In this document: in pieces, positions 1-64,000 of the stretch
How the letters are laid out: every line of letters starts with the position of its first letter
Position numbering within the stretch: the first letter of the stretch is position 1
Origin: an uncultured Paracoccaceae bacterium
Lineage (GTDB): Bacteria > Pseudomonadota > Alphaproteobacteria > Rhodobacterales > Rhodobacteraceae
DNA: 64,000 nucleotides
Assembly (NCBI GenBank): GCA_947494675.1
Contig: CANLVP010000001.1
Location: 558,001-622,000, forward strand
Direction: 5' to 3'
The notes under the pieces: generated by a model
Told to the model about the DNA's origin: nothing
Database searches by the model: none
The model's input: the letters and a program-made list of their open reading frames with translations, nothing else
Translations under genes and position numbers: made by a program

Positions 1-2
1 TG

Positions 3-512
3 GTCGAGATGATCTATCTGTCGTTTGAAACCGAGGACAGCTTTAACGCCAGCTACCTCCCCTTCGGCTTCGACACCGCCCCGGGCGCCGTTGCGGCCCA
101 GATAGGCTCTGCGATCTTCAAGGGCGATGCCTCTGTCTCGCTCCGACAAGTGACGAACGGCCAATTGGCTTCTGGGTTCTCTGGCGGCATCGCGCGCATC
201 ACTGCCGATTTTGACAGCAACCAGGTCGCTGGCACTCTGCGCTTGAATGACACACAAAACCGGCTCCTGACACTTCCCAAAGTCACGCTGGGGCTCGAAA
301 CTTCCGCCATTAACGGCAATGGCTTTACCGGCGATATGTCTGTGACAAACGGCTCACTCGGGGCCAACCGCACCCTCGATGATGGCACCTATGATGGCCG
401 GTTCTATGGGGCAGAGGCATCGGCCGTGGCGGGCACGCTGACCGGCACCATTGTCACCGATGACCCCGACAGCCCGATCTTGCTGCAAGGCGCGTTCATC
501 GCTGGCAATTGA
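3..512 (+). CDS. Transferrin-binding-like beta-barrel surface protein, 3' end only
   Basis: The frame is open to the left edge, so this is the C-terminal part (about 169 residues) of a longer protein; the ATG at 9 is probably internal. The sequence is rich in Gly, Ser, Thr and Asn and carries the RFYGAEASAVAGTLTG motif typical of the small eight-stranded barrel of TbpB-like and Slam-dependent surface lipoproteins, and it ends in a short strand, GAFIAGN. That family sits on the outer membrane and binds host or metal-carrier ligands, or is simply a surface-exposed barrel. The N-terminal signal or lipobox is outside the window, so anchoring cannot be judged. No ligand can be assigned. Confidence 0.7.
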   Translation, partial: VEMIYLSFETEDSFNASYLPFGFDTAPGAVAAQIGSAIFKGDASVSLRQVTNGQLASGFSGGIARITADFDSNQVAGTLRLNDTQNRLLTLPKVTLGLETSAINGNGFTGDMSVTNGSLGANRTLDDGTYDGRFYGAEASAVAGTLTGTIVTDDPDSPILLQGAFIAGN

Positions 513-547
513 CCCCGCCCGGCGCAACGCAGGACAGGGCCATCTGA

Positions 548-721
548 TTAACGACCGCCGAGACGGCCGGGAAAGCGCGGTGGGCGCTGGGTGATCCTTC
601 GGGACTGTAACGCACGCTGACCTTCACGCGCCGGGCGCGCTTGGGTCAAACCACGGCGCTGCGCGTCTTGTGTCACGGGTGTCTTGTCTGCCTTCCGGCG
701 TTTTGGTGTCTTACGGGGCAT
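548..721 (-). CDS. Small highly basic protein, unrecognised (57 aa)
   Basis: A 57-residue ORF starting at 721, chosen because an exact GGAGG lies 7 bases upstream on the minus strand; the frame stays open further upstream but without such a site. About a third of the residues are Arg or Lys, starting MPRKTPKRRKADK, with no hydrophobic segment, so nucleic-acid binding is possible but only inferred. A five-codon leader ORF and a hairpin lie just upstream (778-825). I do not recognise a family. It fills most of the otherwise empty 513-1042 interval. An ORF on the other strand overlaps it but lacks a ribosome-binding site. Confidence 0.5.
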   Translation of the reverse strand: MPRKTPKRRKADKTPVTQDAQRRGLTQARPAREGQRALQSRRITQRPPRFPGRLGGR

Positions 722-777
722 CTGAAACCTCCATTCAATCTGAAAATGGGCCTGACGCAAATGCGCCAAGCGGGGTT

Positions 778-793
778 CGCCCTGTGCAGGGCG
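778..793 (-). promoter_or_regulatory. Hairpin between leader peptide and basic protein gene
   Basis: Perfect inverted repeat CGCCCTG-TG-CAGGGCG directly after the stop of the five-codon leader. No T-run follows on the minus strand, so it is not a classical terminator; a ribosome on the leader would overlap it. Confidence 0.4.
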
Positions 794-811
794 TCAGCGA
801 TGCTGGTCCAT
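794..811 (-). CDS. Possible leader peptide MDQHR
   Basis: On the minus strand AGAGGAGA (818-825) is followed by ATG at 811 and a stop after only five codons (MDQHR). A perfect 7-bp hairpin starts one base beyond the stop, and the next well-spaced Shine-Dalgarno belongs to the 57-residue basic protein. The order leader, hairpin, gene resembles a translational or transcriptional attenuator. Nothing in the codons (Asp, Gln, His, Arg) points to a specific signal. It could also be a chance ORF in a small RNA. Confidence 0.3.
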   Translation of the reverse strand: MDQHR

Positions 812-1042
812 AGTGAAATCTCCTCTGGCGTGGATGGGGTCGCCCCTTGGGGCGGCTTATGAAAACGGGTCAGATCAGGCCGTCTTGTCCACTGTCAGAG
901 TCCTCCTTGCGACTGATCACGATATTACCACAAGCCACCCGCTCTGGTCAAACCAGCCAACCAAACTGCAGGGGGTGACAGGGCACCGCCACCACCCTAT
1001 AACGCCCGCGATTTGACGCCGCTGATGAAAGGCACACCCCCG

Positions 1043-1960
1043 ATGACAACGCTTATTTTTGGCCACAAGGCCCCCGACACCGACAGCACCGGATCGCCGC
1101 TGATCTGGGAATGGTTCCTCAACCACCAGGGCATCGCCGCCAAGGCCGCGCTCTTGGGCACACCCAACACCGAAGCCGCCTTTGTCGCACAGCGCTGGGG
1201 CTTTGACCTGCCCGCCGTGGTCGACGATGTGGCCGATGACCAGTCTTGCGTGATTGTCGACACCAACAACCCCGCCGAACTGCCCGCCAATATCAATGGC
1301 GCGGACGTCACGGCGATCATCGACCACCACAAGCTGGTCGGTGGGCTGGAAACCAAGGGCCCGATTGATATCACGATCCGCCCGCTCGCCTGTACCGCCA
1401 CGATCATGCACCAACTGATGGGCGACCACGCGGACCACATGCCCGAAGGTATCAAAGGCCTGATGCTGTCGTGCATCCTGTCCGACACGCTGGCCTTCCG
1501 CTCCCCCACCACCACCGACACTGACAAAGCGCTCGCCGAAACGCTCGCCGCTGATCTGGGTCTCGACCTTGACGCCTATGCGTCCGAAATGTTCGAAGCC
1601 AAATCCGATGTCAGCGCCTTTTCCGACGCCGAACTGCTCCGCATGGACAGCAAGGAATACGCCGTCGGCGACACCAAATTCCGCGTCTCCGTGCTGGAAA
1701 CCACAGCGCCCAAAATCATCCTCGACCGCAAGGCCTCGATCATGGACAGCATGACCGCCGTGGCAACAGAGGACGGCGTTGATCAGGTCCTTCTCTTTGT
1801 TGTGGATATCCTCAACGAAGAGGCCACAATGATGATCCCCAACGATCTGACCAAGGCTGTGGCAGAGGCCTCCTTTGGCGCGACCGTGTCAGGCGACACT
1901 GTTGTCCTGCCCGGCGTGATGAGCCGCAAAAAGCAGATCATCCCGAACCTCAAGGTCTAA
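1043..1960 (+). CDS. ppaC: Manganese-dependent inorganic pyrophosphatase
   Basis: Hydrolyses pyrophosphate to two phosphates in the cytoplasm, pulling biosynthetic reactions forward. The 305-residue length fits family II (DHH superfamily) enzymes. Visible motifs are FGHKAPDTDS near residue 5, VDTNNP near 73, the DHH signature IIDHHK near 94, and SDTLAFRSP near 150; the C-terminal DHHA2 part ends with a SRKKQI motif that binds substrate phosphate in the family. The ATG at 1043 is preferred over 1013 because family members begin directly with the metal-binding strand. A strong terminator follows at 1989-2020, so it appears monocistronic. Confidence 0.93.
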   Translation: MTTLIFGHKAPDTDSTGSPLIWEWFLNHQGIAAKAALLGTPNTEAAFVAQRWGFDLPAVVDDVADDQSCVIVDTNNPAELPANINGADVTAIIDHHKLVGGLETKGPIDITIRPLACTATIMHQLMGDHADHMPEGIKGLMLSCILSDTLAFRSPTTTDTDKALAETLAADLGLDLDAYASEMFEAKSDVSAFSDAELLRMDSKEYAVGDTKFRVSVLETTAPKIILDRKASIMDSMTAVATEDGVDQVLLFVVDILNEEATMMIPNDLTKAVAEASFGATVSGDTVVLPGVMSRKKQIIPNLKV

Positions 1961-1988
1961 GCCGGTTCCAATCCGCCGTAACACCACT

Positions 1989-2020
1989 AAGGTGCGCAGC
2001 AGCTGCGCACCTTTTCTTTT
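1989..2020 (+). terminator. Rho-independent terminator after ppaC
   Basis: Perfect 11-bp stem AAGGTGCGCAG/CTGCGCACCTT with a three-base loop, followed by TTCTTTT. It lies only 18 bases before the next start codon, so the HAD gene needs either its own promoter further back or read-through. Confidence 0.9.
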
Positions 2021-2038
2021 GCCCAAAGGCCACCGGAT

Positions 2039-2914
2039 ATGACCACGATCATCACCAATTTCGCCGAAATCTCTGACCAATACGACGCGGCCTTCGTCGA
2101 CCTTTGGGGCTGTATGCACAACGGGCTGGCCGCTCTGCCCGACGCCGTGAAAGCCATGCAAGGTTTCCGCGACCGTGGCGGCAAGGTCGTGCTGGTCACC
2201 AATTCACCCCGCCCATGGGATTCCGTCGCGAAACAGATCGCAGGCATGGGCGTGCCGGACGACGCATGGGACGCCATCGCCACCTCAGGCGACAGCGCGC
2301 GATCTGCGATGTTCCAAGGGGCCGTGGGCGAGAAAATCTGGTTCATGGGCGAAAGCCCCCGCGACGACGACTTTTTCAAACCGCTCAAGATCATCGACAA
2401 TCCGGTCACCATCACCAAGGTGCCGCTGGATCAGGCGCAGGGCATCGTGTGCTGCGGCCCCTTCGACCCGATGGCTGACCCCGAAACCAACCGCGCCGAT
2501 TTCCTGCGCGCCCGCGAAATGGGCCTGCCGCTGCTTTGCGCCAACTCCGATATCGTCGTGGACCGGGGCGAGGTGCGCGAATGGTGCGCCGGTGCGCTGG
2601 CCGCCCTTTATACCGATATGGGCGGGCAAAGCCTCTACTTCGGCAAACCCCATCCCCCGATCTACGACCTCGCCCGCCGCCGCTTGGCCGCCCTCGATGG
2701 CAGCATCCATGACCCCCGGATCATCTGCATCGGCGATGGGATCGGCACTGACATCTTGGGCGCCCAACAAGAAGACCTCGATTCGCTCTTTATCTCTGGC
2801 GGCTTGGCTGCTGCAGAAACTCAAACCACCGATCAGCCGGACCCAGCGGCACTGACCGCCTATTTGACCGCCCAAATGACCGCGACAACCTACACAATCG
2901 GACAGCTTCGCTAG
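2039..2914 (+). CDS. HAD-superfamily class IIA hydrolase (TIGR01459-like)
   Basis: A 291-residue cytoplasmic phosphatase-type protein of the HAD IIA group (NagD/PGP relatives). Near residue 20 FVDLWGCMHNG replaces the usual DxDGxL; the nucleophile position (D20) is present but the second Asp is Trp-Gly-Cys, a pattern typical of this alphaproteobacterial subfamily. VLVTNSPRP near 56 is motif II, and GDGIGTDILGAQ near 231 is motif IV. Substrate is unknown. The gene sits between two terminators and is probably a single-gene unit. Confidence 0.82.
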   Translation: MTTIITNFAEISDQYDAAFVDLWGCMHNGLAALPDAVKAMQGFRDRGGKVVLVTNSPRPWDSVAKQIAGMGVPDDAWDAIATSGDSARSAMFQGAVGEKIWFMGESPRDDDFFKPLKIIDNPVTITKVPLDQAQGIVCCGPFDPMADPETNRADFLRAREMGLPLLCANSDIVVDRGEVREWCAGALAALYTDMGGQSLYFGKPHPPIYDLARRRLAALDGSIHDPRIICIGDGIGTDILGAQQEDLDSLFISGGLAAAETQTTDQPDPAALTAYLTAQMTATTYTIGQLR

Positions 2915-2939
2915 GTTTTCCTGACATTTTCGGGGATTT

Positions 2940-2967
2940 GGGCCGCAGTTCACCTGCGGCCCTTTTT
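2940..2967 (+). terminator. Rho-independent terminator after HAD hydrolase
   Basis: Stem GGGCCGCAG/CTGCGGCCC with loop TTCAC, followed by five T residues. Confidence 0.92.
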
Positions 2968-3050
2968 GCTTGACTTTCTGCACTCGCAAAGTAATTAAGT
3001 TTCAATACGTCTGCCGTATCAGACTTAAAATTACGCGACGGAGGAACCTC

Positions 3051-3494
3051 ATGTTGGACAATCAACCACGCGGCACGATTGTGATCGAAGACATTGCCAT
3101 TGGCATGACGCGGTCCCTGACCAAGGTTGTCACCGACCGTGACATCGAACTTTTTGCCGAGGTTTCGACCGATCAAAACCCTGTCCATATGGATGACGAC
3201 TACGCCCGCGACACGATCTTTGGCGGCCGCATTGCCCATGGAATGCTGACGGCGGGCCTCGTCTCTGCCGTCATCGGTGAACAGCTGCCCGGTCACGGCA
3301 CCGTCTATCTGGGCCAATCGCTGAAATTCTACGCCCCCGTCCGCCCCGGCGATCTTGTCACGGCAGAGGTTGAGGTGACCGCCATCGACTATGCCAAACG
3401 CCGCGTGACAATGGACACCCGCTGTCTTGTTGAGGGCAAAAAGGTCCTAGGCGGTGAGGCGACAGTCCTCGCGCCATCCGCCAAATTCGACTAG
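3051..3494 (+). CDS. MaoC-like (R)-specific enoyl-CoA hydratase
   Basis: 147 residues with a hot-dog fold. The hydratase-2 motif is clear near residue 40: STDQNPVHMDDDYA, where Asp and His are the catalytic pair, followed by IAHGML. This size and motif match PhaJ-type enzymes that convert enoyl-CoA to (R)-3-hydroxyacyl-CoA, linking beta-oxidation to polyhydroxyalkanoate, though the in vivo substrate cannot be read from sequence. Start at 3051 is fixed by GGAGG seven bases upstream. Confidence 0.88.
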   Translation: MLDNQPRGTIVIEDIAIGMTRSLTKVVTDRDIELFAEVSTDQNPVHMDDDYARDTIFGGRIAHGMLTAGLVSAVIGEQLPGHGTVYLGQSLKFYAPVRPGDLVTAEVEVTAIDYAKRRVTMDTRCLVEGKKVLGGEATVLAPSAKFD

Positions 3495-3554
3495 GGGCGT
3501 AGGCGCAGGCATGGCCCGCTTGCACCCCGCCGCACCCCACGCTACGCAAGCGCC

Positions 3555-4493
3555 ATGCGCATCATTCGTGACACCCTCTATGTTGATCCCGCCGACCGTG
3601 GCGCAGCTGCGGCCATCGGCAACTTTGACGGTGTGCATTTGGGCCACCAGGCGGTGATCGAGATTGCCCGCGATGTCGCGCGCACCACCCACGCCCCCTT
3701 GGGCCTAATGACCTTTGAACCCCACCCGCGCAGCTATTTCGCCCCTGACGCCGCCCCGTTTCGGCTGATGAATGCCACCGCCAAGGCCAATCGCCTTGAA
3801 AAACTTGGTGTCGAAAAGCTCTATGAGGTGCCGTTCAACGCAGCCCTCGCTGCTCTCACACCTGACGCTTTCGCACGCGAGGTAATCGCCGAGCGCCTTG
3901 GCCTCGCCCATGTGATCGTCGGCGCGGATTTCTGCTTTGGCAAAGACCGCGCTGGCAACACGGCCACCCTGCAACAACTCGGGGCCGACCTTGGCTTTGG
4001 CGTTACCATCGTCGAGATGATCGACATTGGCGACAGCCCCGTCAGCTCCACCGCGATCCGCACCGCCCTGTCCGAGGGTCGCCCCCGCGACGCCGCCAAG
4101 ATGCTGGGCCATTGGCACCGGATCGAAGGTGAGGTGATCCGCGGCGATCAACGTGGCCGCGACCTCGGCTTTCCCACCGCCAATATGGCCATGTCTGACC
4201 TGCACCTTCCCAACTTTGGTGTCTACGCCGTCAAGGTGGACGTGCTGACAGGCCCGCACGAAGGCACCTACGACGGCGCGGCCTCTATCGGCACGCGCCC
4301 AACCTTTGGCGAAAACACCGCCAATTGCGAAACCTTCCTCTTTGATTTCAAGGGCGATCTTTACGGCACCCCGCTGTCTGTCGCGCTTGTCGATTACCTG
4401 CGGCCCGAGCTGAAGTTCACCACCATTGAGGCGCTCATCGCCCAAATGGACAAAGACTGCGCTCTGGCCCGGGACCTGCTCGCCGATGTCTGA
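3555..4493 (+). CDS. ribF: Bifunctional riboflavin kinase/FMN adenylyltransferase
   Basis: Makes FMN from riboflavin and then FAD. The N-terminal nucleotidyltransferase half shows IGNFDGVHLGH near residue 22 (the HxGH site) and STAIRTALSEG near 163. The C-terminal flavokinase half shows GRDLGFPTANM near 198, IGTRPTFG near 245, and the terminal helix region around FIEALI-like residues. Length 312 is normal. The next gene starts inside its last codons (8-base overlap), so the two are translationally coupled. Confidence 0.95.
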   Translation: MRIIRDTLYVDPADRGAAAAIGNFDGVHLGHQAVIEIARDVARTTHAPLGLMTFEPHPRSYFAPDAAPFRLMNATAKANRLEKLGVEKLYEVPFNAALAALTPDAFAREVIAERLGLAHVIVGADFCFGKDRAGNTATLQQLGADLGFGVTIVEMIDIGDSPVSSTAIRTALSEGRPRDAAKMLGHWHRIEGEVIRGDQRGRDLGFPTANMAMSDLHLPNFGVYAVKVDVLTGPHEGTYDGAASIGTRPTFGENTANCETFLFDFKGDLYGTPLSVALVDYLRPELKFTTIEALIAQMDKDCALARDLLADV

Positions 4494-4953
4494 TGGCGTC
4501 CCCCGCGACGGCCTGCGCCCGCGCTTTTGGGAAACCACCCCCATGGACAAGCTCTCGCAACCCGAATGGGAAGCGCTCTGCGATGGCTGCGGGAAATGCT
4601 GCCTCAACAAGCTCGAAGACGAAGATGGCACGGTGGAACTCACCCGCATCGCCTGCCGCCTTCTCGACGACAGTTCTTGTCTGTGCAGCCAATACCCGAT
4701 CCGCCACCAATTCGTGCCCGAATGCATCGTGCTGACCCCGAAGACGCTGAAAGACAACATGTATTGGCTGCCCCAAACCTGCGCATATCGTTTGATTGCA
4801 AAGGGCAGGCCACTTTATGACTGGCACCCTTTGGTGTCAGGTGATCCCGACAGCGTGCACCGCGCCGGTGTCTCGGTCAAAGGCATGACCGTGCCGGAAC
4901 ACGAGGTCGATGAAGACGACTGGGACGACTATATTTTTGAGGAGCCGACATAG
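4486..4953 (+). CDS. YcgN/UPF0260 cysteine-cluster protein
   Basis: 155 residues if started at 4486, overlapping the ribF stop. The family cluster is obvious: LCDGCGKCCLNKLEDED near residue 31, then conserved Cys residues in SSCLCSQYPIR and PECIVLTP, and WLPQTCAYRL near 90. These cysteines match the pattern shared with E. coli YcgN and eukaryal-like zinc or iron-sulfur binding proteins. Biochemical role is not established for the family. It ends one base before the start of the aldolase gene, so it lies inside a ribF-ycgN-ltaE run. Confidence 0.88.
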   Translation: MSDGVPRDGLRPRFWETTPMDKLSQPEWEALCDGCGKCCLNKLEDEDGTVELTRIACRLLDDSSCLCSQYPIRHQFVPECIVLTPKTLKDNMYWLPQTCAYRLIAKGRPLYDWHPLVSGDPDSVHRAGVSVKGMTVPEHEVDEDDWDDYIFEEPT

Positions 4954-6000
4954 ATGTTCTTTGCCTCTGACAACGCGGGCCCGACCCATCCCAACGTGCT
5001 GACAGCGCTCAGCGCCGCCAACGAAGGCTACGCCATGGGCTACGGTGCGGACCCAATCATGGACGAGGTGCGCGCCACCCTGCGCACGACGTTTGAATCC
5101 CCCGACGCCATGGTCCACCTCGCCGCCACCGGCACGGCCGCCAACGTGCTGATCCTTGGCACGATGGCCAACCCCTGGGACACGATCTTTTGCACCCCTG
5201 AAAGCCATATCAACTGCGATGAATGCAACGCGCCAGAGTTCTATTCCGGCGCCAAGCTAACCCTCGTAGACGCAACAGAGGCCAAAATGACCCCCGACGC
5301 CCTGCGCGCCGCGATCATGGGTGAAGGCAACCGCGGCGTCCACGGCCCACAGCGCGGGCCAGTGTCGATCACCCAAGTGACTGAGCGCGGCACGCTCTAC
5401 ACGCTCGACGAAATCCGCGCCCTGACAGATGTCGCGAAGGAATTCGGCCTTCAAACCCATCTGGACGGCGCACGTTTTGCCAATGCCCTTGTCACCCTGG
5501 GCTGCACGCCCGCTGAAATGACATGGAAAGCAGGCATCGACGCGGTCAGCTTTGGCGGCACCAAAAACGGGCTTATGGGGGCCGAGGCCTGCATCTTTTT
5601 CGATCCCGCAAAACAATGGGAGTTTGAGCTGCGCCGCAAACGCGGTGCGCATCTTTTCTCTAAACACCGCTTTCTGTCCGCCCAGATGCAAGCCTATCTG
5701 AAAGACGACCTCTGGCTCGATCTGGCCAGCCGCGCCAATGCCAGCAGCGAACGACTGCGGGCAGGCCTTGCGGGCCACAATGCGGTGCGTATCCTTTATG
5801 ACCCCAGCGCCAACATGACGTTCTTTGAGGCCCCGCGCCGCCTGCACCAGCACCTGCTAGGCGCTGGGGCTGTCTATTATGTCGAAGACGGCGACGTCGA
5901 TCACGGCCCCGCCGATGGCATCCTCACCGGCCGCCTCGTCACCGATTGGTCGATGACTGAGGCCGGTGTGGACGCCTTTCTGGCGCTGCTGCGCGGCTAG
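4954..6000 (+). CDS. ltaE: Low-specificity L-threonine aldolase (PLP, beta-eliminating lyase family)
   Basis: Cleaves L-threonine or allo-threonine to glycine and acetaldehyde. 348 residues, fold type I. FASDNAGPTHP opens the protein, HLDGARFANA near residue 168 carries the Asp that contacts the PLP ring nitrogen, and SFGGTKNGLMGAE near 197 carries the Schiff-base lysine. It starts directly after the YcgN stop codon. Its TAG stop overlaps the stop of the convergent isomerase gene by three bases. Confidence 0.92.
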   Translation: MFFASDNAGPTHPNVLTALSAANEGYAMGYGADPIMDEVRATLRTTFESPDAMVHLAATGTAANVLILGTMANPWDTIFCTPESHINCDECNAPEFYSGAKLTLVDATEAKMTPDALRAAIMGEGNRGVHGPQRGPVSITQVTERGTLYTLDEIRALTDVAKEFGLQTHLDGARFANALVTLGCTPAEMTWKAGIDAVSFGGTKNGLMGAEACIFFDPAKQWEFELRRKRGAHLFSKHRFLSAQMQAYLKDDLWLDLASRANASSERLRAGLAGHNAVRILYDPSANMTFFEAPRRLHQHLLGAGAVYYVEDGDVDHGPADGILTGRLVTDWSMTEAGVDAFLALLRG

Positions 6001-6596
6001 ATCTTACCGGCCAGATGCGCCTCAAGATCGGCGATCCGATCTTCGCCCCAGAACCGCTCATCACTGTCGGTGATAAAGAACGGCGCGCCAAACGCCCCCT
6101 TGTTGATCGCCTCTTCAAGGTTGGCCGCGTAAGTGTCCGCACCCTTCATCATGCCCGACGTGGCAAGCCCGCCGTCGAACCCGGCGGCTTCAAGACAGGC
6201 CACGATCACATCGTCCTGCGCAATGTCCTTTTCCTCGGCCCAGCACGCCCGCGTCAGACTGGCGACCAAAGCCCCCAAATCACCGCCGCCTGCCTCTTGT
6301 GCCGCAATGATCGCATAGGATGACGGCGCGGGATTCGTTGGCCAGAACGCAGGCTTCAGGTTCAGCGGCATGCCTGCCAACGCCGACCGGCGGCGCATCT
6401 CTTGCAGGCGGTATTCCTGCCGATTTGGATGCCGATCCTTTGGTGGCACGCCACCCGTGCGGGAAAACAGACCCATGATGTCCAGCGGCTTATAGGTGAT
6501 CGTCGCGCCGTTTGCCGCCGCAACCTCTGCCGGGCGGGTGCCGGTCAGATAGGTAAAGGGGCTGATCGTTGCAAAGTAGTAATCGATGTGGGCCAT
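5997..6596 (-). CDS. 2-hydroxychromene-2-carboxylate isomerase-like (DsbA family, kappa GST type)
   Basis: 199 residues with the thioredoxin-like start IDYYFATISPFTYL, where the Ser in the SPFTYL motif takes the place of the Cys pair and is the catalytic residue in kappa-class GST/HCCA isomerases. FGAPFFITDSDERFWGEDRI near 170 is the cis-Pro and substrate loop of the family. Uses glutathione in known members. There is no aromatic degradation gene nearby, so the name reflects family only. Confidence 0.85.
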   Translation of the reverse strand: MAHIDYYFATISPFTYLTGTRPAEVAAANGATITYKPLDIMGLFSRTGGVPPKDRHPNRQEYRLQEMRRRSALAGMPLNLKPAFWPTNPAPSSYAIIAAQEAGGGDLGALVASLTRACWAEEKDIAQDDVIVACLEAAGFDGGLATSGMMKGADTYAANLEEAINKGAFGAPFFITDSDERFWGEDRIADLEAHLAGKI

Positions 6597-6701
6597 TTGG
6601 CACTCCTGTTGGTCTGTATTCTTTGCGCGAACGTAACGCTGTGTTAGGGCGTGTCAACGACAGCGCGAATCCGCCCATACCTTCTGCCAAAGGACTCTTC
6701 C

Positions 6702-7718
6702 ATGCCCTCCGTTCAAGAACCTAAGCTGATTTCCGGCAACGCTAACCGACCGCTGGCCGAAGCCGTGGCAAGCCGCATGTCCGTGCACCGTGGCATGGAT
6801 GTCAACTTGGTCGATGCCCGCGTGGAACGGTTCAACGATGGCGAAATTTTCGTCGAGGTCTTCGAGAACGTGCGCGGCGAGGACATGTATATCATCCAGC
6901 CCACGTCGAACCCCGCCAACGACAACCTGATGGAACTGCTGATCATCTGTGACGCCCTGCGCCGGTCCTCAGCGGATCGCATCACCGCCGTGATCCCCTA
7001 CTTCGGTTACGCCCGTCAGGACCGCCGTTCAAAGGCCCGCACACCGATCACCGCGAAACTTGTGGCCAACATGCTGGTGGAGGCCGGGGTGGAACGCATC
7101 CTGACACTCGATCTGCACGCCACTCAGATCCAAGGCTTCTTTGATATCCCTGTGGACAACCTCTATGCCTCGCCTGTCTTCGCGCTCGACGTCATGCACC
7201 ACTTCAAGGGCCAGATGGATGACGTGATGGTCGTCTCGCCCGATGTGGGCGGCGTGGCCCGCGCCCGCGATCTGGCACAGCGCATCGGCGCACCGCTCTC
7301 GATCGTCGACAAACGCCGCGGCAAACCCGGCGAAGTGGCCGAAATGACCGTGATCGGCGACGTCAAAGACCGCACCTGCCTGATCGTGGACGATATCGTC
7401 GATACCGCAGGCACCCTGTGCAAAGCCGCCGAAGTCCTGATGGAAAATGGCGCGAAAGAGGTCCACTCCTACATCACCCACGGCGTGCTGTCGGGCCCTG
7501 CCGTTGACCGGATCAGCAAATCGGTGATGAAGAATCTCGTGACCACCGACACGATTGAACCGACCAAGGCCGTCAAAGACTGTAAAAACATCCGCATCGT
7601 CGGCACAGCCCCGGTCTTTGCCCAAGCCATCCTGAACACATGGAACGGCACCAGCGTGTCATCTCTGTTCAATCATAAAACGCTGAAGCCGATCTACGAA
7701 GGCACGTATCGCGACTAA
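6702..7718 (+). CDS. prs: Ribose-phosphate pyrophosphokinase
   Basis: Makes PRPP from ribose 5-phosphate and ATP for nucleotide, His, Trp and NAD synthesis. 338 residues. SGNANRPLA opens the protein, [10 protein letters not shown] near 45, [11 protein letters not shown] near 109, [12 protein letters not shown] near 142 (metal site), and the PRPP loop [13 protein letters not shown] near 229 are all intact. ATG at 6702 is used because AAAGGA is well spaced before it; a start at 6651 would add residues not seen in homologues. No operon partner is apparent. Confidence 0.95.
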
Positions 7719-7863
7719 GTCGTCGCAACGTTGGTGCGTTATGCTCAAACCAGTTTTCAGGTTCAGTTTGTTGTCCGGGCCTGGCAGTGATTGGGCATTT
7801 AACGTGAAAGCTGGTATGAAACTAACGCGGGGACGGCAACGCGTCTGAGCAATCGCGGTTGGA

Positions 7864-8088
7864 ATGGGCGCAAGAATGACATTGAACGCAATCGTAAACC
7901 TTTCTGTGCCAATCGTTCTGGTCGTCTTCATCATATGGGCGGTCCACACGATCCGCCGCAAGGAAAACGCACGAAAGCGTTTAGGTCATCAGCCGCATTC
8001 ACCGAACGCGGGGTATGACCGCATTGCGGCGACGAAAGCAAAGTTAAAAGGACAAGATTACGGTGGTTCTGGCGGAGCCGGGTCGTAG
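7864..8088 (+). CDS. Small single-pass membrane protein, unrecognised (74 aa)
   Basis: One hydrophobic stretch (about residues 8-26) is followed by a very basic segment HTIRRKENARKR and a Gly/Ser-rich tail. This N-out/C-in layout is what a real small membrane protein would show. The ribosome-binding site is weak for ATG 7864 and for the alternative at 7876. About 145 bases of apparently empty sequence separate it from prs. No family recognised. Confidence 0.5.
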   Translation: MGARMTLNAIVNLSVPIVLVVFIIWAVHTIRRKENARKRLGHQPHSPNAGYDRIAATKAKLKGQDYGGSGGAGS

Positions 8089-8098
8089 CGGCCTGACG

Positions 8099-8446
8099 TT
8101 AGATATCCCAAGCCTCATCGTCGCTGATTGCGCCAATCGCCTGCCAAGCCGCCCGGACCCGCGCCACGCGCGTATCACCCCAAGTGCGGAACACGATCTC
8201 AAAGCCCTTTTCGGTGACCTTCTCGGCCTGCACATCCGCGCGGACGTTGGTGTCATGACCAAAGTCCCACATGCTTAGCGCCACGCTGACGGCGGGGGGC
8301 GTGTCAAAACGCTCTGAGAACGCGACCTTTTGACGGTGCAGACGCGGGCCCTCGCCCGTCCACATCTCACCCTCGTCCTCAAAATCCGAAAACAACACCA
8401 TGTCGCCCTGATCGACGCCAATGATGTGACTGGCAAATTTACGCAT
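8099..8446 (-). CDS. H-type lectin domain protein
   Basis: 115 residues consisting almost wholly of an H-type lectin domain (PF09458): FDTPPAVSVALSMWDFGHD near 48, RADVQAEKV, and a FRTWGDTRVARVRAAWQAIG end. Such domains form trimeric beta-sandwiches that bind N-acetylgalactosamine-type sugars in animals; the bacterial role is unknown. There is no signal peptide, so it looks cytoplasmic or exported by another route. The start at 8446 has GGGA upstream and gives the normal MRKF N terminus; the frame is open further upstream across the atpC terminator, which argues against a longer start. Confidence 0.82.
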   Translation of the reverse strand: MRKFASHIIGVDQGDMVLFSDFEDEGEMWTGEGPRLHRQKVAFSERFDTPPAVSVALSMWDFGHDTNVRADVQAEKVTEKGFEIVFRTWGDTRVARVRAAWQAIGAISDDEAWDI

Positions 8447-8507
8447 GTCGTCCCAATCGTCTTCCCAACAAGGCAAATGTGCCAGAGCATCCCCCTTATG
8501 ACGAGCC

Positions 8508-8543
8508 GTCAAAACAACAAAGGCCCCGCAGTGCGGAGCCTTT
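8508..8543 (-). terminator. Terminator of the atpHAGDC operon
   Basis: Inverted repeat AAAGGCTCCGCA/TGCGGGGCCTTT (one mismatch) at 8519-8543, followed on the minus strand by TGTTGTTTTG. Confidence 0.8.
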
Positions 8544-8553
8544 GTCACAGCTG

Positions 8554-8569
8554 TTAACGAAAGGTTAAC
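8554..8569. promoter_or_regulatory. CtrA-like box TTAA-N7-TTAAC
   Basis: TTAACGAAAGGTTAAC is an exact match to the alphaproteobacterial CtrA consensus TTAA-N7-TTAAC, and its reverse complement also fits. It lies between the atpC stop and the atpC terminator, about 108 bases upstream of the lectin gene start. It could drive the lectin gene, but the terminator hairpin would then sit in its leader, so function is uncertain. Confidence 0.4.
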
Positions 8570-8575
8570 GCCGAA

Positions 8576-9004
8576 TTAGTTGTTCGCGGTCAAACCGATG
8601 TGTCCACCAACAGCCACCATGTCAGAGATCAGCTTGGCCGCGTCATCAACGGGGCCCGGCTCATTCTTGAACACTTCCTTGGCATTGTCATGCGCGGCTT
8701 TCGCCTCTGCAATCATGCTGTCGTAGACCTCTTGCGTGACCTCATCGCGCGGCAGCGCGCTTTCAGCCAGCACAGAGACAGAGTCTGCTGTGATCTCGGC
8801 AAAGCCACCGACCACAACATATTCATCCGTGCCACCGCTGTGGATCACACGCAGCACACCGGGGCGCAGCGTGGTAATCGTAGGCGCGTGGTTGGCCATC
8901 GCCGTCATGTCGCCGTCAGCGCCGGGGATTTGCACCTCGGTCGCCTCAACAGACGCCAAACGGCGCTCGGGTGAGACCAGATCGAATTGTAGGTTTGCCA
9001 TCAT
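8576..9004 (-). CDS. atpC: ATP synthase F1 epsilon subunit
   Basis: Central-stalk subunit of the F1 motor. The N-terminal beta sandwich is clear ([36 protein letters not shown]) and is followed by the C-terminal helices. AAAGGAG precedes two adjacent ATG codons at 9004 and 9001, both acceptable. It is the last gene of the atpHAGDC operon, 19 bases after atpD, and a terminator follows. Confidence 0.95.
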
Positions 9005-9023
9005 TTGGCTCCTTTAAGTTCGA

Positions 9024-11338
<2,315 letters not shown>

Positions 11339-11363
11339 TGTAACGTCTCCTTATCTTGCGGAT

Positions 11364-12899
11364 TTAAGCGAAATCTTTGGCGAAAGCGTCGATTGCTGCT
11401 TTGATTTTTTCCTCAGCGTCGCCTTTGATCTTGGGATCGTCCTTGGTGATCATGTCCAAGACCGCCTTGTCTGTCGTCCGCAGGTGCTTCAGCAGACCGG
11501 CCTCAAACCGGCCCACGTCCTTGACGTCAACGTTATCAAGATATCCGTTCACACCCGCATAGATCACACAAACGATCTCTGCGTTGGTCAGCGGCGAATA
11601 CTGTGGCTGCTTCATCAGCTCGGTCAAACGCGCACCGCGGTTCAACAGCTTCTGCGTTGCCGCATCCAGATCGGAACCAAACTGCGCAAAGGCCGCCATT
11701 TCACGATACTGCGCCAGTTCCAGCTTCACCGGACCCGCAACGGATTTCATCGCGTTGGTCTGGGCAGAGGACCCAACCCGCGACACCGACAGACCAGTGT
11801 TCACAGCAGGGCGGATACCTTGGAAGAACAGTTCGGTTTCAAGGAAGATCTGACCGTCAGTGATCGAAATCACGTTGGTCGGAATAAACGCAGACACGTC
11901 ACCACCTTGGGTTTCAATGATCGGCAGCGCGGTCAGCGAGCCTGCACCATTGTCTTCGTTCAGCTTGGCCGAACGCTCCAACAGGCGGGAGTGGAGGTAG
12001 AAAACGTCACCGGGATAAGCTTCACGGCCTGGTGGGCGACGCAGCAGCAGCGACATCTGACGATAAGACACAGCCTGCTTGGACAGATCATCATAGATGA
12101 TCAGCGCGTGGCGGCCATTGTCGCGGAAGTGCTCCGCCATCGCAGTTGCGGCATAAGGCGCAAGGAACTGCATCGGTGCAGGATCGGATGCGGTCGCAGC
12201 CACAACGATCGAATATTCAATCGCGCCAGACTCTTCGAGACGCTTCACCAGCTGGGCCACAGTCGACCGCTTCTGACCAACAGCGACGTAGACGCAGTAA
12301 AGCTTGTCATACTCGCTTTTGGCAGCGTCGTTATAGGACTTCTGGTTCAGAATGGTGTCGAGCGCCACAGCGGTCTTACCTGTCTGACGGTCACCAATGA
12401 TCAGCTCGCGCTGGCCACGGCCAATTGGGATCATCGCGTCGACAGATTTCAGGCCAGTCGCCATTGGCTCGTGAACCGACTTACGTGGGATGATGCCCGG
12501 TGCCTTGCTGTCTGCAACAGCACGGTTCTTTGTCTTGATCGGGCCCTTGCCGTCCAGCGGGTTACCCAGACCATCAACAACGCGGCCCAGCAGTTCGTCA
12601 CCGACGGGCACGTCCACGATGGACTTGGTGCGCTTGACGGTGTCGCCTTCTTTAATGTCCCGGTCAGAACCGAAGATAACAACACCCACGTTGTCAGCTT
12701 CAAGGTTCAGGGCCATCCCGCGGATGCCACCGGGGAATTCCACCATCTCACCGGCCTGCACATTGTCGAGGCCATAGATGCGCGCAATACCGTCACCGAC
12801 GCTCAGCACGCGGCCAACTTCAGCAACTTCAGCCTCTTGGCCAAAGTTCTTGATCTGGTCCTTTAGGATCGCAGAAATTTCAGACGCTTGGATCGCCAT
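11364..12899 (-). CDS. atpA: ATP synthase F1 alpha subunit
   Basis: Non-catalytic nucleotide-binding subunit, 511 residues. P-loop [11 protein letters not shown] near 170, the [26 protein letters not shown] region around 275-300, and the arginine finger region [10 protein letters not shown] near 370 are intact. Its start codon begins just before the atpH stop (12900), so the two genes abut with no spacer. Confidence 0.98.
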
Positions 12900-13466
12900 T
12901 TATCCGACCTCTTTCATAGTGTTCTGGAGTGCGTTGAGCTTGGATTTGATCGACGTATCGATCATCTTCGAGCCCACTTTAACGATAAGACCGCCGATGA
13001 GGCTTTCATCAACGGTCGCTTGGATGGTCACGGCCTTACCGACCTGTGCCTTGAGGGTTTTTGCCAGCTTGTCCGACTGCGCCTTGGTCAGCGCGGTTGC
13101 GGATGTCACCTCGGCTGTCACTTCGCCACGCTCTTCTGCGATCATCTCGCGCAGGGTGCGCACCAGCGCCGGCAACACAAACAGCCGACGCTTCTGCGCC
13201 AAAAGCTGGGTCGTGTTTGCCATCGTGGCAGACAGTTTCATTTTCTTTGCAATTCCGGCCATTGCCGCCGCCTGCTCGTCCCGGCTGTAAAGCGGAGAAT
13301 CGATCAGCGTCTTGAAGTCGTCGCTGTCGTTCAGCGCAGATTCGAGGCTCGCAATGTCGGTTTCAAGAGCTTTGAGACCCTTGCCTTCGCGGACAAGGTC
13401 AAAGACGGCAGATGCATAGCGTGCTGCAATGCCTGTGGAAATCGAAGCTGGTTCGGACACGTCCAC
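12900..13466 (-). CDS. atpH: ATP synthase F1 delta subunit
   Basis: Peripheral-stalk connector (OSCP-like), 188 residues. The N-terminal helical domain begins after GIAARYASAVFDL and the C-terminal signature DESLIGGLIVKVGSKMIDTSIKSKL is complete. The start is GTG at 13466 behind GGAAGG. It is the first gene of the F1 operon; the Fo genes lie about 41 kb away at 54.7-57.3 kb, the split seen across Rhodobacterales and relatives. Confidence 0.95.
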   Translation of the reverse strand: MDVSEPASISTGIAARYASAVFDLVREGKGLKALETDIASLESALNDSDDFKTLIDSPLYSRDEQAAAMAGIAKKMKLSATMANTTQLLAQKRRLFVLPALVRTLREMIAEERGEVTAEVTSATALTKAQSDKLAKTLKAQVGKAVTIQATVDESLIGGLIVKVGSKMIDTSIKSKLNALQNTMKEVG

Positions 13467-13534
13467 CCTTCCGATGTCTTGGGCCTGTCAGATTTGCGAC
13501 CAGTGGTAGCCGCCACCCTTCAGGCAATCAAAAT

Positions 13535-13558
13535 GCCCCTTCACCGGAATGACGGGGC
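13535..13558 (-). promoter_or_regulatory. Hairpin in the leader of the atpHAGDC operon
   Basis: Minus-strand GCCCCGTCA/TGAAGGGGC with a six-base loop, followed by ATTTTG, about 70 bases before the atpH start. It could act as an attenuator or as an mRNA 5' stabiliser. No experimental support; the rest of 13467-13693 shows no gene. Confidence 0.35.
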
Positions 13559-13693
13559 GTCGAAATTTGGGCCGATGTAGCAGAGGGTATTGAGGGTCGC
13601 AAGCGCCTCACGCAAGGAATCGTGATCGAATTGGCAACACATTGTGTCGCAGGTCGCACCGATCATGCCGCGATGCAGCAAAGAGAACCCGCT

Positions 13694-14437
13694 TTACCTG
13701 ATCCAACCCAAGCCAGCCGCCGTGGTCGCTTTGGGCCGGTATTCCCCCGACACCCAGCCGCCATATCCATCCGCATCCATCGCCGCAAATAGGGCGGCGT
13801 AATCGACGCCCGCGCCCGCAGGCTCAGACCGATCCGGGACCTGCGCCACCTGCACATGCGCAACCAGTGGGGACAAATCACGCCAAACCGCCGCGACATC
13901 GCCGTGAATGCGCGCCACATGATAGGCGTCGAACTGCAATCCGATGTTTTTGGCACCCACTTCAGCCAAAACATCCCGCGCTTGATAATAGTCGTTCAAG
14001 AACCACCCCGGCCGGTCATCGGGGTTCAACGCCTCAATCGTCAGCTTCTGCTTGCCAGCAGTCTTGGCCGCCCAGCGCAGGTTCTCCACGAACGTCGCAT
14101 GCGCCTCCGGCCCTTCGGCCTCCCCGGCCCGCACATGGACAAACTCCGCTTTCAGCGCTTGGGCATATCGCAGGGTCCGCTTGAAGTCCTGCTGGAACCG
14201 CGATCCGGGCACTGCGGCATATCCCGGCGCACCACCGGTATAATTGGGCGGCGGGCAATTGATCAGCGCCATGCGCAACCCCTGCCACACCAATTGGTCC
14301 CGCATATCCTGCACCGGCGCGTCATAAGGGTCCAAGACCTCAACCGCATCAAACCCCGCCTCTTTGGCCGCCGCAAAACGGTCCATCAGCGGGACTTCGG
14401 CGAAAAGCCACGTCAGGTTCGCACAAAATTTAGGCAT
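13694..14437 (-). CDS. hyi: Hydroxypyruvate isomerase family (AP endonuclease-2 type TIM barrel)
   Basis: 247 residues. [19 protein letters not shown] and [17 protein letters not shown] at the N terminus, the [14 protein letters not shown] metal-site motif near 143 and [13 protein letters not shown] near 180 are the usual signatures. Known members interconvert hydroxypyruvate and tartronate semialdehyde in glyoxylate metabolism, which would complement glcDEF in this window, though they are not linked. The start at 14437 (ATGCCTAA) overlaps the last codons of DUF1285; an earlier ATG would bring an unrelated extension. Confidence 0.85.
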
Positions 14438-15029
14438 CAAGCTCTGCCGCGGGAATAATGGGAAAGAATGCACCGCCCGAACGCACACCAAACCAATCCA
14501 CGCCGCCCTGCGTAGCGACCTCACCAATATCGACCAGACGATAGAACGATTTGCGATCAATTAGCGCCTCAAGGTTCCGCCGCACCAGCACATAGGGCGA
14601 CGGCTCGCCTGTCTCAGCATCGCGCACCACGCGAATGGGGTTCTCCGGCCCCGCCGCCACCTTGTCCCCGACATTGGTCTCAAACACCAAATCATCGCCA
14701 CGCTGGTTGAAATCAAGCGCCACAAAGGGCGCATCATCCACGGTGATTCCCACCTTCTCCACCGGTGTAACGAGGAAATAGTCGTCCCCATCCCGGCGGA
14801 TAATCGTCGAAAACAGCCGCACAAGCGGAGCCCGGCCGATCGGCGTGCCCATATAGAACCACGTCCCATCCCGTGCGATCCGCATATCAAGGTCGCCACA
14901 AAACGGTGGATTCCACTTCTCTACTGGCGGCAAACCCTTGCCCTGCGCCTCCATCGCGCTCGCCGCGAGGCTTTCGGCCGTTGGGGTCACAATCTTTTGT
15001 CCGCTCATTGTTTTTGCCATTGGGGTCAT
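14430..15029 (-). CDS. DUF1285 domain protein
   Basis: 199 residues. [22 protein letters not shown] near 35, the [16 protein letters not shown] motif near 61 and [17 protein letters not shown] near 85 are the family core. Structures of the family show a two-domain fold without assigned enzymatic activity. It is divergent from the MoxR operon with about 50 bases between starts, and coupled to the hydroxypyruvate isomerase gene by an 8-base overlap. Starts at 15020 and 15008 are possible alternatives. Confidence 0.85.
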
Positions 15030-15078
15030 TCGGGATATCTGCTGTTATAACGCCATATCGCTGAACGGAGCCATTGTC

Positions 15079-16083
15079 ATGTCAGAGACCGCAGATCTTG
15101 TCGCAGAAATCGAAAGCCTCGGCACAAAGCTGTCAGCCGCGCGCACATCCATCGCCAACCGCTTTATCGGCCAGGACCGCGTGGTGGACCTGACCCTGAC
15201 CGCGCTGATCTGCGGCGGACATGCCGTGCTGATCGGCCTGCCCGGCCTTGGCAAGACCCGCCTTGTCGATACGCTGTCTACCGTGATGGGCCTGCGCGGC
15301 AATCGCATCCAGTTCACCCCTGATCTGATGCCTGCTGATATTTTGGGCTCCGAGGTGCTGGAAACCGCCGCCGACGGCGCGCGCAGCTTCCGCTTTATCG
15401 AAGGCCCGGTGTTCTGCCAGCTTCTGATGGCGGATGAGATCAACCGCGCTTCTCCCCGGACCCAATCGGCCCTGCTGCAAGCCATGCAGGAAAAAGAGGT
15501 GACAATCGCAGGCGAACACCGCCCCCTCGGCGCGCCCTTCCACGTCCTCGCCACCCAAAACCCCATCGAACAAGAAGGCACCTACCCGCTGCCAGAGGCG
15601 CAGCTTGACCGTTTCCTTGTGCAGATCGACGTGCCTTACCCCGACCGCGACACCGAACGTGACATCCTGATCGCCACCACCGGCGCGACAGAGGCCGAAG
15701 CCTCGGAAGTTTTCACCGCGCAAGAACTCCTCGACGCCCAAGCGCTGCTGCGCCGTATGCCCGTTGGCGAAAACATCGTGGAAATGATCCTCGATCTGGT
15801 GCGCGCCTGCCGCCCCGGCCCCGATGCCTCTGACGCCGTCAACGCATCCGTCAGCTGGGGCCCCGGCCCCCGCGCCGCGCAAGCGCTCATGCTCACCGTC
15901 CGCGCCCAAGCGCTACTCGAAGGCCGCCTTGCGCCCTCCGCCGAAGACGTCCGCGCCATGGCAGGCCCCGTGCTGGAACACCGTATGGCGCTCTCCTTTG
16001 CCGCCCGCGCCCGTGGCGAGGACCTGATGACCCTCATTAACACCACTGCCGCCGACATCACCAAGGTCGCCGACGCCGCATGA
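15079..16083 (+). CDS. MoxR-family AAA+ ATPase
   Basis: 334 residues. Walker A GLPGLGKT near 55, Walker B LLMADEINRASPRTQSALLQAM near 115, and sensor 1 ATQNPIEQEGTYPLPEAQLDRF near 160 are intact. MoxR proteins act as chaperone-like ATPases for partners encoded beside them. Here it heads a four-gene unit with DUF58, BatA/DUF4159 and a GATase-like membrane protein. ATG 15079 has CGGAG upstream; the longer upstream frame runs through DUF1285 and is rejected. Confidence 0.93.
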   Translation: MSETADLVAEIESLGTKLSAARTSIANRFIGQDRVVDLTLTALICGGHAVLIGLPGLGKTRLVDTLSTVMGLRGNRIQFTPDLMPADILGSEVLETAADGARSFRFIEGPVFCQLLMADEINRASPRTQSALLQAMQEKEVTIAGEHRPLGAPFHVLATQNPIEQEGTYPLPEAQLDRFLVQIDVPYPDRDTERDILIATTGATEAEASEVFTAQELLDAQALLRRMPVGENIVEMILDLVRACRPGPDASDAVNASVSWGPGPRAAQALMLTVRAQALLEGRLAPSAEDVRAMAGPVLEHRMALSFAARARGEDLMTLINTTAADITKVADAA

Positions 16084-16952
16084 CCCAACCCCTCGCCCTT
16101 CGCGCCCAGGCCGAAACGCTCGCCAGCCCCCTGCCCGCCCTGCTGGCGGAAGCAGAGCATTTGGCCAGCACGGTTCTCTTGGGCGATCACGGGCGGCGAC
16201 GTGCTGGGCTTGGCGATACCTTCTGGCAATACCGCCCCGCGCAGGATCATGATGAGGTCCGCCACATCGACTGGCGCCGCTCGGCCCGATCTGACGCAAC
16301 CTTTGTGCAGGACAAGGAATGGCAAATCGCGCAATCGGTCATCCTCTGGGTCGATCAGGCCGCATCGATGCGCTTTGCCTCCACCGACGATCTACCCAGT
16401 AAATCCACCCGCGCCCGCACCTTGGCCCTTGCCGCCGCGATCCTCTTGAACCGTGGCGGCGAACGCGTGGGTCTCACCGGCCTGCGCTTGCCCCCCCGCC
16501 GGGGCACCGCACAACTGGAAAAGCTGGCGGCCATCCTGTCGGAAGACGCAGACACCGACTACGGCACCCCCGACGCCCAAGGCATGCTCCCCCATTCCCG
16601 CGCGCTCTTCGTCTCGGATTTCCTTGGCGACCTCGCCCCGTTTGAGGCCGCATTGACCAAAGCCGCTGACCGGGGCGTGCGCGGGGCCATGCTGCAAATC
16701 CTCGACCCGCAGGAAGAGGCATTTCCCTTCGACGGTCGCACAATCTTTGAATCCATGACCGGCGCCCTGTCGCACGAAACCCTCAAAGCAGGCGACCTGC
16801 GCAGCCGCTACCTTGACCGCCTTGCGGCCCGCAAGGATCGCCTTACCGAATTGGCCCGGATGACCGGCTGGCAATTCACCACCCACCACACCGACACTTC
16901 GGCCACCACCGCCCTCCTCTGGCTCTATCAAGCATTGGAGCGTCGCACATGA
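16080..16952 (+). CDS. DUF58 domain protein (VWA-like)
   Basis: 290 residues, starting in an ATGA overlap with the MoxR gene. The DUF58 hallmark is present: YRPAQDHDEVRHIDWRRSARSD near 50, followed by a VWA-like segment starting VILWVDQAASM near 87 in which a metal-site Asp is retained. MoxR plus DUF58 plus BatA-type proteins form a widespread membrane-associated system with roles proposed in stress tolerance or assembly of exported complexes. No transmembrane segment is evident here, so it is probably cytoplasmic and recruited by its partners. Confidence 0.88.
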   Translation: MTQPLALRAQAETLASPLPALLAEAEHLASTVLLGDHGRRRAGLGDTFWQYRPAQDHDEVRHIDWRRSARSDATFVQDKEWQIAQSVILWVDQAASMRFASTDDLPSKSTRARTLALAAAILLNRGGERVGLTGLRLPPRRGTAQLEKLAAILSEDADTDYGTPDAQGMLPHSRALFVSDFLGDLAPFEAALTKAADRGVRGAMLQILDPQEEAFPFDGRTIFESMTGALSHETLKAGDLRSRYLDRLAARKDRLTELARMTGWQFTTHHTDTSATTALLWLYQALERRT

Positions 16953-17032
16953 TCGCCTCAGGCTTCGGGCGGGCGGGGCGCTTTTGCGCGCCAGCGCATA
17001 TAGGACCGTCCCGCACGGCAGGTGACGCATAA
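16949..17032 (+). CDS. Possible 27-residue linking ORF between DUF58 and DUF4159 genes
   Basis: ATG at 16949 overlaps the DUF58 stop as ATGA, and the ORF ends in TAA at 17030-17032, sharing its last base with the next ATG (TAATG). The ORF therefore bridges the 79-base gap exactly and could pass ribosomes from one gene to the next. The peptide (MIASGFGRAGRFC...) has no recognised family. An exact double overlap can occur by chance, so this is a candidate only. Confidence 0.35.
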   Translation: MIASGFGRAGRFCAPAHIGPSRTAGDA

Positions 17033-19785
17033 TGTGGTCCATCGGCCCCATCGGCTTTGCCGCCCCCTGGCTGCTTCTGGGCCTTATCGCCCTGCCAATC
17101 CTGTGGATTCTGCTGCGCGCCGTGCCGCCAGCACCGATCAAGCGCCGCTTCCCCGGCGTGGCCCTCCTCTTGGGCCTCACCGACGACGACAGCCAATCCG
17201 ACCGCACCCCATGGTGGCTCCTGGTCCTGCGCCTTCTTGCCGTGGCCGCCCTGATCATCGGCTTCGCGGGCCCCGTCCTGAACCCACAGGCCGAACGCAC
17301 CGGCACTGGCCCGCTCTTGATCGTGGCCGACGGCACGTGGGCCGATGCCCGCGACTGGCAGGCCCGCAACGACCGTATCGCCGCGCTCTTGGGCGAAGCT
17401 TCGCGCCAAGGCCGCACCGCTGCCGTGGTCACCCTCACCGACCTGCCCGCTGACCTGACGTTCCAATCCGCCGACGTCGCAGCCCAGCGCCTGCCGAACC
17501 TCACCCCGCAGCCGTGGGAGCCAGACCCAGAAGCGCTCAACCCGTTCTCCGACATCCTACCCGAGACCTTCGACACCTTCTGGCTCTCAGACGGGATCGC
17601 CCGCAACAGCCGCGAAACACTGCTGGCCACCTTCGAGGACGCTGGCCAAGTCACCGTCTTCCAATCGCCCCGCCAGACCATTGGCCTCCGCCCCGCCCGG
17701 TTCGAGGATGGCGAGGTGAAGCTTTCCGCCACCCGCACCCCTATCGGCAACGATCTGATCGCCACTGTGACAGCCGTGGGCCTCGACCCCGCAGGCATCG
17801 AACGCCCCCTGGCGACCGTCGATCTTGCCTTTACCGCGGGCGAGCCCACTGCCGAAAACGCCCTCAACCTGCCACCCGAACTGCGCAACCGCATCACCCG
17901 GTTTGAGCTGACCGGCACCCGCTCTGCCGCCGCCGTCTCCCTTGTGGATGACGCGCTCCGCCGCCGTGAAGTCGCGCTGATCTCAGGCGCGGGCGACGCC
18001 GAAGGCCTCGAACTTCTCTCCCCGCTTTATTACCTGCGCGAGGCCCTCGCCCCCACCGCCGACCTCATCGACGGCACAATGGAAGACATTCTGCTCGCCA
18101 ACCCCGACGTGATCGTTCTGGCTGACGTCGCCACGCTGGCTGGGTCAGAGGCTGAAAACGTCCTGCAATGGATCGAACAGGGCGGCATGCTGCTGCGCTT
18201 TGCCGGTCCTCGCCTCGCCGCCTCTGACGTGGGCCGCGCGGCTGAGGATCCGCTGCTGCCTGTGCGCCTGCGTACCGGTGGCCGCGCTGTCGGTGGGGCC
18301 ATGTCATGGGGCGAACCCAAAACGCTCGCCCCCTTCACCGAAGGCTCCCCCTTCTTTGGCCTGCCCGTCCCCACGGACGTCACCGTCAACGCACAAGTCA
18401 TGGCGCAGCCTGACCCAACTCTTGCGGACCGCGTGATCGCGCAACTGGCTGACGGCACACCGCTGGTGACCCGCAAAACCGTCGGCGAAGGCCAGATCGT
18501 CCTCGTCCACGTCACCGCCAATGCCGAATGGTCCACGCTGCCGCTCTCTGGCCTCTTTGTGCAGATGCTCGAACGCCTCGCCGTCTCCACCCGCCCCGCA
18601 TCGCCCAGCGCCGATGACCTCGAAGGAACCACATGGCTGCCGCAGTCGGTGCTTGACGCCTATGGCAGGCTCTCGGACGGCTCCACCCTGCCCGGTGTCG
18701 CAGGCGAAATGATTGCCACCGCGACCCCCGGCCCGGACCTGCGCCCCGGCATCTACGCCGCTGACAATCAACGCCTCGCGATCAACGTGATCGGCGCGCA
18801 AACCACGCTCGACACCGCCCAATGGCCGCCGCGCATCCCGGTCGAAGGCCTCGCCGTCGTGGCCGAAACCCCGCTCAAGGGCTGGTTGCTGACCGCCGCC
18901 CTGTGCCTGCTGCTGATCGACATCATCGCCTCGCTTGCCGTAGGTGGCCGCCTGCGTGGCCCGCGCGCCGACGTCGCTGTGGCCCTCTTCCTCGCGCTGG
19001 CCCTGACCGCGCAACCGGCTGATGCCCAAGACGATTTCGCCATCCAGGCCACAGCAGAGGTGGTGCTCGGCCATATCCTCACCGGCAATGCAGAGGTTGA
19101 CGATACCGCCGCCGCCGGGCTGCTGGGCCTGTCCAACACGCTCTACCGCCGCACATCGATTGAGCCGGGCCTGCCCATCGGCGTAAATGTCGAAACCGAC
19201 GAACTCGCCTTCTTCCCGTTCCTCTACTGGCCCATCACCGCCGATCAACCCCTGCCCAGTCGCGAGGCCTACGCCAAGCTGAACCGCTACCTGCGCTCAG
19301 GCGGCATGATCCTCTTTGACACCCGCGACGCCGACACCGCGCGCTTTGGATCGTCTTCGCCTGAAGGCAGCAAACTGCAGGCCATCGCCCGCAGCCTCGA
19401 CATTCCGTCCATCGAACCGATCCCGCAGGACCACGTCCTCACCCGCACATTTTACCTGCTGCAAGACTTCCCCGGTCGCTACGCCTCCCGCGATGTCTGG
19501 GTTGAGGCCGCACCACCCGACGCCGAACTGGCCGAGGGTATGCCCTTCCGCAACCTCAATGACGGCGTGACCCCCGTGGTCATCGGCGGCAATGATTGGG
19601 CCAAGGCCTGGGCCGTCGACCAATTTGGCGACCGCATGTTCCCCGTGGGTCGCGGCATGGCTGGTGAACGCCAGCGCGAGATTGCCTACCGCTTTGGCGT
19701 CAACCTCATCATGCACGTGCTGACCGGCAATTATAAATCCGACCAAGTCCATGTCCCCGACCTGCTGGAAAGGCTCGGCCAATGA
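17032..19785 (+). CDS. BatA-like N terminus plus DUF4159, large membrane protein
   Basis: 917 residues. Two hydrophobic helices near 10-30 and 60-82 form the BatA-type N terminus. A long periplasmic or cytoplasmic middle with a VWA-like region follows, then one or two helices around 625-665 ending in a QPADAQDD segment that resembles a signal cleavage site. The C-terminal DUF4159 domain (about 665-905) has HILTGNAEVDDTAAAG, FFPFLYWPI and ILFDTRDAD. The domain pair matches alphaproteobacterial proteins usually named aerotolerance-like. Its stop overlaps the next gene as ATGA. Confidence 0.85.
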   Translation: MWSIGPIGFAAPWLLLGLIALPILWILLRAVPPAPIKRRFPGVALLLGLTDDDSQSDRTPWWLLVLRLLAVAALIIGFAGPVLNPQAERTGTGPLLIVADGTWADARDWQARNDRIAALLGEASRQGRTAAVVTLTDLPADLTFQSADVAAQRLPNLTPQPWEPDPEALNPFSDILPETFDTFWLSDGIARNSRETLLATFEDAGQVTVFQSPRQTIGLRPARFEDGEVKLSATRTPIGNDLIATVTAVGLDPAGIERPLATVDLAFTAGEPTAENALNLPPELRNRITRFELTGTRSAAAVSLVDDALRRREVALISGAGDAEGLELLSPLYYLREALAPTADLIDGTMEDILLANPDVIVLADVATLAGSEAENVLQWIEQGGMLLRFAGPRLAASDVGRAAEDPLLPVRLRTGGRAVGGAMSWGEPKTLAPFTEGSPFFGLPVPTDVTVNAQVMAQPDPTLADRVIAQLADGTPLVTRKTVGEGQIVLVHVTANAEWSTLPLSGLFVQMLERLAVSTRPASPSADDLEGTTWLPQSVLDAYGRLSDGSTLPGVAGEMIATATPGPDLRPGIYAADNQRLAINVIGAQTTLDTAQWPPRIPVEGLAVVAETPLKGWLLTAALCLLLIDIIASLAVGGRLRGPRADVAVALFLALALTAQPADAQDDFAIQATAEVVLGHILTGNAEVDDTAAAGLLGLSNTLYRRTSIEPGLPIGVNVETDELAFFPFLYWPITADQPLPSREAYAKLNRYLRSGGMILFDTRDADTARFGSSSPEGSKLQAIARSLDIPSIEPIPQDHVLTRTFYLLQDFPGRYASRDVWVEAAPPDAELAEGMPFRNLNDGVTPVVIGGNDWAKAWAVDQFGDRMFPVGRGMAGERQREIAYRFGVNLIMHVLTGNYKSDQVHVPDLLERLGQ

Positions 19786-21854
19786 CCGGCACCGTGGTTC
19801 TTGACCCGCTGATCCCGTTGATCGGCCTCTACATCCTGGCCGGTCTCGCCGCTATTGGCGCGGGCCTTGCGGTCTATCGCCGCCTATCGGGCTGGTGGCT
19901 GCGCGCGCTTGCAGGCATCGCGCTATTGGCCGCATTGGCCAACCCCTCCCTACAACAGGAATCGCGCGAACCACTGTCGGACATCGTGATCCTTGTCGTC
20001 GATGAAACCGCCAGCCAAAAGGTCGGCAACCGCCCAGATCAAAACACCGCTGCCATCGCCAATGTCGAAGCGGAAATCGCCCGCCTCGATAACACCGAAC
20101 TGCGCATCGTCACCCTTGGCGACGGCGAAGGCGACGCGGGCACCGAACTCATGACCGCCCTCTCAACCGCCCTTGCCGAAGAACCACAGGGCCGTGTCGC
20201 GGGCATCATTCTGCTCACCGATGGCCGCTTGCACGACATCGAACGCGCCCCCGGCCTACCCGCGCCGATCCACACACTGCTGACCGGTGAACCCGACGAC
20301 TGGGACCGCCGCCTTGTCGTCACCAACGCGCCTGCCTTTGCGATCCTCGGCGAACAGATCACTCTGTCTTTGGAAATCAACGATCAAGGTGCCGCGCCAG
20401 AGGCCCGCTTTGCCCCCCTCACCATCGCCATCGACGGCGGGGAGCCGATGCAGTTTGAGGTCCCCGTGGGCGAGAAAATCGACCTGCCGCTGGAACTGCC
20501 CCATGGCGGCATGAACGTGATCCAGTTTGAAACCCCCGCCGTGGACGGCGAACTCACCGACCGCAACAACGCCGCCGTGGTGCAAATCAACGGCGTCCGC
20601 GACCGGTTGCGCGTGCTGCTGGTCTCGGGAGAGCCGCACGCGGGCGAACGCACATGGCGCAACCTGCTCAAGGCCGACAGCTCTGTCGATCTTGTGCACT
20701 TCACCATCCTGCGCCCGCCTGAAAAACAGGACGGCGTGCCGGTCAATGAACTCTCGCTCATCGCCTTTCCGACGCGCGAATTGTTCCTGGAAAAGATCAA
20801 CGACTTCGATCTGATCATCTTTGACCGCTATCGCCGCAGGGGCATTCTGCCAAACCCCTACCTTGAAAACATCGTCAATTACGTGGCCGATGGCGGCGCC
20901 GTTCTGGTGTCCTCTGGCCCCGAATACGGCGGTGCAGAATCCATCTTCCGCTCCCCCTTGGGCGCGATCCTGCCCGGTGAACCCAGCGCCCGCGTCTTTG
21001 AAGAAGGCTACACCCCTCTGGTCACCGACCTGGGCGACCGCCACCCCGTAACCGAAGGGCTTGCCGCCTTTGCCCCCAACCCTGATCCCGACAGCGACCT
21101 GCCCGGCTGGGGCCGCTGGTTCCGCCTCGTGGACGTGCTTGTGCCCGACACCGCCAATGTGTTGATGTCCGGCCTTGATGACAGGCCGTTACTGGCGCTG
21201 GAACGCATCGGCGAAGGCCGCGTGGCGCTGCTCGCCTCTGATCAAAGCTGGCTCTGGGATCGCGGCTTTGAAGGCGGCGGCCCACAACTTGAGCTACTCC
21301 GCCGCCTCGCCCATTGGATGATGAAAGAACCCCAGCTGGAAGAAGAAGCGCTCACCGCCGACGCCGCTGGCCAGACCCTGCGCATTATCCGCCGCTCCCT
21401 GTCCGAAGACGTGGGCGATGTGACCGTCACCCACCCTGACGGCACCCAGACCGTGCTGCAACTGGAAGAGGTCTCTCCGGGCCGCTACGAGACCCTCTGG
21501 AACGCGCCCGAGATTGGCCTTTACCGCCTCAACGAAGGCGAGCGTGAGGCCGTCATGGCCCTCGGCCCCGCAGCCCCGCGCGAACTGGAACAGACCATCG
21601 CCAGTGGTGCCGCACTCCAGCCGCTTGTGGACAGCACCCGTGGCGGTATCCGCAATGTCTCTGACGGGGATATCGACATCCGCACGGTCCGCCCCGGCCG
21701 CCCCGCTGCCGGGCGCGGCTGGATCGGCGTGACACCGCGCGGCGCATACCAGACGGCGGATATCTCAATCACGCCGCTTCTGCCCGCCTGGGCCTTCTTG
21801 CTGCTGGCTTCACTTCTGGTCGTCGGCGCTTGGCTGCGCGAGGGTCGCCGTTAG
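19782..21854 (+). CDS. Membrane protein with class I glutamine amidotransferase-like domain
   Basis: 690 residues. Helices near 10-32 and 38-55 and one at the C terminus (about 663-685, LLPAWAFLLLASLLVVGAW) frame a large soluble region. Near 65 VILVVDETASQ resembles a VWA strand with the metal site partly kept, and near 275-400 the LVSGEPHAGERTWRN and GGAVLVSSGPEYGG segments look like the GATase/ThuA-like fold. Neither the catalytic Cys nor the His-Glu dyad of a true amidotransferase is evident. It ends the MoxR operon and is convergent with the stress protein gene. Confidence 0.75.
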   Translation: MTGTVVLDPLIPLIGLYILAGLAAIGAGLAVYRRLSGWWLRALAGIALLAALANPSLQQESREPLSDIVILVVDETASQKVGNRPDQNTAAIANVEAEIARLDNTELRIVTLGDGEGDAGTELMTALSTALAEEPQGRVAGIILLTDGRLHDIERAPGLPAPIHTLLTGEPDDWDRRLVVTNAPAFAILGEQITLSLEINDQGAAPEARFAPLTIAIDGGEPMQFEVPVGEKIDLPLELPHGGMNVIQFETPAVDGELTDRNNAAVVQINGVRDRLRVLLVSGEPHAGERTWRNLLKADSSVDLVHFTILRPPEKQDGVPVNELSLIAFPTRELFLEKINDFDLIIFDRYRRRGILPNPYLENIVNYVADGGAVLVSSGPEYGGAESIFRSPLGAILPGEPSARVFEEGYTPLVTDLGDRHPVTEGLAAFAPNPDPDSDLPGWGRWFRLVDVLVPDTANVLMSGLDDRPLLALERIGEGRVALLASDQSWLWDRGFEGGGPQLELLRRLAHWMMKEPQLEEEALTADAAGQTLRIIRRSLSEDVGDVTVTHPDGTQTVLQLEEVSPGRYETLWNAPEIGLYRLNEGEREAVMALGPAAPRELEQTIASGAALQPLVDSTRGGIRNVSDGDIDIRTVRPGRPAAGRGWIGVTPRGAYQTADISITPLLPAWAFLLLASLLVVGAWLREGRR

Positions 21855-22258
21855 CGGATCACATGCACCGCACAATGGGCGTGCCGCACCACACGCGACG
21901 CCGTTGACCCCAGAAAGTAATCCTCAAGCCCCGGCTTATGGGACGCGATGATGATACAATCGCAATCATGCGATTTGGCATAATCAATGATCGCGCGCCC
22001 CGCATGTCCAACCACCATCTCAGCCTTCGCGCCTGACAGCTCCTTTGAAAGCCCTGCGAGCTTTTGCAAACTATCCGCCTGATTGCGCGCAATCACCTCT
22101 TTAGGCACTTCGGTCGCCACGATCGCCGGGATCGGCTCCACAACATGGATGACGCTGAATTTCGCGCCCTCATCGGCCAAGGCACGCGCCGCCGCAAACG
22201 ACGCCGCCGTGTCATGCCCATCATCCAAAAGCACCGGAACTAGGATATTGTGATACAT
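21851..22258 (-). CDS. Universal stress protein (UspA family)
   Basis: 135 residues. Starts MYHNILVPVLLDDG with the first strand of the Usp fold, and ends with the nucleotide motif HKPGLEDYFLGSTASRVVRHAHCAVHVI, which matches the ATP-binding G-2x-G-9x-G(S/T) pattern in spirit with Gly, Ser, Thr positions. ATG 22258 is chosen because AAGGAGG lies eight bases upstream. It is separate from its neighbours on this strand. Confidence 0.92.
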   Translation of the reverse strand: MYHNILVPVLLDDGHDTAASFAAARALADEGAKFSVIHVVEPIPAIVATEVPKEVIARNQADSLQKLAGLSKELSGAKAEMVVGHAGRAIIDYAKSHDCDCIIIASHKPGLEDYFLGSTASRVVRHAHCAVHVIR

Positions 22259-22369
22259 CTCAAAGCCTCCTTCTTGATGCACCAATCATCGCAGAAATCC
22301 CCACAAGGGGCTTTGCGCCAGATCAAGCAGCCTCTGGAAACACCGCGCGGATCATACTCTTGGGCCTGA

Positions 22370-22522
22370 AATTTAGGGCATCTTTCGCAAGCCCGCTCAT
22401 CCGGCAGTTGCCGGGCCTATATCTACGATCAGAACGAAGTCGAAATGTTCTATTGCGGCAACAACGGCACTGGCAGCAATCGGACAGACGATGCGGTCTT
22501 CGTAGGCCTCAAGACGGGTTGA
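22370..22522 (+). pseudogene. Startless coding-like fragment (C-terminal remnant?)
   Basis: From 22370 to the TGA at 22520-22522 one frame reads like real protein (RAYIYDQNEVEMFYCGNN, then TDDAVFVGLKTG), with two Cys and ordinary composition. It has no start codon: a stop lies immediately upstream at 22367 and the only ATG is internal. Its 3' end overlaps the convergent gene by 14 bases. It looks like the tail of a lost or frameshifted gene; the upstream part was not identified, nor was a family. Confidence 0.4.
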
Positions 22523-22862
22523 GCATCACCGGAAATGTCTGATCGTCCCAGCCATCCACATTGGTTCGCGTGCGCACGTAAACCTCTGTCATGCCATCAG
22601 GGATCACGACGCCAGAAGTTGACCGGGTAAAGGGTTGCTCATTCACATGCGGATGCGCCAGCGGACGCTCCCCCAGAATATTGCCCTCGGCATCCTCAAC
22701 CCGCCAGCCATCGGCATAGTCATCCCAACCGGTATCGCCATGCAACAGGCTCACGTCAAAGCGCCAGCTGTCGCCGGATTTCGTCGCCACGACGTTCGTG
22801 ACCTCTGCCGGATCAGCCATCAGCGGCCCGGCACAAAGCAGGAAAGGGATCAAATATCTCAT
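22509..22862 (-). CDS. Exported protein of unknown function (117 aa)
   Basis: An N-terminal signal peptide (MRYLIPFLLCAGPLMADPAE, likely cut after the MA-type motif near 16) leads into a small beta-rich domain with several Trp and Asp: WRFDVSLLHGDTGWDDYADGW and VYVRTRTNVDGWDDQTFPV. This pattern, a repeated GWDD, is seen in small periplasmic proteins of Rhodobacterales without assigned function. Start at 22862 has AAAGGTG upstream and overlaps the DUF599 stop as ATGA, so the pair is coupled. Confidence 0.78.
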   Translation of the reverse strand: MRYLIPFLLCAGPLMADPAEVTNVVATKSGDSWRFDVSLLHGDTGWDDYADGWRVEDAEGNILGERPLAHPHVNEQPFTRSTSGVVIPDGMTEVYVRTRTNVDGWDDQTFPVMLNPS

Positions 22863-23557
22863 GGTGCACCTTTTAGCAGAATGGTTCGCGGCAGGCTCGC
22901 AAATTCCCGTGACCAGACGACCCAACCGACAATGCCGGTCCCAACCACCAGCGCAATCGGTCCCACCAACCACAACAGCGCGCCCAGCGCGAAATACATC
23001 GCCCGCAGCCCACGGTTAAAGTTGATCGCCGCCCGCACATTCAGCTCTCCCGCCTGCATCGCCTGCGGCAAGGCATCGGGATCGTTGGGGTCATTGGGCA
23101 CAGCGGCCATCAGCACCGCGCAATAGCCAAACACCCGATTGGCCCAGACGAATTTCAAAAAGGCATTCACCAGAAAAAACACCACAAACCCCAGCTTGAG
23201 CTGCCAGATCACCGCAGGCGTCGCCACCTGTGTCACTTCCGTCGCGATACCGGTCAGTGGATCGGTATTGCCCATCAGCGCCAGCACACCACCAATCGCC
23301 AGAATGTTGGTGGATGCAAAAAACGATGTCCCCTGACGCAGGCTCGCCAAAATCTGGCTGTCGAAAATCCGCACATCGCGTTTGGCCATCTCGCGCATCC
23401 ACGCCCGTCGCCGCTCTGCCATCAAAATCGTGACAGACGGGTGTTTTTTGTGCGGATGGTCGATGACCCAGCCGAGCGCCAGCCAGACCGCCAAAAGCAG
23501 CCCCGCAGCAGCAAAATCAAGCGGTGAAAGGGCCGAAAGGCGCAGGGTCATATCCAT
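22859..23557 (-). CDS. DUF599 membrane protein
   Basis: 232 residues with about four hydrophobic helices (near 13-32, 78-98, 118-140 and 190-215). The family motifs RRAWMREMAKRDVRIFDSQILASLRQGTSFF near 50 and the AAINFNRGLRAMYFALGALLW stretch near 178 are clear. Function of the family is unknown; it is a membrane protein of bacteria and plants. It is transcribed away from glcD with about 90 bases between starts. Confidence 0.87.
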   Translation of the reverse strand: MDMTLRLSALSPLDFAAAGLLLAVWLALGWVIDHPHKKHPSVTILMAERRRAWMREMAKRDVRIFDSQILASLRQGTSFFASTNILAIGGVLALMGNTDPLTGIATEVTQVATPAVIWQLKLGFVVFFLVNAFLKFVWANRVFGYCAVLMAAVPNDPNDPDALPQAMQAGELNVRAAINFNRGLRAMYFALGALLWLVGPIALVVGTGIVGWVVWSREFASLPRTILLKGAP

Positions 23558-23600
23558 GGTGCGACACTACTGCGCAGACTCCTGACTTGCCATACGGGAA

Positions 23601-23624
23601 AATTGGTCATATTACTTTACCAAT
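23601..23624. promoter_or_regulatory. FadR-type operator upstream of glcD
   Basis: ATTGGT...ACCAAT inverted repeat with an 11-base spacer. It agrees with the site before the GntR gene at 49752-49775 in 19 of 24 positions, including an identical AATTGGTCATA. It ends 22 bases before the glcD start, where a repressor could block the promoter. Confidence 0.55.
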
Positions 23625-23646
23625 CATCTCTGGAAGGACTCGCGCC

Positions 23647-25083
23647 ATGCAAATGCCTGAACCCAGCGCCCGGATCATCGGCCTGAAATCTCAGCTGATC
23701 GAGCGCCTGCTGGCCGTCCTGCCTGCGGATGCCGTGATATCGGACGAGGCCGAAACCCGCGTCTATGAATGCGACGGGCTGGCCGCTTACAAATGCCCCC
23801 CGCTTCTAGCGGTCCTGCCAAGCACCACCCAAGAAGTCGCTGACGTGCTCAAGATCTGCCATGACATGGGCGTGCCCGTGGTCCCGCGCGGCTCTGGCAC
23901 CTCGCTCGCGGGCGGGGCCATGCCCACCGCCGACAGCGTGATCCTTGGGGTGGCGCGGCTGAATGACGTGCTCGAAACCGACTACGACAACCGCATCATC
24001 CGCGTGCAATCCGGGCGCACGAACCTGTCGGTCACAGGGGCCGTGGAACAAAACGGATTCTTCTATGCGCCCGACCCCTCAAGCCAACTCGCCTGCGCCA
24101 TCGCGGGCAATATCGCTATGAACTCCGGCGGGGCACATTGCCTGAAATACGGCGTGACCACCAATAACCTCATGGGCGTGACCATGGTGATGATGGACGG
24201 CACTGTAGTTGAAATCGGCGGCGCGCATCTGGACGCCGGGGGCCTCGACCTCTTGGGCGTGATCTGCGGCTCTGAGGGACAGCTCGGCGTCGTGACCGAG
24301 GCGACCCTGCGCATCCTGCACAAACCCGAAGGCGCGCGCCCCATCCTCATGGGCTTTGACAGCGCTGAAGTGGCCGGGCAATGCGTGTCCGACATCATCA
24401 AGGCGGGCGTCCTGCCTGTCGCCATCGAATATATGGACAAGCTCTGCATCGAGGTCTGCGAGGCTCATGCCCAAGCAGGCTACCCCCTGTGCGAGGCACT
24501 GCTGATCGTCGAAGTGGAAGGCGCGCCTGCCGAGATTGACGAACAACTCAGCCTGATCAAGGACATCGCCCAACGCCTGAACCCGGTGGAACTGCGCGAG
24601 GCCCAGAACGCCGATGAGGCGGGCCGCATCTGGCTGGGCCGCAAATCCGCCTTTGGTGCCATGGGGCAGGTCAACGACTACATGTGCCTTGATGGCACCG
24701 TGCCCGTCAGCAAACTGCCCGAGGTGCTGCGCCGTATCGGTGAATTGTCGCGCGAACACGGGCTCGACGTCGGTAACGTCTTTCACGCAGGCGACGGCAA
24801 TATGCACCCGCTGATCCTCTACAATGCCAATACCCCCGGCGATCTTGAAAGATGCGAAGCGCTGGGTGCCGCCATCCTCAAGCTTTGTGTCGAGGTCGGC
24901 GGCTGCCTGACCGGCGAACATGGCGTGGGCATTGAAAAGCGTGACCTGATGCGCGCGCAATATACCGATGCCGATCTTGAGGCGCAGATGGCCGTGAAGG
25001 ACGTCTTTGACCCCAAATGGCTTCTGAACCCCGCAAAAGTGTTTCCGCTTGATGCCACTGCTGCACGTCGTGACGCCGCTTAG
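23647..25083 (+). CDS. glcD: Glycolate oxidase FAD subunit GlcD
   Basis: Oxidises glycolate (or D-lactate) to glyoxylate with GlcE and GlcF. 478 residues of the FAD-linked oxidase family: the FAD loop VVPRGSGTSLAGGAMP near 77, PDPSSQLACAIAGNIAMNSGG near 140, and the C-terminal metal and substrate motif FHAGDGNMHP near 378 with GEHGVGIEK near 422. Start 23647 is supported by GGAAGGA; the upstream reading frame is rejected. Followed by glcE after an intergenic repeat. Confidence 0.94.
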   Translation: MQMPEPSARIIGLKSQLIERLLAVLPADAVISDEAETRVYECDGLAAYKCPPLLAVLPSTTQEVADVLKICHDMGVPVVPRGSGTSLAGGAMPTADSVILGVARLNDVLETDYDNRIIRVQSGRTNLSVTGAVEQNGFFYAPDPSSQLACAIAGNIAMNSGGAHCLKYGVTTNNLMGVTMVMMDGTVVEIGGAHLDAGGLDLLGVICGSEGQLGVVTEATLRILHKPEGARPILMGFDSAEVAGQCVSDIIKAGVLPVAIEYMDKLCIEVCEAHAQAGYPLCEALLIVEVEGAPAEIDEQLSLIKDIAQRLNPVELREAQNADEAGRIWLGRKSAFGAMGQVNDYMCLDGTVPVSKLPEVLRRIGELSREHGLDVGNVFHAGDGNMHPLILYNANTPGDLERCEALGAAILKLCVEVGGCLTGEHGVGIEKRDLMRAQYTDADLEAQMAVKDVFDPKWLLNPAKVFPLDATAARRDAA

Positions 25084-25147
25084 AGGGGGCTTTGCCCCCG
25101 CGCGGTTAAACCCGCGCGCCCCAGGATATTTCCAGATCAAAGAAAGC
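25084..25147. repeat. GGATATTT intergenic repeat, copy A
   Basis: GC-rich hairpins (GGGGGCTTTGCCCCC and GCGCGG/CCGCGC) followed by CCCAGGATATTTCCAGATCAAAGAAAG. The GGATATTT core and trailing A-rich end are shared with copies at 37741, 37945 and 61427. It fills the glcD-glcE gap, and its A-rich end supplies the only purine stretch before glcE. Confidence 0.6.
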
Positions 25148-25149
25148 CC

Positions 25150-26232
25150 ATGACAATTTCAAGTGATACACAACTGGCCGACGCAATCCGCGATGCCAAA
25201 GGCCCCTTGCGGGTGCAAGGCGGCGGCACGCGGCCCATTGGCACCTCTGGCCCGGGCGAGGTGCTGTCGACCAGCGGCCTGTCCGGCATTACGCTCTATG
25301 ATCCCGGCGCGCTGACGATTGTCGTCAAGGCGGGCACCCCCGTGGACGAGGTCACCGCGACCTTGGCCGAACAAGGCCAGCGCCTTGCGTTCGAACCCAT
25401 GGATCATCGCGCGCTTTTGGGAACCGCTGGCACGCCCACGATCGGCGGCGTGGTGGCTGGTAACATTTCCGGACCGCGTCGCATAGCTGTGGGCGCCTGC
25501 CGGGACTTCCTGCTGGGGGTTACCTTTGTCGATGGCACGGGCACCCTCATCAAGAACGGTGGCCGTGTGATGAAGAACGTCACCGGCTACGATCTGGTCA
25601 AGCTGATGTGCGGGTCCTACGGCACGCTAGGTGTGCTGACCGAAGTTGCCCTGAAAGTGCTGCCCATCGCCGCATCTGAAACCACGCTCACGATCAAAGG
25701 CCTCGATACCGCCACTGCGGTCAAAGCCATGTCAGCGGCACTCGGCTCCCCTTTTGACGTCACAGGCGTGGCCCATGAGGGCACCGACACATTGTTCCGG
25801 ATTGAAGGTTTCGCCGATTCCGTGGCGTACCGCACGGCGGAATTGACCAAACGCCTCGCCCCCTTTGGCGCAGCCGAACCCGTAACAGACAGCGCGATCC
25901 GCTGGGCTGCGATCTGCGATGTCACGACATTGGCGAGTGCGCCGGGCGACATCTGGCGCATCTCTGTTAAACCCACTGACGCCCCCGGCGTGTTAGACCG
26001 TCTGGGTCAACCGCCGCACCTGCTCGACTGGGGCGGCGGGCTGATCTGGGCCTGCGTGCCACCCGGCACCGACGTCCGCACAGCGCTAGGGGCAGGCTAT
26101 GCCACCTGCCTGCGCGGCACCGGCCACGGCCCCGCCTTCCCCCCCGAACCGGCCCCCCTTGCCGCCATCACCCAAGGCCTGCGCGACCGTTTTGATCCGC
26201 GCGGCATCCTGAACCCCGGATTGATGACCTGA
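25150..26232 (+). CDS. glcE: Glycolate oxidase FAD-binding subunit GlcE
   Basis: 360 residues, second flavin subunit. RVQGGGTRPIG near 20, AGTPTIGGVVAGNISGPRRI near 95 and GGRVMKNVTGYDLVKLMCGSYGTLG near 138 follow the FAD-binding type 4 fold, with a shorter cap than GlcD. It ends DRFDPRGILNPGLM. TGATG overlap with glcF. Confidence 0.92.
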   Translation: MTISSDTQLADAIRDAKGPLRVQGGGTRPIGTSGPGEVLSTSGLSGITLYDPGALTIVVKAGTPVDEVTATLAEQGQRLAFEPMDHRALLGTAGTPTIGGVVAGNISGPRRIAVGACRDFLLGVTFVDGTGTLIKNGGRVMKNVTGYDLVKLMCGSYGTLGVLTEVALKVLPIAASETTLTIKGLDTATAVKAMSAALGSPFDVTGVAHEGTDTLFRIEGFADSVAYRTAELTKRLAPFGAAEPVTDSAIRWAAICDVTTLASAPGDIWRISVKPTDAPGVLDRLGQPPHLLDWGGGLIWACVPPGTDVRTALGAGYATCLRGTGHGPAFPPEPAPLAAITQGLRDRFDPRGILNPGLMT

Positions 26233-27566
26233 TGCAGACCCATTTTACGCCCGATCAGCTGAAAAACCCCGGCACTGCCCGCGCAAACGAGATCCTGCGC
26301 GCCTGTGTCCATTGTGGGTTCTGCACGGCCACCTGCCCTACTTACCAAGTGCTGGGCGATGAGCTCGACAGCCCCCGTGGCCGCATCTACCTGATGAAAG
26401 ACATGCTCGAGAATGAACGGACACCTGACGCCAAAACCGTCAAACATATCGACCGCTGCCTGTCCTGTCTGGCCTGCATGACCACCTGCCCCTCCGGCGT
26501 GCACTACATGCATCTCGTTGATCACGCCCGCGCCTATATCGAGGAACACTACAAGCGCCCGCTGTCAGACCGTGCCCTGCGCTGGGTGCTGGCGCGCATC
26601 CTCCCCTACCCGATGCGGTTTCGCATCGCACTTCTGGGTGCCAAGATCGGGCGGCCCTTTGCACGCCTCATGCCTGACGCGCGCCTGCGGGCGATGCTGG
26701 AAATGGCCCCCAAACACATCCCCCCTGTCAGCCGCAACGACGACCCGCAAACCTTTGCCGTGCCTGACGCCAAGATGCGCGTCGTCCTGATGACCGGCTG
26801 CGCCCAACGTGCCCTCAACACCGATATCAACGACGCCACGATCCGCCTGCTAACCCGATTGGGGGCAGAGGTTGTGATCCCCGAGGGCCAAGGCTGCTGC
26901 GGCGCACTGACCCACCACATGGGCAAGGAAACCGAAAGCCATGCGACCGCCGCCAAGAACGTCCGCGCATGGGCCCGCGAAATCGACGCAGGCCTCGATG
27001 CTATCGTTATCAACACCTCCGGCTGCGGCACCACGGTCAAGGACTACGGCCACATGTTCCGCAATGACCCCAATCTGGCAAAGGACGCCGCCCGCGTATC
27101 CGCCATCGCCAAGGATGTCTCTGAGGTTTTGCAAGACCTGACAGCAGCAGCCCCGATCGCCCCCGCTCAAGACTTTCAAGCGATCAAAGTTGCCTACCAT
27201 GCGGCTTGTTCGCTTCAGCACGGGCAAAAAATCAAATCCGCCCCGAAAGAGCTTTTGCGCACTGCAGGTTTCACCGTTCTGGAACCCGCCGACAGCCATC
27301 TTTGCTGCGGTTCAGCAGGCACCTACAACCTAATGCAGCCCGAGATTTCCAAACAGCTCAAGGCCCGCAAGGTCCAAACGCTGGAGGCGTTAACGCCTGA
27401 CATCATCTCTGCCGGGAACATCGGCTGCATGATGCAGATCGGCAGCGGAACGGATGTGCCGATTGTCCACACGGTGGAGCTTCTCGACTGGGCCACCGGC
27501 GGGCCAAAGCCCCCCGCGCTTGACGCCGACGCAAATGCCACACCTGCGGTGCCAATCCTGCGATAA
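26232..27566 (+). CDS. glcF: Glycolate oxidase iron-sulfur subunit GlcF
   Basis: 444 residues. Two [4Fe-4S] motifs near the N terminus: CVHCGFCTATCPTY near 23 and CLSCLACMTTCPSG near 75. Two CCG domains follow with GCCGALTHH near 220 and CCGSAGTYN near 358. Passes electrons from the flavin subunits to the quinone pool at the membrane. A typical last gene of a glcDEF operon. Confidence 0.95.
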   Translation: MQTHFTPDQLKNPGTARANEILRACVHCGFCTATCPTYQVLGDELDSPRGRIYLMKDMLENERTPDAKTVKHIDRCLSCLACMTTCPSGVHYMHLVDHARAYIEEHYKRPLSDRALRWVLARILPYPMRFRIALLGAKIGRPFARLMPDARLRAMLEMAPKHIPPVSRNDDPQTFAVPDAKMRVVLMTGCAQRALNTDINDATIRLLTRLGAEVVIPEGQGCCGALTHHMGKETESHATAAKNVRAWAREIDAGLDAIVINTSGCGTTVKDYGHMFRNDPNLAKDAARVSAIAKDVSEVLQDLTAAAPIAPAQDFQAIKVAYHAACSLQHGQKIKSAPKELLRTAGFTVLEPADSHLCCGSAGTYNLMQPEISKQLKARKVQTLEALTPDIISAGNIGCMMQIGSGTDVPIVHTVELLDWATGGPKPPALDADANATPAVPILR

Positions 27567-27590
27567 TGCCTTAATATTGCCTAAACAGCC

Positions 27591-27618
27591 CTCTACCTTG
27601 CGCCCAACGCGGTAGGAG
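27591..27618 (+). promoter_or_regulatory. Hairpin sequestering the protease Shine-Dalgarno
   Basis: CTC-TACC pairs with GGTA-G-GAG, leaving one bulged G, and an inner GCG/CGC closes a five-base loop. The complete AGGAG (27614-27618) is inside the stem, five bases before the start at 27624. This would hold translation low until the stem opens, for example by heat or a factor. Confidence 0.45.
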
Positions 27619-27623
27619 AGTTC

Positions 27624-28439
27624 ATGCGGTATCTTGTTGTCATTGCAGCGCTTTTTGCAGGCCTCATCGGGCCCGCCCAAGCACAGGATGCAGACGAAAC
27701 AGCGCTTGTGACGCTGGAAACGGGCGAGGCTTCGCGCGGCTGGGAAGGCGTCGGGCGGCTTGATATCGAAGGCACCGGCTTTTGCACCGCCGCCCTGATC
27801 GAAGAACGCCTGATCCTCACCGCCGCCCATTGTGTTTACGGCACCGACGGGCGCGTGCTGCCCGCATCGGCGTTCCAATTCAACGCAGGCCTGCGCGGTG
27901 GCCGGGCAGAGGCGTCGCGCGGCATCAGCCGCCTTGTGGCCCATCCCGACTACATATTCACCGGCAAGACCGGCCGCGCAGGCGGTGTCGCGATGGATAT
28001 CGCCGTCCTCGAACTCGATCGTTCAATCCGCCTCACACGGGTGCAACCCTTTGACGTGGCCGCCGACCCCACACGCGGCGATCAGATCGGCGTGGTCTCC
28101 TACGGGCGGGGACGCGCCAACGCCGCCAGCCTGCAAGAGGTTTGCAGCGTCATGGGCCGCCAATCCGGCGTGCTGATTATGACCTGCGATATCGAGCCCG
28201 GCTCCAGCGGGGCCCCTGTCTTCACAATCGAAAACGGCAAACCGCGCATCGTCTCGGTCGTGTCCTCCATGTCCAGTCTGGGCGAACAAGAGGTGTCGCT
28301 TGGCACCTCGCTGAACGAACCCCTACAGGAGCTCCTGCGCCATTTTGCCAGCATCGGCCCCGCCAAACCTGGCGGCTCTCAGCGGCTTGTGCAGGTGGGC
28401 GAACGCAACAATACCGGTGCGAAATTCGTCCGACCCTAA
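27624..28439 (+). CDS. Secreted trypsin-like serine protease
   Basis: 271 residues. A signal peptide (about 1-21, ending AQAQD) is followed by a chymotrypsin-fold domain with the catalytic triad: His in TAAHCVYG near 71, Asp in AMDIAVLELD near 125, Ser in EPGSSGAPVF near 192. Two conserved Cys pairs are likely disulfides. V8/trypsin-like enzymes of this size act in the periplasm. Starts behind GGTAGGAG, which is folded into a hairpin. No adjacent inhibitor gene was seen. Confidence 0.9.
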   Translation: MRYLVVIAALFAGLIGPAQAQDADETALVTLETGEASRGWEGVGRLDIEGTGFCTAALIEERLILTAAHCVYGTDGRVLPASAFQFNAGLRGGRAEASRGISRLVAHPDYIFTGKTGRAGGVAMDIAVLELDRSIRLTRVQPFDVAADPTRGDQIGVVSYGRGRANAASLQEVCSVMGRQSGVLIMTCDIEPGSSGAPVFTIENGKPRIVSVVSSMSSLGEQEVSLGTSLNEPLQELLRHFASIGPAKPGGSQRLVQVGERNNTGAKFVRP

Positions 28440-28443
28440 GGGT

Positions 28444-28471
28444 CTTGAAACCGCAAATCTGATCCCCAAAT
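28444..28471 (+). promoter_or_regulatory. Sigma-32 (RpoH)-type promoter of hsp20
   Basis: CTTGAAA at 28444-28450 and CCCCAAAT at 28464-28471 with a 13-base spacer match the RpoH pattern closely. It is about 100 bases before the Hsp20 start, giving a long leader. Confidence 0.72.
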
Positions 28472-28540
28472 GATAGCTATCGGAACGCCAAATCTGGGTT
28501 CCGACCCAAACCGGCCTGTCCCCAATGGGAAGGCTAAACA

Positions 28541-28571
28541 ACTGTTATCGCTTGATAAAGGATGACCTGAT
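28541..28571 (+). promoter_or_regulatory. ROSE-like RNA thermometer segment before hsp20
   Basis: In the leader, TCGCT (28548-28552) can pair with AGGA (28559-28562) across a short loop leaving a bulged G, the core feature of ROSE elements that hide the Shine-Dalgarno of small heat-shock genes. ATG follows nine bases after AGGA. Upstream, TCGGAAC/GTTCCGA forms an additional hairpin (28480-28503). Confidence 0.5.
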
Positions 28572-29039
28572 ATGCGTAGTTTTGACCTCACACCACTGTA
28601 CCGTGCCACTGTTGGCTTTGACCAGATTGCTGATCTGATGGACCGGGCCCTTGCCTCTGACGTCGGCAACTCCAGCTACCCCCCTTACAACATCGAAAAG
28701 ACCGGCGAAGATGGCTGGCGCATTTCGATTGCCGTTGCTGGTTTCAGCGACGAAGACCTGTCCATCGAAGTCAAGGATCGCGCCCTGATCGTCACTGCCC
28801 GCAAAGCGGAAGACACAGAAGAGCGGACCTATCTGCACCGTGGCATCGCCAACCGCGCCTTCGAACGCCGCTTCACCCTTGCCGATCACGTGCAGGTCAC
28901 CGGGGCGGCCCATGAAAACGGCATGCTCCACATCGATCTGGTGCGCGAAGTGCCCGAAGCGCTGAAACCGCGCCGCATCGCGATTGCAAAATCTACACCA
29001 AAACAGGCCGATGTGATTGAGGCTGATAAGGTCAACTAG
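28572..29039 (+). CDS. Hsp20 family small heat-shock protein
   Basis: 155 residues of IbpA type, a holding chaperone for unfolded proteins. The alpha-crystallin domain runs from YPPYNIEKTGEDGWRISIAVAGF near 36 to about 125, with the GMLHIDLVREVPE end and a terminal extension containing PRRIAI, the I-x-I-like anchor for oligomers. The RpoH promoter and ROSE-like leader fit heat induction at two levels. Confidence 0.95.
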   Translation: MRSFDLTPLYRATVGFDQIADLMDRALASDVGNSSYPPYNIEKTGEDGWRISIAVAGFSDEDLSIEVKDRALIVTARKAEDTEERTYLHRGIANRAFERRFTLADHVQVTGAAHENGMLHIDLVREVPEALKPRRIAIAKSTPKQADVIEADKVN

Positions 29040-29066
29040 ACCCCTCACACCTTCAAAATTGCGATT

Positions 29067-29091
29067 GGGCGGGGCTTTCCCCGCCCTTTTT
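29067..29091. terminator. Bidirectional terminator between hsp20 and ferric-reductase-like gene
   Basis: Perfect 8-bp GGGCGGGG/CCCCGCCC stem with loop CTTT followed by TTTTT on the plus strand; it directly abuts the stop of the convergent gene. Confidence 0.88.
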
Positions 29092-29693
29092 CATGCACGG
29101 CGCGGCACAAAAGCGCGATAGATCACGAGCAGATTTGCCATGATGATGAATGCGCTCAACGCGATCTTGGACACGCTCTCCATTGTGCCTTCGATCAGCA
29201 CCGCATGGGCCACGGTCCCCCCGACAATGATCGCCGCCAAGCCCGCATGCAGCCGCCGCCACGTCTTTGGCCGAAATTTCCGACGCAGCAGCGCCACCAG
29301 CGCACTGGCGAACACCGCCCACATCGCAATCGCCCCCCAGACCCCAAAGGGCGTGGGCGATGCAAACAACAACACGTCGATGACATCAGGCGGGCTGGTG
29401 ATCCAAAGCCCCGCGATATGCGCCAGAACCGCCAGTAACAGCAGCACACCCGTGATCCGGTGAACCCGTCGCCCCGTGATCCCTTGAAACCCCGGCAGAT
29501 GCCCGGCGATCAGAACCGGCTGCACCAAAAGCAGCGTCATCCCGATGATCCCGGCAAAGCCTGCCGCGATATAAATCGGTTGCCGCCATGCCAACAGCGG
29601 ACTGGTCGCCGCCAAGGCAAGCGGGACTATCAAAAAACACAGAAAAACAAACCAGATCTGAAGGTTATACCCTCTGCCGTCCGCCTTGGTCAC
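29091..29693 (-). CDS. Ferric reductase-like transmembrane domain protein
   Basis: 200 residues with about six hydrophobic helices. Helix pairs carry candidate heme ligands: His in GRRVHRITGVLLLLAVLAHIAG near 76-94 and in TWRRLHAGLAAIIVGGTVAHA near 146-160, the usual layout of the MsrQ/ferric-reductase cytochrome b superfamily. Transfers electrons across the membrane in characterised relatives. GTG start at 29693 overlaps the TGA of the Tat-exported gene (GTGA), so the two are coupled and probably act together. Confidence 0.82.
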   Translation of the reverse strand: MTKADGRGYNLQIWFVFLCFLIVPLALAATSPLLAWRQPIYIAAGFAGIIGMTLLLVQPVLIAGHLPGFQGITGRRVHRITGVLLLLAVLAHIAGLWITSPPDVIDVLLFASPTPFGVWGAIAMWAVFASALVALLRRKFRPKTWRRLHAGLAAIIVGGTVAHAVLIEGTMESVSKIALSAFIIMANLLVIYRAFVPRRA

Positions 29694-30175
29694 AGCGTGG
29701 CAAGCACGAAATCGGCGTTCAGTGAGGTATCGCTTGAGCTTGCCAACAAGGGCCGCAGGAACACCGTTTCAAACCCATCGGCCTCGGACGCCAAATGCCC
29801 ATGAGCCTGCCCAAACGCGGGCACGATTTGCGGCATATCCATGCGGAACACACCCTGCGCATCAGTTAATGTGGCCCCGTGGCTATGCGCATCGCGCTCA
29901 TGCCCTTCGGTCGTATGCGCCCAAATCTGTATGCGCACGCCCTGCAGCGGTGCACCATCACCCGCACGACGCACCGTGCCCGTCATCATGAAACCACCGC
30001 CGCCAATCCGCTCCACAATCGGCGCGCCGGGGCGATAATTATTGGCCCCGCCGCGCATTGACGGGGTCGGGGCAAGTGACTGCGCCTGCGCAGGCGACAA
30101 AAGACCGGTGGCAAAGCTGGCGCTCGCGGCAGCGGTCGCGATAAAGCGGCGGCGGGAGGTTCTGAATTTTGTCAT
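29690..30175 (-). CDS. Tat-exported intradiol dioxygenase-like protein
   Basis: 161 residues. N terminus TKFRTSRRRFIATAAAS is a twin-arginine signal, with AQAQS as a likely cleavage site. The remainder resembles the beta-sandwich core of intradiol dioxygenases (GTVRRAGDGAPLQGVRIQIWAHTTEG) and has several His residues, but the two Tyr and two His iron ligands are not clearly placed and the protein is short, so catalysis is doubtful. ATG 30175 with AAAGGAG upstream. Coupled to the downstream ferric-reductase-like gene. Confidence 0.72.
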   Translation of the reverse strand: MTKFRTSRRRFIATAAASASFATGLLSPAQAQSLAPTPSMRGGANNYRPGAPIVERIGGGGFMMTGTVRRAGDGAPLQGVRIQIWAHTTEGHERDAHSHGATLTDAQGVFRMDMPQIVPAFGQAHGHLASEADGFETVFLRPLLASSSDTSLNADFVLATL

Positions 30176-30293
30176 CTGCAATGCTCCTTTTGAAGTTGAA
30201 CGCAAGGAAGCGCGGAATTCGTCGGTGTTTGCGTAAATCTAGTCCGATTTCCGCCAATTCCGATAGGTCACATGGCAGCACCACGGTCACAGA

Positions 30294-33092
30294 TCAGTGA
30301 GCTTGCGCCCAATTCGCCCCCTGCCCGGCGTCCACAGCCAGCTTCACATCCAGCTTCACGGCAGGGTCCGACGCATTCTCCATCACATCCCGTGCGGTGC
30401 CAATCAGATCGTCGACAGCGCCCTCTTCCACCTCAAACAGCAGTTCATCATGCACCTGCAACAGCATCTTGGCCGGCATCCCCGCAATCGCATCCGGCAT
30501 CCGGATCATCGCCCGGCGGATCACGTCCGCGGCTGTACCTTGGATCGGCGCATTGATCGCCGCCCGCTTGGCGAACCCCGCATGCGGCCCCTTGGCGTTG
30601 ATCTCTGGCGTGTTGATCCGCCGCCCAAACAGCGTCTGCACGTAGCCATGCTCTTTGGCAAAGGCCACCGTGTCTTCCATATAGGTCCGAATGCCCGGAA
30701 AGCGCTCAAAATAGCGGTCAATGAACCCCTGCGCCTCGGCCCGCGGAATGCGCAGATTGCGCGCCAGACCAAAGCCGGAAATGCCGTAGATCACACCAAA
30801 GTTGATCGCCTTGGCCTGACGACGCACATCCGCAGTCATCTCTTCTAACGGCACGTTAAACATCTCGGATGCCGTCAGCGCGTGGATATCGACCCCATCA
30901 CGGAACGCCTGCTTCAGCTCTTCAATGCCCGCCACATGGGCCAAAATCCGCAACTCGATCTGAGAGTAATCAAGCGATACCAATACCTTACCGTCTTCGG
31001 CGATAAACGCCTCACGGATGCGCCGCCCTTCCTCGGACCGGACCGGGATGTTCTGCAGGTTCGGATCGGTTGACGCCAACCGCCCCGTGTTCGCCCCGGC
31101 GATTGAGTAAGACGTATGAACGCGCCCCGTCTCGCCGTTGATATGTTCCTGCAATGCATCGGTATAGGTCGACTTCAGCTTCGACAGCTGTCGCCAATCC
31201 AGAATAAGCCCCGGAATCTCATGCTCCGTCGCAAGGTCCTCAAGGATATCAGCGCCCGTCGAATAGGCCCCTGTCTTTCCCTTCTTGCCGCCCGGCAAAG
31301 CCAGCTCATCAAACAGGATTTCGCCCAACTGCTTGGGCGAGCCGACGTTGAATTTGCGCCCCGCCTTTTCCTGAATCTCATCCTCCAGCCCCGCCATTTT
31401 CTGGCTAAAGGCATTGGACATCCGCGACAGCGTATCGCGATCCACCTTGATCCCCGCCATCTCCATCTCGGCCAGCACCGGAATCATGGGGCGTTCAAGC
31501 GTTTCATACACCGTCGTGACCTTGCGGGTATGCAGTTTCGGCTTCAACAACTGCCACAGCCGCAGCGTGATATCCGCATCCTCAGCCGCATATTTCACCG
31601 CATCATCAACACCAACCCGGTCAAAGGTGATCGCTGATTTTCCGCTTCCCAACAGGGGCTTAATCGGGATCGGTGTATGCCCCAGATAGCGCTCTGACAG
31701 CAGGTCCATCCCGTGGTTATGCTCGCCCGCATGCATCGCGTAGGACAGCAACATGGTGTCATCGACGGGCGCCACATTGATCCCCAAACGCGCGAAAATC
31801 TTGGCGTCATACTTCATGTTCTGCCCGATTTTCAGAACACTTTCGTCCTCCAACACCGGTTTCAGCATTGCCAAGCAATCATCAAAAGGCATCTGCCCCT
31901 CAGCCAGTTCATCCGAGCCAAACAGATCATCCGCCCCGCCCGCCTTATGCGTCAGCGGTATGTAGCAGGCCTCACCCGGCTCCACCGAGAGCGAAATCCC
32001 GACCAGTTCGGCCCGCATTTCATTCAGCGCGGTGGTTTCCGTATCAACGGCCACATAGCCCCGCTCCCTGATCCGGTCGATCCAGACCTGCAAGGTGGCT
32101 GCATCACGCACACATTCATAAGCCTCTGGATCAAATGGCTTTTCTTCGGGCTGTGCCGCTTCCCCTTCCGGCGCGAGCTTTTCTTCGATCACCGGCGCCT
32201 CTAGCCCCAGCTTATCCGCAATCCGCTTGGTGACCGTGCGAAACTCCATCTGCGCCAAAAAGCCCAGCAGCACATCAGGCTCCGGGTCCTTGATCTCAAG
32301 ACTGTCCAAATCGAACGGCAAATCCATCTCGCAATCCAGCTGAACCAGCCGCTTGGACAGCTCAATCTGGGCCCTGTTTTCAACCAGCGACTCGCGGCGT
32401 TTGGGCTGCTTGATCTCGCCCGCGCGGTCCAGCAGTGTCTCCAAATCCCCATATTCTTTGATCAAAAGCGCGGCCGTCTTGATCCCGATCCCCGGCGCAC
32501 CGGGCACGTTGTCCACAGAATCCCCCGCCAGCGCCTGCACATCCACAACCCGTTCCGGGCCGACCCCGAATTTCTCGACCACACCGTCGCTATCAATCCG
32601 CTTGTTCTTCATCGGGTCGAGCATCTCAACCCCGCCCCCCACAAGCTGCATCAGGTCCTTGTCCGACGACAGGATCGTCACCCGCCCGCCAGCATCGCGC
32701 GCCTGATGGGACAGGGTCGCGATGATATCATCCGCCTCGAACCCTTCGATCTCTTCACAAGCGATGTTGAATGCCCGCGTCGCATCACGTGTCAACGGAA
32801 TCTGCGGGCGCAGATCCTCAGGCATCGCATCACGGTTCGCCTTGTATTGATCATACATATCGTTGCGAAACGTATGGCTCCCTTTGTCAAAGATGACCGC
32901 CACATGGGTCGCCGCATCTGCGCCGGAATTCCCCTCGATATACCGCTGAAGCATGTTCACAAAACCGCTCACGGCACCCACTGGCAGACCATCCGACTTG
33001 CGTGTCAGCGGTGGCAGGGCGTGATAAGCGCGAAAGATAAACGCAGAGCCGTCAATCAGATGCAGGTGGCATCCCTTACCGAACGTCGTCAT
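30294..33092 (-). CDS. polA: DNA polymerase I
   Basis: 932 residues, three domains. The 5'-3' exonuclease (about 1-290) starts LHLIDGSAFIFRAYHALPP. The 3'-5' exonuclease (about 320-520) keeps VAVDTETTAL, GQNMKYDAKIF and YAAEDADITLRLW, so proofreading residues look intact. The polymerase domain has RLASTDPNLQNIPVRSEEGRRIREAF, SLDYSQIELRILAH, and QVHDELLFEV near the end. Monocistronic and normal length for alphaproteobacteria. Confidence 0.97.
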   Translation of the reverse strand: MTTFGKGCHLHLIDGSAFIFRAYHALPPLTRKSDGLPVGAVSGFVNMLQRYIEGNSGADAATHVAVIFDKGSHTFRNDMYDQYKANRDAMPEDLRPQIPLTRDATRAFNIACEEIEGFEADDIIATLSHQARDAGGRVTILSSDKDLMQLVGGGVEMLDPMKNKRIDSDGVVEKFGVGPERVVDVQALAGDSVDNVPGAPGIGIKTAALLIKEYGDLETLLDRAGEIKQPKRRESLVENRAQIELSKRLVQLDCEMDLPFDLDSLEIKDPEPDVLLGFLAQMEFRTVTKRIADKLGLEAPVIEEKLAPEGEAAQPEEKPFDPEAYECVRDAATLQVWIDRIRERGYVAVDTETTALNEMRAELVGISLSVEPGEACYIPLTHKAGGADDLFGSDELAEGQMPFDDCLAMLKPVLEDESVLKIGQNMKYDAKIFARLGINVAPVDDTMLLSYAMHAGEHNHGMDLLSERYLGHTPIPIKPLLGSGKSAITFDRVGVDDAVKYAAEDADITLRLWQLLKPKLHTRKVTTVYETLERPMIPVLAEMEMAGIKVDRDTLSRMSNAFSQKMAGLEDEIQEKAGRKFNVGSPKQLGEILFDELALPGGKKGKTGAYSTGADILEDLATEHEIPGLILDWRQLSKLKSTYTDALQEHINGETGRVHTSYSIAGANTGRLASTDPNLQNIPVRSEEGRRIREAFIAEDGKVLVSLDYSQIELRILAHVAGIEELKQAFRDGVDIHALTASEMFNVPLEEMTADVRRQAKAINFGVIYGISGFGLARNLRIPRAEAQGFIDRYFERFPGIRTYMEDTVAFAKEHGYVQTLFGRRINTPEINAKGPHAGFAKRAAINAPIQGTAADVIRRAMIRMPDAIAGMPAKMLLQVHDELLFEVEEGAVDDLIGTARDVMENASDPAVKLDVKLAVDAGQGANWAQAH

Positions 33093-33154
33093 CTTTATTC
33101 CCCCTATGGCAGCCCCATGGTTCTGCCATGAACAGTCAGAGGGGGCTAGTCAGA

Positions 33155-33334
33155 TCAGACTTTGCCTTCAAATTCCTGATGCACGAATTTGGCGTCGCAA
33201 TAGGGGCATTCGACCCAGCCGTGATCTTTCGGCAATTGCAGCCAGACGCGCGGGTGGCCCAAGCCGCCTTCGCCCCCGTCGCAGGCAATGCGCCAGTCGT
33301 GGACGATCTTGGTTTCCGGTGCGGGACGTGTCAT
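33155..33334 (-). CDS. Zinc-finger protein, CHCC type (59 aa)
   Basis: A short gene read on the minus strand from ATG 33334 to TGA 33155. Zinc ligands fit the zf-CHCC family (NDUFS6 C-terminal part): Cys18 in IACDGG, His27 in GHPRVWL, and Cys43 and Cys46 in [10 protein letters not shown]. The mitochondrial relative is a complex I accessory subunit; alphaproteobacterial members occur as free small proteins. It is upstream of polA and divergent from the ABC ATPase gene. Confidence 0.85.
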
Positions 33335-33421
33335 GGGTCAGGCCTGTCTGTTGTCGCGGGACAAACCCGCCATATCTCAGCCCTGACAGTAATACGACCA
33401 AGCCCCGGTGGAAAGACGCCA

Positions 33422-34351
33422 ATGACCGATCTCGCCCTTGAAATTTCCGGCCTGACCAAGACCTACGCCGCCACAGGTCGCGCACCCGCGAAAGAGGCGC
33501 TGAAAGGCATCAATCTCAACATCCCGCGCGGGTCGATCTTTGGGCTGCTTGGCCCCAATGGCGCGGGCAAATCGACCTTGATCAATATTCTTGCGGGCCT
33601 CGTGAACAAGTCCGCAGGCCGCGTCAAAATCTGGGGCTTTGACCAAGACGTGAACCCCCGGCAAAGCCGCGCCGCCATCGGCATCATGCCGCAGGAACCC
33701 AACCTTGATCCCTTCTTCACCCCGCGCGGATCACTGGACGTGCAAGCGGGGCTATATGGTGTGCCAAAGGCCCAGCGCCGCACCGACGAAATTCTTGACC
33801 TCATTGGCCTGTCCGACAAGGCAGAGGCCTACGCCCGCTCGCTCTCTGGCGGTATGCGGCGCAGGCTCCTGTTGGGCAAGGCGCTGGTCCATGACCCCAA
33901 TATCCTCGTGCTCGATGAACCCACAGCAGGCGTCGATATTGAGTTGCGCAATATGCTCTGGGACAACGTCCGCGACCTGAACCACGCAGGCAAAACGATC
34001 ATCCTGACCACGCATTACCTCGAAGAGGCTGAAGCGATGTGCGACGACATCGCCATCATCAACCACGGCGAAAAGATCGTGCAGGATACGACCGCAAACC
34101 TTCTAGGGACGCTGGACCAAAAGACCTTGGTCATCACCCCCGAGGCCGCGCCGCCCGCGCTTGATCTGCCCACCGGCGTCTCCATGCAACAGCGCGACAG
34201 CGGGCAAATCGCCTTTTCCTACAAATCCAGCACGATCCAAGCGGGTGACATCCTCGCCCACCTTGGCACCTACGGCATCAAGGTTCGGGACGTGACAACA
34301 GAACAACCCGACCTTGAGGACGTGTTCCTGTCGCTGACATCTGGCAGATAG
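33422..34351 (+). CDS. ABC transporter ATP-binding protein (ABC-2 / CcmA type), orphan
   Basis: 309 residues. Walker A GPNGAGKST near 45, Q-loop GIMPQEPNLDP near 90, signature LSGGMRRRLLLGKAL near 142, Walker B ILVLDEPTAGVD near 162, and H-loop TTHYLEEAE near 198. A C-terminal extension of about 90 residues is typical of ABC-2 exporters. No permease gene is adjacent: the next gene, on the other strand, is a HIT protein. GGAAAG precedes ATG 33422; the upstream frame is rejected. Confidence 0.92.
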   Translation: MTDLALEISGLTKTYAATGRAPAKEALKGINLNIPRGSIFGLLGPNGAGKSTLINILAGLVNKSAGRVKIWGFDQDVNPRQSRAAIGIMPQEPNLDPFFTPRGSLDVQAGLYGVPKAQRRTDEILDLIGLSDKAEAYARSLSGGMRRRLLLGKALVHDPNILVLDEPTAGVDIELRNMLWDNVRDLNHAGKTIILTTHYLEEAEAMCDDIAIINHGEKIVQDTTANLLGTLDQKTLVITPEAAPPALDLPTGVSMQQRDSGQIAFSYKSSTIQAGDILAHLGTYGIKVRDVTTEQPDLEDVFLSLTSGR

Positions 34352-34396
34352 GTTGCCGGGTGGGTGGGGCGTTTTTGCCGCTTGCGGCAAAGAGCG

Positions 34397-34759
34397 TCAC
34401 GCGCCCGGCAACATCCGGCCCAACTGTGCGCCGCCAATGATATGCAAATGAAAATGCGGCACATCCTGCACGCCATGGGTCCGCGTATTGGCAATTGCAC
34501 GGAAACCGGCCTCAACACCGCTGATCTTGCAAACCTCCGCCACAGCCGCGAAAAATCCGGCCTGCTCCTCCACAGAGGCGTCCGCCGCAAAATGGTCCAG
34601 CGACACATATGGCCCTTTGGGGATCACCAGCACATGCACCGGCGCCTGCGGGTTGATATCGTTGAACGCCAGCGCGTGATCGCTCTCAAACACAGTCTGA
34701 TTGGGGATCTCGCCGCGTAGGATTTTGGCAAAGATATTCTGGTCGTCATAGTCGAACAT
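34397..34759 (-). CDS. HIT family protein (HINT-like)
   Basis: 120 residues. FAKILRGEIPNQTVFESDHALAF at the N terminus and the histidine triad HFHLHIIGG near 103 place it with HINT-type nucleoside phosphoramidase/AMP hydrolases. The RTHGVQDVPHFH context is normal for the family. It is about 10 bases downstream of the glycosyltransferase gene and likely cotranscribed with it. Confidence 0.93.
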   Translation of the reverse strand: MFDYDDQNIFAKILRGEIPNQTVFESDHALAFNDINPQAPVHVLVIPKGPYVSLDHFAADASVEEQAGFFAAVAEVCKISGVEAGFRAIANTRTHGVQDVPHFHLHIIGGAQLGRMLPGA

Positions 34760-34768
34760 GGGGGCTCC

Positions 34769-36346
34769 TTAGTCGACAAAAAGATGCGGGGTTTCGGCAA
34801 TCGCCTTTGCGGTATCTTCGTTCAACGTCAGGAACTTGGCAATCTCGCTTGCGTTGCGTTCCACATCCCAAGACTGGCGAATACGTAGGTGATGGGGGAA
34901 ATTCGCGTCCCTGATCCGGTCGCTTTCAAAGATCACATCATAACGGATCGTCGGCAGGATTTGCGCAATCGCGTCGTCTTCTGTCTGCTCTCCAGCCAGC
35001 CCCACCCGCCGGGCATGACCGGCAAGGTATTCATCTGTCATCGCACACTCAATTTCCAATATCCGCGTGGTGGCGCGGTCGGACATAAAGTCCTGCATCA
35101 AATCGAAATTTGCCGTGTCGAGGCAGATGATCATGCGGTCGGTCTCAAAGTGGTCAAACAGCATCCGCATCAGCGCCCGCCGGTGCCGCGTGCGCTTGGC
35201 CAGTGTCGACTGAATGCCCCCCAGATCCGGCATTTCGGTATCTTCTTCGTTGAACAGGTAATCAATCGCCGGAATGTTCGTGTGATGCTTGATCCCGCCC
35301 AACAGCCGCTTGGCCACATGCCACTTTTTGCAAGCCACAATCAGCAGCTCTCTGTCGTGACCGAGCGATGTTTCCGTCTCCCAAAACCGCGTGGCAAACC
35401 GTCGCCCGACGCGCCCGCGCCCGGTGAGGAACTTGTAAAGGTTGCGCCCTTCATTCGAGATTTTGAAATCCCGCCTGTCAGAGGCATAAAGCGCGCCCAA
35501 CCGCGACTTCAGCTCGGTCGCCTCAGGGCTGATCTTGCGGGCAAACAAAGCATCCTGCGAGAGCAACAAATCATAGTGGTCGTTGTAAAACGTCACCGGC
35601 ATGCCGTAGTCGGTAAACATCAAGAACGTCAGCGTCCGCGCCTTGATCTCATCGCCGGGCACAAGGTGCCGCACGAGGGTCTGAAAGAACGTCTCATCGG
35701 GAATCCACGTGGTGCGGAAAAACCGCATCACATCGCGGCGGGTCTTGGTGAAATCAAGGATCGCCTCAATCGTGCGCCGCCGCAGACACCACCATTGGCT
35801 GCCGATCATCACCTGAATGTCGCTGGGAATGTCCCGGGTCAGCCCCAGCGCCCGTTGCAACCTGAAGCTCGCGTAAAACAGCGCCTTTTGCGTGCGCTCG
35901 TTAAAGATATGGCGGTAAATCAACCGCTCTTCCTGCCACCCGGTTTTGATCCATTTGCTCTCGTGGAAGTCAAAACTCTCCACGTAATCCACGTCATCGG
36001 CATCCAGAAATTCATGGGCAAATTCAGCGGATTTGACCGCCATGCAATCGCCTGAGACCATATAGAAATGCGTGGCCCGCGGGAACGCGGCCTCAGCCGC
36101 TTCAACCGCATAAAGCGTGGCTTGCACCAGCGACCACTCGCCCCAACCGCATTTGATCCGCTTGGTTGCAAAAGTGACATTCGGGTTGTCGGCCAAGGCT
36201 CCTTGGATGCGGGCAAACGCTGCCTTGGGCGCGCGCGCATCAAAATGGATCGCGATATAATCGCCAGCCGCCGTTAATTGCTCAGCCTGCTGCACAATGG
36301 CGTCCGGGTCTTTGTGGCACAGCAAAATGAAGGCAATTTTTGCCAT
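34769..36346 (-). CDS. Branch-family glycosyltransferase with DUF5928 C terminus
   Basis: 525 residues. The N-terminal 270 or so resemble the Core-2/I-branching and xylosyltransferase family: MAKIAFILLCHKDPD, KRIKCGWGEWSLVQATL, THFYMVSGDCMAVKS near 93, and IGSQWWCLRR near 182. Eukaryal members add GlcNAc or xylose to glycans. The C-terminal half is the alphaproteobacterial DUF5928 region. No signal or helix; cytoplasmic. Divergent from a sulfotransferase, which suggests joint modification of a surface polysaccharide. Confidence 0.85.
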   Translation of the reverse strand: MAKIAFILLCHKDPDAIVQQAEQLTAAGDYIAIHFDARAPKAAFARIQGALADNPNVTFATKRIKCGWGEWSLVQATLYAVEAAEAAFPRATHFYMVSGDCMAVKSAEFAHEFLDADDVDYVESFDFHESKWIKTGWQEERLIYRHIFNERTQKALFYASFRLQRALGLTRDIPSDIQVMIGSQWWCLRRRTIEAILDFTKTRRDVMRFFRTTWIPDETFFQTLVRHLVPGDEIKARTLTFLMFTDYGMPVTFYNDHYDLLLSQDALFARKISPEATELKSRLGALYASDRRDFKISNEGRNLYKFLTGRGRVGRRFATRFWETETSLGHDRELLIVACKKWHVAKRLLGGIKHHTNIPAIDYLFNEEDTEMPDLGGIQSTLAKRTRHRRALMRMLFDHFETDRMIICLDTANFDLMQDFMSDRATTRILEIECAMTDEYLAGHARRVGLAGEQTEDDAIAQILPTIRYDVIFESDRIRDANFPHHLRIRQSWDVERNASEIAKFLTLNEDTAKAIAETPHLFVD

Positions 36347-36460
36347 ATGGGAAACGGTCCTGCCCAGGTTCGACTATTGTTTACACGTCATAGCGTGAAC
36401 AACCATTGAATATACAGGCTTTCTTTGCTTTTCAGGGTCAACTAATAGAGTGACGTAGAG

Positions 36461-36482
36461 GTTAGGGTAAGTTTCCCCTAAC
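36461..36482. promoter_or_regulatory. Inverted repeat between glycosyltransferase and sulfotransferase
   Basis: GTTAGGG and CCCTAAC form a perfect 7-bp repeat over an eight-base spacer, just before the sulfotransferase start. It could be an operator or a leader hairpin. An imperfect TGTTTACACG/CGTGAACA repeat lies upstream around 36375-36400. Confidence 0.4.
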
Positions 36483-36499
36483 GAAGAGGGTTTTGGTTC

Positions 36500-37318
36500 A
36501 TGGGTTTTCCCGGCACGTGGATGACAGAAAGTGAAAGCGTCGTGTATCGGGTTGTCCCGAAATGCGCCTGCTCGACCATCGGCCAAATCATGTATTATTC
36601 CGACCACGGTGCCTTTTTTGAGGGCGACATCCACGACGCCAAGGACGGGATGCACAAATGGGCCATGGACGACAGCCAGCCGCTCATCACCGCCAATGTC
36701 AAAGCGCATAATTCCTATGCCTTCACCTGCGTGCGCAATCCCTACACCCGGATCCTGTCATCATTCTTTGACAAGATCTGCGGCATCCAGCGCAACGGCC
36801 GCCGTTACCGCGGCAATCTGGTGCCGCTGCTAATCCAGAAATACGGGATCGAAGTGGGCGACCCGGACACGGGTTTTGAGTTCGACCAGATCAAATCATT
36901 CCGCCGCTTCCTGCTCTTTGCCCGTGACACCATCCGCTGGCGCCGCCCGATGGAGCCTGACATCCACTGGTCCGCCATGTCCGGTCATATCAGCACCTTC
37001 ATCGTGAACGGCGGGCGCTACGACAAGATCTTTTGGACAGAACAGTTCAACGACGGCATGCAGCAGGTTCTTGATAAGATCGAAACGCCCCACGCCGTCG
37101 ACCTCGCCGCGATCCCACGCTTTAACGAAAGCGAAGGCCACGGGCCAAAGCGTCTGCACCCGGTTGAAGATTACTTCGACGATCTGTCGATGCATCTGGT
37201 CTATGAAATCTACAAAAAGGATTTCAACCTGTTCAAATATGACTTCGAAAATCCGGGCAACAAAATGCCCGTGGGCGAAATTGACCTGCACGAAGTCCAC
37301 GCCAAACTGGGCGAATGA
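36500..37318 (+). CDS. Sulfotransferase family 2 protein
   Basis: 272 residues. YRVVPKCACSTIGQIMYY near 17 is the PAPS 5'-phosphosulfate loop and FTCVRNPYTRILSSFFDKI near 75 is the 3'-phosphate motif, both complete. WSAMSGHISTF and IFWTEQFNDGMQQVL follow. Adds sulfate from PAPS to a carbohydrate in family members. Divergent from the glycosyltransferase and followed in an ATGA overlap by DUF3052. Confidence 0.88.
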   Translation: MGFPGTWMTESESVVYRVVPKCACSTIGQIMYYSDHGAFFEGDIHDAKDGMHKWAMDDSQPLITANVKAHNSYAFTCVRNPYTRILSSFFDKICGIQRNGRRYRGNLVPLLIQKYGIEVGDPDTGFEFDQIKSFRRFLLFARDTIRWRRPMEPDIHWSAMSGHISTFIVNGGRYDKIFWTEQFNDGMQQVLDKIETPHAVDLAAIPRFNESEGHGPKRLHPVEDYFDDLSMHLVYEIYKKDFNLFKYDFENPGNKMPVGEIDLHEVHAKLGE

Positions 37319-37716
37319 CAGCCGGATACTCAGGCACTCCGCTTTGGAAAAAGCTGGGCCTGAAAGACGCGATGACGGCAGAGGTCATCAACCCCCCAGA
37401 CGACTACCACACAACGCTTCTAACCGACGCCCCAATGGTCGATTGGGGTGCTACGGACGCGCAAGATTTTGTCCATCTTTTCACGACCATGCGGGCAGAG
37501 CTTGAGGATGTGCTTGCCGCCCGCCTGCAAACCATCAAGCGTGACGGCATGATCTGGGTCAGCTGGCCCAAGAAGGCCTCCAAAGTGCCAACAGACGTGA
37601 CTGAGGACACGATCCGAGAGGTGGCACTCCCGATGGGATTGGTCGATGTGAAGGTCTGCGCCGTGGACCAGGTCTGGTCCGGGCTGAAATTGGTGATCCG
37701 AAAAGAATTGCGCTAA
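37315..37716 (+). CDS. DUF3052 family protein
   Basis: 133 residues. MTAGYSGTPLWKKLGLK at the N terminus and the IWVSWPKKASKVPTDVTEDTIREVALPMGLVDVKVCAVDQVWSG core (split here: IWVSWPKKAS, then VDVKVCAVDQVWSG) match DUF3052. No enzymatic assignment exists. ATGA overlap with the sulfotransferase gene makes cotranslation likely; the function link is untested. A large hairpin follows about 90 bases later. Confidence 0.85.
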   Translation: MTAGYSGTPLWKKLGLKDAMTAEVINPPDDYHTTLLTDAPMVDWGATDAQDFVHLFTTMRAELEDVLAARLQTIKRDGMIWVSWPKKASKVPTDVTEDTIREVALPMGLVDVKVCAVDQVWSGLKLVIRKELR

Positions 37717-37740
37717 CGCGCCGCATGCTGCGGGCGGGTC

Positions 37741-37800
37741 AGGGGGCCAGCCCCCGCCGCCTTCGGCGACTCCCCCGGGATATTTATGAACCAAAAAGCA
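37741..37800. repeat. GGATATTT intergenic repeat, copy B
   Basis: GGGGGCCAGCCCCC and GCCGCCTTCGGCG hairpins, then CCCGGGATATTTATGAACCAAAAAG. Oriented opposite to copy C about 145 bases away, and the GGATATTTxxGAACCAAAAAG part is nearly the same in both. Confidence 0.65.
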
Positions 37801-37805
37801 AGATG

Positions 37806-37855
37806 CGCCGCCTTGCGTTAGTCGCTCGGCGCAGCAGCAAGGCGGCGGCTTTTTC
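37806..37855 (+). terminator. Terminator after DUF3052 gene
   Basis: CGCCGCCTTGC (37806-37816) pairs with GCAAGGCGGCG (37837-37847), followed by GCTTTTTC. The 20-base loop is long but internally structured. Confidence 0.65.
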
Positions 37856-37944
37856 GGTTACGGCCATCGGCGTCCCCGCCTGTTCCGCATGACATGACTC
37901 GCAATTTTAGCTTAACGTTCGGTGAATCTTTGCGTTTCTGGAGG

Positions 37945-37989
37945 CTTTTTGGTTCGTAAATATCCCCGCCGGAGGCTCCTGCCCCCTCG
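37945..37989. repeat. GGATATTT intergenic repeat, copy C (inverted)
   Basis: Reads TTTTTGGTTCGTAAATATCCCC on the plus strand, then CGCCGGAGGCTCC. The reverse complement matches copy B and copy D. With copy B it flanks a 145-base spacer, so the 37717-38042 interval holds the inverted pair and a terminator and no recognisable gene. Confidence 0.65.
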
Positions 37990-38042
37990 ACCAGCGCGAC
38001 ATTCGCATTAGGTTCGCTCAGACGTGAAAAAGAGCAGCGCTG

Positions 38043-38750
38043 ATGTCTATCGTCCTCATCCTTGGCTCCGGCCCCAACGTGACCGCGTGCCGTGACTGGC
38101 CGCGCGCACCGTTTGATCGCATCGTCGCGATCAATAATGCATGGGCCGTGCGCCCTGATTGGGACTATCTCATTCACCCCAGCGATTTTCCGACCGAACG
38201 GCAACCGGTTAACCTCTCTGACGGCCAACAGATCGTCACAGCAGAAGACTACGTGCCGGTTCAAAACCAGTTCGGCGGGTTCGTCTATGCGGGCGGCACC
38301 ATGGCCTTTACGGCCGCTTATTGGGCGCTTGGCGCATTAAAGCCAAAGGTCATCGCGATGTTGGGCTGCGACATGGTTTACCCCAAATCTGCCCAGACCC
38401 ATTTCTATGGCACCGGCGCGCCAGACCCTTTGCGCGAGGATGTCACCCTGCGCGACCTTTCCGCGAAATCCGCGCGGCTGATGTGTATGGCTGCGCAACA
38501 GGGCTGCGCCATGGTGAACCTGTCCACCGACGACAGCACGCTGGTCTTTCCACGACATGTGCCCGCAGACCTGTCCCACTTGCGCGCAGCGCCATTCGAA
38601 ACGCCCGAGACACGGCAAGCCAAAGCCACAGAAGAGCGGCTCGGCTATTTCGTCCCATCTGGAAAATATTGGAAGGAAGAGGACCGCTTTGACCCCGCCG
38701 AGATCGACGCGCTGGACGCGCTTTGGCTCAAAGCAGCCCGGCGTCCTTGA
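38043..38750 (+). CDS. Unrecognised cytoplasmic protein, sialyltransferase-like or DUF115-like (235 aa)
   Basis: Starts SIVLILGSGPNV, a GxGP nucleotide-like first loop, followed by RIVAINNAWAVRPDWDYLIHPSDFP. The middle has AGGTMAFTAAYWALGALKPKVIAMLGCDMVY, an alternating strand-helix pattern close to DUF115/MAF-type and GT42-like glycosyltransferase folds. I am unsure of the family. No signal peptide or membrane helix. Its 3' end overlaps that of the convergent adenosine kinase gene by about 20 bases. Confidence 0.6.
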   Translation: MSIVLILGSGPNVTACRDWPRAPFDRIVAINNAWAVRPDWDYLIHPSDFPTERQPVNLSDGQQIVTAEDYVPVQNQFGGFVYAGGTMAFTAAYWALGALKPKVIAMLGCDMVYPKSAQTHFYGTGAPDPLREDVTLRDLSAKSARLMCMAAQQGCAMVNLSTDDSTLVFPRHVPADLSHLRAAPFETPETRQAKATEERLGYFVPSGKYWKEEDRFDPAEIDALDALWLKAARRP

Positions 38751-39717
38751 AAAGCTGCGTCATATCCGCCGCAGGTCGCGGCCCCACGTGGCCAATCACC
38801 TCAGCGGCTGAAACCACACCCATCCGCCCACAATCCGCGAGCGTTCGCCCTGTAACAAACCCGTAAAGGAACCCCGCCGCGAACTGATCGCCCGCACCGG
38901 TGGCATCCACCGGCACCACCTTTGTCACCGGCACCTCGGCCCGCGTATCGCCCGAGATCAGGATCACTGGATCGCCCGAACAGGTGCACACCACCGTGTC
39001 GCAGACCGCCGCGGCTTGTTCGAGCGCGGCTTCCAAATCGTCGGTCTCATACAGCGTCGTCCACTCGGCCGCATTCCCCAGCACAAAGTCCATCTCTTCC
39101 GCGATCAACTGTTTGAAGTCGTCCCGATGCCGGTCGGCGCAAAACGGATCGGACAGGGTGATCCCTGACTTGCCACCCGCCGCCCGCATCTGGCGCGCCG
39201 CTTCGGCAAAGGCGGTTTTGCCTTCGTCCTTGTCAAAAAGATACCCTTCAAGGAACAGCACCTTGCTGCCCGCAAAAACCTCGGGCGCCACATCGCCGCT
39301 GCCGATATCCGCACCGGCCCCAAGGTAGGTGTTCATCGACCGCTCACCATCGGGCGAGACAAAGATCATCGACCGCGAGGTGGGCGCTTCAGCTGCGGCG
39401 GTCGGCGGATTGGGAAAGGCGGTGCCGGCGTCTTCCATGCCCTTGGCATAAAACCGGCCCAGCGCGTCATCTTTCACCTTGCCGATAAACGCGGTCGACA
39501 GGCCCAGACCGCCAAGCCCCGCAATCGTATTGGCCACCGACCCGCCGGGTGTCTCTGTCCGGTCGGACATCGCGGCATAAAGCACCTCTGCCCGGTCCTT
39601 TTCGATCAGCTGCATGATACCTTTCTCGATCCCCATATGGTCCAGAAACGTGTCTTCAGCCGCAGAAATCACATCGACAATCGCATTGCCGATCCCAATC
39701 ACATCGTAAGAACTCAT
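38728..39717 (-). CDS. Adenosine kinase (PfkB family)
   Basis: 329 residues. N-terminal GIGNAIVDVISAAED, the PGGSVANTIAGLGGLGL signature near 57 and the catalytic anion hole VVPVDATGAGDQFAAGFLYGF near 283 with the base Asp are intact. Phosphorylates adenosine with ATP in the closest characterised members; a ribokinase activity is possible. It starts in an ATGA overlap with nth, so nth and this gene share a message. Confidence 0.85.
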   Translation of the reverse strand: MSSYDVIGIGNAIVDVISAAEDTFLDHMGIEKGIMQLIEKDRAEVLYAAMSDRTETPGGSVANTIAGLGGLGLSTAFIGKVKDDALGRFYAKGMEDAGTAFPNPPTAAAEAPTSRSMIFVSPDGERSMNTYLGAGADIGSGDVAPEVFAGSKVLFLEGYLFDKDEGKTAFAEAARQMRAAGGKSGITLSDPFCADRHRDDFKQLIAEEMDFVLGNAAEWTTLYETDDLEAALEQAAAVCDTVVCTCSGDPVILISGDTRAEVPVTKVVPVDATGAGDQFAAGFLYGFVTGRTLADCGRMGVVSAAEVIGHVGPRPAADMTQLFKDAGLL

Positions 39718-40358
39718 AGATTTTTATCCTCAAAAGGGCAGAGATCGCGGATCACACAGACCGCGCATTTTGGTTTTCTGGCGAGACATGTATAGCGTCC
39801 ATGCAGGATGAGCCAGTGATGCGCGTGCAGCTGAAAATCGGCTGGAATATGATCCTCAATCGCGCGCTCAACCACGTCCACATTCTTGCCTGGCGCAATG
39901 CCTGTGCGGTTGCCGACGCGAAAAATATGCGTGTCCACTGCCTGTGCAGGCTGGCCCCACCACATGTTCAGCACCACATTGGCGGTCTTGCGCCCGACAC
40001 CGGGCAAGGACTGCAGGGCGGCACGCGAATTTGGGACCTCACCGCCGTATTCATCGACGAGGATCTGGCTCATCTTCATGACGTTCTTGGCCTTTTGCCG
40101 GAACAGACCAATCGTCTTGATGTGTTCGGTCAGCCCCTCAAGCCCCAGATCAAGCATCTTCTGCGGCGTATCCGCGACTTCAAACAGCGCCCGCGTCGCC
40201 TTGTTCACGCCCTTGTCCGTGGCCTGCGCCGACAGCGCCACCGCGACCACAAGCGTGTAGACATTCACATGCTCCAACTCGCCCTTGGGTTCCGGGTCCG
40301 TCTCTTGAAACCGTTCAAAGATCGCGCGAATGCTATGATAATCAAGCTGTTTTGCCAT
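39714..40358 (-). CDS. nth: Endonuclease III
   Basis: DNA glycosylase/AP lyase for oxidised pyrimidines, 214 residues. The helix-hairpin-helix plus lysine is LPGVGRKTANVVLNMWWG near 115 and the catalytic Asp lies in AVDTHIFRVGNR near 140. The C-terminal [4Fe-4S] cluster is C-x6-C-x2-C-x5-C, seen in CLARKPKCAVCVIRDLC near 190. ATG 40358 is used; the longer frame start at 40394 gives an atypical extension. Confidence 0.94.
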   Translation of the reverse strand: MAKQLDYHSIRAIFERFQETDPEPKGELEHVNVYTLVVAVALSAQATDKGVNKATRALFEVADTPQKMLDLGLEGLTEHIKTIGLFRQKAKNVMKMSQILVDEYGGEVPNSRAALQSLPGVGRKTANVVLNMWWGQPAQAVDTHIFRVGNRTGIAPGKNVDVVERAIEDHIPADFQLHAHHWLILHGRYTCLARKPKCAVCVIRDLCPFEDKNL

Positions 40359-40419
40359 GGGCCAAGGTATGCGCAATATTCGGGTCGCCTGCAATGCGGC
40401 TGAGACCTAGATTGGGGTC

Positions 40420-41256
40420 ATGGAACACGAACAATCATATCACTATCAGGTCATGCGCCGCGCCATCGCGGCGATCGACGCCGCCGACGACACGATCACG
40501 CTGGCCGACCTCGCCGCCGAGATGCAGATGAGTCCGGCACACTTCCAGCGCGTCTTTACGGCATGGGTCGGCGTCTCGCCAAAACGCTACCAGCAATACC
40601 TGAAACTCGACCACGCCCGCAGCCTGCTGCGCGACCGCTTCACCACGCTGGATACAGCGACCGAAGTGGGCCTCTCCGGCAGTGGTCGCCTGCACGACCT
40701 CTTTCTGCGGTGGGAAGCGATGACCCCCGGCGACTATGCCCAGGGTGGTGCAGGCCTGACCATCCTGTGGGGCCAGTTCGACAGCCCCTTTGGCCCCGCC
40801 ATCGTCATGGGCACCGAGAAAGGCATCTGCGGGTTGGGCTTTGCGGCCGAATCCGGGGCCGAGGCCGCGATGGCCGACCTGCAATCCCGCTGGCCCAAGG
40901 CCACCTACCGCGAAGACCCCGCCACGCTGACCCCATGGGTCAACGCCGCCTTCGCGATGAAGGGCGAGGCGCAGCTGCACATGATCGGCGCGCCCTTCCA
41001 GCTCAAAGTGTGGGAGGCGCTCTTGTCCATCCCCTCCGGCCAGGTCACGACCTATTCCGAAATCGCAAGCGCCATTGGCCACCCGAAAGCCGTCCGCGCC
41101 GTGGGGACCGCAGTGGGGCGCAACCCCGTCGGCTACCTCATCCCCTGCCACCGCGCCCTACGCAAATCAGGTGGTCTGGGCGGCTATCACTGGGGCCTCC
41201 CCGTCAAACGCGCCATGCTCGCCTGGGAAACCGCCCGCGCCGAGGCCGTGGCATAA
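40420..41256 (+). CDS. AraC-HTH plus methylated-DNA methyltransferase (Ada-like, no N-terminal domain)
   Basis: 278 residues. An AraC-type DNA-binding domain (about 22-105, LADLAAEMQMSPAHFQRVFTAWVGVSPKRYQQ) is fused to an O6-alkylguanine alkyltransferase domain with GQVTTYSEIASAIGHPKAVRAVG near 205 and the acceptor Cys in IPCHRALRKSGG near 240. The zinc and methyl-phosphotriester N-terminal domain of Ada is absent. Divergent from nth, so two base-repair genes share one 60-base gap. Confidence 0.9.
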   Translation: MEHEQSYHYQVMRRAIAAIDAADDTITLADLAAEMQMSPAHFQRVFTAWVGVSPKRYQQYLKLDHARSLLRDRFTTLDTATEVGLSGSGRLHDLFLRWEAMTPGDYAQGGAGLTILWGQFDSPFGPAIVMGTEKGICGLGFAAESGAEAAMADLQSRWPKATYREDPATLTPWVNAAFAMKGEAQLHMIGAPFQLKVWEALLSIPSGQVTTYSEIASAIGHPKAVRAVGTAVGRNPVGYLIPCHRALRKSGGLGGYHWGLPVKRAMLAWETARAEAVA

Positions 41257-41388
41257 CCGGGCCAATCAATCCGATAGCGTTAGGGCGCAAAAACAGCCCC
41301 GGCCTTTGTGGCCGGACTCAGCGAATGGTCGGTCTGATCCCATAGCCTCAGATGCCGCGACGCCCCCAAAAGCTCCATTAAAACCGCT

Positions 41389-41410
41389 GTGTCATCCAAC
41401 TGTATGACAC
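41389..41410. promoter_or_regulatory. Inverted repeat upstream of the 77-residue ORF
   Basis: GTGTCAT-N8-ATGACAC, exact, about 58 bases before the 77-residue ORF. Candidate operator of the downstream regulator. The rest of the 41257-41468 gap shows only a GCCCCGGCC/GGCCGG-type hairpin near 41295 and no gene. Confidence 0.4.
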
Positions 41411-41468
41411 CCCGGCATCCGTCCTTGCCTTAGACACTCTTCATCAGACGTTTCGAAGGAGAGCAGGC

Positions 41469-41702
41469 ATGGATTTACAAGCAATCGGAGTACTCTTGGC
41501 GTCTCAATCCAAGACATGTGGCGTCGCCCCCGCCGACGAAGACCAATTCTACAAGGATTTGGCTTGGGGCAAGCACATCACGATGGTGATTGAGTTGGCC
41601 TCGCATGGCCTTAAGCTCGGCCTCTCAGGTCTTTCCCGTGTTAATCCCAAAAGACGGCACAAACGATGGACATCGACAGCCAATGACACTGCAACAGAAT
41701 GA
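41469..41702 (+). CDS. Small ORF before the LuxR-type regulator (77 aa)
   Basis: 77 residues with a strong GAAGGAG six bases upstream. The first half, QAIGVLLASQSKTCGVAPADEDQFYKD, and a segment VIELASHGLKLGLSGL look plausible, but the last 20 residues are basic and Thr-rich like out-of-frame sequence. It overlaps the regulator start by 20 bases. It may be a true leader protein or a ribosome-delivery ORF. Not recognised. Confidence 0.45.
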   Translation: MDLQAIGVLLASQSKTCGVAPADEDQFYKDLAWGKHITMVIELASHGLKLGLSGLSRVNPKRRHKRWTSTANDTATE

Positions 41703-42657
41703 CCGCGCAGCCATACTTGCTGTGGTCGAAGCGGAAACAGACGCCTATCTGCAACAAGACTATGACGCTTGGCAAAATTGCTGGGTTGAAGGGGACGATA
41801 TTCAACGCATCCAAACGCACGTGGGCAGCGGCGTGACAATCGCCAAGGGACCAGCCGTCAGACGCCAGATGAAAGACATTCTCGCGCAAGTGCAGGACTG
41901 GCAACCGCCACGGCAGTTTCAGCGCAAGAACTATACGGTCGAGATTGGGGTGGACATGGCTTGGGTCAGCTATGATCAAATTGGGGATGCGCCCAGCATT
42001 CCAAAGGACATTCCCGGCCAGTATCACGAACTCAAGATTCTCCGCAAAATCGACGGCGCTTGGAAGATCACCTGCATTGTCAGCACGCAAATCCGCACGA
42101 CGCTGACGCATAGCCCCATGATCGAGGTGGACGACCAAGGACGTGTGCTCGAAATGAACGTCGCAGCCCAAGAACAGCTGCCAGAGCATCCCTTGCTCTA
42201 TTTGAAATCCAACAGGGTATGGGTTCGTGGCGAAGATGCGCTTGCGGACCTGCAGGAGGCCATTGCGAGGTTTGCCAGAATCAGGGCGCGACACACGCCA
42301 TGCGTGGGCGAAGAGGCCGTCATCAAGTCCGTCCTGCTCGGGCAGGATGACGCTGGCATCGCGCATATTTGTTGGGTGCTTTTGCGGGACGGCAAGCTCA
42401 TGATCACCTTCGATGATGGTGAGCGATTAGAGGCCCAACTCAACACTGCATGCGACGTCTACCACTTGTCAGACGCGCAACAAAAACTCGCGCAACACCT
42501 TGTCGCCGGACGCGACATTGCGGCTGCGGCGGAAGCGATGGAAATCAGCATCAATACGGCAAAAACGCATTTGCAGCGCATCTACGACAAGACCGGTGTG
42601 CGCGCACAACCTGCCCTCGTGCGCATCCTGTTGAGCGCAGACCGACGTGACATCTAG
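41683..42657 (+). CDS. LuxR-type HTH regulator with NTF2/SnoaL-like N-terminal domain
   Basis: 324 residues. Residues about 5-120 resemble an NTF2-like ligand pocket (ILAVVEAETDAYLQQDYDAWQNCW, then VEIGVDMAWVSYDQIG, IDGAWKITCIVS). About 130-250 resemble a PAS-type region. The C terminus has a LuxR helix-turn-helix: LSDAQQKLAQHLVAGRDIAAAAEAMEISINTAKTHLQRIYDKTG near 266. The architecture, a small-ligand sensor directly fused to LuxR output, is unusual. Start 41683 lies within the 77-residue ORF. It faces an ABC transporter operon. Confidence 0.8.
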   Translation: MTLQQNDRAAILAVVEAETDAYLQQDYDAWQNCWVEGDDIQRIQTHVGSGVTIAKGPAVRRQMKDILAQVQDWQPPRQFQRKNYTVEIGVDMAWVSYDQIGDAPSIPKDIPGQYHELKILRKIDGAWKITCIVSTQIRTTLTHSPMIEVDDQGRVLEMNVAAQEQLPEHPLLYLKSNRVWVRGEDALADLQEAIARFARIRARHTPCVGEEAVIKSVLLGQDDAGIAHICWVLLRDGKLMITFDDGERLEAQLNTACDVYHLSDAQQKLAQHLVAGRDIAAAAEAMEISINTAKTHLQRIYDKTGVRAQPALVRILLSADRRDI

Positions 42658-42712
42658 CGCGCCATCATTGGCACAGCGTCCAAGAGAAAGCCCGCAACCG
42701 AGCAGAACCGCA

Positions 42713-43489
42713 TCAATCAGATCGGACCAACCCCCAGCGGATCACCGTGCGGTTCTCAATTGTCTTAAAGACGGCGTGGTCCAGGACAAGCCACAAGATG
42801 CCGACAATGATCATCCCAAGAATGACGGTTTCCGTTTGATACCATTGCACCGCGTCTAGCGTCATATAGCCAAGGCCGGTTGTTCCCGCGATCAGCTCAG
42901 CACCGATCAATGCGCGCCATCCAAATGCGACGGACGATCTGAGACCTATCAACAATTGCACCATCGCGCCCGGAACGATGACGTTGAACAAGGTCTGTGT
43001 TGAGCTCGCGCCAAGTGAACGCACAGCGCGCCTGTAACTTTCTGGAACCGCCTCAACACCGATCACCGCGTTATGCAGGTTGGCGAAAAAGATGATATTT
43101 GCGATGACAAAAACGATAGCGCCATTGCCAATGCCGAACCACAAAACGGCCAATGGGATCCACGCAATGCCTGCAATGGATTGCAGGAACGTCAGCAGGG
43201 GCATGCAAAGGTCCGAGACATGTTTGTTCAAGCCAATCGCGATACCCAGTGGGATCGCCAGCGCATTCCCGATCACAAATCCCAATGCCAAGCGTTCCAA
43301 ACTGGCCAGCACATGTTTCAGCAATGACCCATCCGAGAGGGTCGCCGCGAACTGTTCCCAGACCAGTTGTGGCGTTGGCAGTTTATAGGCAGGAATCGGA
43401 AAGATACTGGGGGCTATGAACCACAGCGCCAAGATAGCTGCGAACGGGATCATCGGCAAAAAAAGGCGCGCGGCTTTTGAGGTCATCAT
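42713..43489 (-). CDS. ABC transporter permease, taurine/nitrate (SsuC/TauC) class
   Basis: 258 residues with about six helices. The EAA loop is EAVPESYRRAVRSLGASSTQTLFNVIVPGAMVQLLIGLRSSVAFGWRALIGAEL region near 160-210, starting EAVPESYRRAVRSLG. Last gene of a five-gene unit; its start overlaps the preceding permease stop as ATGA. Pairs with the other permease to form the channel. Confidence 0.88.
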   Translation of the reverse strand: MMTSKAARLFLPMIPFAAILALWFIAPSIFPIPAYKLPTPQLVWEQFAATLSDGSLLKHVLASLERLALGFVIGNALAIPLGIAIGLNKHVSDLCMPLLTFLQSIAGIAWIPLAVLWFGIGNGAIVFVIANIIFFANLHNAVIGVEAVPESYRRAVRSLGASSTQTLFNVIVPGAMVQLLIGLRSSVAFGWRALIGAELIAGTTGLGYMTLDAVQWYQTETVILGMIIVGILWLVLDHAVFKTIENRTVIRWGLVRSD

Positions 43490-44286
43490 GTTTCGCGCCC
43501 CTCTGCCGAGACGACAAGGCCCCAGCGGTGGATCGTCGCCTTCTCAAACGGCTTGAGGTAAAAGAGCTCGATCACGAGCCACAAAACACCCATCACGATC
43601 ATTCCGACAATGGTGCGGTCGGTTTGCTGATTTGCCGCGCCATCAAAGATGAGAAACCCGATACCGCTTGTTGCGGCAATCGCCTCGGCAATGATCAGGC
43701 CGCGAAAGGCAAAGCCTGCGCCGACGCGAAATCCTGTGATGATATTTGGCAAAAGCCCGGGCAGGATCACATTTGTGATGATCTGCAATCGACTGCCGCC
43801 CAAGGACTTGGCCGCATTGATATAGGTTGGTGGGAACGCTCTGATGCCTGCCAGCGTGTTGTAAAGGATCGGAAAAGCCACGACATAGACCAGCAATGTC
43901 AGGATCGTGGTGATGCCGTATCCAAACCAGATCACAAAGATCGGCAACCAGGCGCTTTCGACGATGGCGTAGAAAAAGCTGACCAATGGTGTGAACATTC
44001 TGGCAATGAACTTGTTCAAGCCAAGGCAAAGTGCCGCGATCAGCCCCACCAATAGGCCCAGGCCAACGCCTGCAAAGTACCGCCCCAAACTGTCCAGAAG
44101 ATAGGCCTCAAGGATGCCTTTGTGCCAGAGTTCGACGAAGGCGCGAAAGACATCGCCGGGTTGTGGAAAGAAGTAACTGCCCACACCCGAAAGGCTGGAC
44201 CCGATTTGCCACGCAAGGAAAAAGAGACCAATGCCAATGGCCCCTTTGATCGCCTTTTGACCTTGTCGCGTGCGGGCCGCGTTCAT
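43486..44286 (-). CDS. ABC transporter permease, taurine/nitrate class
   Basis: 266 residues when started at ATG 44286, which overlaps the stop of the 108-residue protein as ATGA. Six helices; EAA-like loop near 170 (RAFPPTYINAAKSLGGSRLQI, FRVGAGFAFRGLIIAEAIA). Related to, but clearly distinct from, the second permease, so the transporter is a heterodimer. The upstream extension to 44337 duplicates out-of-frame residues and is rejected. Confidence 0.87.
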   Translation of the reverse strand: MNAARTRQGQKAIKGAIGIGLFFLAWQIGSSLSGVGSYFFPQPGDVFRAFVELWHKGILEAYLLDSLGRYFAGVGLGLLVGLIAALCLGLNKFIARMFTPLVSFFYAIVESAWLPIFVIWFGYGITTILTLLVYVVAFPILYNTLAGIRAFPPTYINAAKSLGGSRLQIITNVILPGLLPNIITGFRVGAGFAFRGLIIAEAIAATSGIGFLIFDGAANQQTDRTIVGMIVMGVLWLVIELFYLKPFEKATIHRWGLVVSAEGRET

Positions 44287-44609
44287 GAGTCTCCGCCTTC
44301 CGGATACATCTGCAAATCTGCGACCCACGGGCGCCATGACAGGCTTTGCAATGCGTCCCGCCGGACGGCTCTGAGGTGCACATCGGTGCCTTCAACGCTT
44401 GCGATGCGACCTGCGGATTGAAGCTCACTTAGGTGGAACGCTTCTGGCTCAAAAGGCATACTGACAATGATCTCAAATGGACCCGCCCCTCCCGCAAAAC
44501 TCGCCAAATGGTCCTTGCTATCGGCGGCGCGCCCAATTGCGATGAGTGCGACAATCACACCGATACAAAGCGTCGCTTGAACAGGCAGGCTGGCCAAGAC
44601 ACGGCGCAT
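44283..44609 (-). CDS. Unrecognised single-pass membrane protein inside the ABC operon (108 aa)
   Basis: Starts at 44609 in a TGATG overlap with the ATPase stop and ends in an ATGA overlap with the permease gene, so translation is coupled on both sides. One hydrophobic helix (about residues 10-27, ATLCIGVIVALIAIG) is followed by about 80 soluble residues with a beta-rich look (PFEIIVSMPFEPEAF, SVEGTDVHLRAVRRD). No ABC accessory family I know matches. It could be a periplasmic or cytoplasmic auxiliary of the importer. Confidence 0.78.
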   Translation of the reverse strand: MRRVLASLPVQATLCIGVIVALIAIGRAADSKDHLASFAGGAGPFEIIVSMPFEPEAFHLSELQSAGRIASVEGTDVHLRAVRRDALQSLSWRPWVADLQMYPEGGDS

Positions 44610-45400
44610 CAGGCGGCGACAGTCGTTTTCCGCACCAACGCGGTGATTTCTTCGCGAAGTTGCTGGAAGCGGCCATTTTGGTTGAGGTCCGGCCAAACCC
44701 GCAGCGACCGGTCGATATCAACGCTCAGCTCTGCTTTGACCGGCCCCGGGCCTTCTTGCAAAACAACCACGCGGTCGCCCAGAAAAATCGCCTCTTCGAC
44801 GCTGTGGGTGACGAAAAATACGGTCGATTTCGACTGTCCCCAGATACGCACCAACTCCTCTTGCAAGGTCATGCGCGTTTGTGCGTCCACTGCCGCAAAG
44901 GGTTCGTCCATCAAAATAACTTCCGGCGCATTGGCCAGCGTGCGGGCCACAGCGGCGCGTTGGCGCATGCCCCCGGATAGTTCGTGCGGATACTTTTCGG
45001 CAGCCTCTGCCAACCCCGCCAAAGCAAGGAATTCTTTCGCGGTCTTCGTCCGCTCGGTTTTCGAAACGCCCTTAAACTTGAGCCCCAATGCAACGTTATC
45101 CACAACCGTTTTCCATGGAAGGAGCGCATAGTCTTGAAACACCACACCTCGGTCGCTTCCCGGCCCTGCGATGGGGCGCTCATTCATCTCTAGCACCCCG
45201 CTTTGCGGAGAGATGAACCCCGCGATGGTGGACAAGAGCGTAGATTTTCCGCAGCCGCTAGGCCCCACGACGACCAGAAACTCTCCCTCTCGGATGTCGA
45301 GCGTCATGTTGTCCAGGGCAAGGTGCCGTTGCCCTGTCGCGGCATGCACATAAGACACTTTTAGGTCTCTTACTTTGATCTTCGGCATGCCGTCGGACAT
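44609..45400 (-). CDS. ABC transporter ATP-binding protein, taurine/nitrate class
   Basis: 263 residues. Walker A GPSGCGKSTLL near 43, Q-loop VFQDYALLPWKT near 88, signature LSGGMRQRAAVARTL near 138, Walker B VILMDEPFAAVD near 158 and H-loop VTHSVEEA near 193. Several starts exist; 45400 is chosen for a six-base spacing to GGGGAG. Sits between the binding protein and the 108-residue protein genes. Confidence 0.93.
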   Translation of the reverse strand: MSDGMPKIKVRDLKVSYVHAATGQRHLALDNMTLDIREGEFLVVVGPSGCGKSTLLSTIAGFISPQSGVLEMNERPIAGPGSDRGVVFQDYALLPWKTVVDNVALGLKFKGVSKTERTKTAKEFLALAGLAEAAEKYPHELSGGMRQRAAVARTLANAPEVILMDEPFAAVDAQTRMTLQEELVRIWGQSKSTVFFVTHSVEEAIFLGDRVVVLQEGPGPVKAELSVDIDRSLRVWPDLNQNGRFQQLREEITALVRKTTVAA

Positions 45401-45457
45401 CATATTCTCCCCAATCACCGCGCGACTTAGGCATCGCGCGGTTCTCGTTTGCGGGTC

Positions 45458-46492
45458 CTATTTTAGCAGAAGATCTGCAGGAACGGCGTCCAAATCGCTG
45501 AAGAACTCCGGCGCTTCGGACATGGCGTGGTTGATGAACTGGCCGTCAACAGCCACGCTCAGGTCAATCTCGTCGCGCAGACGATCCGCTGCGGCCAAGA
45601 CCGGAATGGTCTTTGCGGCATACATATCTACCGTGACTTGCGTCATACGTGGATCGTTCAACCCGTTGCGCATGGCGGCTTTCATGACGTCGGCATCCTT
45701 CAGGTTGATCCAGCGCAGGTTGACCTCTGCAGCGGCATCAAGGTCTTGGCGCACGATCTGTGAAGCCTCGGAAAAAGCCACCATAAAGCGGCGCAGCTGT
45801 TCGGCCTTTTCCTCCGCAACATCATGTGTCGTCAGAACGGTGCCCGGATCATAGCACGTGTCGCACTGCCCTGAAATCAGCTGCTCAGCATCTGGCACGT
45901 TCACAGCGCTGGTCGACAGCCAAGGTTCCCAGACCGAGATCGCATCAACATCGCCATTCAATAGCGCAGTTGGCAGTTCAGGCGGCTTCACATTGACAAG
46001 CTCCACATCGTCCTCTGTCAGACCAGCTTGCGACAGCAACCCAAGCACATAACCTTCGGCACCCGTGCCGCGCGGCAGGCCAATCGTCTTTCCCTTCAGG
46101 TCTGCAACGGCCGTAATGTCATTGCGTGCCGCGATACCAACGTTGTCGACATAGCTCTCGGCCAGCGCGTTTCCGTGGAGATGCCCAATCAGCACAAGCG
46201 GAAAGCCGTTCGAGACGCCGGACAGAAAAGGGATCGTGCCCATCGTGTTGACGTCATGCGCACCCGCCAAAAGACCGTTGATCATCTCAACACCGGATTG
46301 AAACATGACCACTTCGACATCAAGACCATGCTTTTCGAATAGACCTTGCTCCACCGCCACGAAAACTGGCGCATGAAGCGTTCCGCCTGCGGCCGCCACC
46401 TTGAGCGGCAACAAGTCTTCGGCCCATGCCGGGACGGCTGATACGACGGCACTCAGCACAGCCGCGCCAAGCCATTTCATTGAATTCTTCAT
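45458..46492 (-). CDS. ABC substrate-binding protein, TauA/SsuA/NMT1-like
   Basis: 344 residues. Signal peptide about 1-24 (SAVPAWAEDL), then the type II periplasmic fold: LPLKVAAAGGTLHAPVFVAVEQGLFEKHGLDVEVV, LPRGTGAEGYVLGLLSQAGL near 140, and AISVWEPWLSTSAV near 185. Family ligands are sulfonates, nitrate or thiamine precursors; ligand here unknown. ATG 46492 with AGGGAGG upstream. Cys pair QCDTCYD near 210 may form a disulfide. First gene of the transporter operon. Confidence 0.9.
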   Translation of the reverse strand: MKNSMKWLGAAVLSAVVSAVPAWAEDLLPLKVAAAGGTLHAPVFVAVEQGLFEKHGLDVEVVMFQSGVEMINGLLAGAHDVNTMGTIPFLSGVSNGFPLVLIGHLHGNALAESYVDNVGIAARNDITAVADLKGKTIGLPRGTGAEGYVLGLLSQAGLTEDDVELVNVKPPELPTALLNGDVDAISVWEPWLSTSAVNVPDAEQLISGQCDTCYDPGTVLTTHDVAEEKAEQLRRFMVAFSEASQIVRQDLDAAAEVNLRWINLKDADVMKAAMRNGLNDPRMTQVTVDMYAAKTIPVLAAADRLRDEIDLSVAVDGQFINHAMSEAPEFFSDLDAVPADLLLK

Positions 46493-46529
46493 TTTAGTTC
46501 CTCCCTCTAATAGTGAAAAACCGCGCGCC

Positions 46530-47186
46530 CTAAACGAGCCCCCTTTCGGTGCCCAAGGCGCGGTTTTCCGACACATCCAGATGCGCCACCAAAGCGCGGG
46601 CTGCATCCTCGGTTCGTTGCTCCAGCAACGCATCAATGACGATCAAATGTTCTTGCATGGCGGGCAAAACGCGGCTGGGCGTGTAGCGCGCGTTCAGCCG
46701 GATAAGACGCACCTTGTCAGCGTTGCGCCTGTGAATATCAGTGAGAACCTCGTTGTTCATGGCCGCGATCAGGCCGTTGTGAAGCTCCCAATCGACCTCA
46801 TAGGCTTGCTTCAACAGCGCGCTATCAACGTTTTTCTCGGCCTGCGCGATGATGGACTGGGTGCGGTCACGCAGGTCTTTCAACGCGGGCCAATCCTTGA
46901 GGTAATTCAGATCGCGGCAGGCGCCCAACTCCAAAAAGCGGCGCACCTGAAACGCGTCTTTGATGAACTGATCATTCACCCTTGCGATGCGCACCCCCCG
47001 CTGCGGCAAAAGCTCGACCAAGCTCTCTGCCTCAAGCTGTCGCAAGGCGTCACGCAACGGGCTGATCGAGACGTCCAGCGTGTCACAGAGCTCTCGCAAG
47101 GACAGGAATTGGCCCGGATAAATCCGCTCTCCAAAGAGGGCTTCCTTGAAAACATCGTAAGCCGCCTGGCGCATTACTTGGGTCAT
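46530..47186 (-). CDS. GntR regulator, FadR/FCD subfamily
   Basis: 218 residues. Winged helix near 15-75 (GQFLSLRELCDTLDVSISPLRDALRQLEAESLVELLPQRG), then an FCD ligand domain with FLELGACRDL and the metal-binding His pattern VDWELHNGLIAAMNN. Start 47186 is the first ATG after the divergent intergenic region. Read upstream of and in the same direction as the transporter operon; likely controls both it and the sulfatase. Confidence 0.88.
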   Translation of the reverse strand: MTQVMRQAAYDVFKEALFGERIYPGQFLSLRELCDTLDVSISPLRDALRQLEAESLVELLPQRGVRIARVNDQFIKDAFQVRRFLELGACRDLNYLKDWPALKDLRDRTQSIIAQAEKNVDSALLKQAYEVDWELHNGLIAAMNNEVLTDIHRRNADKVRLIRLNARYTPSRVLPAMQEHLIVIDALLEQRTEDAARALVAHLDVSENRALGTERGLV

Positions 47187-47201
47187 TGCTTCTCGTATTC
47201 T

Positions 47202-47217
47202 AACTGAAATTTCAGTT
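47202..47217. promoter_or_regulatory. Palindrome AACTGAAATTTCAGTT in GntR-sulfatase gap
   Basis: Perfect 16-bp palindrome about 16 bases upstream of the GntR start; suits an autoregulatory dimer site. Confidence 0.6.
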
Positions 47218-47233
47218 GAGGTATCAATTAAAA

Positions 47234-47245
47234 TGCAATATTGCA
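47234..47245. promoter_or_regulatory. Palindrome TGCAATATTGCA in GntR-sulfatase gap
   Basis: Perfect 12-bp palindrome, 16 bases beyond the first. GntR members of the FCD group often bind AT-rich palindromes of this size. About 80 bases before the sulfatase start. Confidence 0.5.
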
Positions 47246-47323
47246 ACCTTAAATTAGGGGCGAAGGACATCGATTGATTTTGAAGCCAGTTGCAGGTCCA
47301 AGATCCCAAGGAGCCAAGATCTA

Positions 47324-48793
47324 ATGCCGCGAAATATTCTTTTCCTCTTTTCAGATCAGCATGCGCAGAAGGTGTCCGGCGCCTATGGGGACCCTGTGGT
47401 TCAGACTCCGAATATTGACCGTCTGGCCAAGGAAGGTGTGCGCTTTGACAACGCTTACTGTCCGTCGCCAATTTGCGTGCCAAGCCGCATGTCCACTTTG
47501 ACAGCGCGCCACCCATCTTCTCAGGAATGCTGGGCGAATGATGATATTTTGCGATCTGATTTGCCGACCTGGCTGCATTCTGTTGGTGCCGCGGGCTACG
47601 ATCCGGTCTTGATCGGGCGGATGCATGCCATTGGGCCCGATCAATTCCACGGCTATGCGGATCGGCAGATTGGGGATCATTCACCCAATTTTCCGGGTGC
47701 CAAGCGGCAACCAATGGGTCCGCTGGAAAAGGCCAACGATCCTTTTCGCGAGTCGCTCGACAAATCCGGCGCTGGGATGAGTGCCTATCAGGCCAAAGAC
47801 GAAGATGTCACCGACGCTGCCGTCAAGTGGCTGCAGGGGGCAGGTGCGGCCAAAATCGCCAATGGAGACCCCTTTTGTTTGAGCGTGGGATTGATGCTGC
47901 CGCATCCCCCCTATGTGGCCGACCAAGACGCGTTCGATCTCTACGATGGTCACATCCCCGCACCAACACTGGGCGCAGATGACATGCCAGGGGCGTTTCA
48001 CGCGTGGTGGCGCAAAGCCCGCGGCATTGAAGATGTCCCCGAATGCGACGCCGCGCGCGCACGCGCGGCCTATTGGGCGCTCGTCCACCGCATGGACGAA
48101 ATGATTGGCCGCATTTTGAACGCGTTAGAAGCCATCGGCGCCATGGACGACACATTGATTGTCTATGCCTCTGACCATGGTGATCACCTCGGAGAGCGCG
48201 GCCTTTGGTGGAAACACACGTTCTTTGATGAAAGCGCAAAAGTGCCCTTGATCATGCGCCTGCCCGGCGTATTGCCCGCGGGCGAAGTCCGCAAGCAGGT
48301 CGTCAGCCTGATTGATCTCAGCCAAACCATGCTCGACGCTATCGGCGCGCAGCAACTTCCCAATGCAGACGGGGACAGTTTCTGGCCCGTTGCGCAGCAC
48401 GCAAATGCCCCGTGGAAAGACGAAGCCTTTTGCGAGTATTGCACCGATCCGGTGCCCAACTGGACAAATGGCCGTGCCGTTCAACAACGCATGATCCGGT
48501 CCGGTAATTGGAAGCTATCGGTGTACGACAGCGAGCCGCCTTTGCTGTTTGATCTGGCCACAGATCCGAACGAATGCGTCGATCGCGCAAATGACCCCGC
48601 CTGCGCGGCCATCCTGGCCGATCTGATGCAACGGCTTTTGCAGGGTTGGGACCCTGAGACAATTGCAAAGCAAATGCGCGTGCGACGTGCTGACAAAGAT
48701 ATTCTTGCCGCATGGGCCAGTCGCGTCCAGCCAGCGGGCAATCTGATTTGGCAATTCAATGAAGATACCAATCGTCTCACCCCAAAACCTTGA
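47324..48793 (+). CDS. Sulfatase (formylglycine type)
   Basis: 489 residues. The activation motif C-x-P-x-R is complete at Cys51 to Arg55 (ICVPSRMSTLTA), the site modified to formylglycine. N-terminal LFLFSDQHAQ provides metal residues, and the second metal site is ASDHGDHLGERG near 285. GRMHAIGPDQFHGY near 103 resembles choline-sulfatase-like enzymes, so a small sulfate ester is likely but unproven. No signal peptide, hence cytoplasmic: substrate would have to be imported, matching the divergent transporter. Confidence 0.88.
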   Translation: MPRNILFLFSDQHAQKVSGAYGDPVVQTPNIDRLAKEGVRFDNAYCPSPICVPSRMSTLTARHPSSQECWANDDILRSDLPTWLHSVGAAGYDPVLIGRMHAIGPDQFHGYADRQIGDHSPNFPGAKRQPMGPLEKANDPFRESLDKSGAGMSAYQAKDEDVTDAAVKWLQGAGAAKIANGDPFCLSVGLMLPHPPYVADQDAFDLYDGHIPAPTLGADDMPGAFHAWWRKARGIEDVPECDAARARAAYWALVHRMDEMIGRILNALEAIGAMDDTLIVYASDHGDHLGERGLWWKHTFFDESAKVPLIMRLPGVLPAGEVRKQVVSLIDLSQTMLDAIGAQQLPNADGDSFWPVAQHANAPWKDEAFCEYCTDPVPNWTNGRAVQQRMIRSGNWKLSVYDSEPPLLFDLATDPNECVDRANDPACAAILADLMQRLLQGWDPETIAKQMRVRRADKDILAAWASRVQPAGNLIWQFNEDTNRLTPKP

Positions 48794-49037
48794 ACGGCCG
48801 CAATGTTCGCCCGGACGTCCGTGCCGAACCAGTAGAAACCTTTGCGTTCGCACCTTATTGATACCTGCGAACCCCGTCCTCTATGCCCCAAAGCCCAACA
48901 ACACCCGCAACGTCATCCGATAGCGGCGGGCGAAACTTCGCCAACCACGCCTGCGTTATTGGATATCAGGGGACAATCCGGCATAGGTTGGGCACAACAA
49001 CCGCGCTGATTTGCGCTTTACGGACGGAAACCTCCCT

Positions 49038-49691
49038 ATGACTTTTTCACGTATGAACCTTGTTCTTGCCGCCGGCTCTTTGGCTCTTGTGACCGCCTGT
49101 GCAGGCACCGGTGCGCCGAACGATAACCAAAATGCCCGCACGGGTGCCGCTGCTGGTGCCGCTTTGGGCGCGCTTGTCGGTGCGGCCACCGGGGACGACA
49201 AAGGCGAACGTCGCCAACAAGCTGCCCTTGGTGCAATCGTCGGTGCAGGCATCGGCGCGGGCATCGGCAACGCGCTGGACCGCCAGGAAGAAGAATTGCG
49301 CCAGCAGCTTGGCGGCAACGTCGGCATCGTCAACAACGGCAACAACCTGACCGTGACCCTGCCAGAGGCGATTACCTTCGCGACGAACTCTTCCGCTGTG
49401 TCGCCATCGGCGCAGAACAACCTCTTTACGCTGGCCAATTCGCTGCAACGCTACCCGAATTCCACCGTCAACGTGATCGGCCATACTGATAACGTGGGCG
49501 AGGCGGCGTTCAACTTTGACTTGTCGCAGCGCCGCGCGCAGGCCGTGTCCTCTGTTCTGATCAACGCAGGCGTTTCGCCATCGCGCATCCGCTCTGTGGG
49601 CCGGGGCGAAGACGCACCCGTCGCCACCAACCTCACCCCCGAAGGCCGCGCGCAGAACCGCCGGGTCGAGGTCGTGATCACACCAAACTAA
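49038..49691 (+). CDS. OmpA-family lipoprotein (YiaD-like)
   Basis: 217 residues. Lipobox LALVTAC near 14-20 marks lipidation. A glycine-zipper segment GAAAGAALGALVGAATG and GAIVGAGIGAGIGNAL (about 35-80) precedes the OmpA peptidoglycan domain with NVIGHTDNVGEAAFNFDLSQRRAQAV near 150 and RIRSVGRGE near 188. Anchors the outer membrane to peptidoglycan. ATG 49038 is chosen over 49011. Confidence 0.92.
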   Translation: MTFSRMNLVLAAGSLALVTACAGTGAPNDNQNARTGAAAGAALGALVGAATGDDKGERRQQAALGAIVGAGIGAGIGNALDRQEEELRQQLGGNVGIVNNGNNLTVTLPEAITFATNSSAVSPSAQNNLFTLANSLQRYPNSTVNVIGHTDNVGEAAFNFDLSQRRAQAVSSVLINAGVSPSRIRSVGRGEDAPVATNLTPEGRAQNRRVEVVITPN

Positions 49692-49707
49692 ACCGATCCA
49701 ATCGGGC

Positions 49708-49734
49708 AAAGGGGGTCGCCACGCGGCCCCCTTT
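49708..49734 (+). terminator. Terminator after OmpA-family gene
   Basis: AAAGGGGG/CCCCCTTT stem extended by CGC/GCG, loop CAC; weak T-run (GTGTTG). Confidence 0.75.
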
Positions 49735-49751
49735 GTGTTGCGGCCCGGTAA

Positions 49752-49775
49752 AATTGGTCATACGATTTGACCAGT
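49752..49775. promoter_or_regulatory. Operator upstream of FadR-type regulator
   Basis: TGGTCA-N7-TGACCA inverted repeat, perfect. 19 of 24 bases match the glcD site, ending 15 bases before the regulator start. A single matching half-site, AACTGGTCAT (50671-50680), lies before the dctP gene. Confidence 0.65.
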
Positions 49776-49790
49776 TAACCGGAGCCACCG

Positions 49791-50558
49791 ATGCCTTTTG
49801 AACCCGTCGCCCAAGATAAGCTGTCCCACGGCGTGGTCCGCCAGATCGAAGAGCTGATCCTGCGCGGCATCATCCGCCCCGGCGAACGCCTGCCCTCTGA
49901 ACGCGAGCTGTCCGAACGCATGGGCGTGTCCCGCCCGTCCTTGCGCGAAGCACTGGCCGACCTGCAAGATCGTGGCCTGTTGACCTCCAAGGCCGGTGCC
50001 GGTGTCTTTGTGGCCGATGTCCTCGGCAGCGCCTTTGCCCCTGCCCTTGTCACGCTCTTTGCCACCCATGATACGGCCGTTTTTGACTACATCAGCTTTC
50101 GCCGCGATATGGAGGGGTTGGCCGCCGAACGCGCAGCACAGTTTGGCAGCGACACCGACCTGCAGGTGATCGCCACGATCTACGCCAAAATGGAAGCCGC
50201 CCACCAAAAGCGTGACCCCGCCGACGAGGCCGCGCTCGACGCTGATTTCCACCTCGCCATTATCGAGGCGAGCCACAACGTCGTGATGCTGCACATGATG
50301 CGCTCCATGTATCAGTTGCTCCGCGAAGGCGTGTTCTACAACCGCACCATCATGTTCAAGCAACGGCTAACCCGCGACCAGCTTCTGGACCAGCACCGCG
50401 CGATCAACGACGCCCTGCAAGCCCGCGACGCCAAAGCCGCCCGCGCCGCCGTCGAAAGCCACCTTGGCTTTGTCGAAACCGCCCTCTTTGGCCACCAGAA
50501 ATCGGAACGCAACGAGGTCTACGCCAAAAAGCGGTTCGAGGCCGAAAGCAAAAGATAG
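49791..50558 (+). CDS. GntR regulator, FadR/FCD subfamily
   Basis: 255 residues. Winged helix near 8-72 with LPSERELSERMGVSRPSLREALADLQDRGL, then the all-helical FCD domain with FHLAIIEASHNVVMLHMM near 148, whose His residues form the metal site. Followed after 137 bases by the TRAP operon on the same strand. It most likely represses itself and the TRAP genes; the near-identical site before glcD suggests a wider role. Confidence 0.92.
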   Translation: MPFEPVAQDKLSHGVVRQIEELILRGIIRPGERLPSERELSERMGVSRPSLREALADLQDRGLLTSKAGAGVFVADVLGSAFAPALVTLFATHDTAVFDYISFRRDMEGLAAERAAQFGSDTDLQVIATIYAKMEAAHQKRDPADEAALDADFHLAIIEASHNVVMLHMMRSMYQLLREGVFYNRTIMFKQRLTRDQLLDQHRAINDALQARDAKAARAAVESHLGFVETALFGHQKSERNEVYAKKRFEAESKR

Positions 50559-50695
50559 CACCCGGGCCAAGTCGGCTTTCGCGCCCCCCGTGACGATTAC
50601 ACGCCCTGAACCCGGCGATAAATCGTGCTAGACACCACTTGGGATGCCCCATACCCCTGTTGTCAGAAAAAACTGGTCATCCACGGGAGGACAAA

Positions 50696-51736
50696 ATGAC
50701 TCTATTCAGAAGAAATCTGCTGAAACTCACGGCCGCTGCGGCCATCAGCCTCGGCGCTTCTGCCACCATGTCGACCGCGCAAGAAGTAACCCTGCGCCTG
50801 CACCAATTCCTGCCTCCGCAGGCAAACGTGCCCAAGAACATCATCATCCCATGGATCGAACAGATCGAAGAAGCCTCTGACGGGCGCATCAAGATCGACC
50901 ACTTCCCGGCCATGCAACTGGGCGGCACCCCGCCAGAGCTGATCAACCAGGCGATCGACGGCGTGGCCGACATCATCTGGACCGTCTCCGGCTATACCCC
51001 GGGTCGTTTCCCGCACACCGAGGTCTTTGAACTGCCCTTCATGATGACCGACGCCGAGGCCGCAAGCCGCGCCTATTGGGAGATGTCGCAGAAATACATG
51101 GTGGAGGGCGAGTTTTCGGACTTCCACCTGCTGGGCGCGTGGGTCCACGGCCCCGGCATCATCCACTCCAGCGATCCGATCATGGCGCCAGAGGATCTCA
51201 ACGGCGTGACACTGCGCGCACCAACCCGCGTGACCAACATGATGCTGACCGGCATGGGCGCGTCAGCCATCGGCATGCCCGTCCCAGCCGTGCCAGAGGC
51301 GCTGTCCAAAGGCGTGATCGACGCCACCGTGATCCCTTGGGAAGTCACCGGCGCGTTGAAAGTGCCTGAACTGGTCACCAACCACCTGGAATTTGGCGAC
51401 GCATCGCTCTACACCGCGACCTTCCTCTTTGCGATGAACAAAGACGCCTACGACGCCATGCCCGACGACCTCAAGGCCATCCTCGACGCCAACTCCGGCG
51501 CGGATTTCTCCGCCGCTGCGGGCAAGCAAATGCAGCTCGACGATGGCCCCTCACGGGACGCCGCACTTGATCTGGGCAACAACGTCACCACGCTGTCACC
51601 CGAACAGGTAGACGCTTGGCGTGCCGCCGCACAGCCGACCATCGACCAATGGATCGCGGAAGTCGCGGACCAGGGCATGGACGGTGCTGCGCTGATCGAT
51701 GAGGCGAAAGCCCTGATGGAACAATATTCCAACTAA
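50696..51736 (+). CDS. TRAP transporter substrate-binding protein, DctP type
   Basis: 346 residues. N-terminal LFRRNLLKLTAAAAISLGASATM carries RRNLLK, a Tat-like motif, with cleavage near STAQE. The fold follows: HQFLPPQANVPKNIIIPWIEQIEEASDGRIKI, the ligand Arg region VTLRAPTRVTN near 170, and YTATFLFAMNKDAYDAM near 245. GGGAGG precedes ATG 50696. Substrate acids are typical but not identified here. Confidence 0.9.
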   Translation: MTLFRRNLLKLTAAAAISLGASATMSTAQEVTLRLHQFLPPQANVPKNIIIPWIEQIEEASDGRIKIDHFPAMQLGGTPPELINQAIDGVADIIWTVSGYTPGRFPHTEVFELPFMMTDAEAASRAYWEMSQKYMVEGEFSDFHLLGAWVHGPGIIHSSDPIMAPEDLNGVTLRAPTRVTNMMLTGMGASAIGMPVPAVPEALSKGVIDATVIPWEVTGALKVPELVTNHLEFGDASLYTATFLFAMNKDAYDAMPDDLKAILDANSGADFSAAAGKQMQLDDGPSRDAALDLGNNVTTLSPEQVDAWRAAAQPTIDQWIAEVADQGMDGAALIDEAKALMEQYSN

Positions 51737-51743
51737 ACACATC

Positions 51744-51770
51744 GCGGCCCCGCCCCATCGGCGGGGCCGC
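51744..51770 (+). terminator. Hairpin between dctP and dctQ genes
   Basis: Perfect 11-bp GCGGCCCCGCC/GGCGGGGCCGC stem with loop CCATC, no T-run. It probably limits transcription into the permease genes so the binding protein is made in excess. Confidence 0.7.
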
Positions 51771-51791
51771 TTACCACTTGCCTGGTCCTTC

Positions 51792-52373
51792 ATGCATAAC
51801 TTTGCCACAACACTTGCACGCCTGATGGCCATCTTGGGCGGCTTGATCCTGACCGCGCTGGTTGTGCTCGTCTGCGTCAGCATCCTTGGGCGCGGCGGCA
51901 ACAGCTTTGCCCATTGGGACACCATCGAAACATCCGCGCCCGGGCTCTCGGCGTTCTTGCTTGGGGCAGGCATCGGTGGCGTGCCGGGCGACTATGAAAT
52001 CGTCGAAGCCGCGATTGCCTTTGCGATCTTTGCCTTCCTGCCGCTCTGCCAACTCAAAAGCGCCCACGCCACGGTGGACGTCTTCACATCCTTCCTGCCC
52101 GACCGCCTGAACCACATCCTCAAAGCCTTCTGGGACGTCGTGCTCTGCGCAGCCATCCTCCTAATCACATGGCGTCTTGGTATCGGGCTGATGGACAAAA
52201 TCGGCAACGGCGAAACCACGTTTATCCTGGGCTTCCCCAAATGGTGGGGCTACGCGGCCAGCCTGATCGCGGCCATCGCCGCCTCAATCGTGGCGCTTTA
52301 TTGCGCCTACGCGCGCAGCGCCGCCGCCCTGCGCGGCACCACCGCCACCATCGATCAGGAAGAGGCCGCCTAG
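51792..52373 (+). CDS. TRAP transporter small permease, DctQ type
   Basis: 193 residues, four helices (about 10-30, 60-80, 105-125, 148-168), with the insert TIETSAPGLSAF typical of this subgroup. Directly followed by the large permease start (no gap). Supports the DctM channel. Confidence 0.85.
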   Translation: MHNFATTLARLMAILGGLILTALVVLVCVSILGRGGNSFAHWDTIETSAPGLSAFLLGAGIGGVPGDYEIVEAAIAFAIFAFLPLCQLKSAHATVDVFTSFLPDRLNHILKAFWDVVLCAAILLITWRLGIGLMDKIGNGETTFILGFPKWWGYAASLIAAIAASIVALYCAYARSAAALRGTTATIDQEEAA

Positions 52374-53873
52374 ATGTCGATGCTTGAACTCGGCTTCTGG
52401 TCCTTCCCGGTCCTGCTCTTGCTGATCTTTGCCCGTGCCCCCATTGGGCTGGCGATGCTGGGCGTGGGCATCGGTGGCATCTGGCTGGCGCTGGGGGCAC
52501 CTGACGTCTTTCTCGCCAAGCTCAAGACCGAAACCTTCACCACCTTCTCCAGCTACTCGCTCACCATCATCCCGATGTTCCTGCTGATGGGGCAATTCGC
52601 AACGCTGTCCGGCATGTCGCAATCCCTGTTCAAAGCCGCCGAAAGCTGGCTGGGCCACCGCAAGGGCGGCGTCGCCATGGCCTCTGTCGGGGCTTGCGCG
52701 GGCTTTGGCGCGATCTGCGGATCATCGCTCGCCACCGCCGCCACGATGAGCAAGGTTGCCCTGCCCGAACTCAAGCGCTACGGCTATTCCGGCGGCTTCT
52801 CCACCGCCACGTTGGCGGCAGGCGGCACCTTGGGCATCCTTATCCCGCCCTCCGTGATCCTCGTGATCTACGCCATCCTCACCGAACAAAACATCGCCAA
52901 GCTTTTCCTTGCAGCCTTTTTGCCGGGGATCTTGGCCGCCTTGGGCTATATGATCACGATCTCGATCTACGTCCGGCTGTTCCCCGACGCGGCAGGCACA
53001 AGACCAGCCATGCCCTACAGCGACCGCTTCAAGGCGCTGGTCAACGTCTGGCCCGTCGTGATGGTCTTTGGCCTCGTGGTCGGTGGCATCTATCTGGGCT
53101 GGTTCACCCCGACCGAAGGGGCCGCCGTCGGCGCATTTGGCACCGGGCTTCTGGCCTATCTCTCGGGCAACCTGTCTTGGGCGCTCTTTCGCGACGCCAT
53201 CCTCGCCACCGCCACCACAACCGGCATGATCTTCTTCATCATACTTGGGGCCGCGTTCTATAATTCCTTCCTGGCCCTGACACAGGTACCACAGGAACTG
53301 GCCGATTTCGTGCTGTCGCTTGGCCTGACCCCGTGGATGGTGCTAGTGCTTATCCTGATCTTCTACCTGATCTTTGGCTGCGTGATGGACTCGCTCTCAA
53401 TGATCCTGCTGACGATCCCGATCTTTTTTCCGGTCATTTCGGCCATGGATTTCGGCCTTGTGAACCTCGCCGAACTGCAAGCCGACATGGCGCTCGATGC
53501 ACTCGCCGCAGGCGTCCCGCAAGGCATGGCCGCCGACATGCTGGACAGCATCCAGACCGCCATCGCGACAGGGGCCGAACTAACCCGCGACCAGATGGCC
53601 GCCCTCGATATCCGCATGACCCAAGGCATGGCCAACCGGATTGAGGCTGAATACCTCGCGATCTGGTTCGGCATTCTGGTGCTGATCGTGGTTGAGGTGG
53701 GCCTGATCACGCCGCCCGTGGGTATGAACCTCTTCATCATCAACACGATGGACCGCGACACCCCAATGGTTGAAACCTACAAGGCTGTGATGTTCTTTGT
53801 GGCCTCAGACATCTTCCGCGTGATCCTGCTGGTGCTATTTCCCTCCATCACCCTCTTTGTCCTCACGCTCTGA
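52374..53873 (+). CDS. TRAP transporter large permease, DctM type, with insertion
   Basis: 499 residues; the usual size is about 425. The twelve-helix core is recognised by GFGAICGSSLATAATMSKVALPELKRYGY near 105 and GGTLGILIPPSVILVIYAI near 155. A soluble stretch of about 70 residues (about 358-428, starting VNLAELQADMALDALAAG) is inserted before the last helix pair, which carries VGLITPPVGMNLFI. The insert is in frame and compositionally normal. Confidence 0.9.
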   Translation: MSMLELGFWSFPVLLLLIFARAPIGLAMLGVGIGGIWLALGAPDVFLAKLKTETFTTFSSYSLTIIPMFLLMGQFATLSGMSQSLFKAAESWLGHRKGGVAMASVGACAGFGAICGSSLATAATMSKVALPELKRYGYSGGFSTATLAAGGTLGILIPPSVILVIYAILTEQNIAKLFLAAFLPGILAALGYMITISIYVRLFPDAAGTRPAMPYSDRFKALVNVWPVVMVFGLVVGGIYLGWFTPTEGAAVGAFGTGLLAYLSGNLSWALFRDAILATATTTGMIFFIILGAAFYNSFLALTQVPQELADFVLSLGLTPWMVLVLILIFYLIFGCVMDSLSMILLTIPIFFPVISAMDFGLVNLAELQADMALDALAAGVPQGMAADMLDSIQTAIATGAELTRDQMAALDIRMTQGMANRIEAEYLAIWFGILVLIVVEVGLITPPVGMNLFIINTMDRDTPMVETYKAVMFFVASDIFRVILLVLFPSITLFVLTL

Positions 53874-53893
53874 CCGACGAAAGACACACCACC

Positions 53894-54658
53894 ATGAACC
53901 TCTCCGGCAACGTCGCACTTATCACCGGCGCTGGCTCCGGCCTTGGGGCCGCCACCGCGCGTCACTTCGCGGCTGAGGGGGCAAAGGTCGCCGTGTTGGA
54001 CATGAACCTTGATGCCGCCCAAGCCGTCGCACAGGACATCGGCGGCCATGCCATCGCGGCAGACGTCAGTGATGCCGCTGCCGTTGACCAGGCCCTTGAC
54101 GCCGCGACCAAGGCACTGGGGCAAGCCCCCCGCGTCGCCGTCAATTGTGCAGGCGTCGCCATGGGCGCGCGCATGGTCAGCCGCGACGGGGAACCATCTT
54201 TCGACGTGTTTGAAAAGACCCTGCGCGTGAACCTCTTTGGCACCTACAACGTCATGACCCACGCCGCCAAACGGATGATGACGCTGGACGCCGATGCAGG
54301 CGGCGAACGCGGCGTGATCATCAACACCGCCTCCGTGGCCTGGCAAGACGGCCAAATGGGCCAGACCGCCTATGCGGCCTCCAAAGGGGCCATCGCCGCC
54401 ATGTCCCTGCCCGCCGCGCGCGAGCTTGCCCGCGCTGGCATCCGCGTCATGGCCATCGCGCCGGGGCTTTTCAAAACCCCGATGATGGAAGCCCTGCCCG
54501 AAGAGGTGACGGAGAAGATCACCGCCGACATCCAGTTCCCGACCCGCCTTGGCGATCCGCAGGAATACGCGCTGATGGCCGCCCAGATCGTCGCCAACAG
54601 CTACCTCAACGGCACCACGATCCGCCTTGATGGCGCGGTGCGCCTTCCGCCAAAATAA
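53894..54658 (+). CDS. Short-chain dehydrogenase, HSD10/3-hydroxyacyl type
   Basis: 254 residues. NAD site ITGAGSGLGAATARHFAAEGAKVAVLDMN near 11 (Asp at the strand end indicates NAD), NCAGVAMGA near 90, catalytic Ser near 145 (INTASVAWQDGQMGQ) and YAASKG near 161. The region after NCAG resembles HSD10 3-hydroxyacyl-CoA dehydrogenase. Cotranscribed with the TRAP genes, so it probably oxidises the imported acid or its CoA ester. Confidence 0.86.
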   Translation: MNLSGNVALITGAGSGLGAATARHFAAEGAKVAVLDMNLDAAQAVAQDIGGHAIAADVSDAAAVDQALDAATKALGQAPRVAVNCAGVAMGARMVSRDGEPSFDVFEKTLRVNLFGTYNVMTHAAKRMMTLDADAGGERGVIINTASVAWQDGQMGQTAYAASKGAIAAMSLPAARELARAGIRVMAIAPGLFKTPMMEALPEEVTEKITADIQFPTRLGDPQEYALMAAQIVANSYLNGTTIRLDGAVRLPPK

Positions 54659-54690
54659 AAAACCCGGCCACAGGGACCGGGTTCTTTTCA
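54651..54690. terminator. Bidirectional terminator between SDR and atpF
   Basis: AACCCGG/CCGGGTT stem with T-runs on both sides, serving the convergent SDR and ATP synthase operons. Confidence 0.82.
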
Positions 54691-54708
54691 TTCTTATGTG
54701 GCGCCCGC

Positions 54709-55263
54709 TTAGTGCAGCTGCTTGCCCACGGCGGTGATGGCCTCGTCGATCAGCGCACCAGAGGATTTGGCATCCATCTGCTTTGCCATGACGTCCTTGG
54801 CAGCGCTCACCGCAACCAGAACCGCCTGATCCTTGACCTCTTTCACAGCCGCCGCTTGCGCGCTGGCGATCTGCTCTTCGGCACCCGCCAAACGACGCGC
54901 GACAGAGGCTTTGATCTCTTCTTTCGCGGCCACAGCAGCGTTCTGCGCCTCTTCCTTGGCACCCGCTACAATGCGGTCCGCCTGCTCCTGCACTTCCTTC
55001 TGCTTGCGCTCGTAAGAGGCCAGCAGCGACTGCGCTTCTTCACGCAGGGCACGTGCTTCATCCAGATCGGCTTTGATGCTTGCGGACCGTGCGTCCAGCA
55101 TCTCACCCACTTTGGATGGCACTTTGAAATACAGCAGGATGCCGACAAAGATCAGGAACGCGATCAGAACAACAAAGTCTGTGTTCTTCAGCGAGATGAA
55201 CGGGCCACTTGCCGCAAACGCGGGCGAGGCCGCAACGATGAACAATGGGGTCAGAAAACGCAT
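54709..55263 (-). CDS. atpF: ATP synthase Fo subunit b
   Basis: 184 residues. A short signal-like start, then the helix [18 protein letters not shown] near 29, followed by a long charged helix rich in Ala, Glu and Lys (about 50-170) that forms the peripheral stalk with b'. Separated by four bases from the b' gene. Confidence 0.92.
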
Positions 55264-55267
55264 GATC

Positions 55268-55816
55268 TTATCCCTTCATCTTTGCTGTGACGGCCGCAGT
55301 GACTGTCTTTGCATCGGCCGTGCCGCCCATGGCAGAGACCAGCGATTTGGCCACGTCCTTGGCGACAGTCTTGATGCTGTCGGTTGCACTGGCGCGGATC
55401 TCGGCAATTGCCTTTTCGCTCTCCGCGGTCTGTGCTGAAATCTGTGCGTCTGCCTTGGCCAGCTCTGCATCCAGATCAGACTGGATCGCGGCGCGTGCCT
55501 CTGCGACGATTTTGCTTGCTTCGGCCCGTGCGTCAGCCAGTGCCTTTTCATAGGCGGCTTCTGCCTCGACGGCCTGAATTTTCAGGTCCTCGGCCTTGGC
55601 GATATCATTGGTGATCGTGCCCGACCGTTCGGCCAGAACTGCCCCAATGCGCGGCAATGCGATGCGCGACAGGACAAAGTAGATGACGATCAGCGAAACG
55701 ACGAGCCAGAAGATCTGGTTCGGCATCCAATCCGCACAAAGCTGCGGCATCCCAATCGCGCTACCACCTGCGTCGACGCAGGCACCTGCTGTGGCTTCTG
55801 TTGTGTCTGTTGCCAT
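55268..55816 (-). CDS. atpF': ATP synthase Fo subunit b'
   Basis: 182 residues. An N-terminal anchor ([23 protein letters not shown] near 34) and long coiled coil with a more divergent tail than subunit b. Presence of both b and b' is typical of photosynthetic-lineage alphaproteobacteria. ATG 55816 is preferred; the upstream frame includes intergenic sequence. Confidence 0.9.
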
Positions 55817-55897
55817 GATGGCCCCCGGATAACCTTGGTGTTTACCTGCGTGGCGCATCAGGTGCGCCACGCAAGCCGTAAGGATATGGGTGTGTTC

Positions 55898-56122
55898 TTA
55901 GACTGCGAACATCAGCAGAAGCGACACGAGGAACGCGAAGATCCCCAGAGCTTCCGCAAATGCGAGGCCGATGAACAATGTCGCTGTCTGGCTGGCAGCA
56001 GCGGATGGGTTACGCAGTGCGCCTGCGAGGTAGTTGCCAGCAACTGTACCAACACCGATTGCGGCAGCGCCGGAACCAATTGCAGCCAGACCAGCGCCGA
56101 TGTGTGCGAGTTCGCCTTCCAT
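55898..56122 (-). CDS. atpE: ATP synthase Fo subunit c
   Basis: 74 residues, two helices around the polar loop ALRNPSA near 35. The proton-carrying Glu is residue 57 in [12 protein letters not shown]. Multimer forms the rotor ring. AGGAG upstream on the minus strand. Confidence 0.97.
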
Positions 56123-56156
56123 GAGTATTCTCCTTACGATTGGAAGTTAGTCGTAG

Positions 56157-56180
56157 GGTGCGTGATTTCACGCACCTTTT
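56157..56180 (-). promoter_or_regulatory. Hairpin between atpB and atpE
   Basis: GGTGCGTGA/TCACGCACC perfect stem directly after the atpB stop. On the minus strand no T-run follows, so it is not a terminator; it could stabilise or cleave the message to raise atpE levels. Confidence 0.5.
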
Positions 56181-56181
56181 G

Positions 56182-56934
56182 TTAGTGAGCGGGATGCAGC
56201 GCGTCTTTCAGGTAGACGCACGTCAAAATGGTGAAAACATAAGCCTGAATACCGGCCACAAGGACCTCCAGACCGTAGATGGCCGTGATGCCAAGGATCG
56301 CGACGGGCGACACCAGCGTCAGCGCGGCAAAGCCTGCGAACACCTTGATCACCGCGTGGCCAGCCATGATGTTACCGGCCAAACGGATAGAGTGGCTGAC
56401 AGGCCGCACGAAGTAGGAAATAACCTCGATCACCGCAATGATCGGACGCAGCACCAAAGGCGCGTCTTTCATCCAGAACAGACCCAGGAAGGCCGCGCCA
56501 TTCAGCACAAAGCCAAGGATGGTGACTGCGATAAAGACGCCGAAACCCATGATCGCAGTGACCGCGATCATCGATGTGGCCGAATAGGACATCGGCAGCA
56601 GCGCCAGATAGTTGGCAAACAGGATGAACACGAACAGCGTCATGATATAGGGGAAATACTTCACCCCATCCTTGCCGGTGACATCCTCAACCATCTTGTA
56701 GATAAAGCCGTAGATCAGCTCACCGATGGATTGCAGACGCGTCGGGATCGTCGCGCGGCCCCGGCTGCCCATCACAAAGATGCCGATGATGCACAAGATC
56801 GCGATACCCATCCACAAGGTCACGTTTGTGGGCGTGTACCAATGCACAGGACCGTCGCCAAACAAGGGTTTGACGATAAACTGATCCAGTGGGTGAAAGA
56901 CAAGACCGCCTTCGGAATGCTCTTCAGTCGCCAC
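56182..56934 (-). CDS. atpB: ATP synthase Fo subunit a
   Basis: 250 residues with GTG start at 56934 (VATEEH...), behind GAGGAC. The essential Arg sits in [20 protein letters not shown] near 175, and the final helices follow. Forms the proton half-channels against the c ring. The start overlaps the atpI stop by 11 bases. Confidence 0.94.
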
Positions 56935-57274
56935 GTTGTTCGTCCTCTTGTTCGCTGGCCTGCGCCAGCTGCTTTCTTTGCACTTCCGCGGCACTTCGCA
57001 TCATGGTTTTGACACCCGCCGCGAGGCCGAAGAAAATGAACAGCACCAGAAAGATCGGGGTTGTCCCGAACAGGTTGTCCAACCCGTATCCAATGCCAAA
57101 GCCGATCCCAAGACCGGCGACTAATTCGATCACCATCCGCCATGCAAGCTGTGCCTGCGAATAGTGTTCTTCGCTGTGGTGCTTGACCTCTGCCGGTGCA
57201 CGGCGTTCGGCCAATTTCGCCTCTAACGCGGCCAGTCTGGCCTGATCATCGGCAGGATTTTTGTCGTCAGACAC
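56924..57274 (-). CDS. atpI: AtpI/AtpZ family protein
   Basis: 116 residues. A charged N terminus is followed by two helices: [25 protein letters not shown] near 40 and [21 protein letters not shown] near 75. Such proteins assist c-ring assembly or Mg2+/Ca2+ uptake in other bacteria. Leads the Fo operon. Confidence 0.88.
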
Positions 57275-57435
57275 GTCAAAAGCCCCCTTGCGAAGTTGCC
57301 TGTGGTCTAGGCTGGCACCGGGCCCGAGTCAAGCGACCCCGCACGCTCCGTTAACCCATTGATAAAGCTTGATTATCACTTTGAAATTGCGGGCGAATTC
57401 GCGCCTTTTCGCATGCGAAAATCGCAAATTGATAT

Positions 57436-57451
57436 TCAACCAATCGGTTGA
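57436..57451. promoter_or_regulatory. Operator of ArsR-family regulator
   Basis: TCAACC-AATC-GGTTGA, perfect inverted repeat, 30 bases upstream of the ArsR gene. Fits the CAACC...GGTTG pattern of SdpR-like ArsR proteins. Confidence 0.6.
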
Positions 57452-57481
57452 CGTTTCCCGCCCAAGCCGCTTAATCGCCCC

Positions 57482-57805
57482 ATGACACCCCAGCTTGATG
57501 CCACCTTCGCCGCCCTCGCCGACCCGACCCGTCGGGCCATTCTGGCGATGCTGCTCGAGGACGACATGGCCGTCACCGACGTCGCCGCCCCTTTTGACAT
57601 GTCGCTGGCGGCGATCTCAAAACACCTCATCGTGCTGACCTCTGCGGGGCTGATTTCGCAGGAAAAGCGGGGCCGGGTGAAATGGTGCAAACTCGAACCC
57701 GACGCCCTGCGCGAGGCTTCGGTCTGGATGCAGGGCTTTGGCCAAATGGAAAGCGTCGATCTTGACGCGTTCGAGCGGTTTCTGGAAACCCAGATCGACG
57801 GCTAA
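57482..57805 (+). CDS. ArsR-family transcriptional regulator
   Basis: 107 residues. ALADPTRRAILAMLLEDD near 11, then HTH VTDVAAPFDMSLAAISKHLIVLTSAGLIS near 32 and the wing KRGRVKWCKLEPDALREAS near 60. No metal-binding Cys pair as in true ArsR; the single Cys in the wing is not in the motif, so this is of the SdpR type. Convergent stop overlap with the DMT gene. Confidence 0.88.
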   Translation: MTPQLDATFAALADPTRRAILAMLLEDDMAVTDVAAPFDMSLAAISKHLIVLTSAGLISQEKRGRVKWCKLEPDALREASVWMQGFGQMESVDLDAFERFLETQIDG

Positions 57806-58686
57806 CCGTCGTCGCGCAGCAGCAAATACAGCGCCACAATCGTCAGCCCGACCCCCAGCAGCACCAGCGCAGGCGGCACCGGCCCGCCCAGCGCCAATTG
57901 CCAGACGATCACCCAACTTGGGGTGAGGTATGTATAAGCCATGACCTTGGCGCTCGGCAGGCGAAGTGCCGCAAATTGCAACAGCGTAAAGGTCGCGGCA
58001 CTGGCAAAAATCGCGGTGTAAAGGATCGTCAGCCAGACAATCCCCGGCAAGTTCAGCCAATCTGTCGTGACCAGATCGCGCCAGCCAAAGGCGGTCAACA
58101 TGATCGACCCCGCCAAAAGCGTCCCAAAGGTAAAGACCACGGCAGGCTCGCCCCGGTTCAGCTTTGCCACCAAGGGCGTATAGATTGCATGTACCATACA
58201 GCCCCAGAAATAGATAAACTCACCCCGGCCAATATCGAACTTTAGGATCGCCGCCACATCAGCGCGAAAAATCACCCAAAGCGCCCCTGTCCCACCAATC
58301 AACAAGGCCAACGCAATCCGCCCCGTCATCCGCTGCCGCAGCAAGATCCAGCCAAACCCCGCCGCCATAATCGGCGTTAGGGTAAAGACAGCCGCCGCAC
58401 TCACCGCAGGCGCCGTCTTGAGCCCTTCAAACATCAGGACAAAATAAGAGCTGAAGAAAAGCGCCAGCACCGGATATCGCCAAATTGCCTGTGTCGCTCC
58501 CTTGGGAATGCCTGTGGTCGCCATCACAGCCACACCCATCACCGCGCAGGCAATCCAGAAACGGACCGTGTTTAAGGCGACCGGCGTGATCTCATTCGCC
58601 GCCAGCGTGCCCAAGGCGAAAGAGCCTGCAACCAGCAGCGAAAAAAGCAGCATCGCCAGATGCCCGCCGGTATCAGGGCGCATCAT
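57802..58686 (-). CDS. DMT-family transporter (EamA)
   Basis: 294 residues, about ten helices in two EamA repeats (near 10-140 and 155-290). EITPVALNTVRFWIA near 31 and YFVLMFEGLKTAPAVSAAAVFTLTPIMAA near 80-110 are typical. Exports small metabolites in characterised relatives; substrate unknown. ATGA overlap with the preceding LysR gene suggests control by it. Confidence 0.87.
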   Translation of the reverse strand: MMRPDTGGHLAMLLFSLLVAGSFALGTLAANEITPVALNTVRFWIACAVMGVAVMATTGIPKGATQAIWRYPVLALFFSSYFVLMFEGLKTAPAVSAAAVFTLTPIMAAGFGWILLRQRMTGRIALALLIGGTGALWVIFRADVAAILKFDIGRGEFIYFWGCMVHAIYTPLVAKLNRGEPAVVFTFGTLLAGSIMLTAFGWRDLVTTDWLNLPGIVWLTILYTAIFASAATFTLLQFAALRLPSAKVMAYTYLTPSWVIVWQLALGGPVPPALVLLGVGLTIVALYLLLRDDG

Positions 58687-59561
58687 ACGTTCCAGTTCTT
58701 AGCCTGTTCTTTAATGAACGACAGGAAGGATTGCACTTTCGCTGTCCGGTGCAGGTCAACATGTGTGACAAGCCACAAATCCGCCGCCCACTCCGGCTTT
58801 GTCGGGATGACCCGCCGCAGGTTTGGAAAGGTCTTCAACTCGGTTTCCGGTACAAACCCGATCCCGGCCCCGGCCACAACCGCATCGCGCATCACCCGCA
58901 TATCGGTGCCACGGAACACGATCCTGTCGCGCGGCACGGCCTCTGACAACCAGCGCATGAACGGCGCACGGTTGTCGTCATTGTCGTGGCCGACAAAATG
59001 AAAGTGTTGCAGATCATCTTCGTCTTTAGGGGTTCCGTGCTTGTCCAGATAAGCCTCGCTCGCGACCAGCGCGACGCCTTGCGTGGTCAGGTTTTGCACC
59101 ACATTATCCGGTTGCTCAGGCCGCGTCCCCGCCCGGATCGCCACATGCGCCTCACCGTATTCCAGCCGGAACAGCCGATCACCCGTCAAAAACCGCACGA
59201 TGACCTCGGGGTGCGTCGCCTGGTAATCCGCCAACACCGGCACAATCAAAGACGACAGCGTGCCAATCGACGTCACCAAAAGCTCGCCACCAACCCCCGC
59301 GCCCTGCCCCTTGATCCGGCCCGCAAGCTGGGTGAACTGATCATCCGTGGTCTGCGCCACCCGCAGCAGGTCATCCCCCGCCTCCGTCGCGGTATAGCCG
59401 CGCGCATGACGTTGAAACAGCTTCACGCCAAGACGGTTTTCCAGCGCATCAATATGTCGAATGACGGTGGCATGATGCACGCCCAGTGCATCCGCAGCCC
59501 CGCTGACCGTGCCAGCACGGGCCACTTGGTAGGCTGTGCGGATCTCATCCCAGCTATCCAT
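58683..59561 (-). CDS. LysR-family transcriptional regulator
   Basis: 292 residues. HTH near 14-60 (VSGAADALGVHHATVIRHIDALENRLGVKLFQRHARG), then the periplasmic-binding-like effector domain with GELLVTSIGTLSSLIVPVLADY near 95. ATG 59561 has TGAGGAC upstream. It overlaps the DMT transporter start by four bases, so both are in one message. Confidence 0.92.
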   Translation of the reverse strand: MDSWDEIRTAYQVARAGTVSGAADALGVHHATVIRHIDALENRLGVKLFQRHARGYTATEAGDDLLRVAQTTDDQFTQLAGRIKGQGAGVGGELLVTSIGTLSSLIVPVLADYQATHPEVIVRFLTGDRLFRLEYGEAHVAIRAGTRPEQPDNVVQNLTTQGVALVASEAYLDKHGTPKDEDDLQHFHFVGHDNDDNRAPFMRWLSEAVPRDRIVFRGTDMRVMRDAVVAGAGIGFVPETELKTFPNLRRVIPTKPEWAADLWLVTHVDLHRTAKVQSFLSFIKEQAKNWNV

Positions 59562-59638
59562 AGCGTCCTCAATCGTGCGTGGGGGAACATAACTGCGATC
59601 AAAATGCCTGATCCGTTCGGAAATGCAACAGCCACTTG

Positions 59639-59779
59639 TTAGGGCAGGCAAGATCCGCACCACACGTCACAGGCCAGTTCCAACGGGACATAGGCCGTCT
59701 CATCGGTTGACTCACACCACATCCCGGCGTAAATCGCCTTCAAACCCGGATAGCACCAGCTTTCCGGTCCCCGGCCCAT
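59639..59779 (-). CDS. Possible cysteine-rich small protein (46 aa)
   Basis: A short ORF in the 59562-59891 gap. It has five Cys (WCYPG, GMWCES, ELACDVWCGSC) clustered in pairs, suggesting disulfides or metal binding. No good ribosome-binding site is seen; GTG at 59794 would give 51 residues. Composition is protein-like and unlike neighbours' antisense. Family unknown. Confidence 0.35.
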   Translation of the reverse strand: MGRGPESWCYPGLKAIYAGMWCESTDETAYVPLELACDVWCGSCLP

Positions 59780-59891
59780 CACGGGGATCGCCACCAGTCA
59801 GCGCGTTGCGCCCACTGGTGCGCTTGTCGTTTGGGCCATCGCTTCCCACCTTGGAAGCAACCCGTAACGATCCGGCCCGGAGGCCAACGCG

Positions 59892-61400
59892 ATGTTTGAA
59901 AGTCTTTCCGAACGCCTGTCAGGCGTCTTTGACAAACTCACCAAACAAGGTGCGTTGTCAGAAGATGACGTCAAAACCGCTCTGCGCGAGGTCCGCGTGG
60001 CCCTGCTCGAGGCTGACGTGTCCCTCCCCGTCGCCCGTGATTTCGTCAAAGCCGTGCAAGACAAGGCCACCGGCCAAGCCGTCACCAAATCGATCACGCC
60101 GGGCCAACAGGTCATCAAGATCGTCCATGACGAGTTGAAACACGTCCTGACCGGCGACGCTGACCCCGGTGCGCTGAAAATCGACAACCCGCCTGCACCC
60201 ATTCTGATGGTCGGCCTGCAAGGCTCAGGTAAGACCACCACCACCGCGAAACTCGCCAAACGCCTCAAAGACCGCGAAGGCAAGCGCGTGCTGATGGCCT
60301 CGCTCGACACCAACCGCCCCGCCGCGATGGAACAACTGGCGATCCTCGGTGGCCAAATCGGCGTCGACACCCTGCCGATTGTCCCCGGCGAAACGCCTGT
60401 GCAAATCGCCAAACGCGCGAAAACCCAAGCCTCGCTTGGCGGCTATGACGTCTACATGCTCGATACCGCAGGCCGGTTGCACATCGATCAGGAACTGATC
60501 GCCCAAGCCGCCGAAGTGCGCGATGTGGCCTCCCCCCGCGAAACCCTACTGGTGGTTGACGGTCTGACAGGTCAGGACGCGGTCAACGTGGCCCAGGAAT
60601 TCGACGACAAGATTGGCGTCACCGGCGTTGTCCTCACCCGGATGGACGGCGACGGTCGCGGCGGTGCGGCGCTATCGATGCGCGCCATCACCGGCAAACC
60701 CATCCGCTTTGTGGGTCTTGGCGAAAAGATGGACGCGATTGAGACCTTCGAGCCTGACCGCATCGCAGGCCGCATCCTTGGCATGGGCGACATCGTGGCC
60801 CTTGTCGAAAAAGCACAGGAAACGATCGAGGCTGAACAAGCCGAACGCATGATGAAGCGCTTCCAAAAGGGCGCTTTCAACATGAACGACCTCAAGATGC
60901 AGCTTGAGCAGATGATGAAAATGGGCGGCATGGAAAGCATGATGGGCATGATGCCCGGCATGGGCAAAATGGCCAAACAGGTCAGCGAAGCAGGCTTTGA
61001 CGACAGCATCCTCAAACGCCAGATCGCCCTGATCAACTCCATGACCAAAAAAGAGCGCGCCAACCCCTCCCTGCTGGCCGCCTCTCGCAAGAAACGCATC
61101 GCAGCCGGTGCCGGGCTTGAAGTGTCAGAGCTCAATAAGCTGGTCAAACAGCACCGCCAGATGGCGGATATGATGAAGAAAATGGGCAAGATGGGCAAAG
61201 GCGGCATGCTGAAACAGGCCATGAAGGGCATGTTCGGCAAAGGCGGCGGGTTGCCCGGCGGCATGCCCGACATGAACGACCCCAAAGCCATGGAGGAAGC
61301 GGCCAAAGCCCTGCAAGGCCAAATGCCCGGCGGCCTCCCCGGTTTGGGCGGCGGCAGCGCCCTGCCCCCCGGTCTCTCTGGCTTTGGCAAAAAGAAATAA
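59892..61400 (+). CDS. ffh: Signal recognition particle GTPase Ffh
   Basis: 502 residues. N domain about 1-95, then G domain: GLQGSGKTTTTAKLA near 105, DTNRPAAMEQL near 138, DTAGRLHID near 190 and TRMDGDGRGGAALS near 248. The C-terminal M domain is very rich in Met (MESMMGMMPGMGKMAKQ) with a Gly/Met-rich tail. Targets membrane proteins with 4.5S RNA. GGAGG upstream. Confidence 0.97.
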   Translation: MFESLSERLSGVFDKLTKQGALSEDDVKTALREVRVALLEADVSLPVARDFVKAVQDKATGQAVTKSITPGQQVIKIVHDELKHVLTGDADPGALKIDNPPAPILMVGLQGSGKTTTTAKLAKRLKDREGKRVLMASLDTNRPAAMEQLAILGGQIGVDTLPIVPGETPVQIAKRAKTQASLGGYDVYMLDTAGRLHIDQELIAQAAEVRDVASPRETLLVVDGLTGQDAVNVAQEFDDKIGVTGVVLTRMDGDGRGGAALSMRAITGKPIRFVGLGEKMDAIETFEPDRIAGRILGMGDIVALVEKAQETIEAEQAERMMKRFQKGAFNMNDLKMQLEQMMKMGGMESMMGMMPGMGKMAKQVSEAGFDDSILKRQIALINSMTKKERANPSLLAASRKKRIAAGAGLEVSELNKLVKQHRQMADMMKKMGKMGKGGMLKQAMKGMFGKGGGLPGGMPDMNDPKAMEEAAKALQGQMPGGLPGLGGGSALPPGLSGFGKKK

Positions 61401-61426
61401 CCTAACCCATGACGCGCACCCCAGTC

Positions 61427-61490
61427 CTTTTTCGGTTCCAAAATATCCCCGCCGGAGGCTCCAACGCCGCCGCGCGCGGGACATTTGGCC
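61427..61490. repeat. GGATATTT intergenic repeat, copy D (inverted)
   Basis: TTTTTCGGTTCCAAAATATCCCC, then GCCGGAGGCTCC and a GC-rich palindrome run. Same orientation as copy C. Confidence 0.65.
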
Positions 61491-61557
61491 GTCGGCGTCG
61501 CGTCTCCACACCATGCCAATTTGATGTCGCGGCTTGCCGCGTCCTTGGGATCAGCCA

Positions 61558-62103
61558 ATGACGCCTGCACCGACGCTCCATACCAAGCGCCTGACCCTGC
61601 GCGGCCCTGAAAAGGGCGATCTGGCCCCTTTCACGGACTGGCTGGTCAATTCTGACCGGCTGGAACATCTGGGCGGCAATGTGGATGCCAACAAGGCATG
61701 GGGCGGGATGATCTCTGGCATCGGCCATTGGCAATGGCACGGCTATGGCTTTTTCACTGTGGTCGAGACCGCGACCAACACGCCCATGGGGCGCGCGGGC
61801 ATTCTCAACCATCTGCAATGGCCTGAACCGGAACTGGCCTACCATCTTTTCGACAATGGTGAGGGCAAGGGCTACGCCTATGAAGCCGCCGTCGCGGTCC
61901 GTCACTGGTCTGGTCAGGCCAAAGGCCTTGGGCCGCTGATCTCGATCATCTCACCCGCCAACACCCGCTCGATCGCCTTGGCCGAACGGCTGGGGGCAGT
62001 GCCGGAAAAAGATACGACGCATGACGGGGCGCCGGCGATCTATTACCGCCATCTGGCCCATAATGTCCCCGCAGCTTTGGCCCAGTGGGAGGCGGTGCAA
62101 TGA
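61558..62103 (+). CDS. GNAT acetyltransferase, RimJ/RimL-like, first of five
   Basis: 181 residues. LHTKRLTLRGPEKGDLAPF opens the family fold. The acetyl-CoA loop is FDNGEGKGYAYEAAVAVRHW near 109, and SPANTRSIALAERLGA near 142 closes the fold. Acetylates N-terminal amines or small molecules. ATG 61558 is preferred over 61534 for family alignment. ATGA overlap to the next gene. Confidence 0.87.
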   Translation: MTPAPTLHTKRLTLRGPEKGDLAPFTDWLVNSDRLEHLGGNVDANKAWGGMISGIGHWQWHGYGFFTVVETATNTPMGRAGILNHLQWPEPELAYHLFDNGEGKGYAYEAAVAVRHWSGQAKGLGPLISIISPANTRSIALAERLGAVPEKDTTHDGAPAIYYRHLAHNVPAALAQWEAVQ

Positions 62104-62609
62104 TCCCGACCCTCACCACCAGCCGCATGACGCTTGGGCCGTTTACCTTGGCCCATCACACCGCCTTTTCCGCATTCTGCGCAACCGAACGCTCGGTCTT
62201 TCTGGGTGGCCCCACGACCGATCCACGTGATGCCTGGGACAGTTGCATGATCCACCTTGGTCAATGGCACGCCCGCGGCTACGGCGGCTTTTTCGCGACA
62301 GAAACCGTCACCGGCACGCCATGCGGACGGTTTTCGATCTGGCACCCCAGCAGCCTTGATGAACCCGAACTCAGCTGGGTGGTGTTTGACGGCTTTGAGG
62401 GCATGGGCCTCGCCGCGGAAGGCGCCATTGCCCTGCGCGATTGGGCCGCGACCCAAGGCCTGCCTGCGCTGGCCTCTTATATTGCCACAGAGAATACCCG
62501 CTCCATCGCCCTGGCCCAGCGCCTTGGCTGCACCCGCGACGGCACCCACACCTATCGCCCCGGCGATGAGGTTGAGGTTTGGCGCCATCCCATGGGGCAG
62601 CCCGCATGA
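62100..62609 (+). CDS. GNAT acetyltransferase, second of five
   Basis: 169 residues. Similar layout: LTTSRMTLGPFTLAHH, an acetyl-CoA loop FDGFEGMGLAAEGAIALRDWA near 100, and TENTRSIALAQRLGC near 134. Starts within the TGA of the first gene. Confidence 0.87.
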   Translation: MIPTLTTSRMTLGPFTLAHHTAFSAFCATERSVFLGGPTTDPRDAWDSCMIHLGQWHARGYGGFFATETVTGTPCGRFSIWHPSSLDEPELSWVVFDGFEGMGLAAEGAIALRDWAATQGLPALASYIATENTRSIALAQRLGCTRDGTHTYRPGDEVEVWRHPMGQPA

Positions 62610-63118
62610 GCATGACCCTGCAAACCCAGCGCCTCGTGCTGCGCCAGCCCAGCCCGTCGGACTGGACCCCGTTTCATGACTTCATGATGTCGGACCGCTC
62701 CACGATGTTCGGCTCGCACGGTGATCTGGGCCGCACCTGGCGTGCCTTTGCGGGTGAGCTGGGCCATTGGCAGATCTATGACTACGGCATGTGGACGGTA
62801 ACCAAACGCGGCAGTGACACGGCCCTTGGTTTTGTCGGCCCCTGGACCCCGCCTGACTGGCCTGAGACGGAAATCGGCTGGATGATGTTTGACGCCGCCG
62901 CCGAAGGCACTGGCATTGCGTCTGAGGCCGCCCAAGCCGCAATCAGCCATGCCTGGGACGTGCTGGGCTGGAAAACTATCGTCAGCTACATTCTGCCCGA
63001 CAATCACCGCTCGATCCGGCTGGCAGAAAAGCTGGGTGCAAGCCTTGATACCGATGCCACCGGCCCCACGGCGGAAACGCTCGTTTACCGCCACCCGCGC
63101 AGGGGGGCACGCCGATGA
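62606..63118 (+). CDS. GNAT acetyltransferase, third of five
   Basis: 170 residues. LQTQRLVLRQPSPSDW, acetyl-CoA loop FDAAAEGTGIASEAAQAAISHAW near 95, LPDNHRSIRLAEKLGA near 132. Shares the same ATGA junctions; sequence differs enough that the copies are old paralogues. Confidence 0.86.
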   Translation: MSMTLQTQRLVLRQPSPSDWTPFHDFMMSDRSTMFGSHGDLGRTWRAFAGELGHWQIYDYGMWTVTKRGSDTALGFVGPWTPPDWPETEIGWMMFDAAAEGTGIASEAAQAAISHAWDVLGWKTIVSYILPDNHRSIRLAEKLGASLDTDATGPTAETLVYRHPRRGARR

Positions 63119-63663
63119 CACGCCATCCTTGGGAAACCCCGCCAAAGGCAAACCACATCGCGCGCGCCCTGCCGGTGATCAAAACCGAACGCCTCATCCT
63201 GCGCGCGCCGCGTCTGGAGGATTGGCCAACGCTCGAACCCATTTTCACGACCGACCGCGCCACACATATCGGCGGGCCGATGTCGGCAGAGGATGCCTGG
63301 CTTGATTTCAACCAGCTTGTCGCGGGCTGGATCCTGCGCGGCCACGGCGCGCTAACGATCACACGCCACGGGGATGACACGCCGCTGGGTCTGGTCCTGC
63401 TGGGTCACGAATTTGGCGACCCGCAGGCCGAGCTGGGTTGGCTTTTGACCGAAGCCGCCGAAGGGCATGGCTACGCCAGTGAAGCCGCATTGGCCTTGCG
63501 TGATTGGGGTTTTGATCTGTTAGGCCGTGACGGCTTTGTCAGCTATATCGCCGACGGCAACGCCGCCTCTCACAAGGTCGCCACCCGGCTGGGGGCTGCC
63601 CGCATAGGCCACCACCCGCTGGACAGCGACGTGGCAATCTACGGCTACGGAGGTGCGGCATGA
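63115..63663 (+). CDS. GNAT acetyltransferase, fourth of five
   Basis: 182 residues. IKTERLILRAPRLEDW begins about 20 residues in, so it has a longer N terminus than the other copies. Acetyl-CoA loop TEAAEGHGYASEAALALRDW near 117, and DGNAASHKVATRLGA near 149. Confidence 0.87.
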   Translation: MTRHPWETPPKANHIARALPVIKTERLILRAPRLEDWPTLEPIFTTDRATHIGGPMSAEDAWLDFNQLVAGWILRGHGALTITRHGDDTPLGLVLLGHEFGDPQAELGWLLTEAAEGHGYASEAALALRDWGFDLLGRDGFVSYIADGNAASHKVATRLGAARIGHHPLDSDVAIYGYGGAA

Positions 63664-64000
63664 TCCCGACCCTCCACACCGAACGCCTGACCCTGCGCCC
63701 CTACCAGCGCAGCGATTGGGAGGCCTACCGCGCCTTCGCGGCATCCGACCGCGCAAAATACATGGGCGGCCCCATCGACGAGGCCAAAGCTTGGGGCTGG
63801 TTCGCCAATGATACGGCGTCTTGGGCGCTTTATGGTTTTGGCAATCTGGCGATTGAAGCCAACGGCATCCACGTAGGCACTGTCGGATTGGTGCAACCAC
63901 CGAACTTTCCCGAGCCTGAGTGCGGTTGGGTGCTTTACGAGGGATACGAAGGCAACGGCTACGCGACAGAGGCAGGGGCCGCTATGTTGGCCCATACCTT
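63660..64000 (+). CDS. GNAT acetyltransferase, fifth, cut by window end
   Basis: Only about 113 residues visible, to the LYEGYEGNGYATEAGAAMLAHT acetyl-CoA loop; open at the right edge. MIPTLHTERLTLRPYQRSDW is close to the second copy's start. ATGA overlap with the fourth gene. Confidence 0.84.
   Translation, partial: MIPTLHTERLTLRPYQRSDWEAYRAFAASDRAKYMGGPIDEAKAWGWFANDTASWALYGFGNLAIEANGIHVGTVGLVQPPNFPEPECGWVLYEGYEGNGYATEAGAAMLAHT

Follow-up and report, generated by a model that had tools for sequence, protein, structure and literature searches.

The locus analysed here lies in a 64,000-nucleotide stretch of a marine-type bacterium's DNA (the window), in which the gene of a predicted formylglycine sulfatase (47324-48793, plus strand, 489 aa) is divergent from a series of minus-strand genes. 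These encode a GntR/FCD regulator (46530-47186, 218 aa; PF00392 and PF07729), an NMT1/SsuA-type binding protein (45458-46492, 344 aa) whose N-terminus MKNSMKWLGAAVLSAVVSAVPAWAE was read as a signal peptide, an importer ATPase (44609-45403 from its ATG start, 264 aa, or 269 aa with the GTG at 45418), a small protein of 108 aa (44283-44609), and two BPD_transp_1 permeases, permA (43486-44286, 266 aa from the ATG at 44286) and permB (42713-43489, 258 aa). The genes and strands are as given in a preliminary description of this DNA, and the binding protein, ATPase and two permeases of the importer that it called complete were confirmed, but it overlooked the 108-aa component. The small gene sits between the ATPase and permA genes and overlaps both (by TGATG and ATGA, respectively), and permA and permB share a further ATGA overlap.

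Matches above the Pfam cut-offs to PF09084 (92.5 bits), to PF00528 twice (87.4 bits for permA, longer ORF; 77.5 bits for permB) and to PF00005 (110.8 bits) assign the importer to the NitT/TauT class of ABC importers. More specific NCBIfam models were all missed: the binding protein scored 156.5 on the SsuA family (TIGR01728, cut-off 163.5) and 62.5 on the taurine binding protein model (304.25), the permeases 139.7 and 122.7 on TauC (342), and the ATPase 248.3 on the taurine ATPase model (357).

The 108-aa protein has an N-terminal membrane helix followed by a beta-alpha-beta-beta-alpha-beta (ferredoxin-like) domain, modelled by AlphaFold2 with a mean pLDDT of 88.9, and carries the motif F-x-PE-x-FH ... 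Q-x-x-GR. It falls into no Pfam or NCBIfam family, the Pfam matches at E ≤ 1 being weak and one-member throughout (best 0.071). Foldseek against the PDB returned 343 matches at E ≤ 10 and none at 0.001, with subtilisin-propeptide-type and other ferredoxin-like domains at the top, so that the fold is an ordinary one and gives no function. Its gene is found at 14 of 14 sulfatase-linked ABC loci that show the ATPase and permease A, and 10 of 10 further matches of a profile search in other genomes sit in two-permease ABC operons; at a low threshold, 25-bit matches also appeared at L053, L055, L063 and L097, where the importer is absent, and were taken as chance. A permease census gave 8/9 versus 0/13, with L181 (at a contig end) and L196-L202 (second-permease matches whose operons were already counted) set aside.

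The sulfatase matches PF16347 and, at 151.6 bits against a cut-off of 25, PF00884, the type I (S1) sulfatase domain. Cys51-Val-Pro-Ser-Arg, within ICVPSR, has the Cys-X-Pro-X-Arg signature, in agreement with the earlier designation of Cys51 as the formylglycine-motif cysteine, and Asp11, Asp284 and His285 align with the metal ligands of choline sulfatase. The protein opens directly with the catalytic strand MPRNILFLFSDQ, leaving no visible signal peptide when the sequence is read by eye, which bears out the absence of one noted before. The nearest PDB structure is the choline sulfatase 6fny (198.5 bits), and the choline sulfatase model TIGR03417 gives 303.6 bits, short of its equivalog cut-off of 433.45. 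In the window sulfatase, as in 8 relatives aligned with it, there is a deletion in place of the choline-binding hairpin, for which a passage of PMC9063841 gives the motif GW-X13-WYHN; the hairpin motif is carried by a separate choline-sulfatase-like protein of the same genome (L004). A search for plasmid-borne relatives of the sulfatase gave no match at E 1e-100.

The gap separating the GntR gene from the divergent sulfatase gene holds the two perfect palindromes described earlier, AACTGAAATTTCAGTT at 47202-47217 and TGCAATATTGCA at 47234-47245, each in one copy in the window. When the 134-bp gap was simulated 5000 times with a first-order Markov model, 0.22% of the samples contained a perfect palindrome of at least 16 bp and 0.02% a pair of 16 and 12 bp. 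The longer palindrome is a candidate operator: of 16 loci compared upstream of GntR, 13 match the pattern ACTRA-N4-TYAGT at 9 or 10 of its 10 positions; 11 of the 16 served to draw the pattern, and two of the remaining five match. For ACTGARWWYTCAGT, the gap copy is the only perfect one in the genome; within one mismatch the operator occurs at three places, all on contig C1, and a reversed control pattern at two. Nothing ties the shorter palindrome to the system, as TGCAATATTGCA was not among the top five perfect palindromes per region in the upstream regions of 10 relatives. The LuxR regulator noted at the other end is a real gene (LuxR/SnoaL, 41590-42657, plus strand); it was rejected as a member of the system, being matched at 0 of 68 related loci, several of which are short contigs.

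GntR, sulfatase and importer genes recur together in related genomes, and the operator candidate between the sulfatase and the importer side is conserved. Linkage of sulfatase and importer was found at no fewer than 14 sulfatase loci, plus L163, reached via the small protein. Of 295 genomes sampled from the genome's own family, 3 have a close sulfatase, and precisely these 3 and no others have the small protein. The regulator is 41-46% identical to those adjoining the sulfatase in the relatives G045 and G227, permA 52-55% identical to its counterparts in both. G045 carries on one strand, over about 10.6 kb, GntR, a sulfatase (68% identical to the window enzyme), binding protein, ATPase, the small gene, permeases A and B (permB 57% identical), and genes for an aldo-keto reductase (AKR), a lactonase, an SDR, an FAH protein and an L-fuconate dehydratase. 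Against the L-fuconate dehydratases 1yey/2hne the last of these scores 555 bits, and its top PDB match is 4ip4 (721.5 bits), a structure without a named function; the best model of the lactonase, under its cut-off, is L-fucono-1,5-lactonase, that of the FAH protein in NCBIfam an L-rhamnonate-pathway hydrolase (397.7 bits, cut-off 500), and the best PDB match of the AKR is L-galactose dehydrogenase (86 bits). This direct contiguity with L-fuconate dehydratase is a feature of one species (G045 and a near-identical assembly, L039/L129); an AKR or an Amidohydro_2 lactonase is in view at 10 of the 14 ABC-linked sulfatase loci. Marker genes were counted by tblastn over 67 of 80 loci, with the 13 loci L103-L115 left out, among them L105, a 118-residue fragment (62%) at the end of a contig.

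A sulfatase tree, built with partial sulfatases and L039 (a near-copy of L024) left out, places the window enzyme in a 7-row clade supported at SH-aLRT 100. L-fuconate dehydratase (E ≤ 1e-140) occurs in 6 of the 7 species of this clade versus 9 of 384 other alphaproteobacterial genomes (Fisher p 7e-9) and, in the outer ABC-linked clade, none of 12 genomes (p 3e-4), values that apply to a clade defined after the data were seen and to background genomes differing from it in taxonomy. The clade member in which none was found, L037/G227, is estimated to be 96% complete. The fucose catabolic genes, part of the operon in G045, are absent from the window operon and lie on contig C3 instead, where the L-fuconate dehydratase (C3:447873-449138; 72% identity with the G045 enzyme) is surrounded by FAH, SDR and beta-propeller lactonase genes and a ribose-type ABC importer. 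Orthologues of the AKR and lactonase of the G045 operon were not found in this genome, the best relatives being 32% and 26% identical. A regulon shared with the fucose genes is without support, as no operator copy was found on C3 within one mismatch.

Uptake and cytosolic desulfation of a small sulfate ester, as put forward in the preliminary description, are supported by the recurrence of the GntR, sulfatase and importer genes as a set and by their coincidence within the own-family sample. The ester, there called unknown, may be narrowed to a sugar sulfate: from the gene set, its conservation, the clade-wise co-occurrence with L-fuconate dehydratase and the contiguous fucose-pathway operon of one relative, all of which can be read directly in the genomes, we estimate at slightly above one half (about 0.52) the probability that the system serves to bring a sulfated monosaccharide into the cell, a fucose sulfate or a closely related L-galacto-configured sugar sulfate being the likeliest, and to strip off its sulfate in the cytosol. 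The SsuA/NMT1-type binding protein would capture sugar sulfate freed by other organisms from algal or diatom fucans, and the importer, with its two different permeases and small membrane-anchored subunit, would take it in for the cytosolic formylglycine sulfatase to remove the sulfate. The free sugar could then enter a non-phosphorylating pathway of dehydrogenase, lactonase, L-fuconate dehydratase, 2-keto-3-deoxy-fuconate dehydrogenase and FAH-type hydrolase, in the window's own genome probably in part through the fucose genes on C3. GntR may control importer and sulfatase through the intervening palindrome, with the sugar or sugar sulfate as the likely effector; the direction of this regulation, like the ligand and the role of the small subunit, is what we infer from these arrangements.

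The same mechanism could serve another sulfated sugar, such as a sulfate of L-rhamnose or L-galactose or of a sugar acid, which we regard as rather unlikely, though far from negligible. GntR, sulfatase and importer are the same in the outer clade, often joined by AKR and lactonase, and none of its 12 genomes has L-fuconate dehydratase; the L-galactose dehydrogenase and L-rhamnonate-pathway matches of the AKR and FAH proteins point the same way, and fuconate dehydratases also accept L-galactonate and D-arabinonate. In a sister clade, moreover, the sulfatase lies beside transporter genes of the tripartite-tricarboxylate type (Pfam-tested in L040, recognized by eye from gene lists in L042, L049, L052 and L102), an MR/MLE enolase and a galactarate/altronate-dehydratase-like protein. 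Fucose sulfate is nevertheless favoured by the presence of L-fuconate dehydratase in nearly all species of the window's own clade and its contiguity in G045. A reading in which importer and sulfatase are independent neighbours, with the importer supplying sulfur from taurine or another sulfonate, is quite unlikely. The highest scores of the binding protein, the permeases and the ATPase do come from sulfonate, taurine and SaoPA models, every one of them staying below its cut-off, and in the clade members L040 and L041 the sulfatase is accompanied by a tripartite tricarboxylate transporter in place of this importer, but the linkage across loci, the identical distribution of sulfatase and small protein in the own-family sample and the operator candidate conserved between the two sides argue for one system.

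The remaining readings concern the chemistry of the enzyme. That it acts on a phosphonate monoester or phosphodiester, with the importer bringing in an organophosphorus compound, is very improbable, for the choline sulfatases outscore the phosphonate monoester hydrolases that follow among the PDB matches (2w8s, 124.2 bits), and the recurrent neighbours in the loci listed are sugar-oxidation rather than phosphonate genes, even though GntR weakly matches a phosphonate-regulator model (68.7 bits, cut-off 271.5). Least probable of all is choline sulfate, which headed the earlier list of test substrates, or another small alkyl sulfate, used as osmoprotectant or sulfur source. Choline sulfatases are the nearest solved relatives and TIGR03417 is the best NCBIfam model, and by eye the acidic Asp375 aligns with residue 386 of the Sinorhizobium meliloti enzyme SmCS, reported in the available part of PMC5870055 to be important in choline recognition; the score lies well below the model's cut-off, however, the hairpin is deleted, and the genome holds a separate protein with the hairpin motif. 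On passing inspection, moreover, no betaine genes were noticed at any of the 14 ABC loci.

Taking fucose sulfate or a similar sugar sulfate as the substrate, the importer might tentatively be viewed as one of a separate group of NitT/TauT systems that have two permeases and an obligatory extra subunit, forming a class of scavengers that import intact sulfated monosaccharides for cytosolic desulfation. By analogy with the inserted permease domain of other importers, the ferredoxin-like domain of the small subunit is suggested to face the periplasm and to help the binding protein dock, or to gate it. This conserved, unnamed fifth component of an ABC importer group is a concrete target for structural and genetic work. 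In the sea, the sulfated fucose-rich glycans of brown algae and diatoms are persistent and have been described as a carbon sink (in the part of PMC12872454 available), and one marine alphaproteobacterial group has the fucose pathway with no polymer machinery, its fucose source being left open in the corresponding part of PMC11366302. If our reading is true, a sulfated-monomer importer with a cytosolic sulfatase would be one answer to that question for alphaproteobacteria in general, and the sulfatase/importer set would provide marker genes to look for.

None of the papers listed in searches of open-access literature showed a cytosolic sulfatase together with an ABC importer that takes up fucose sulfate, and the system resembles several known ones in part. 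With TauABC/SsuABC and nitrate-class importers it shares an NMT1/SsuA-type binding protein, BPD_transp_1 permeases and a related ATPase, whereas it differs from them in its two different permease genes and extra small membrane protein, and none of its subunits reaches an NCBIfam equivalog cut-off. SmCS (BetC; PDB 6fny/6g5z) is likewise a cytosolic-type S1 sulfatase with the same metal-ligand and formylglycine positions in the alignment; the window enzyme, in contrast, has neither the hairpin nor, for the most part, the long C-terminal tail, and sulfatases of its type adjoin a sugar-type gene set, not a bet operon. From the non-phosphorylating L-fucose pathway, with enzymes from Xanthomonas and Burkholderia, genes for L-fuconate dehydratase and L-fucono-lactonase follow the sulfatase-importer operon in G045; descriptions of that pathway start from free fucose (in the passages available of PMC11366302), whereas here the pathway genes come after those of a sulfatase and a sulfonate-class importer. 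Fucoidan-degrading Verrucomicrobiota, as portrayed in part of PMC8857213, also combine sulfatases with fucose catabolism, but they employ polysaccharide loci, fucosidases and S1_17/S1_25-type sulfatases, in place of which the present system has a single cytosol-type sulfatase and a small-molecule importer.

Within window positions 42713-48793, the minus strand carries permease B, permease A, a 108-aa gene, the ATPase, the periplasmic binding protein and the GntR/FCD regulator, and the plus strand carries the sulfatase. The genes from the ATPase to permease B overlap successively (TGATG, ATGA and ATGA), which makes their translation as one unit probable. The preliminary description had these genes otherwise as found here, but it overlooked the 108-aa gene and wrongly included a LuxR-type regulator (41590-42657, plus strand), which is convergent with permease B, has a SnoaL-like N-terminal domain in place of the receiver, and was matched at none of 68 related loci. 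About 6 kb from the sulfatase cluster, a carbohydrate-type sulfotransferase (PF03567; 36500-37315, plus strand) lies side by side with a Branch-family glycosyltransferase carrying a DUF5928 domain (34772-36346, minus strand). In a separate plus-strand cluster at 49791-54658, an SDR and a DctP-type TRAP transporter accompany a second GntR/FCD regulator, and at 61534-63998 (plus strand) five consecutive reading frames all read as GNAT-type acetyltransferases, the one tested being Acetyltransf_3.

The sulfatase is a PF00884 enzyme with its catalytic strand at the very start of the protein and Cys51 within CVPSR, and choline sulfatases are its nearest solved structures (198.5 bits, PDB). However, it scores 303.6 bits against the 433.45 required by the choline-sulfatase model, and, unlike choline sulfatases, the enzyme and eight aligned relatives lack the GW-X13-WYHN hairpin that clamps choline (PMC9063841) and most of the long C-terminal tail. 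Among seven PF00884 places in the genome, a complete choline hairpin occurs in one, a separate choline-sulfatase-like gene (L004). In our reading of the alignment, an acidic residue is retained at the position of residue 386 of the Sinorhizobium meliloti choline sulfatase, so that, judged by this position alone, cation recognition may be possible.

A sugar sulfate is suggested by the genes at related loci. In the family genome G045 (locus L024), twelve genes from GntR through an L-fuconate dehydratase lie on a single strand over about 10.6 kb, the final five encoding an aldo/keto reductase (AKR), an Amidohydro_2 protein, an SDR, an FAH-type hydrolase and the dehydratase. The dehydratase matches PDB entry 4ip4 best (721.5 bits), an entry without a named function, followed by the L-fuconate dehydratases 1yey and 2hne (555 bits); the top PDB matches of the AKR are L-galactose dehydrogenases (86 bits). 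The Amidohydro_2 protein has L-fucono-1,5-lactonase as its top model (117.4 of 400 bits) and 4dlf as its top PDB match (44.5 bits), and the FAH-type hydrolase has an L-rhamnonate-pathway hydrolase (397.7 of 500 bits). FAH and SDR relatives were called beside the dehydratase in three of five opened dehydratase loci (L129, L130, L131), the SDR only in L132, and neither in L133. In the window's own genome, the dehydratase on contig C3 is accompanied by an FAH hydrolase, an SDR, a beta-propeller lactonase and a ribose-type ABC importer, and identity to the G045 AKR and lactonase reaches just 32% and 26%. The region C3:441449-453604 (L122, L123) brings these four enzymes together with two sugar ABC importers.

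In a sulfatase tree made by a quick method with SH-aLRT support only, the window sulfatase falls into a seven-row clade supported at 100 (window, L036, L037, L038, L024, L040 and L041), and the dehydratase (E 1e-140 or better) occurs in six of its seven species, L037/G227 lacking it at this threshold. Elsewhere in the class, 9 of 384 genomes have the dehydratase; in the family, the three carriers aside, the figure is 20 of 292. None of the 12 genomes of outer-clade loci linked to the importer or its GntR, AKR or binding-protein genes has it, and the fragments L094 and L095 give 0 of 2. Fisher tests gave p 7e-9 for the comparison with the class, 3e-4 for that with the outer clade and 0.015 inside the family (two of three carriers); these values serve as a guide, because the clade was picked post hoc and taxonomy was unmatched.

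About 85,000 species genomes were scanned for sulfatase relatives, 93 of which turned up; the 80 best were retained, and 67 were tabulated alongside L024 and the window. In 14 loci, ATPase and permease A were both seen (window, L024, L036, L037, L038, L039, L044, L047, L048, L056, L057, L062, L073 and L075), L024 and L039 being near-identical and L037 and G227 being one and the same contig, and all 14 carry the small gene. The AKR is in view at nine of them (about 2 kb away in L048), the Amidohydro_2 lactonase at eight, and at least one of the two at ten, the window, L036, L037 and L075 having neither in view. In the clade members L040 and L041, GntR and sulfatase adjoin a tripartite tricarboxylate transporter instead of the ABC importer. 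Within the family, the sulfatase at E 1e-80 is found in 12 of 295 genomes and the small protein in three, the same three (own, G045 and G227) whose sulfatases are at least 68% identical.

A 16-bp palindrome occupying 47202-47217 is a candidate operator; 15 bp separate it from the GntR start codon downstream, and we infer that GntR could bind it. The pattern ACTRA-N4-TYAGT, derived from 11 upstream regions, fits 13 of 16 loci with at most one of its 10 positions mismatched; among five loci outside the derivation, L073 and L075 match and L056, L062 and L066 fail. The window copy is the sole perfect one in the genome, the two one-mismatch places equal the count from a reversed control pattern, and no perfect or one-mismatch copy lies near the fucose genes.

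The small protein, which has no family in Pfam or NCBIfam, is predicted by AlphaFold2 as a helix (7-38) followed by a beta-alpha-beta-beta-alpha-beta domain (mean pLDDT 88.9), and the summed net charge of 20 members, +45 before the helix and +4 after, places the domain most likely on the periplasmic side; we propose that it aids docking of the binding protein. A profile built from 13 members matches 11 of 385 alphaproteobacterial genomes, own included, and in each of the ten others the gene shares an operon with an ATPase, a pair of permeases and a binding protein; the gene order takes three forms, and the sulfatase is present in one only (L163). A search with permease A at E 1e-30 matched 23 of 308 genomes, a sample overlapping with that of the profile and examined in a view of about 3.7 kb. 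The small gene is seen beside permease A in all eight strongest genomes (at least 185 bits) and in none of the 15 weaker ones; by operon, it accompanies eight of nine two-permease loci (L189 lacking it) versus none of 13 where a single permease is in view (p 3e-5). At L169-L172, two-permease importers have the small subunit and no sulfatase in view, and they likely serve other substrates; in L170-L172, the binding protein and small gene adjoin genes read as SnoaL-like or hydrolase-like.

Taken as a model, the binding protein would capture a sulfated sugar, the five-part importer would bring it into the cell, the cytosolic sulfatase would release the sugar from sulfate, and an oxidative sugar pathway would consume it, with GntR switching importer and sulfatase from their shared gap. 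We put the probability of a sugar sulfate of any kind, fucose or another sugar, near 0.78, while fucose sulfate in particular is favored by little over even odds. The sister-clade sulfatases L042, L049, L052 and L102 (around 10001-11450) lie near tripartite-tricarboxylate-type transporter genes and an MR/MLE enolase, L102 additionally near a galactarate/altronate-dehydratase-like protein; these loci may serve to desulfate a sulfated sugar acid, and this gene set suggests a sulfatase family whose members are matched to sugars or sugar acids of differing kinds, each in sulfated form.

No description of the present gene combination was found in the open-access literature searched, most papers being judged by their listing alone. 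Fucoidan degradation in Verrucomicrobiota involves many sulfatases and fucosidases (PMC8857213), and a marine alphaproteobacterial group has a fucose pathway without polymer-degrading enzymes, its access route being left open in the excerpt of that report (PMC11366302).
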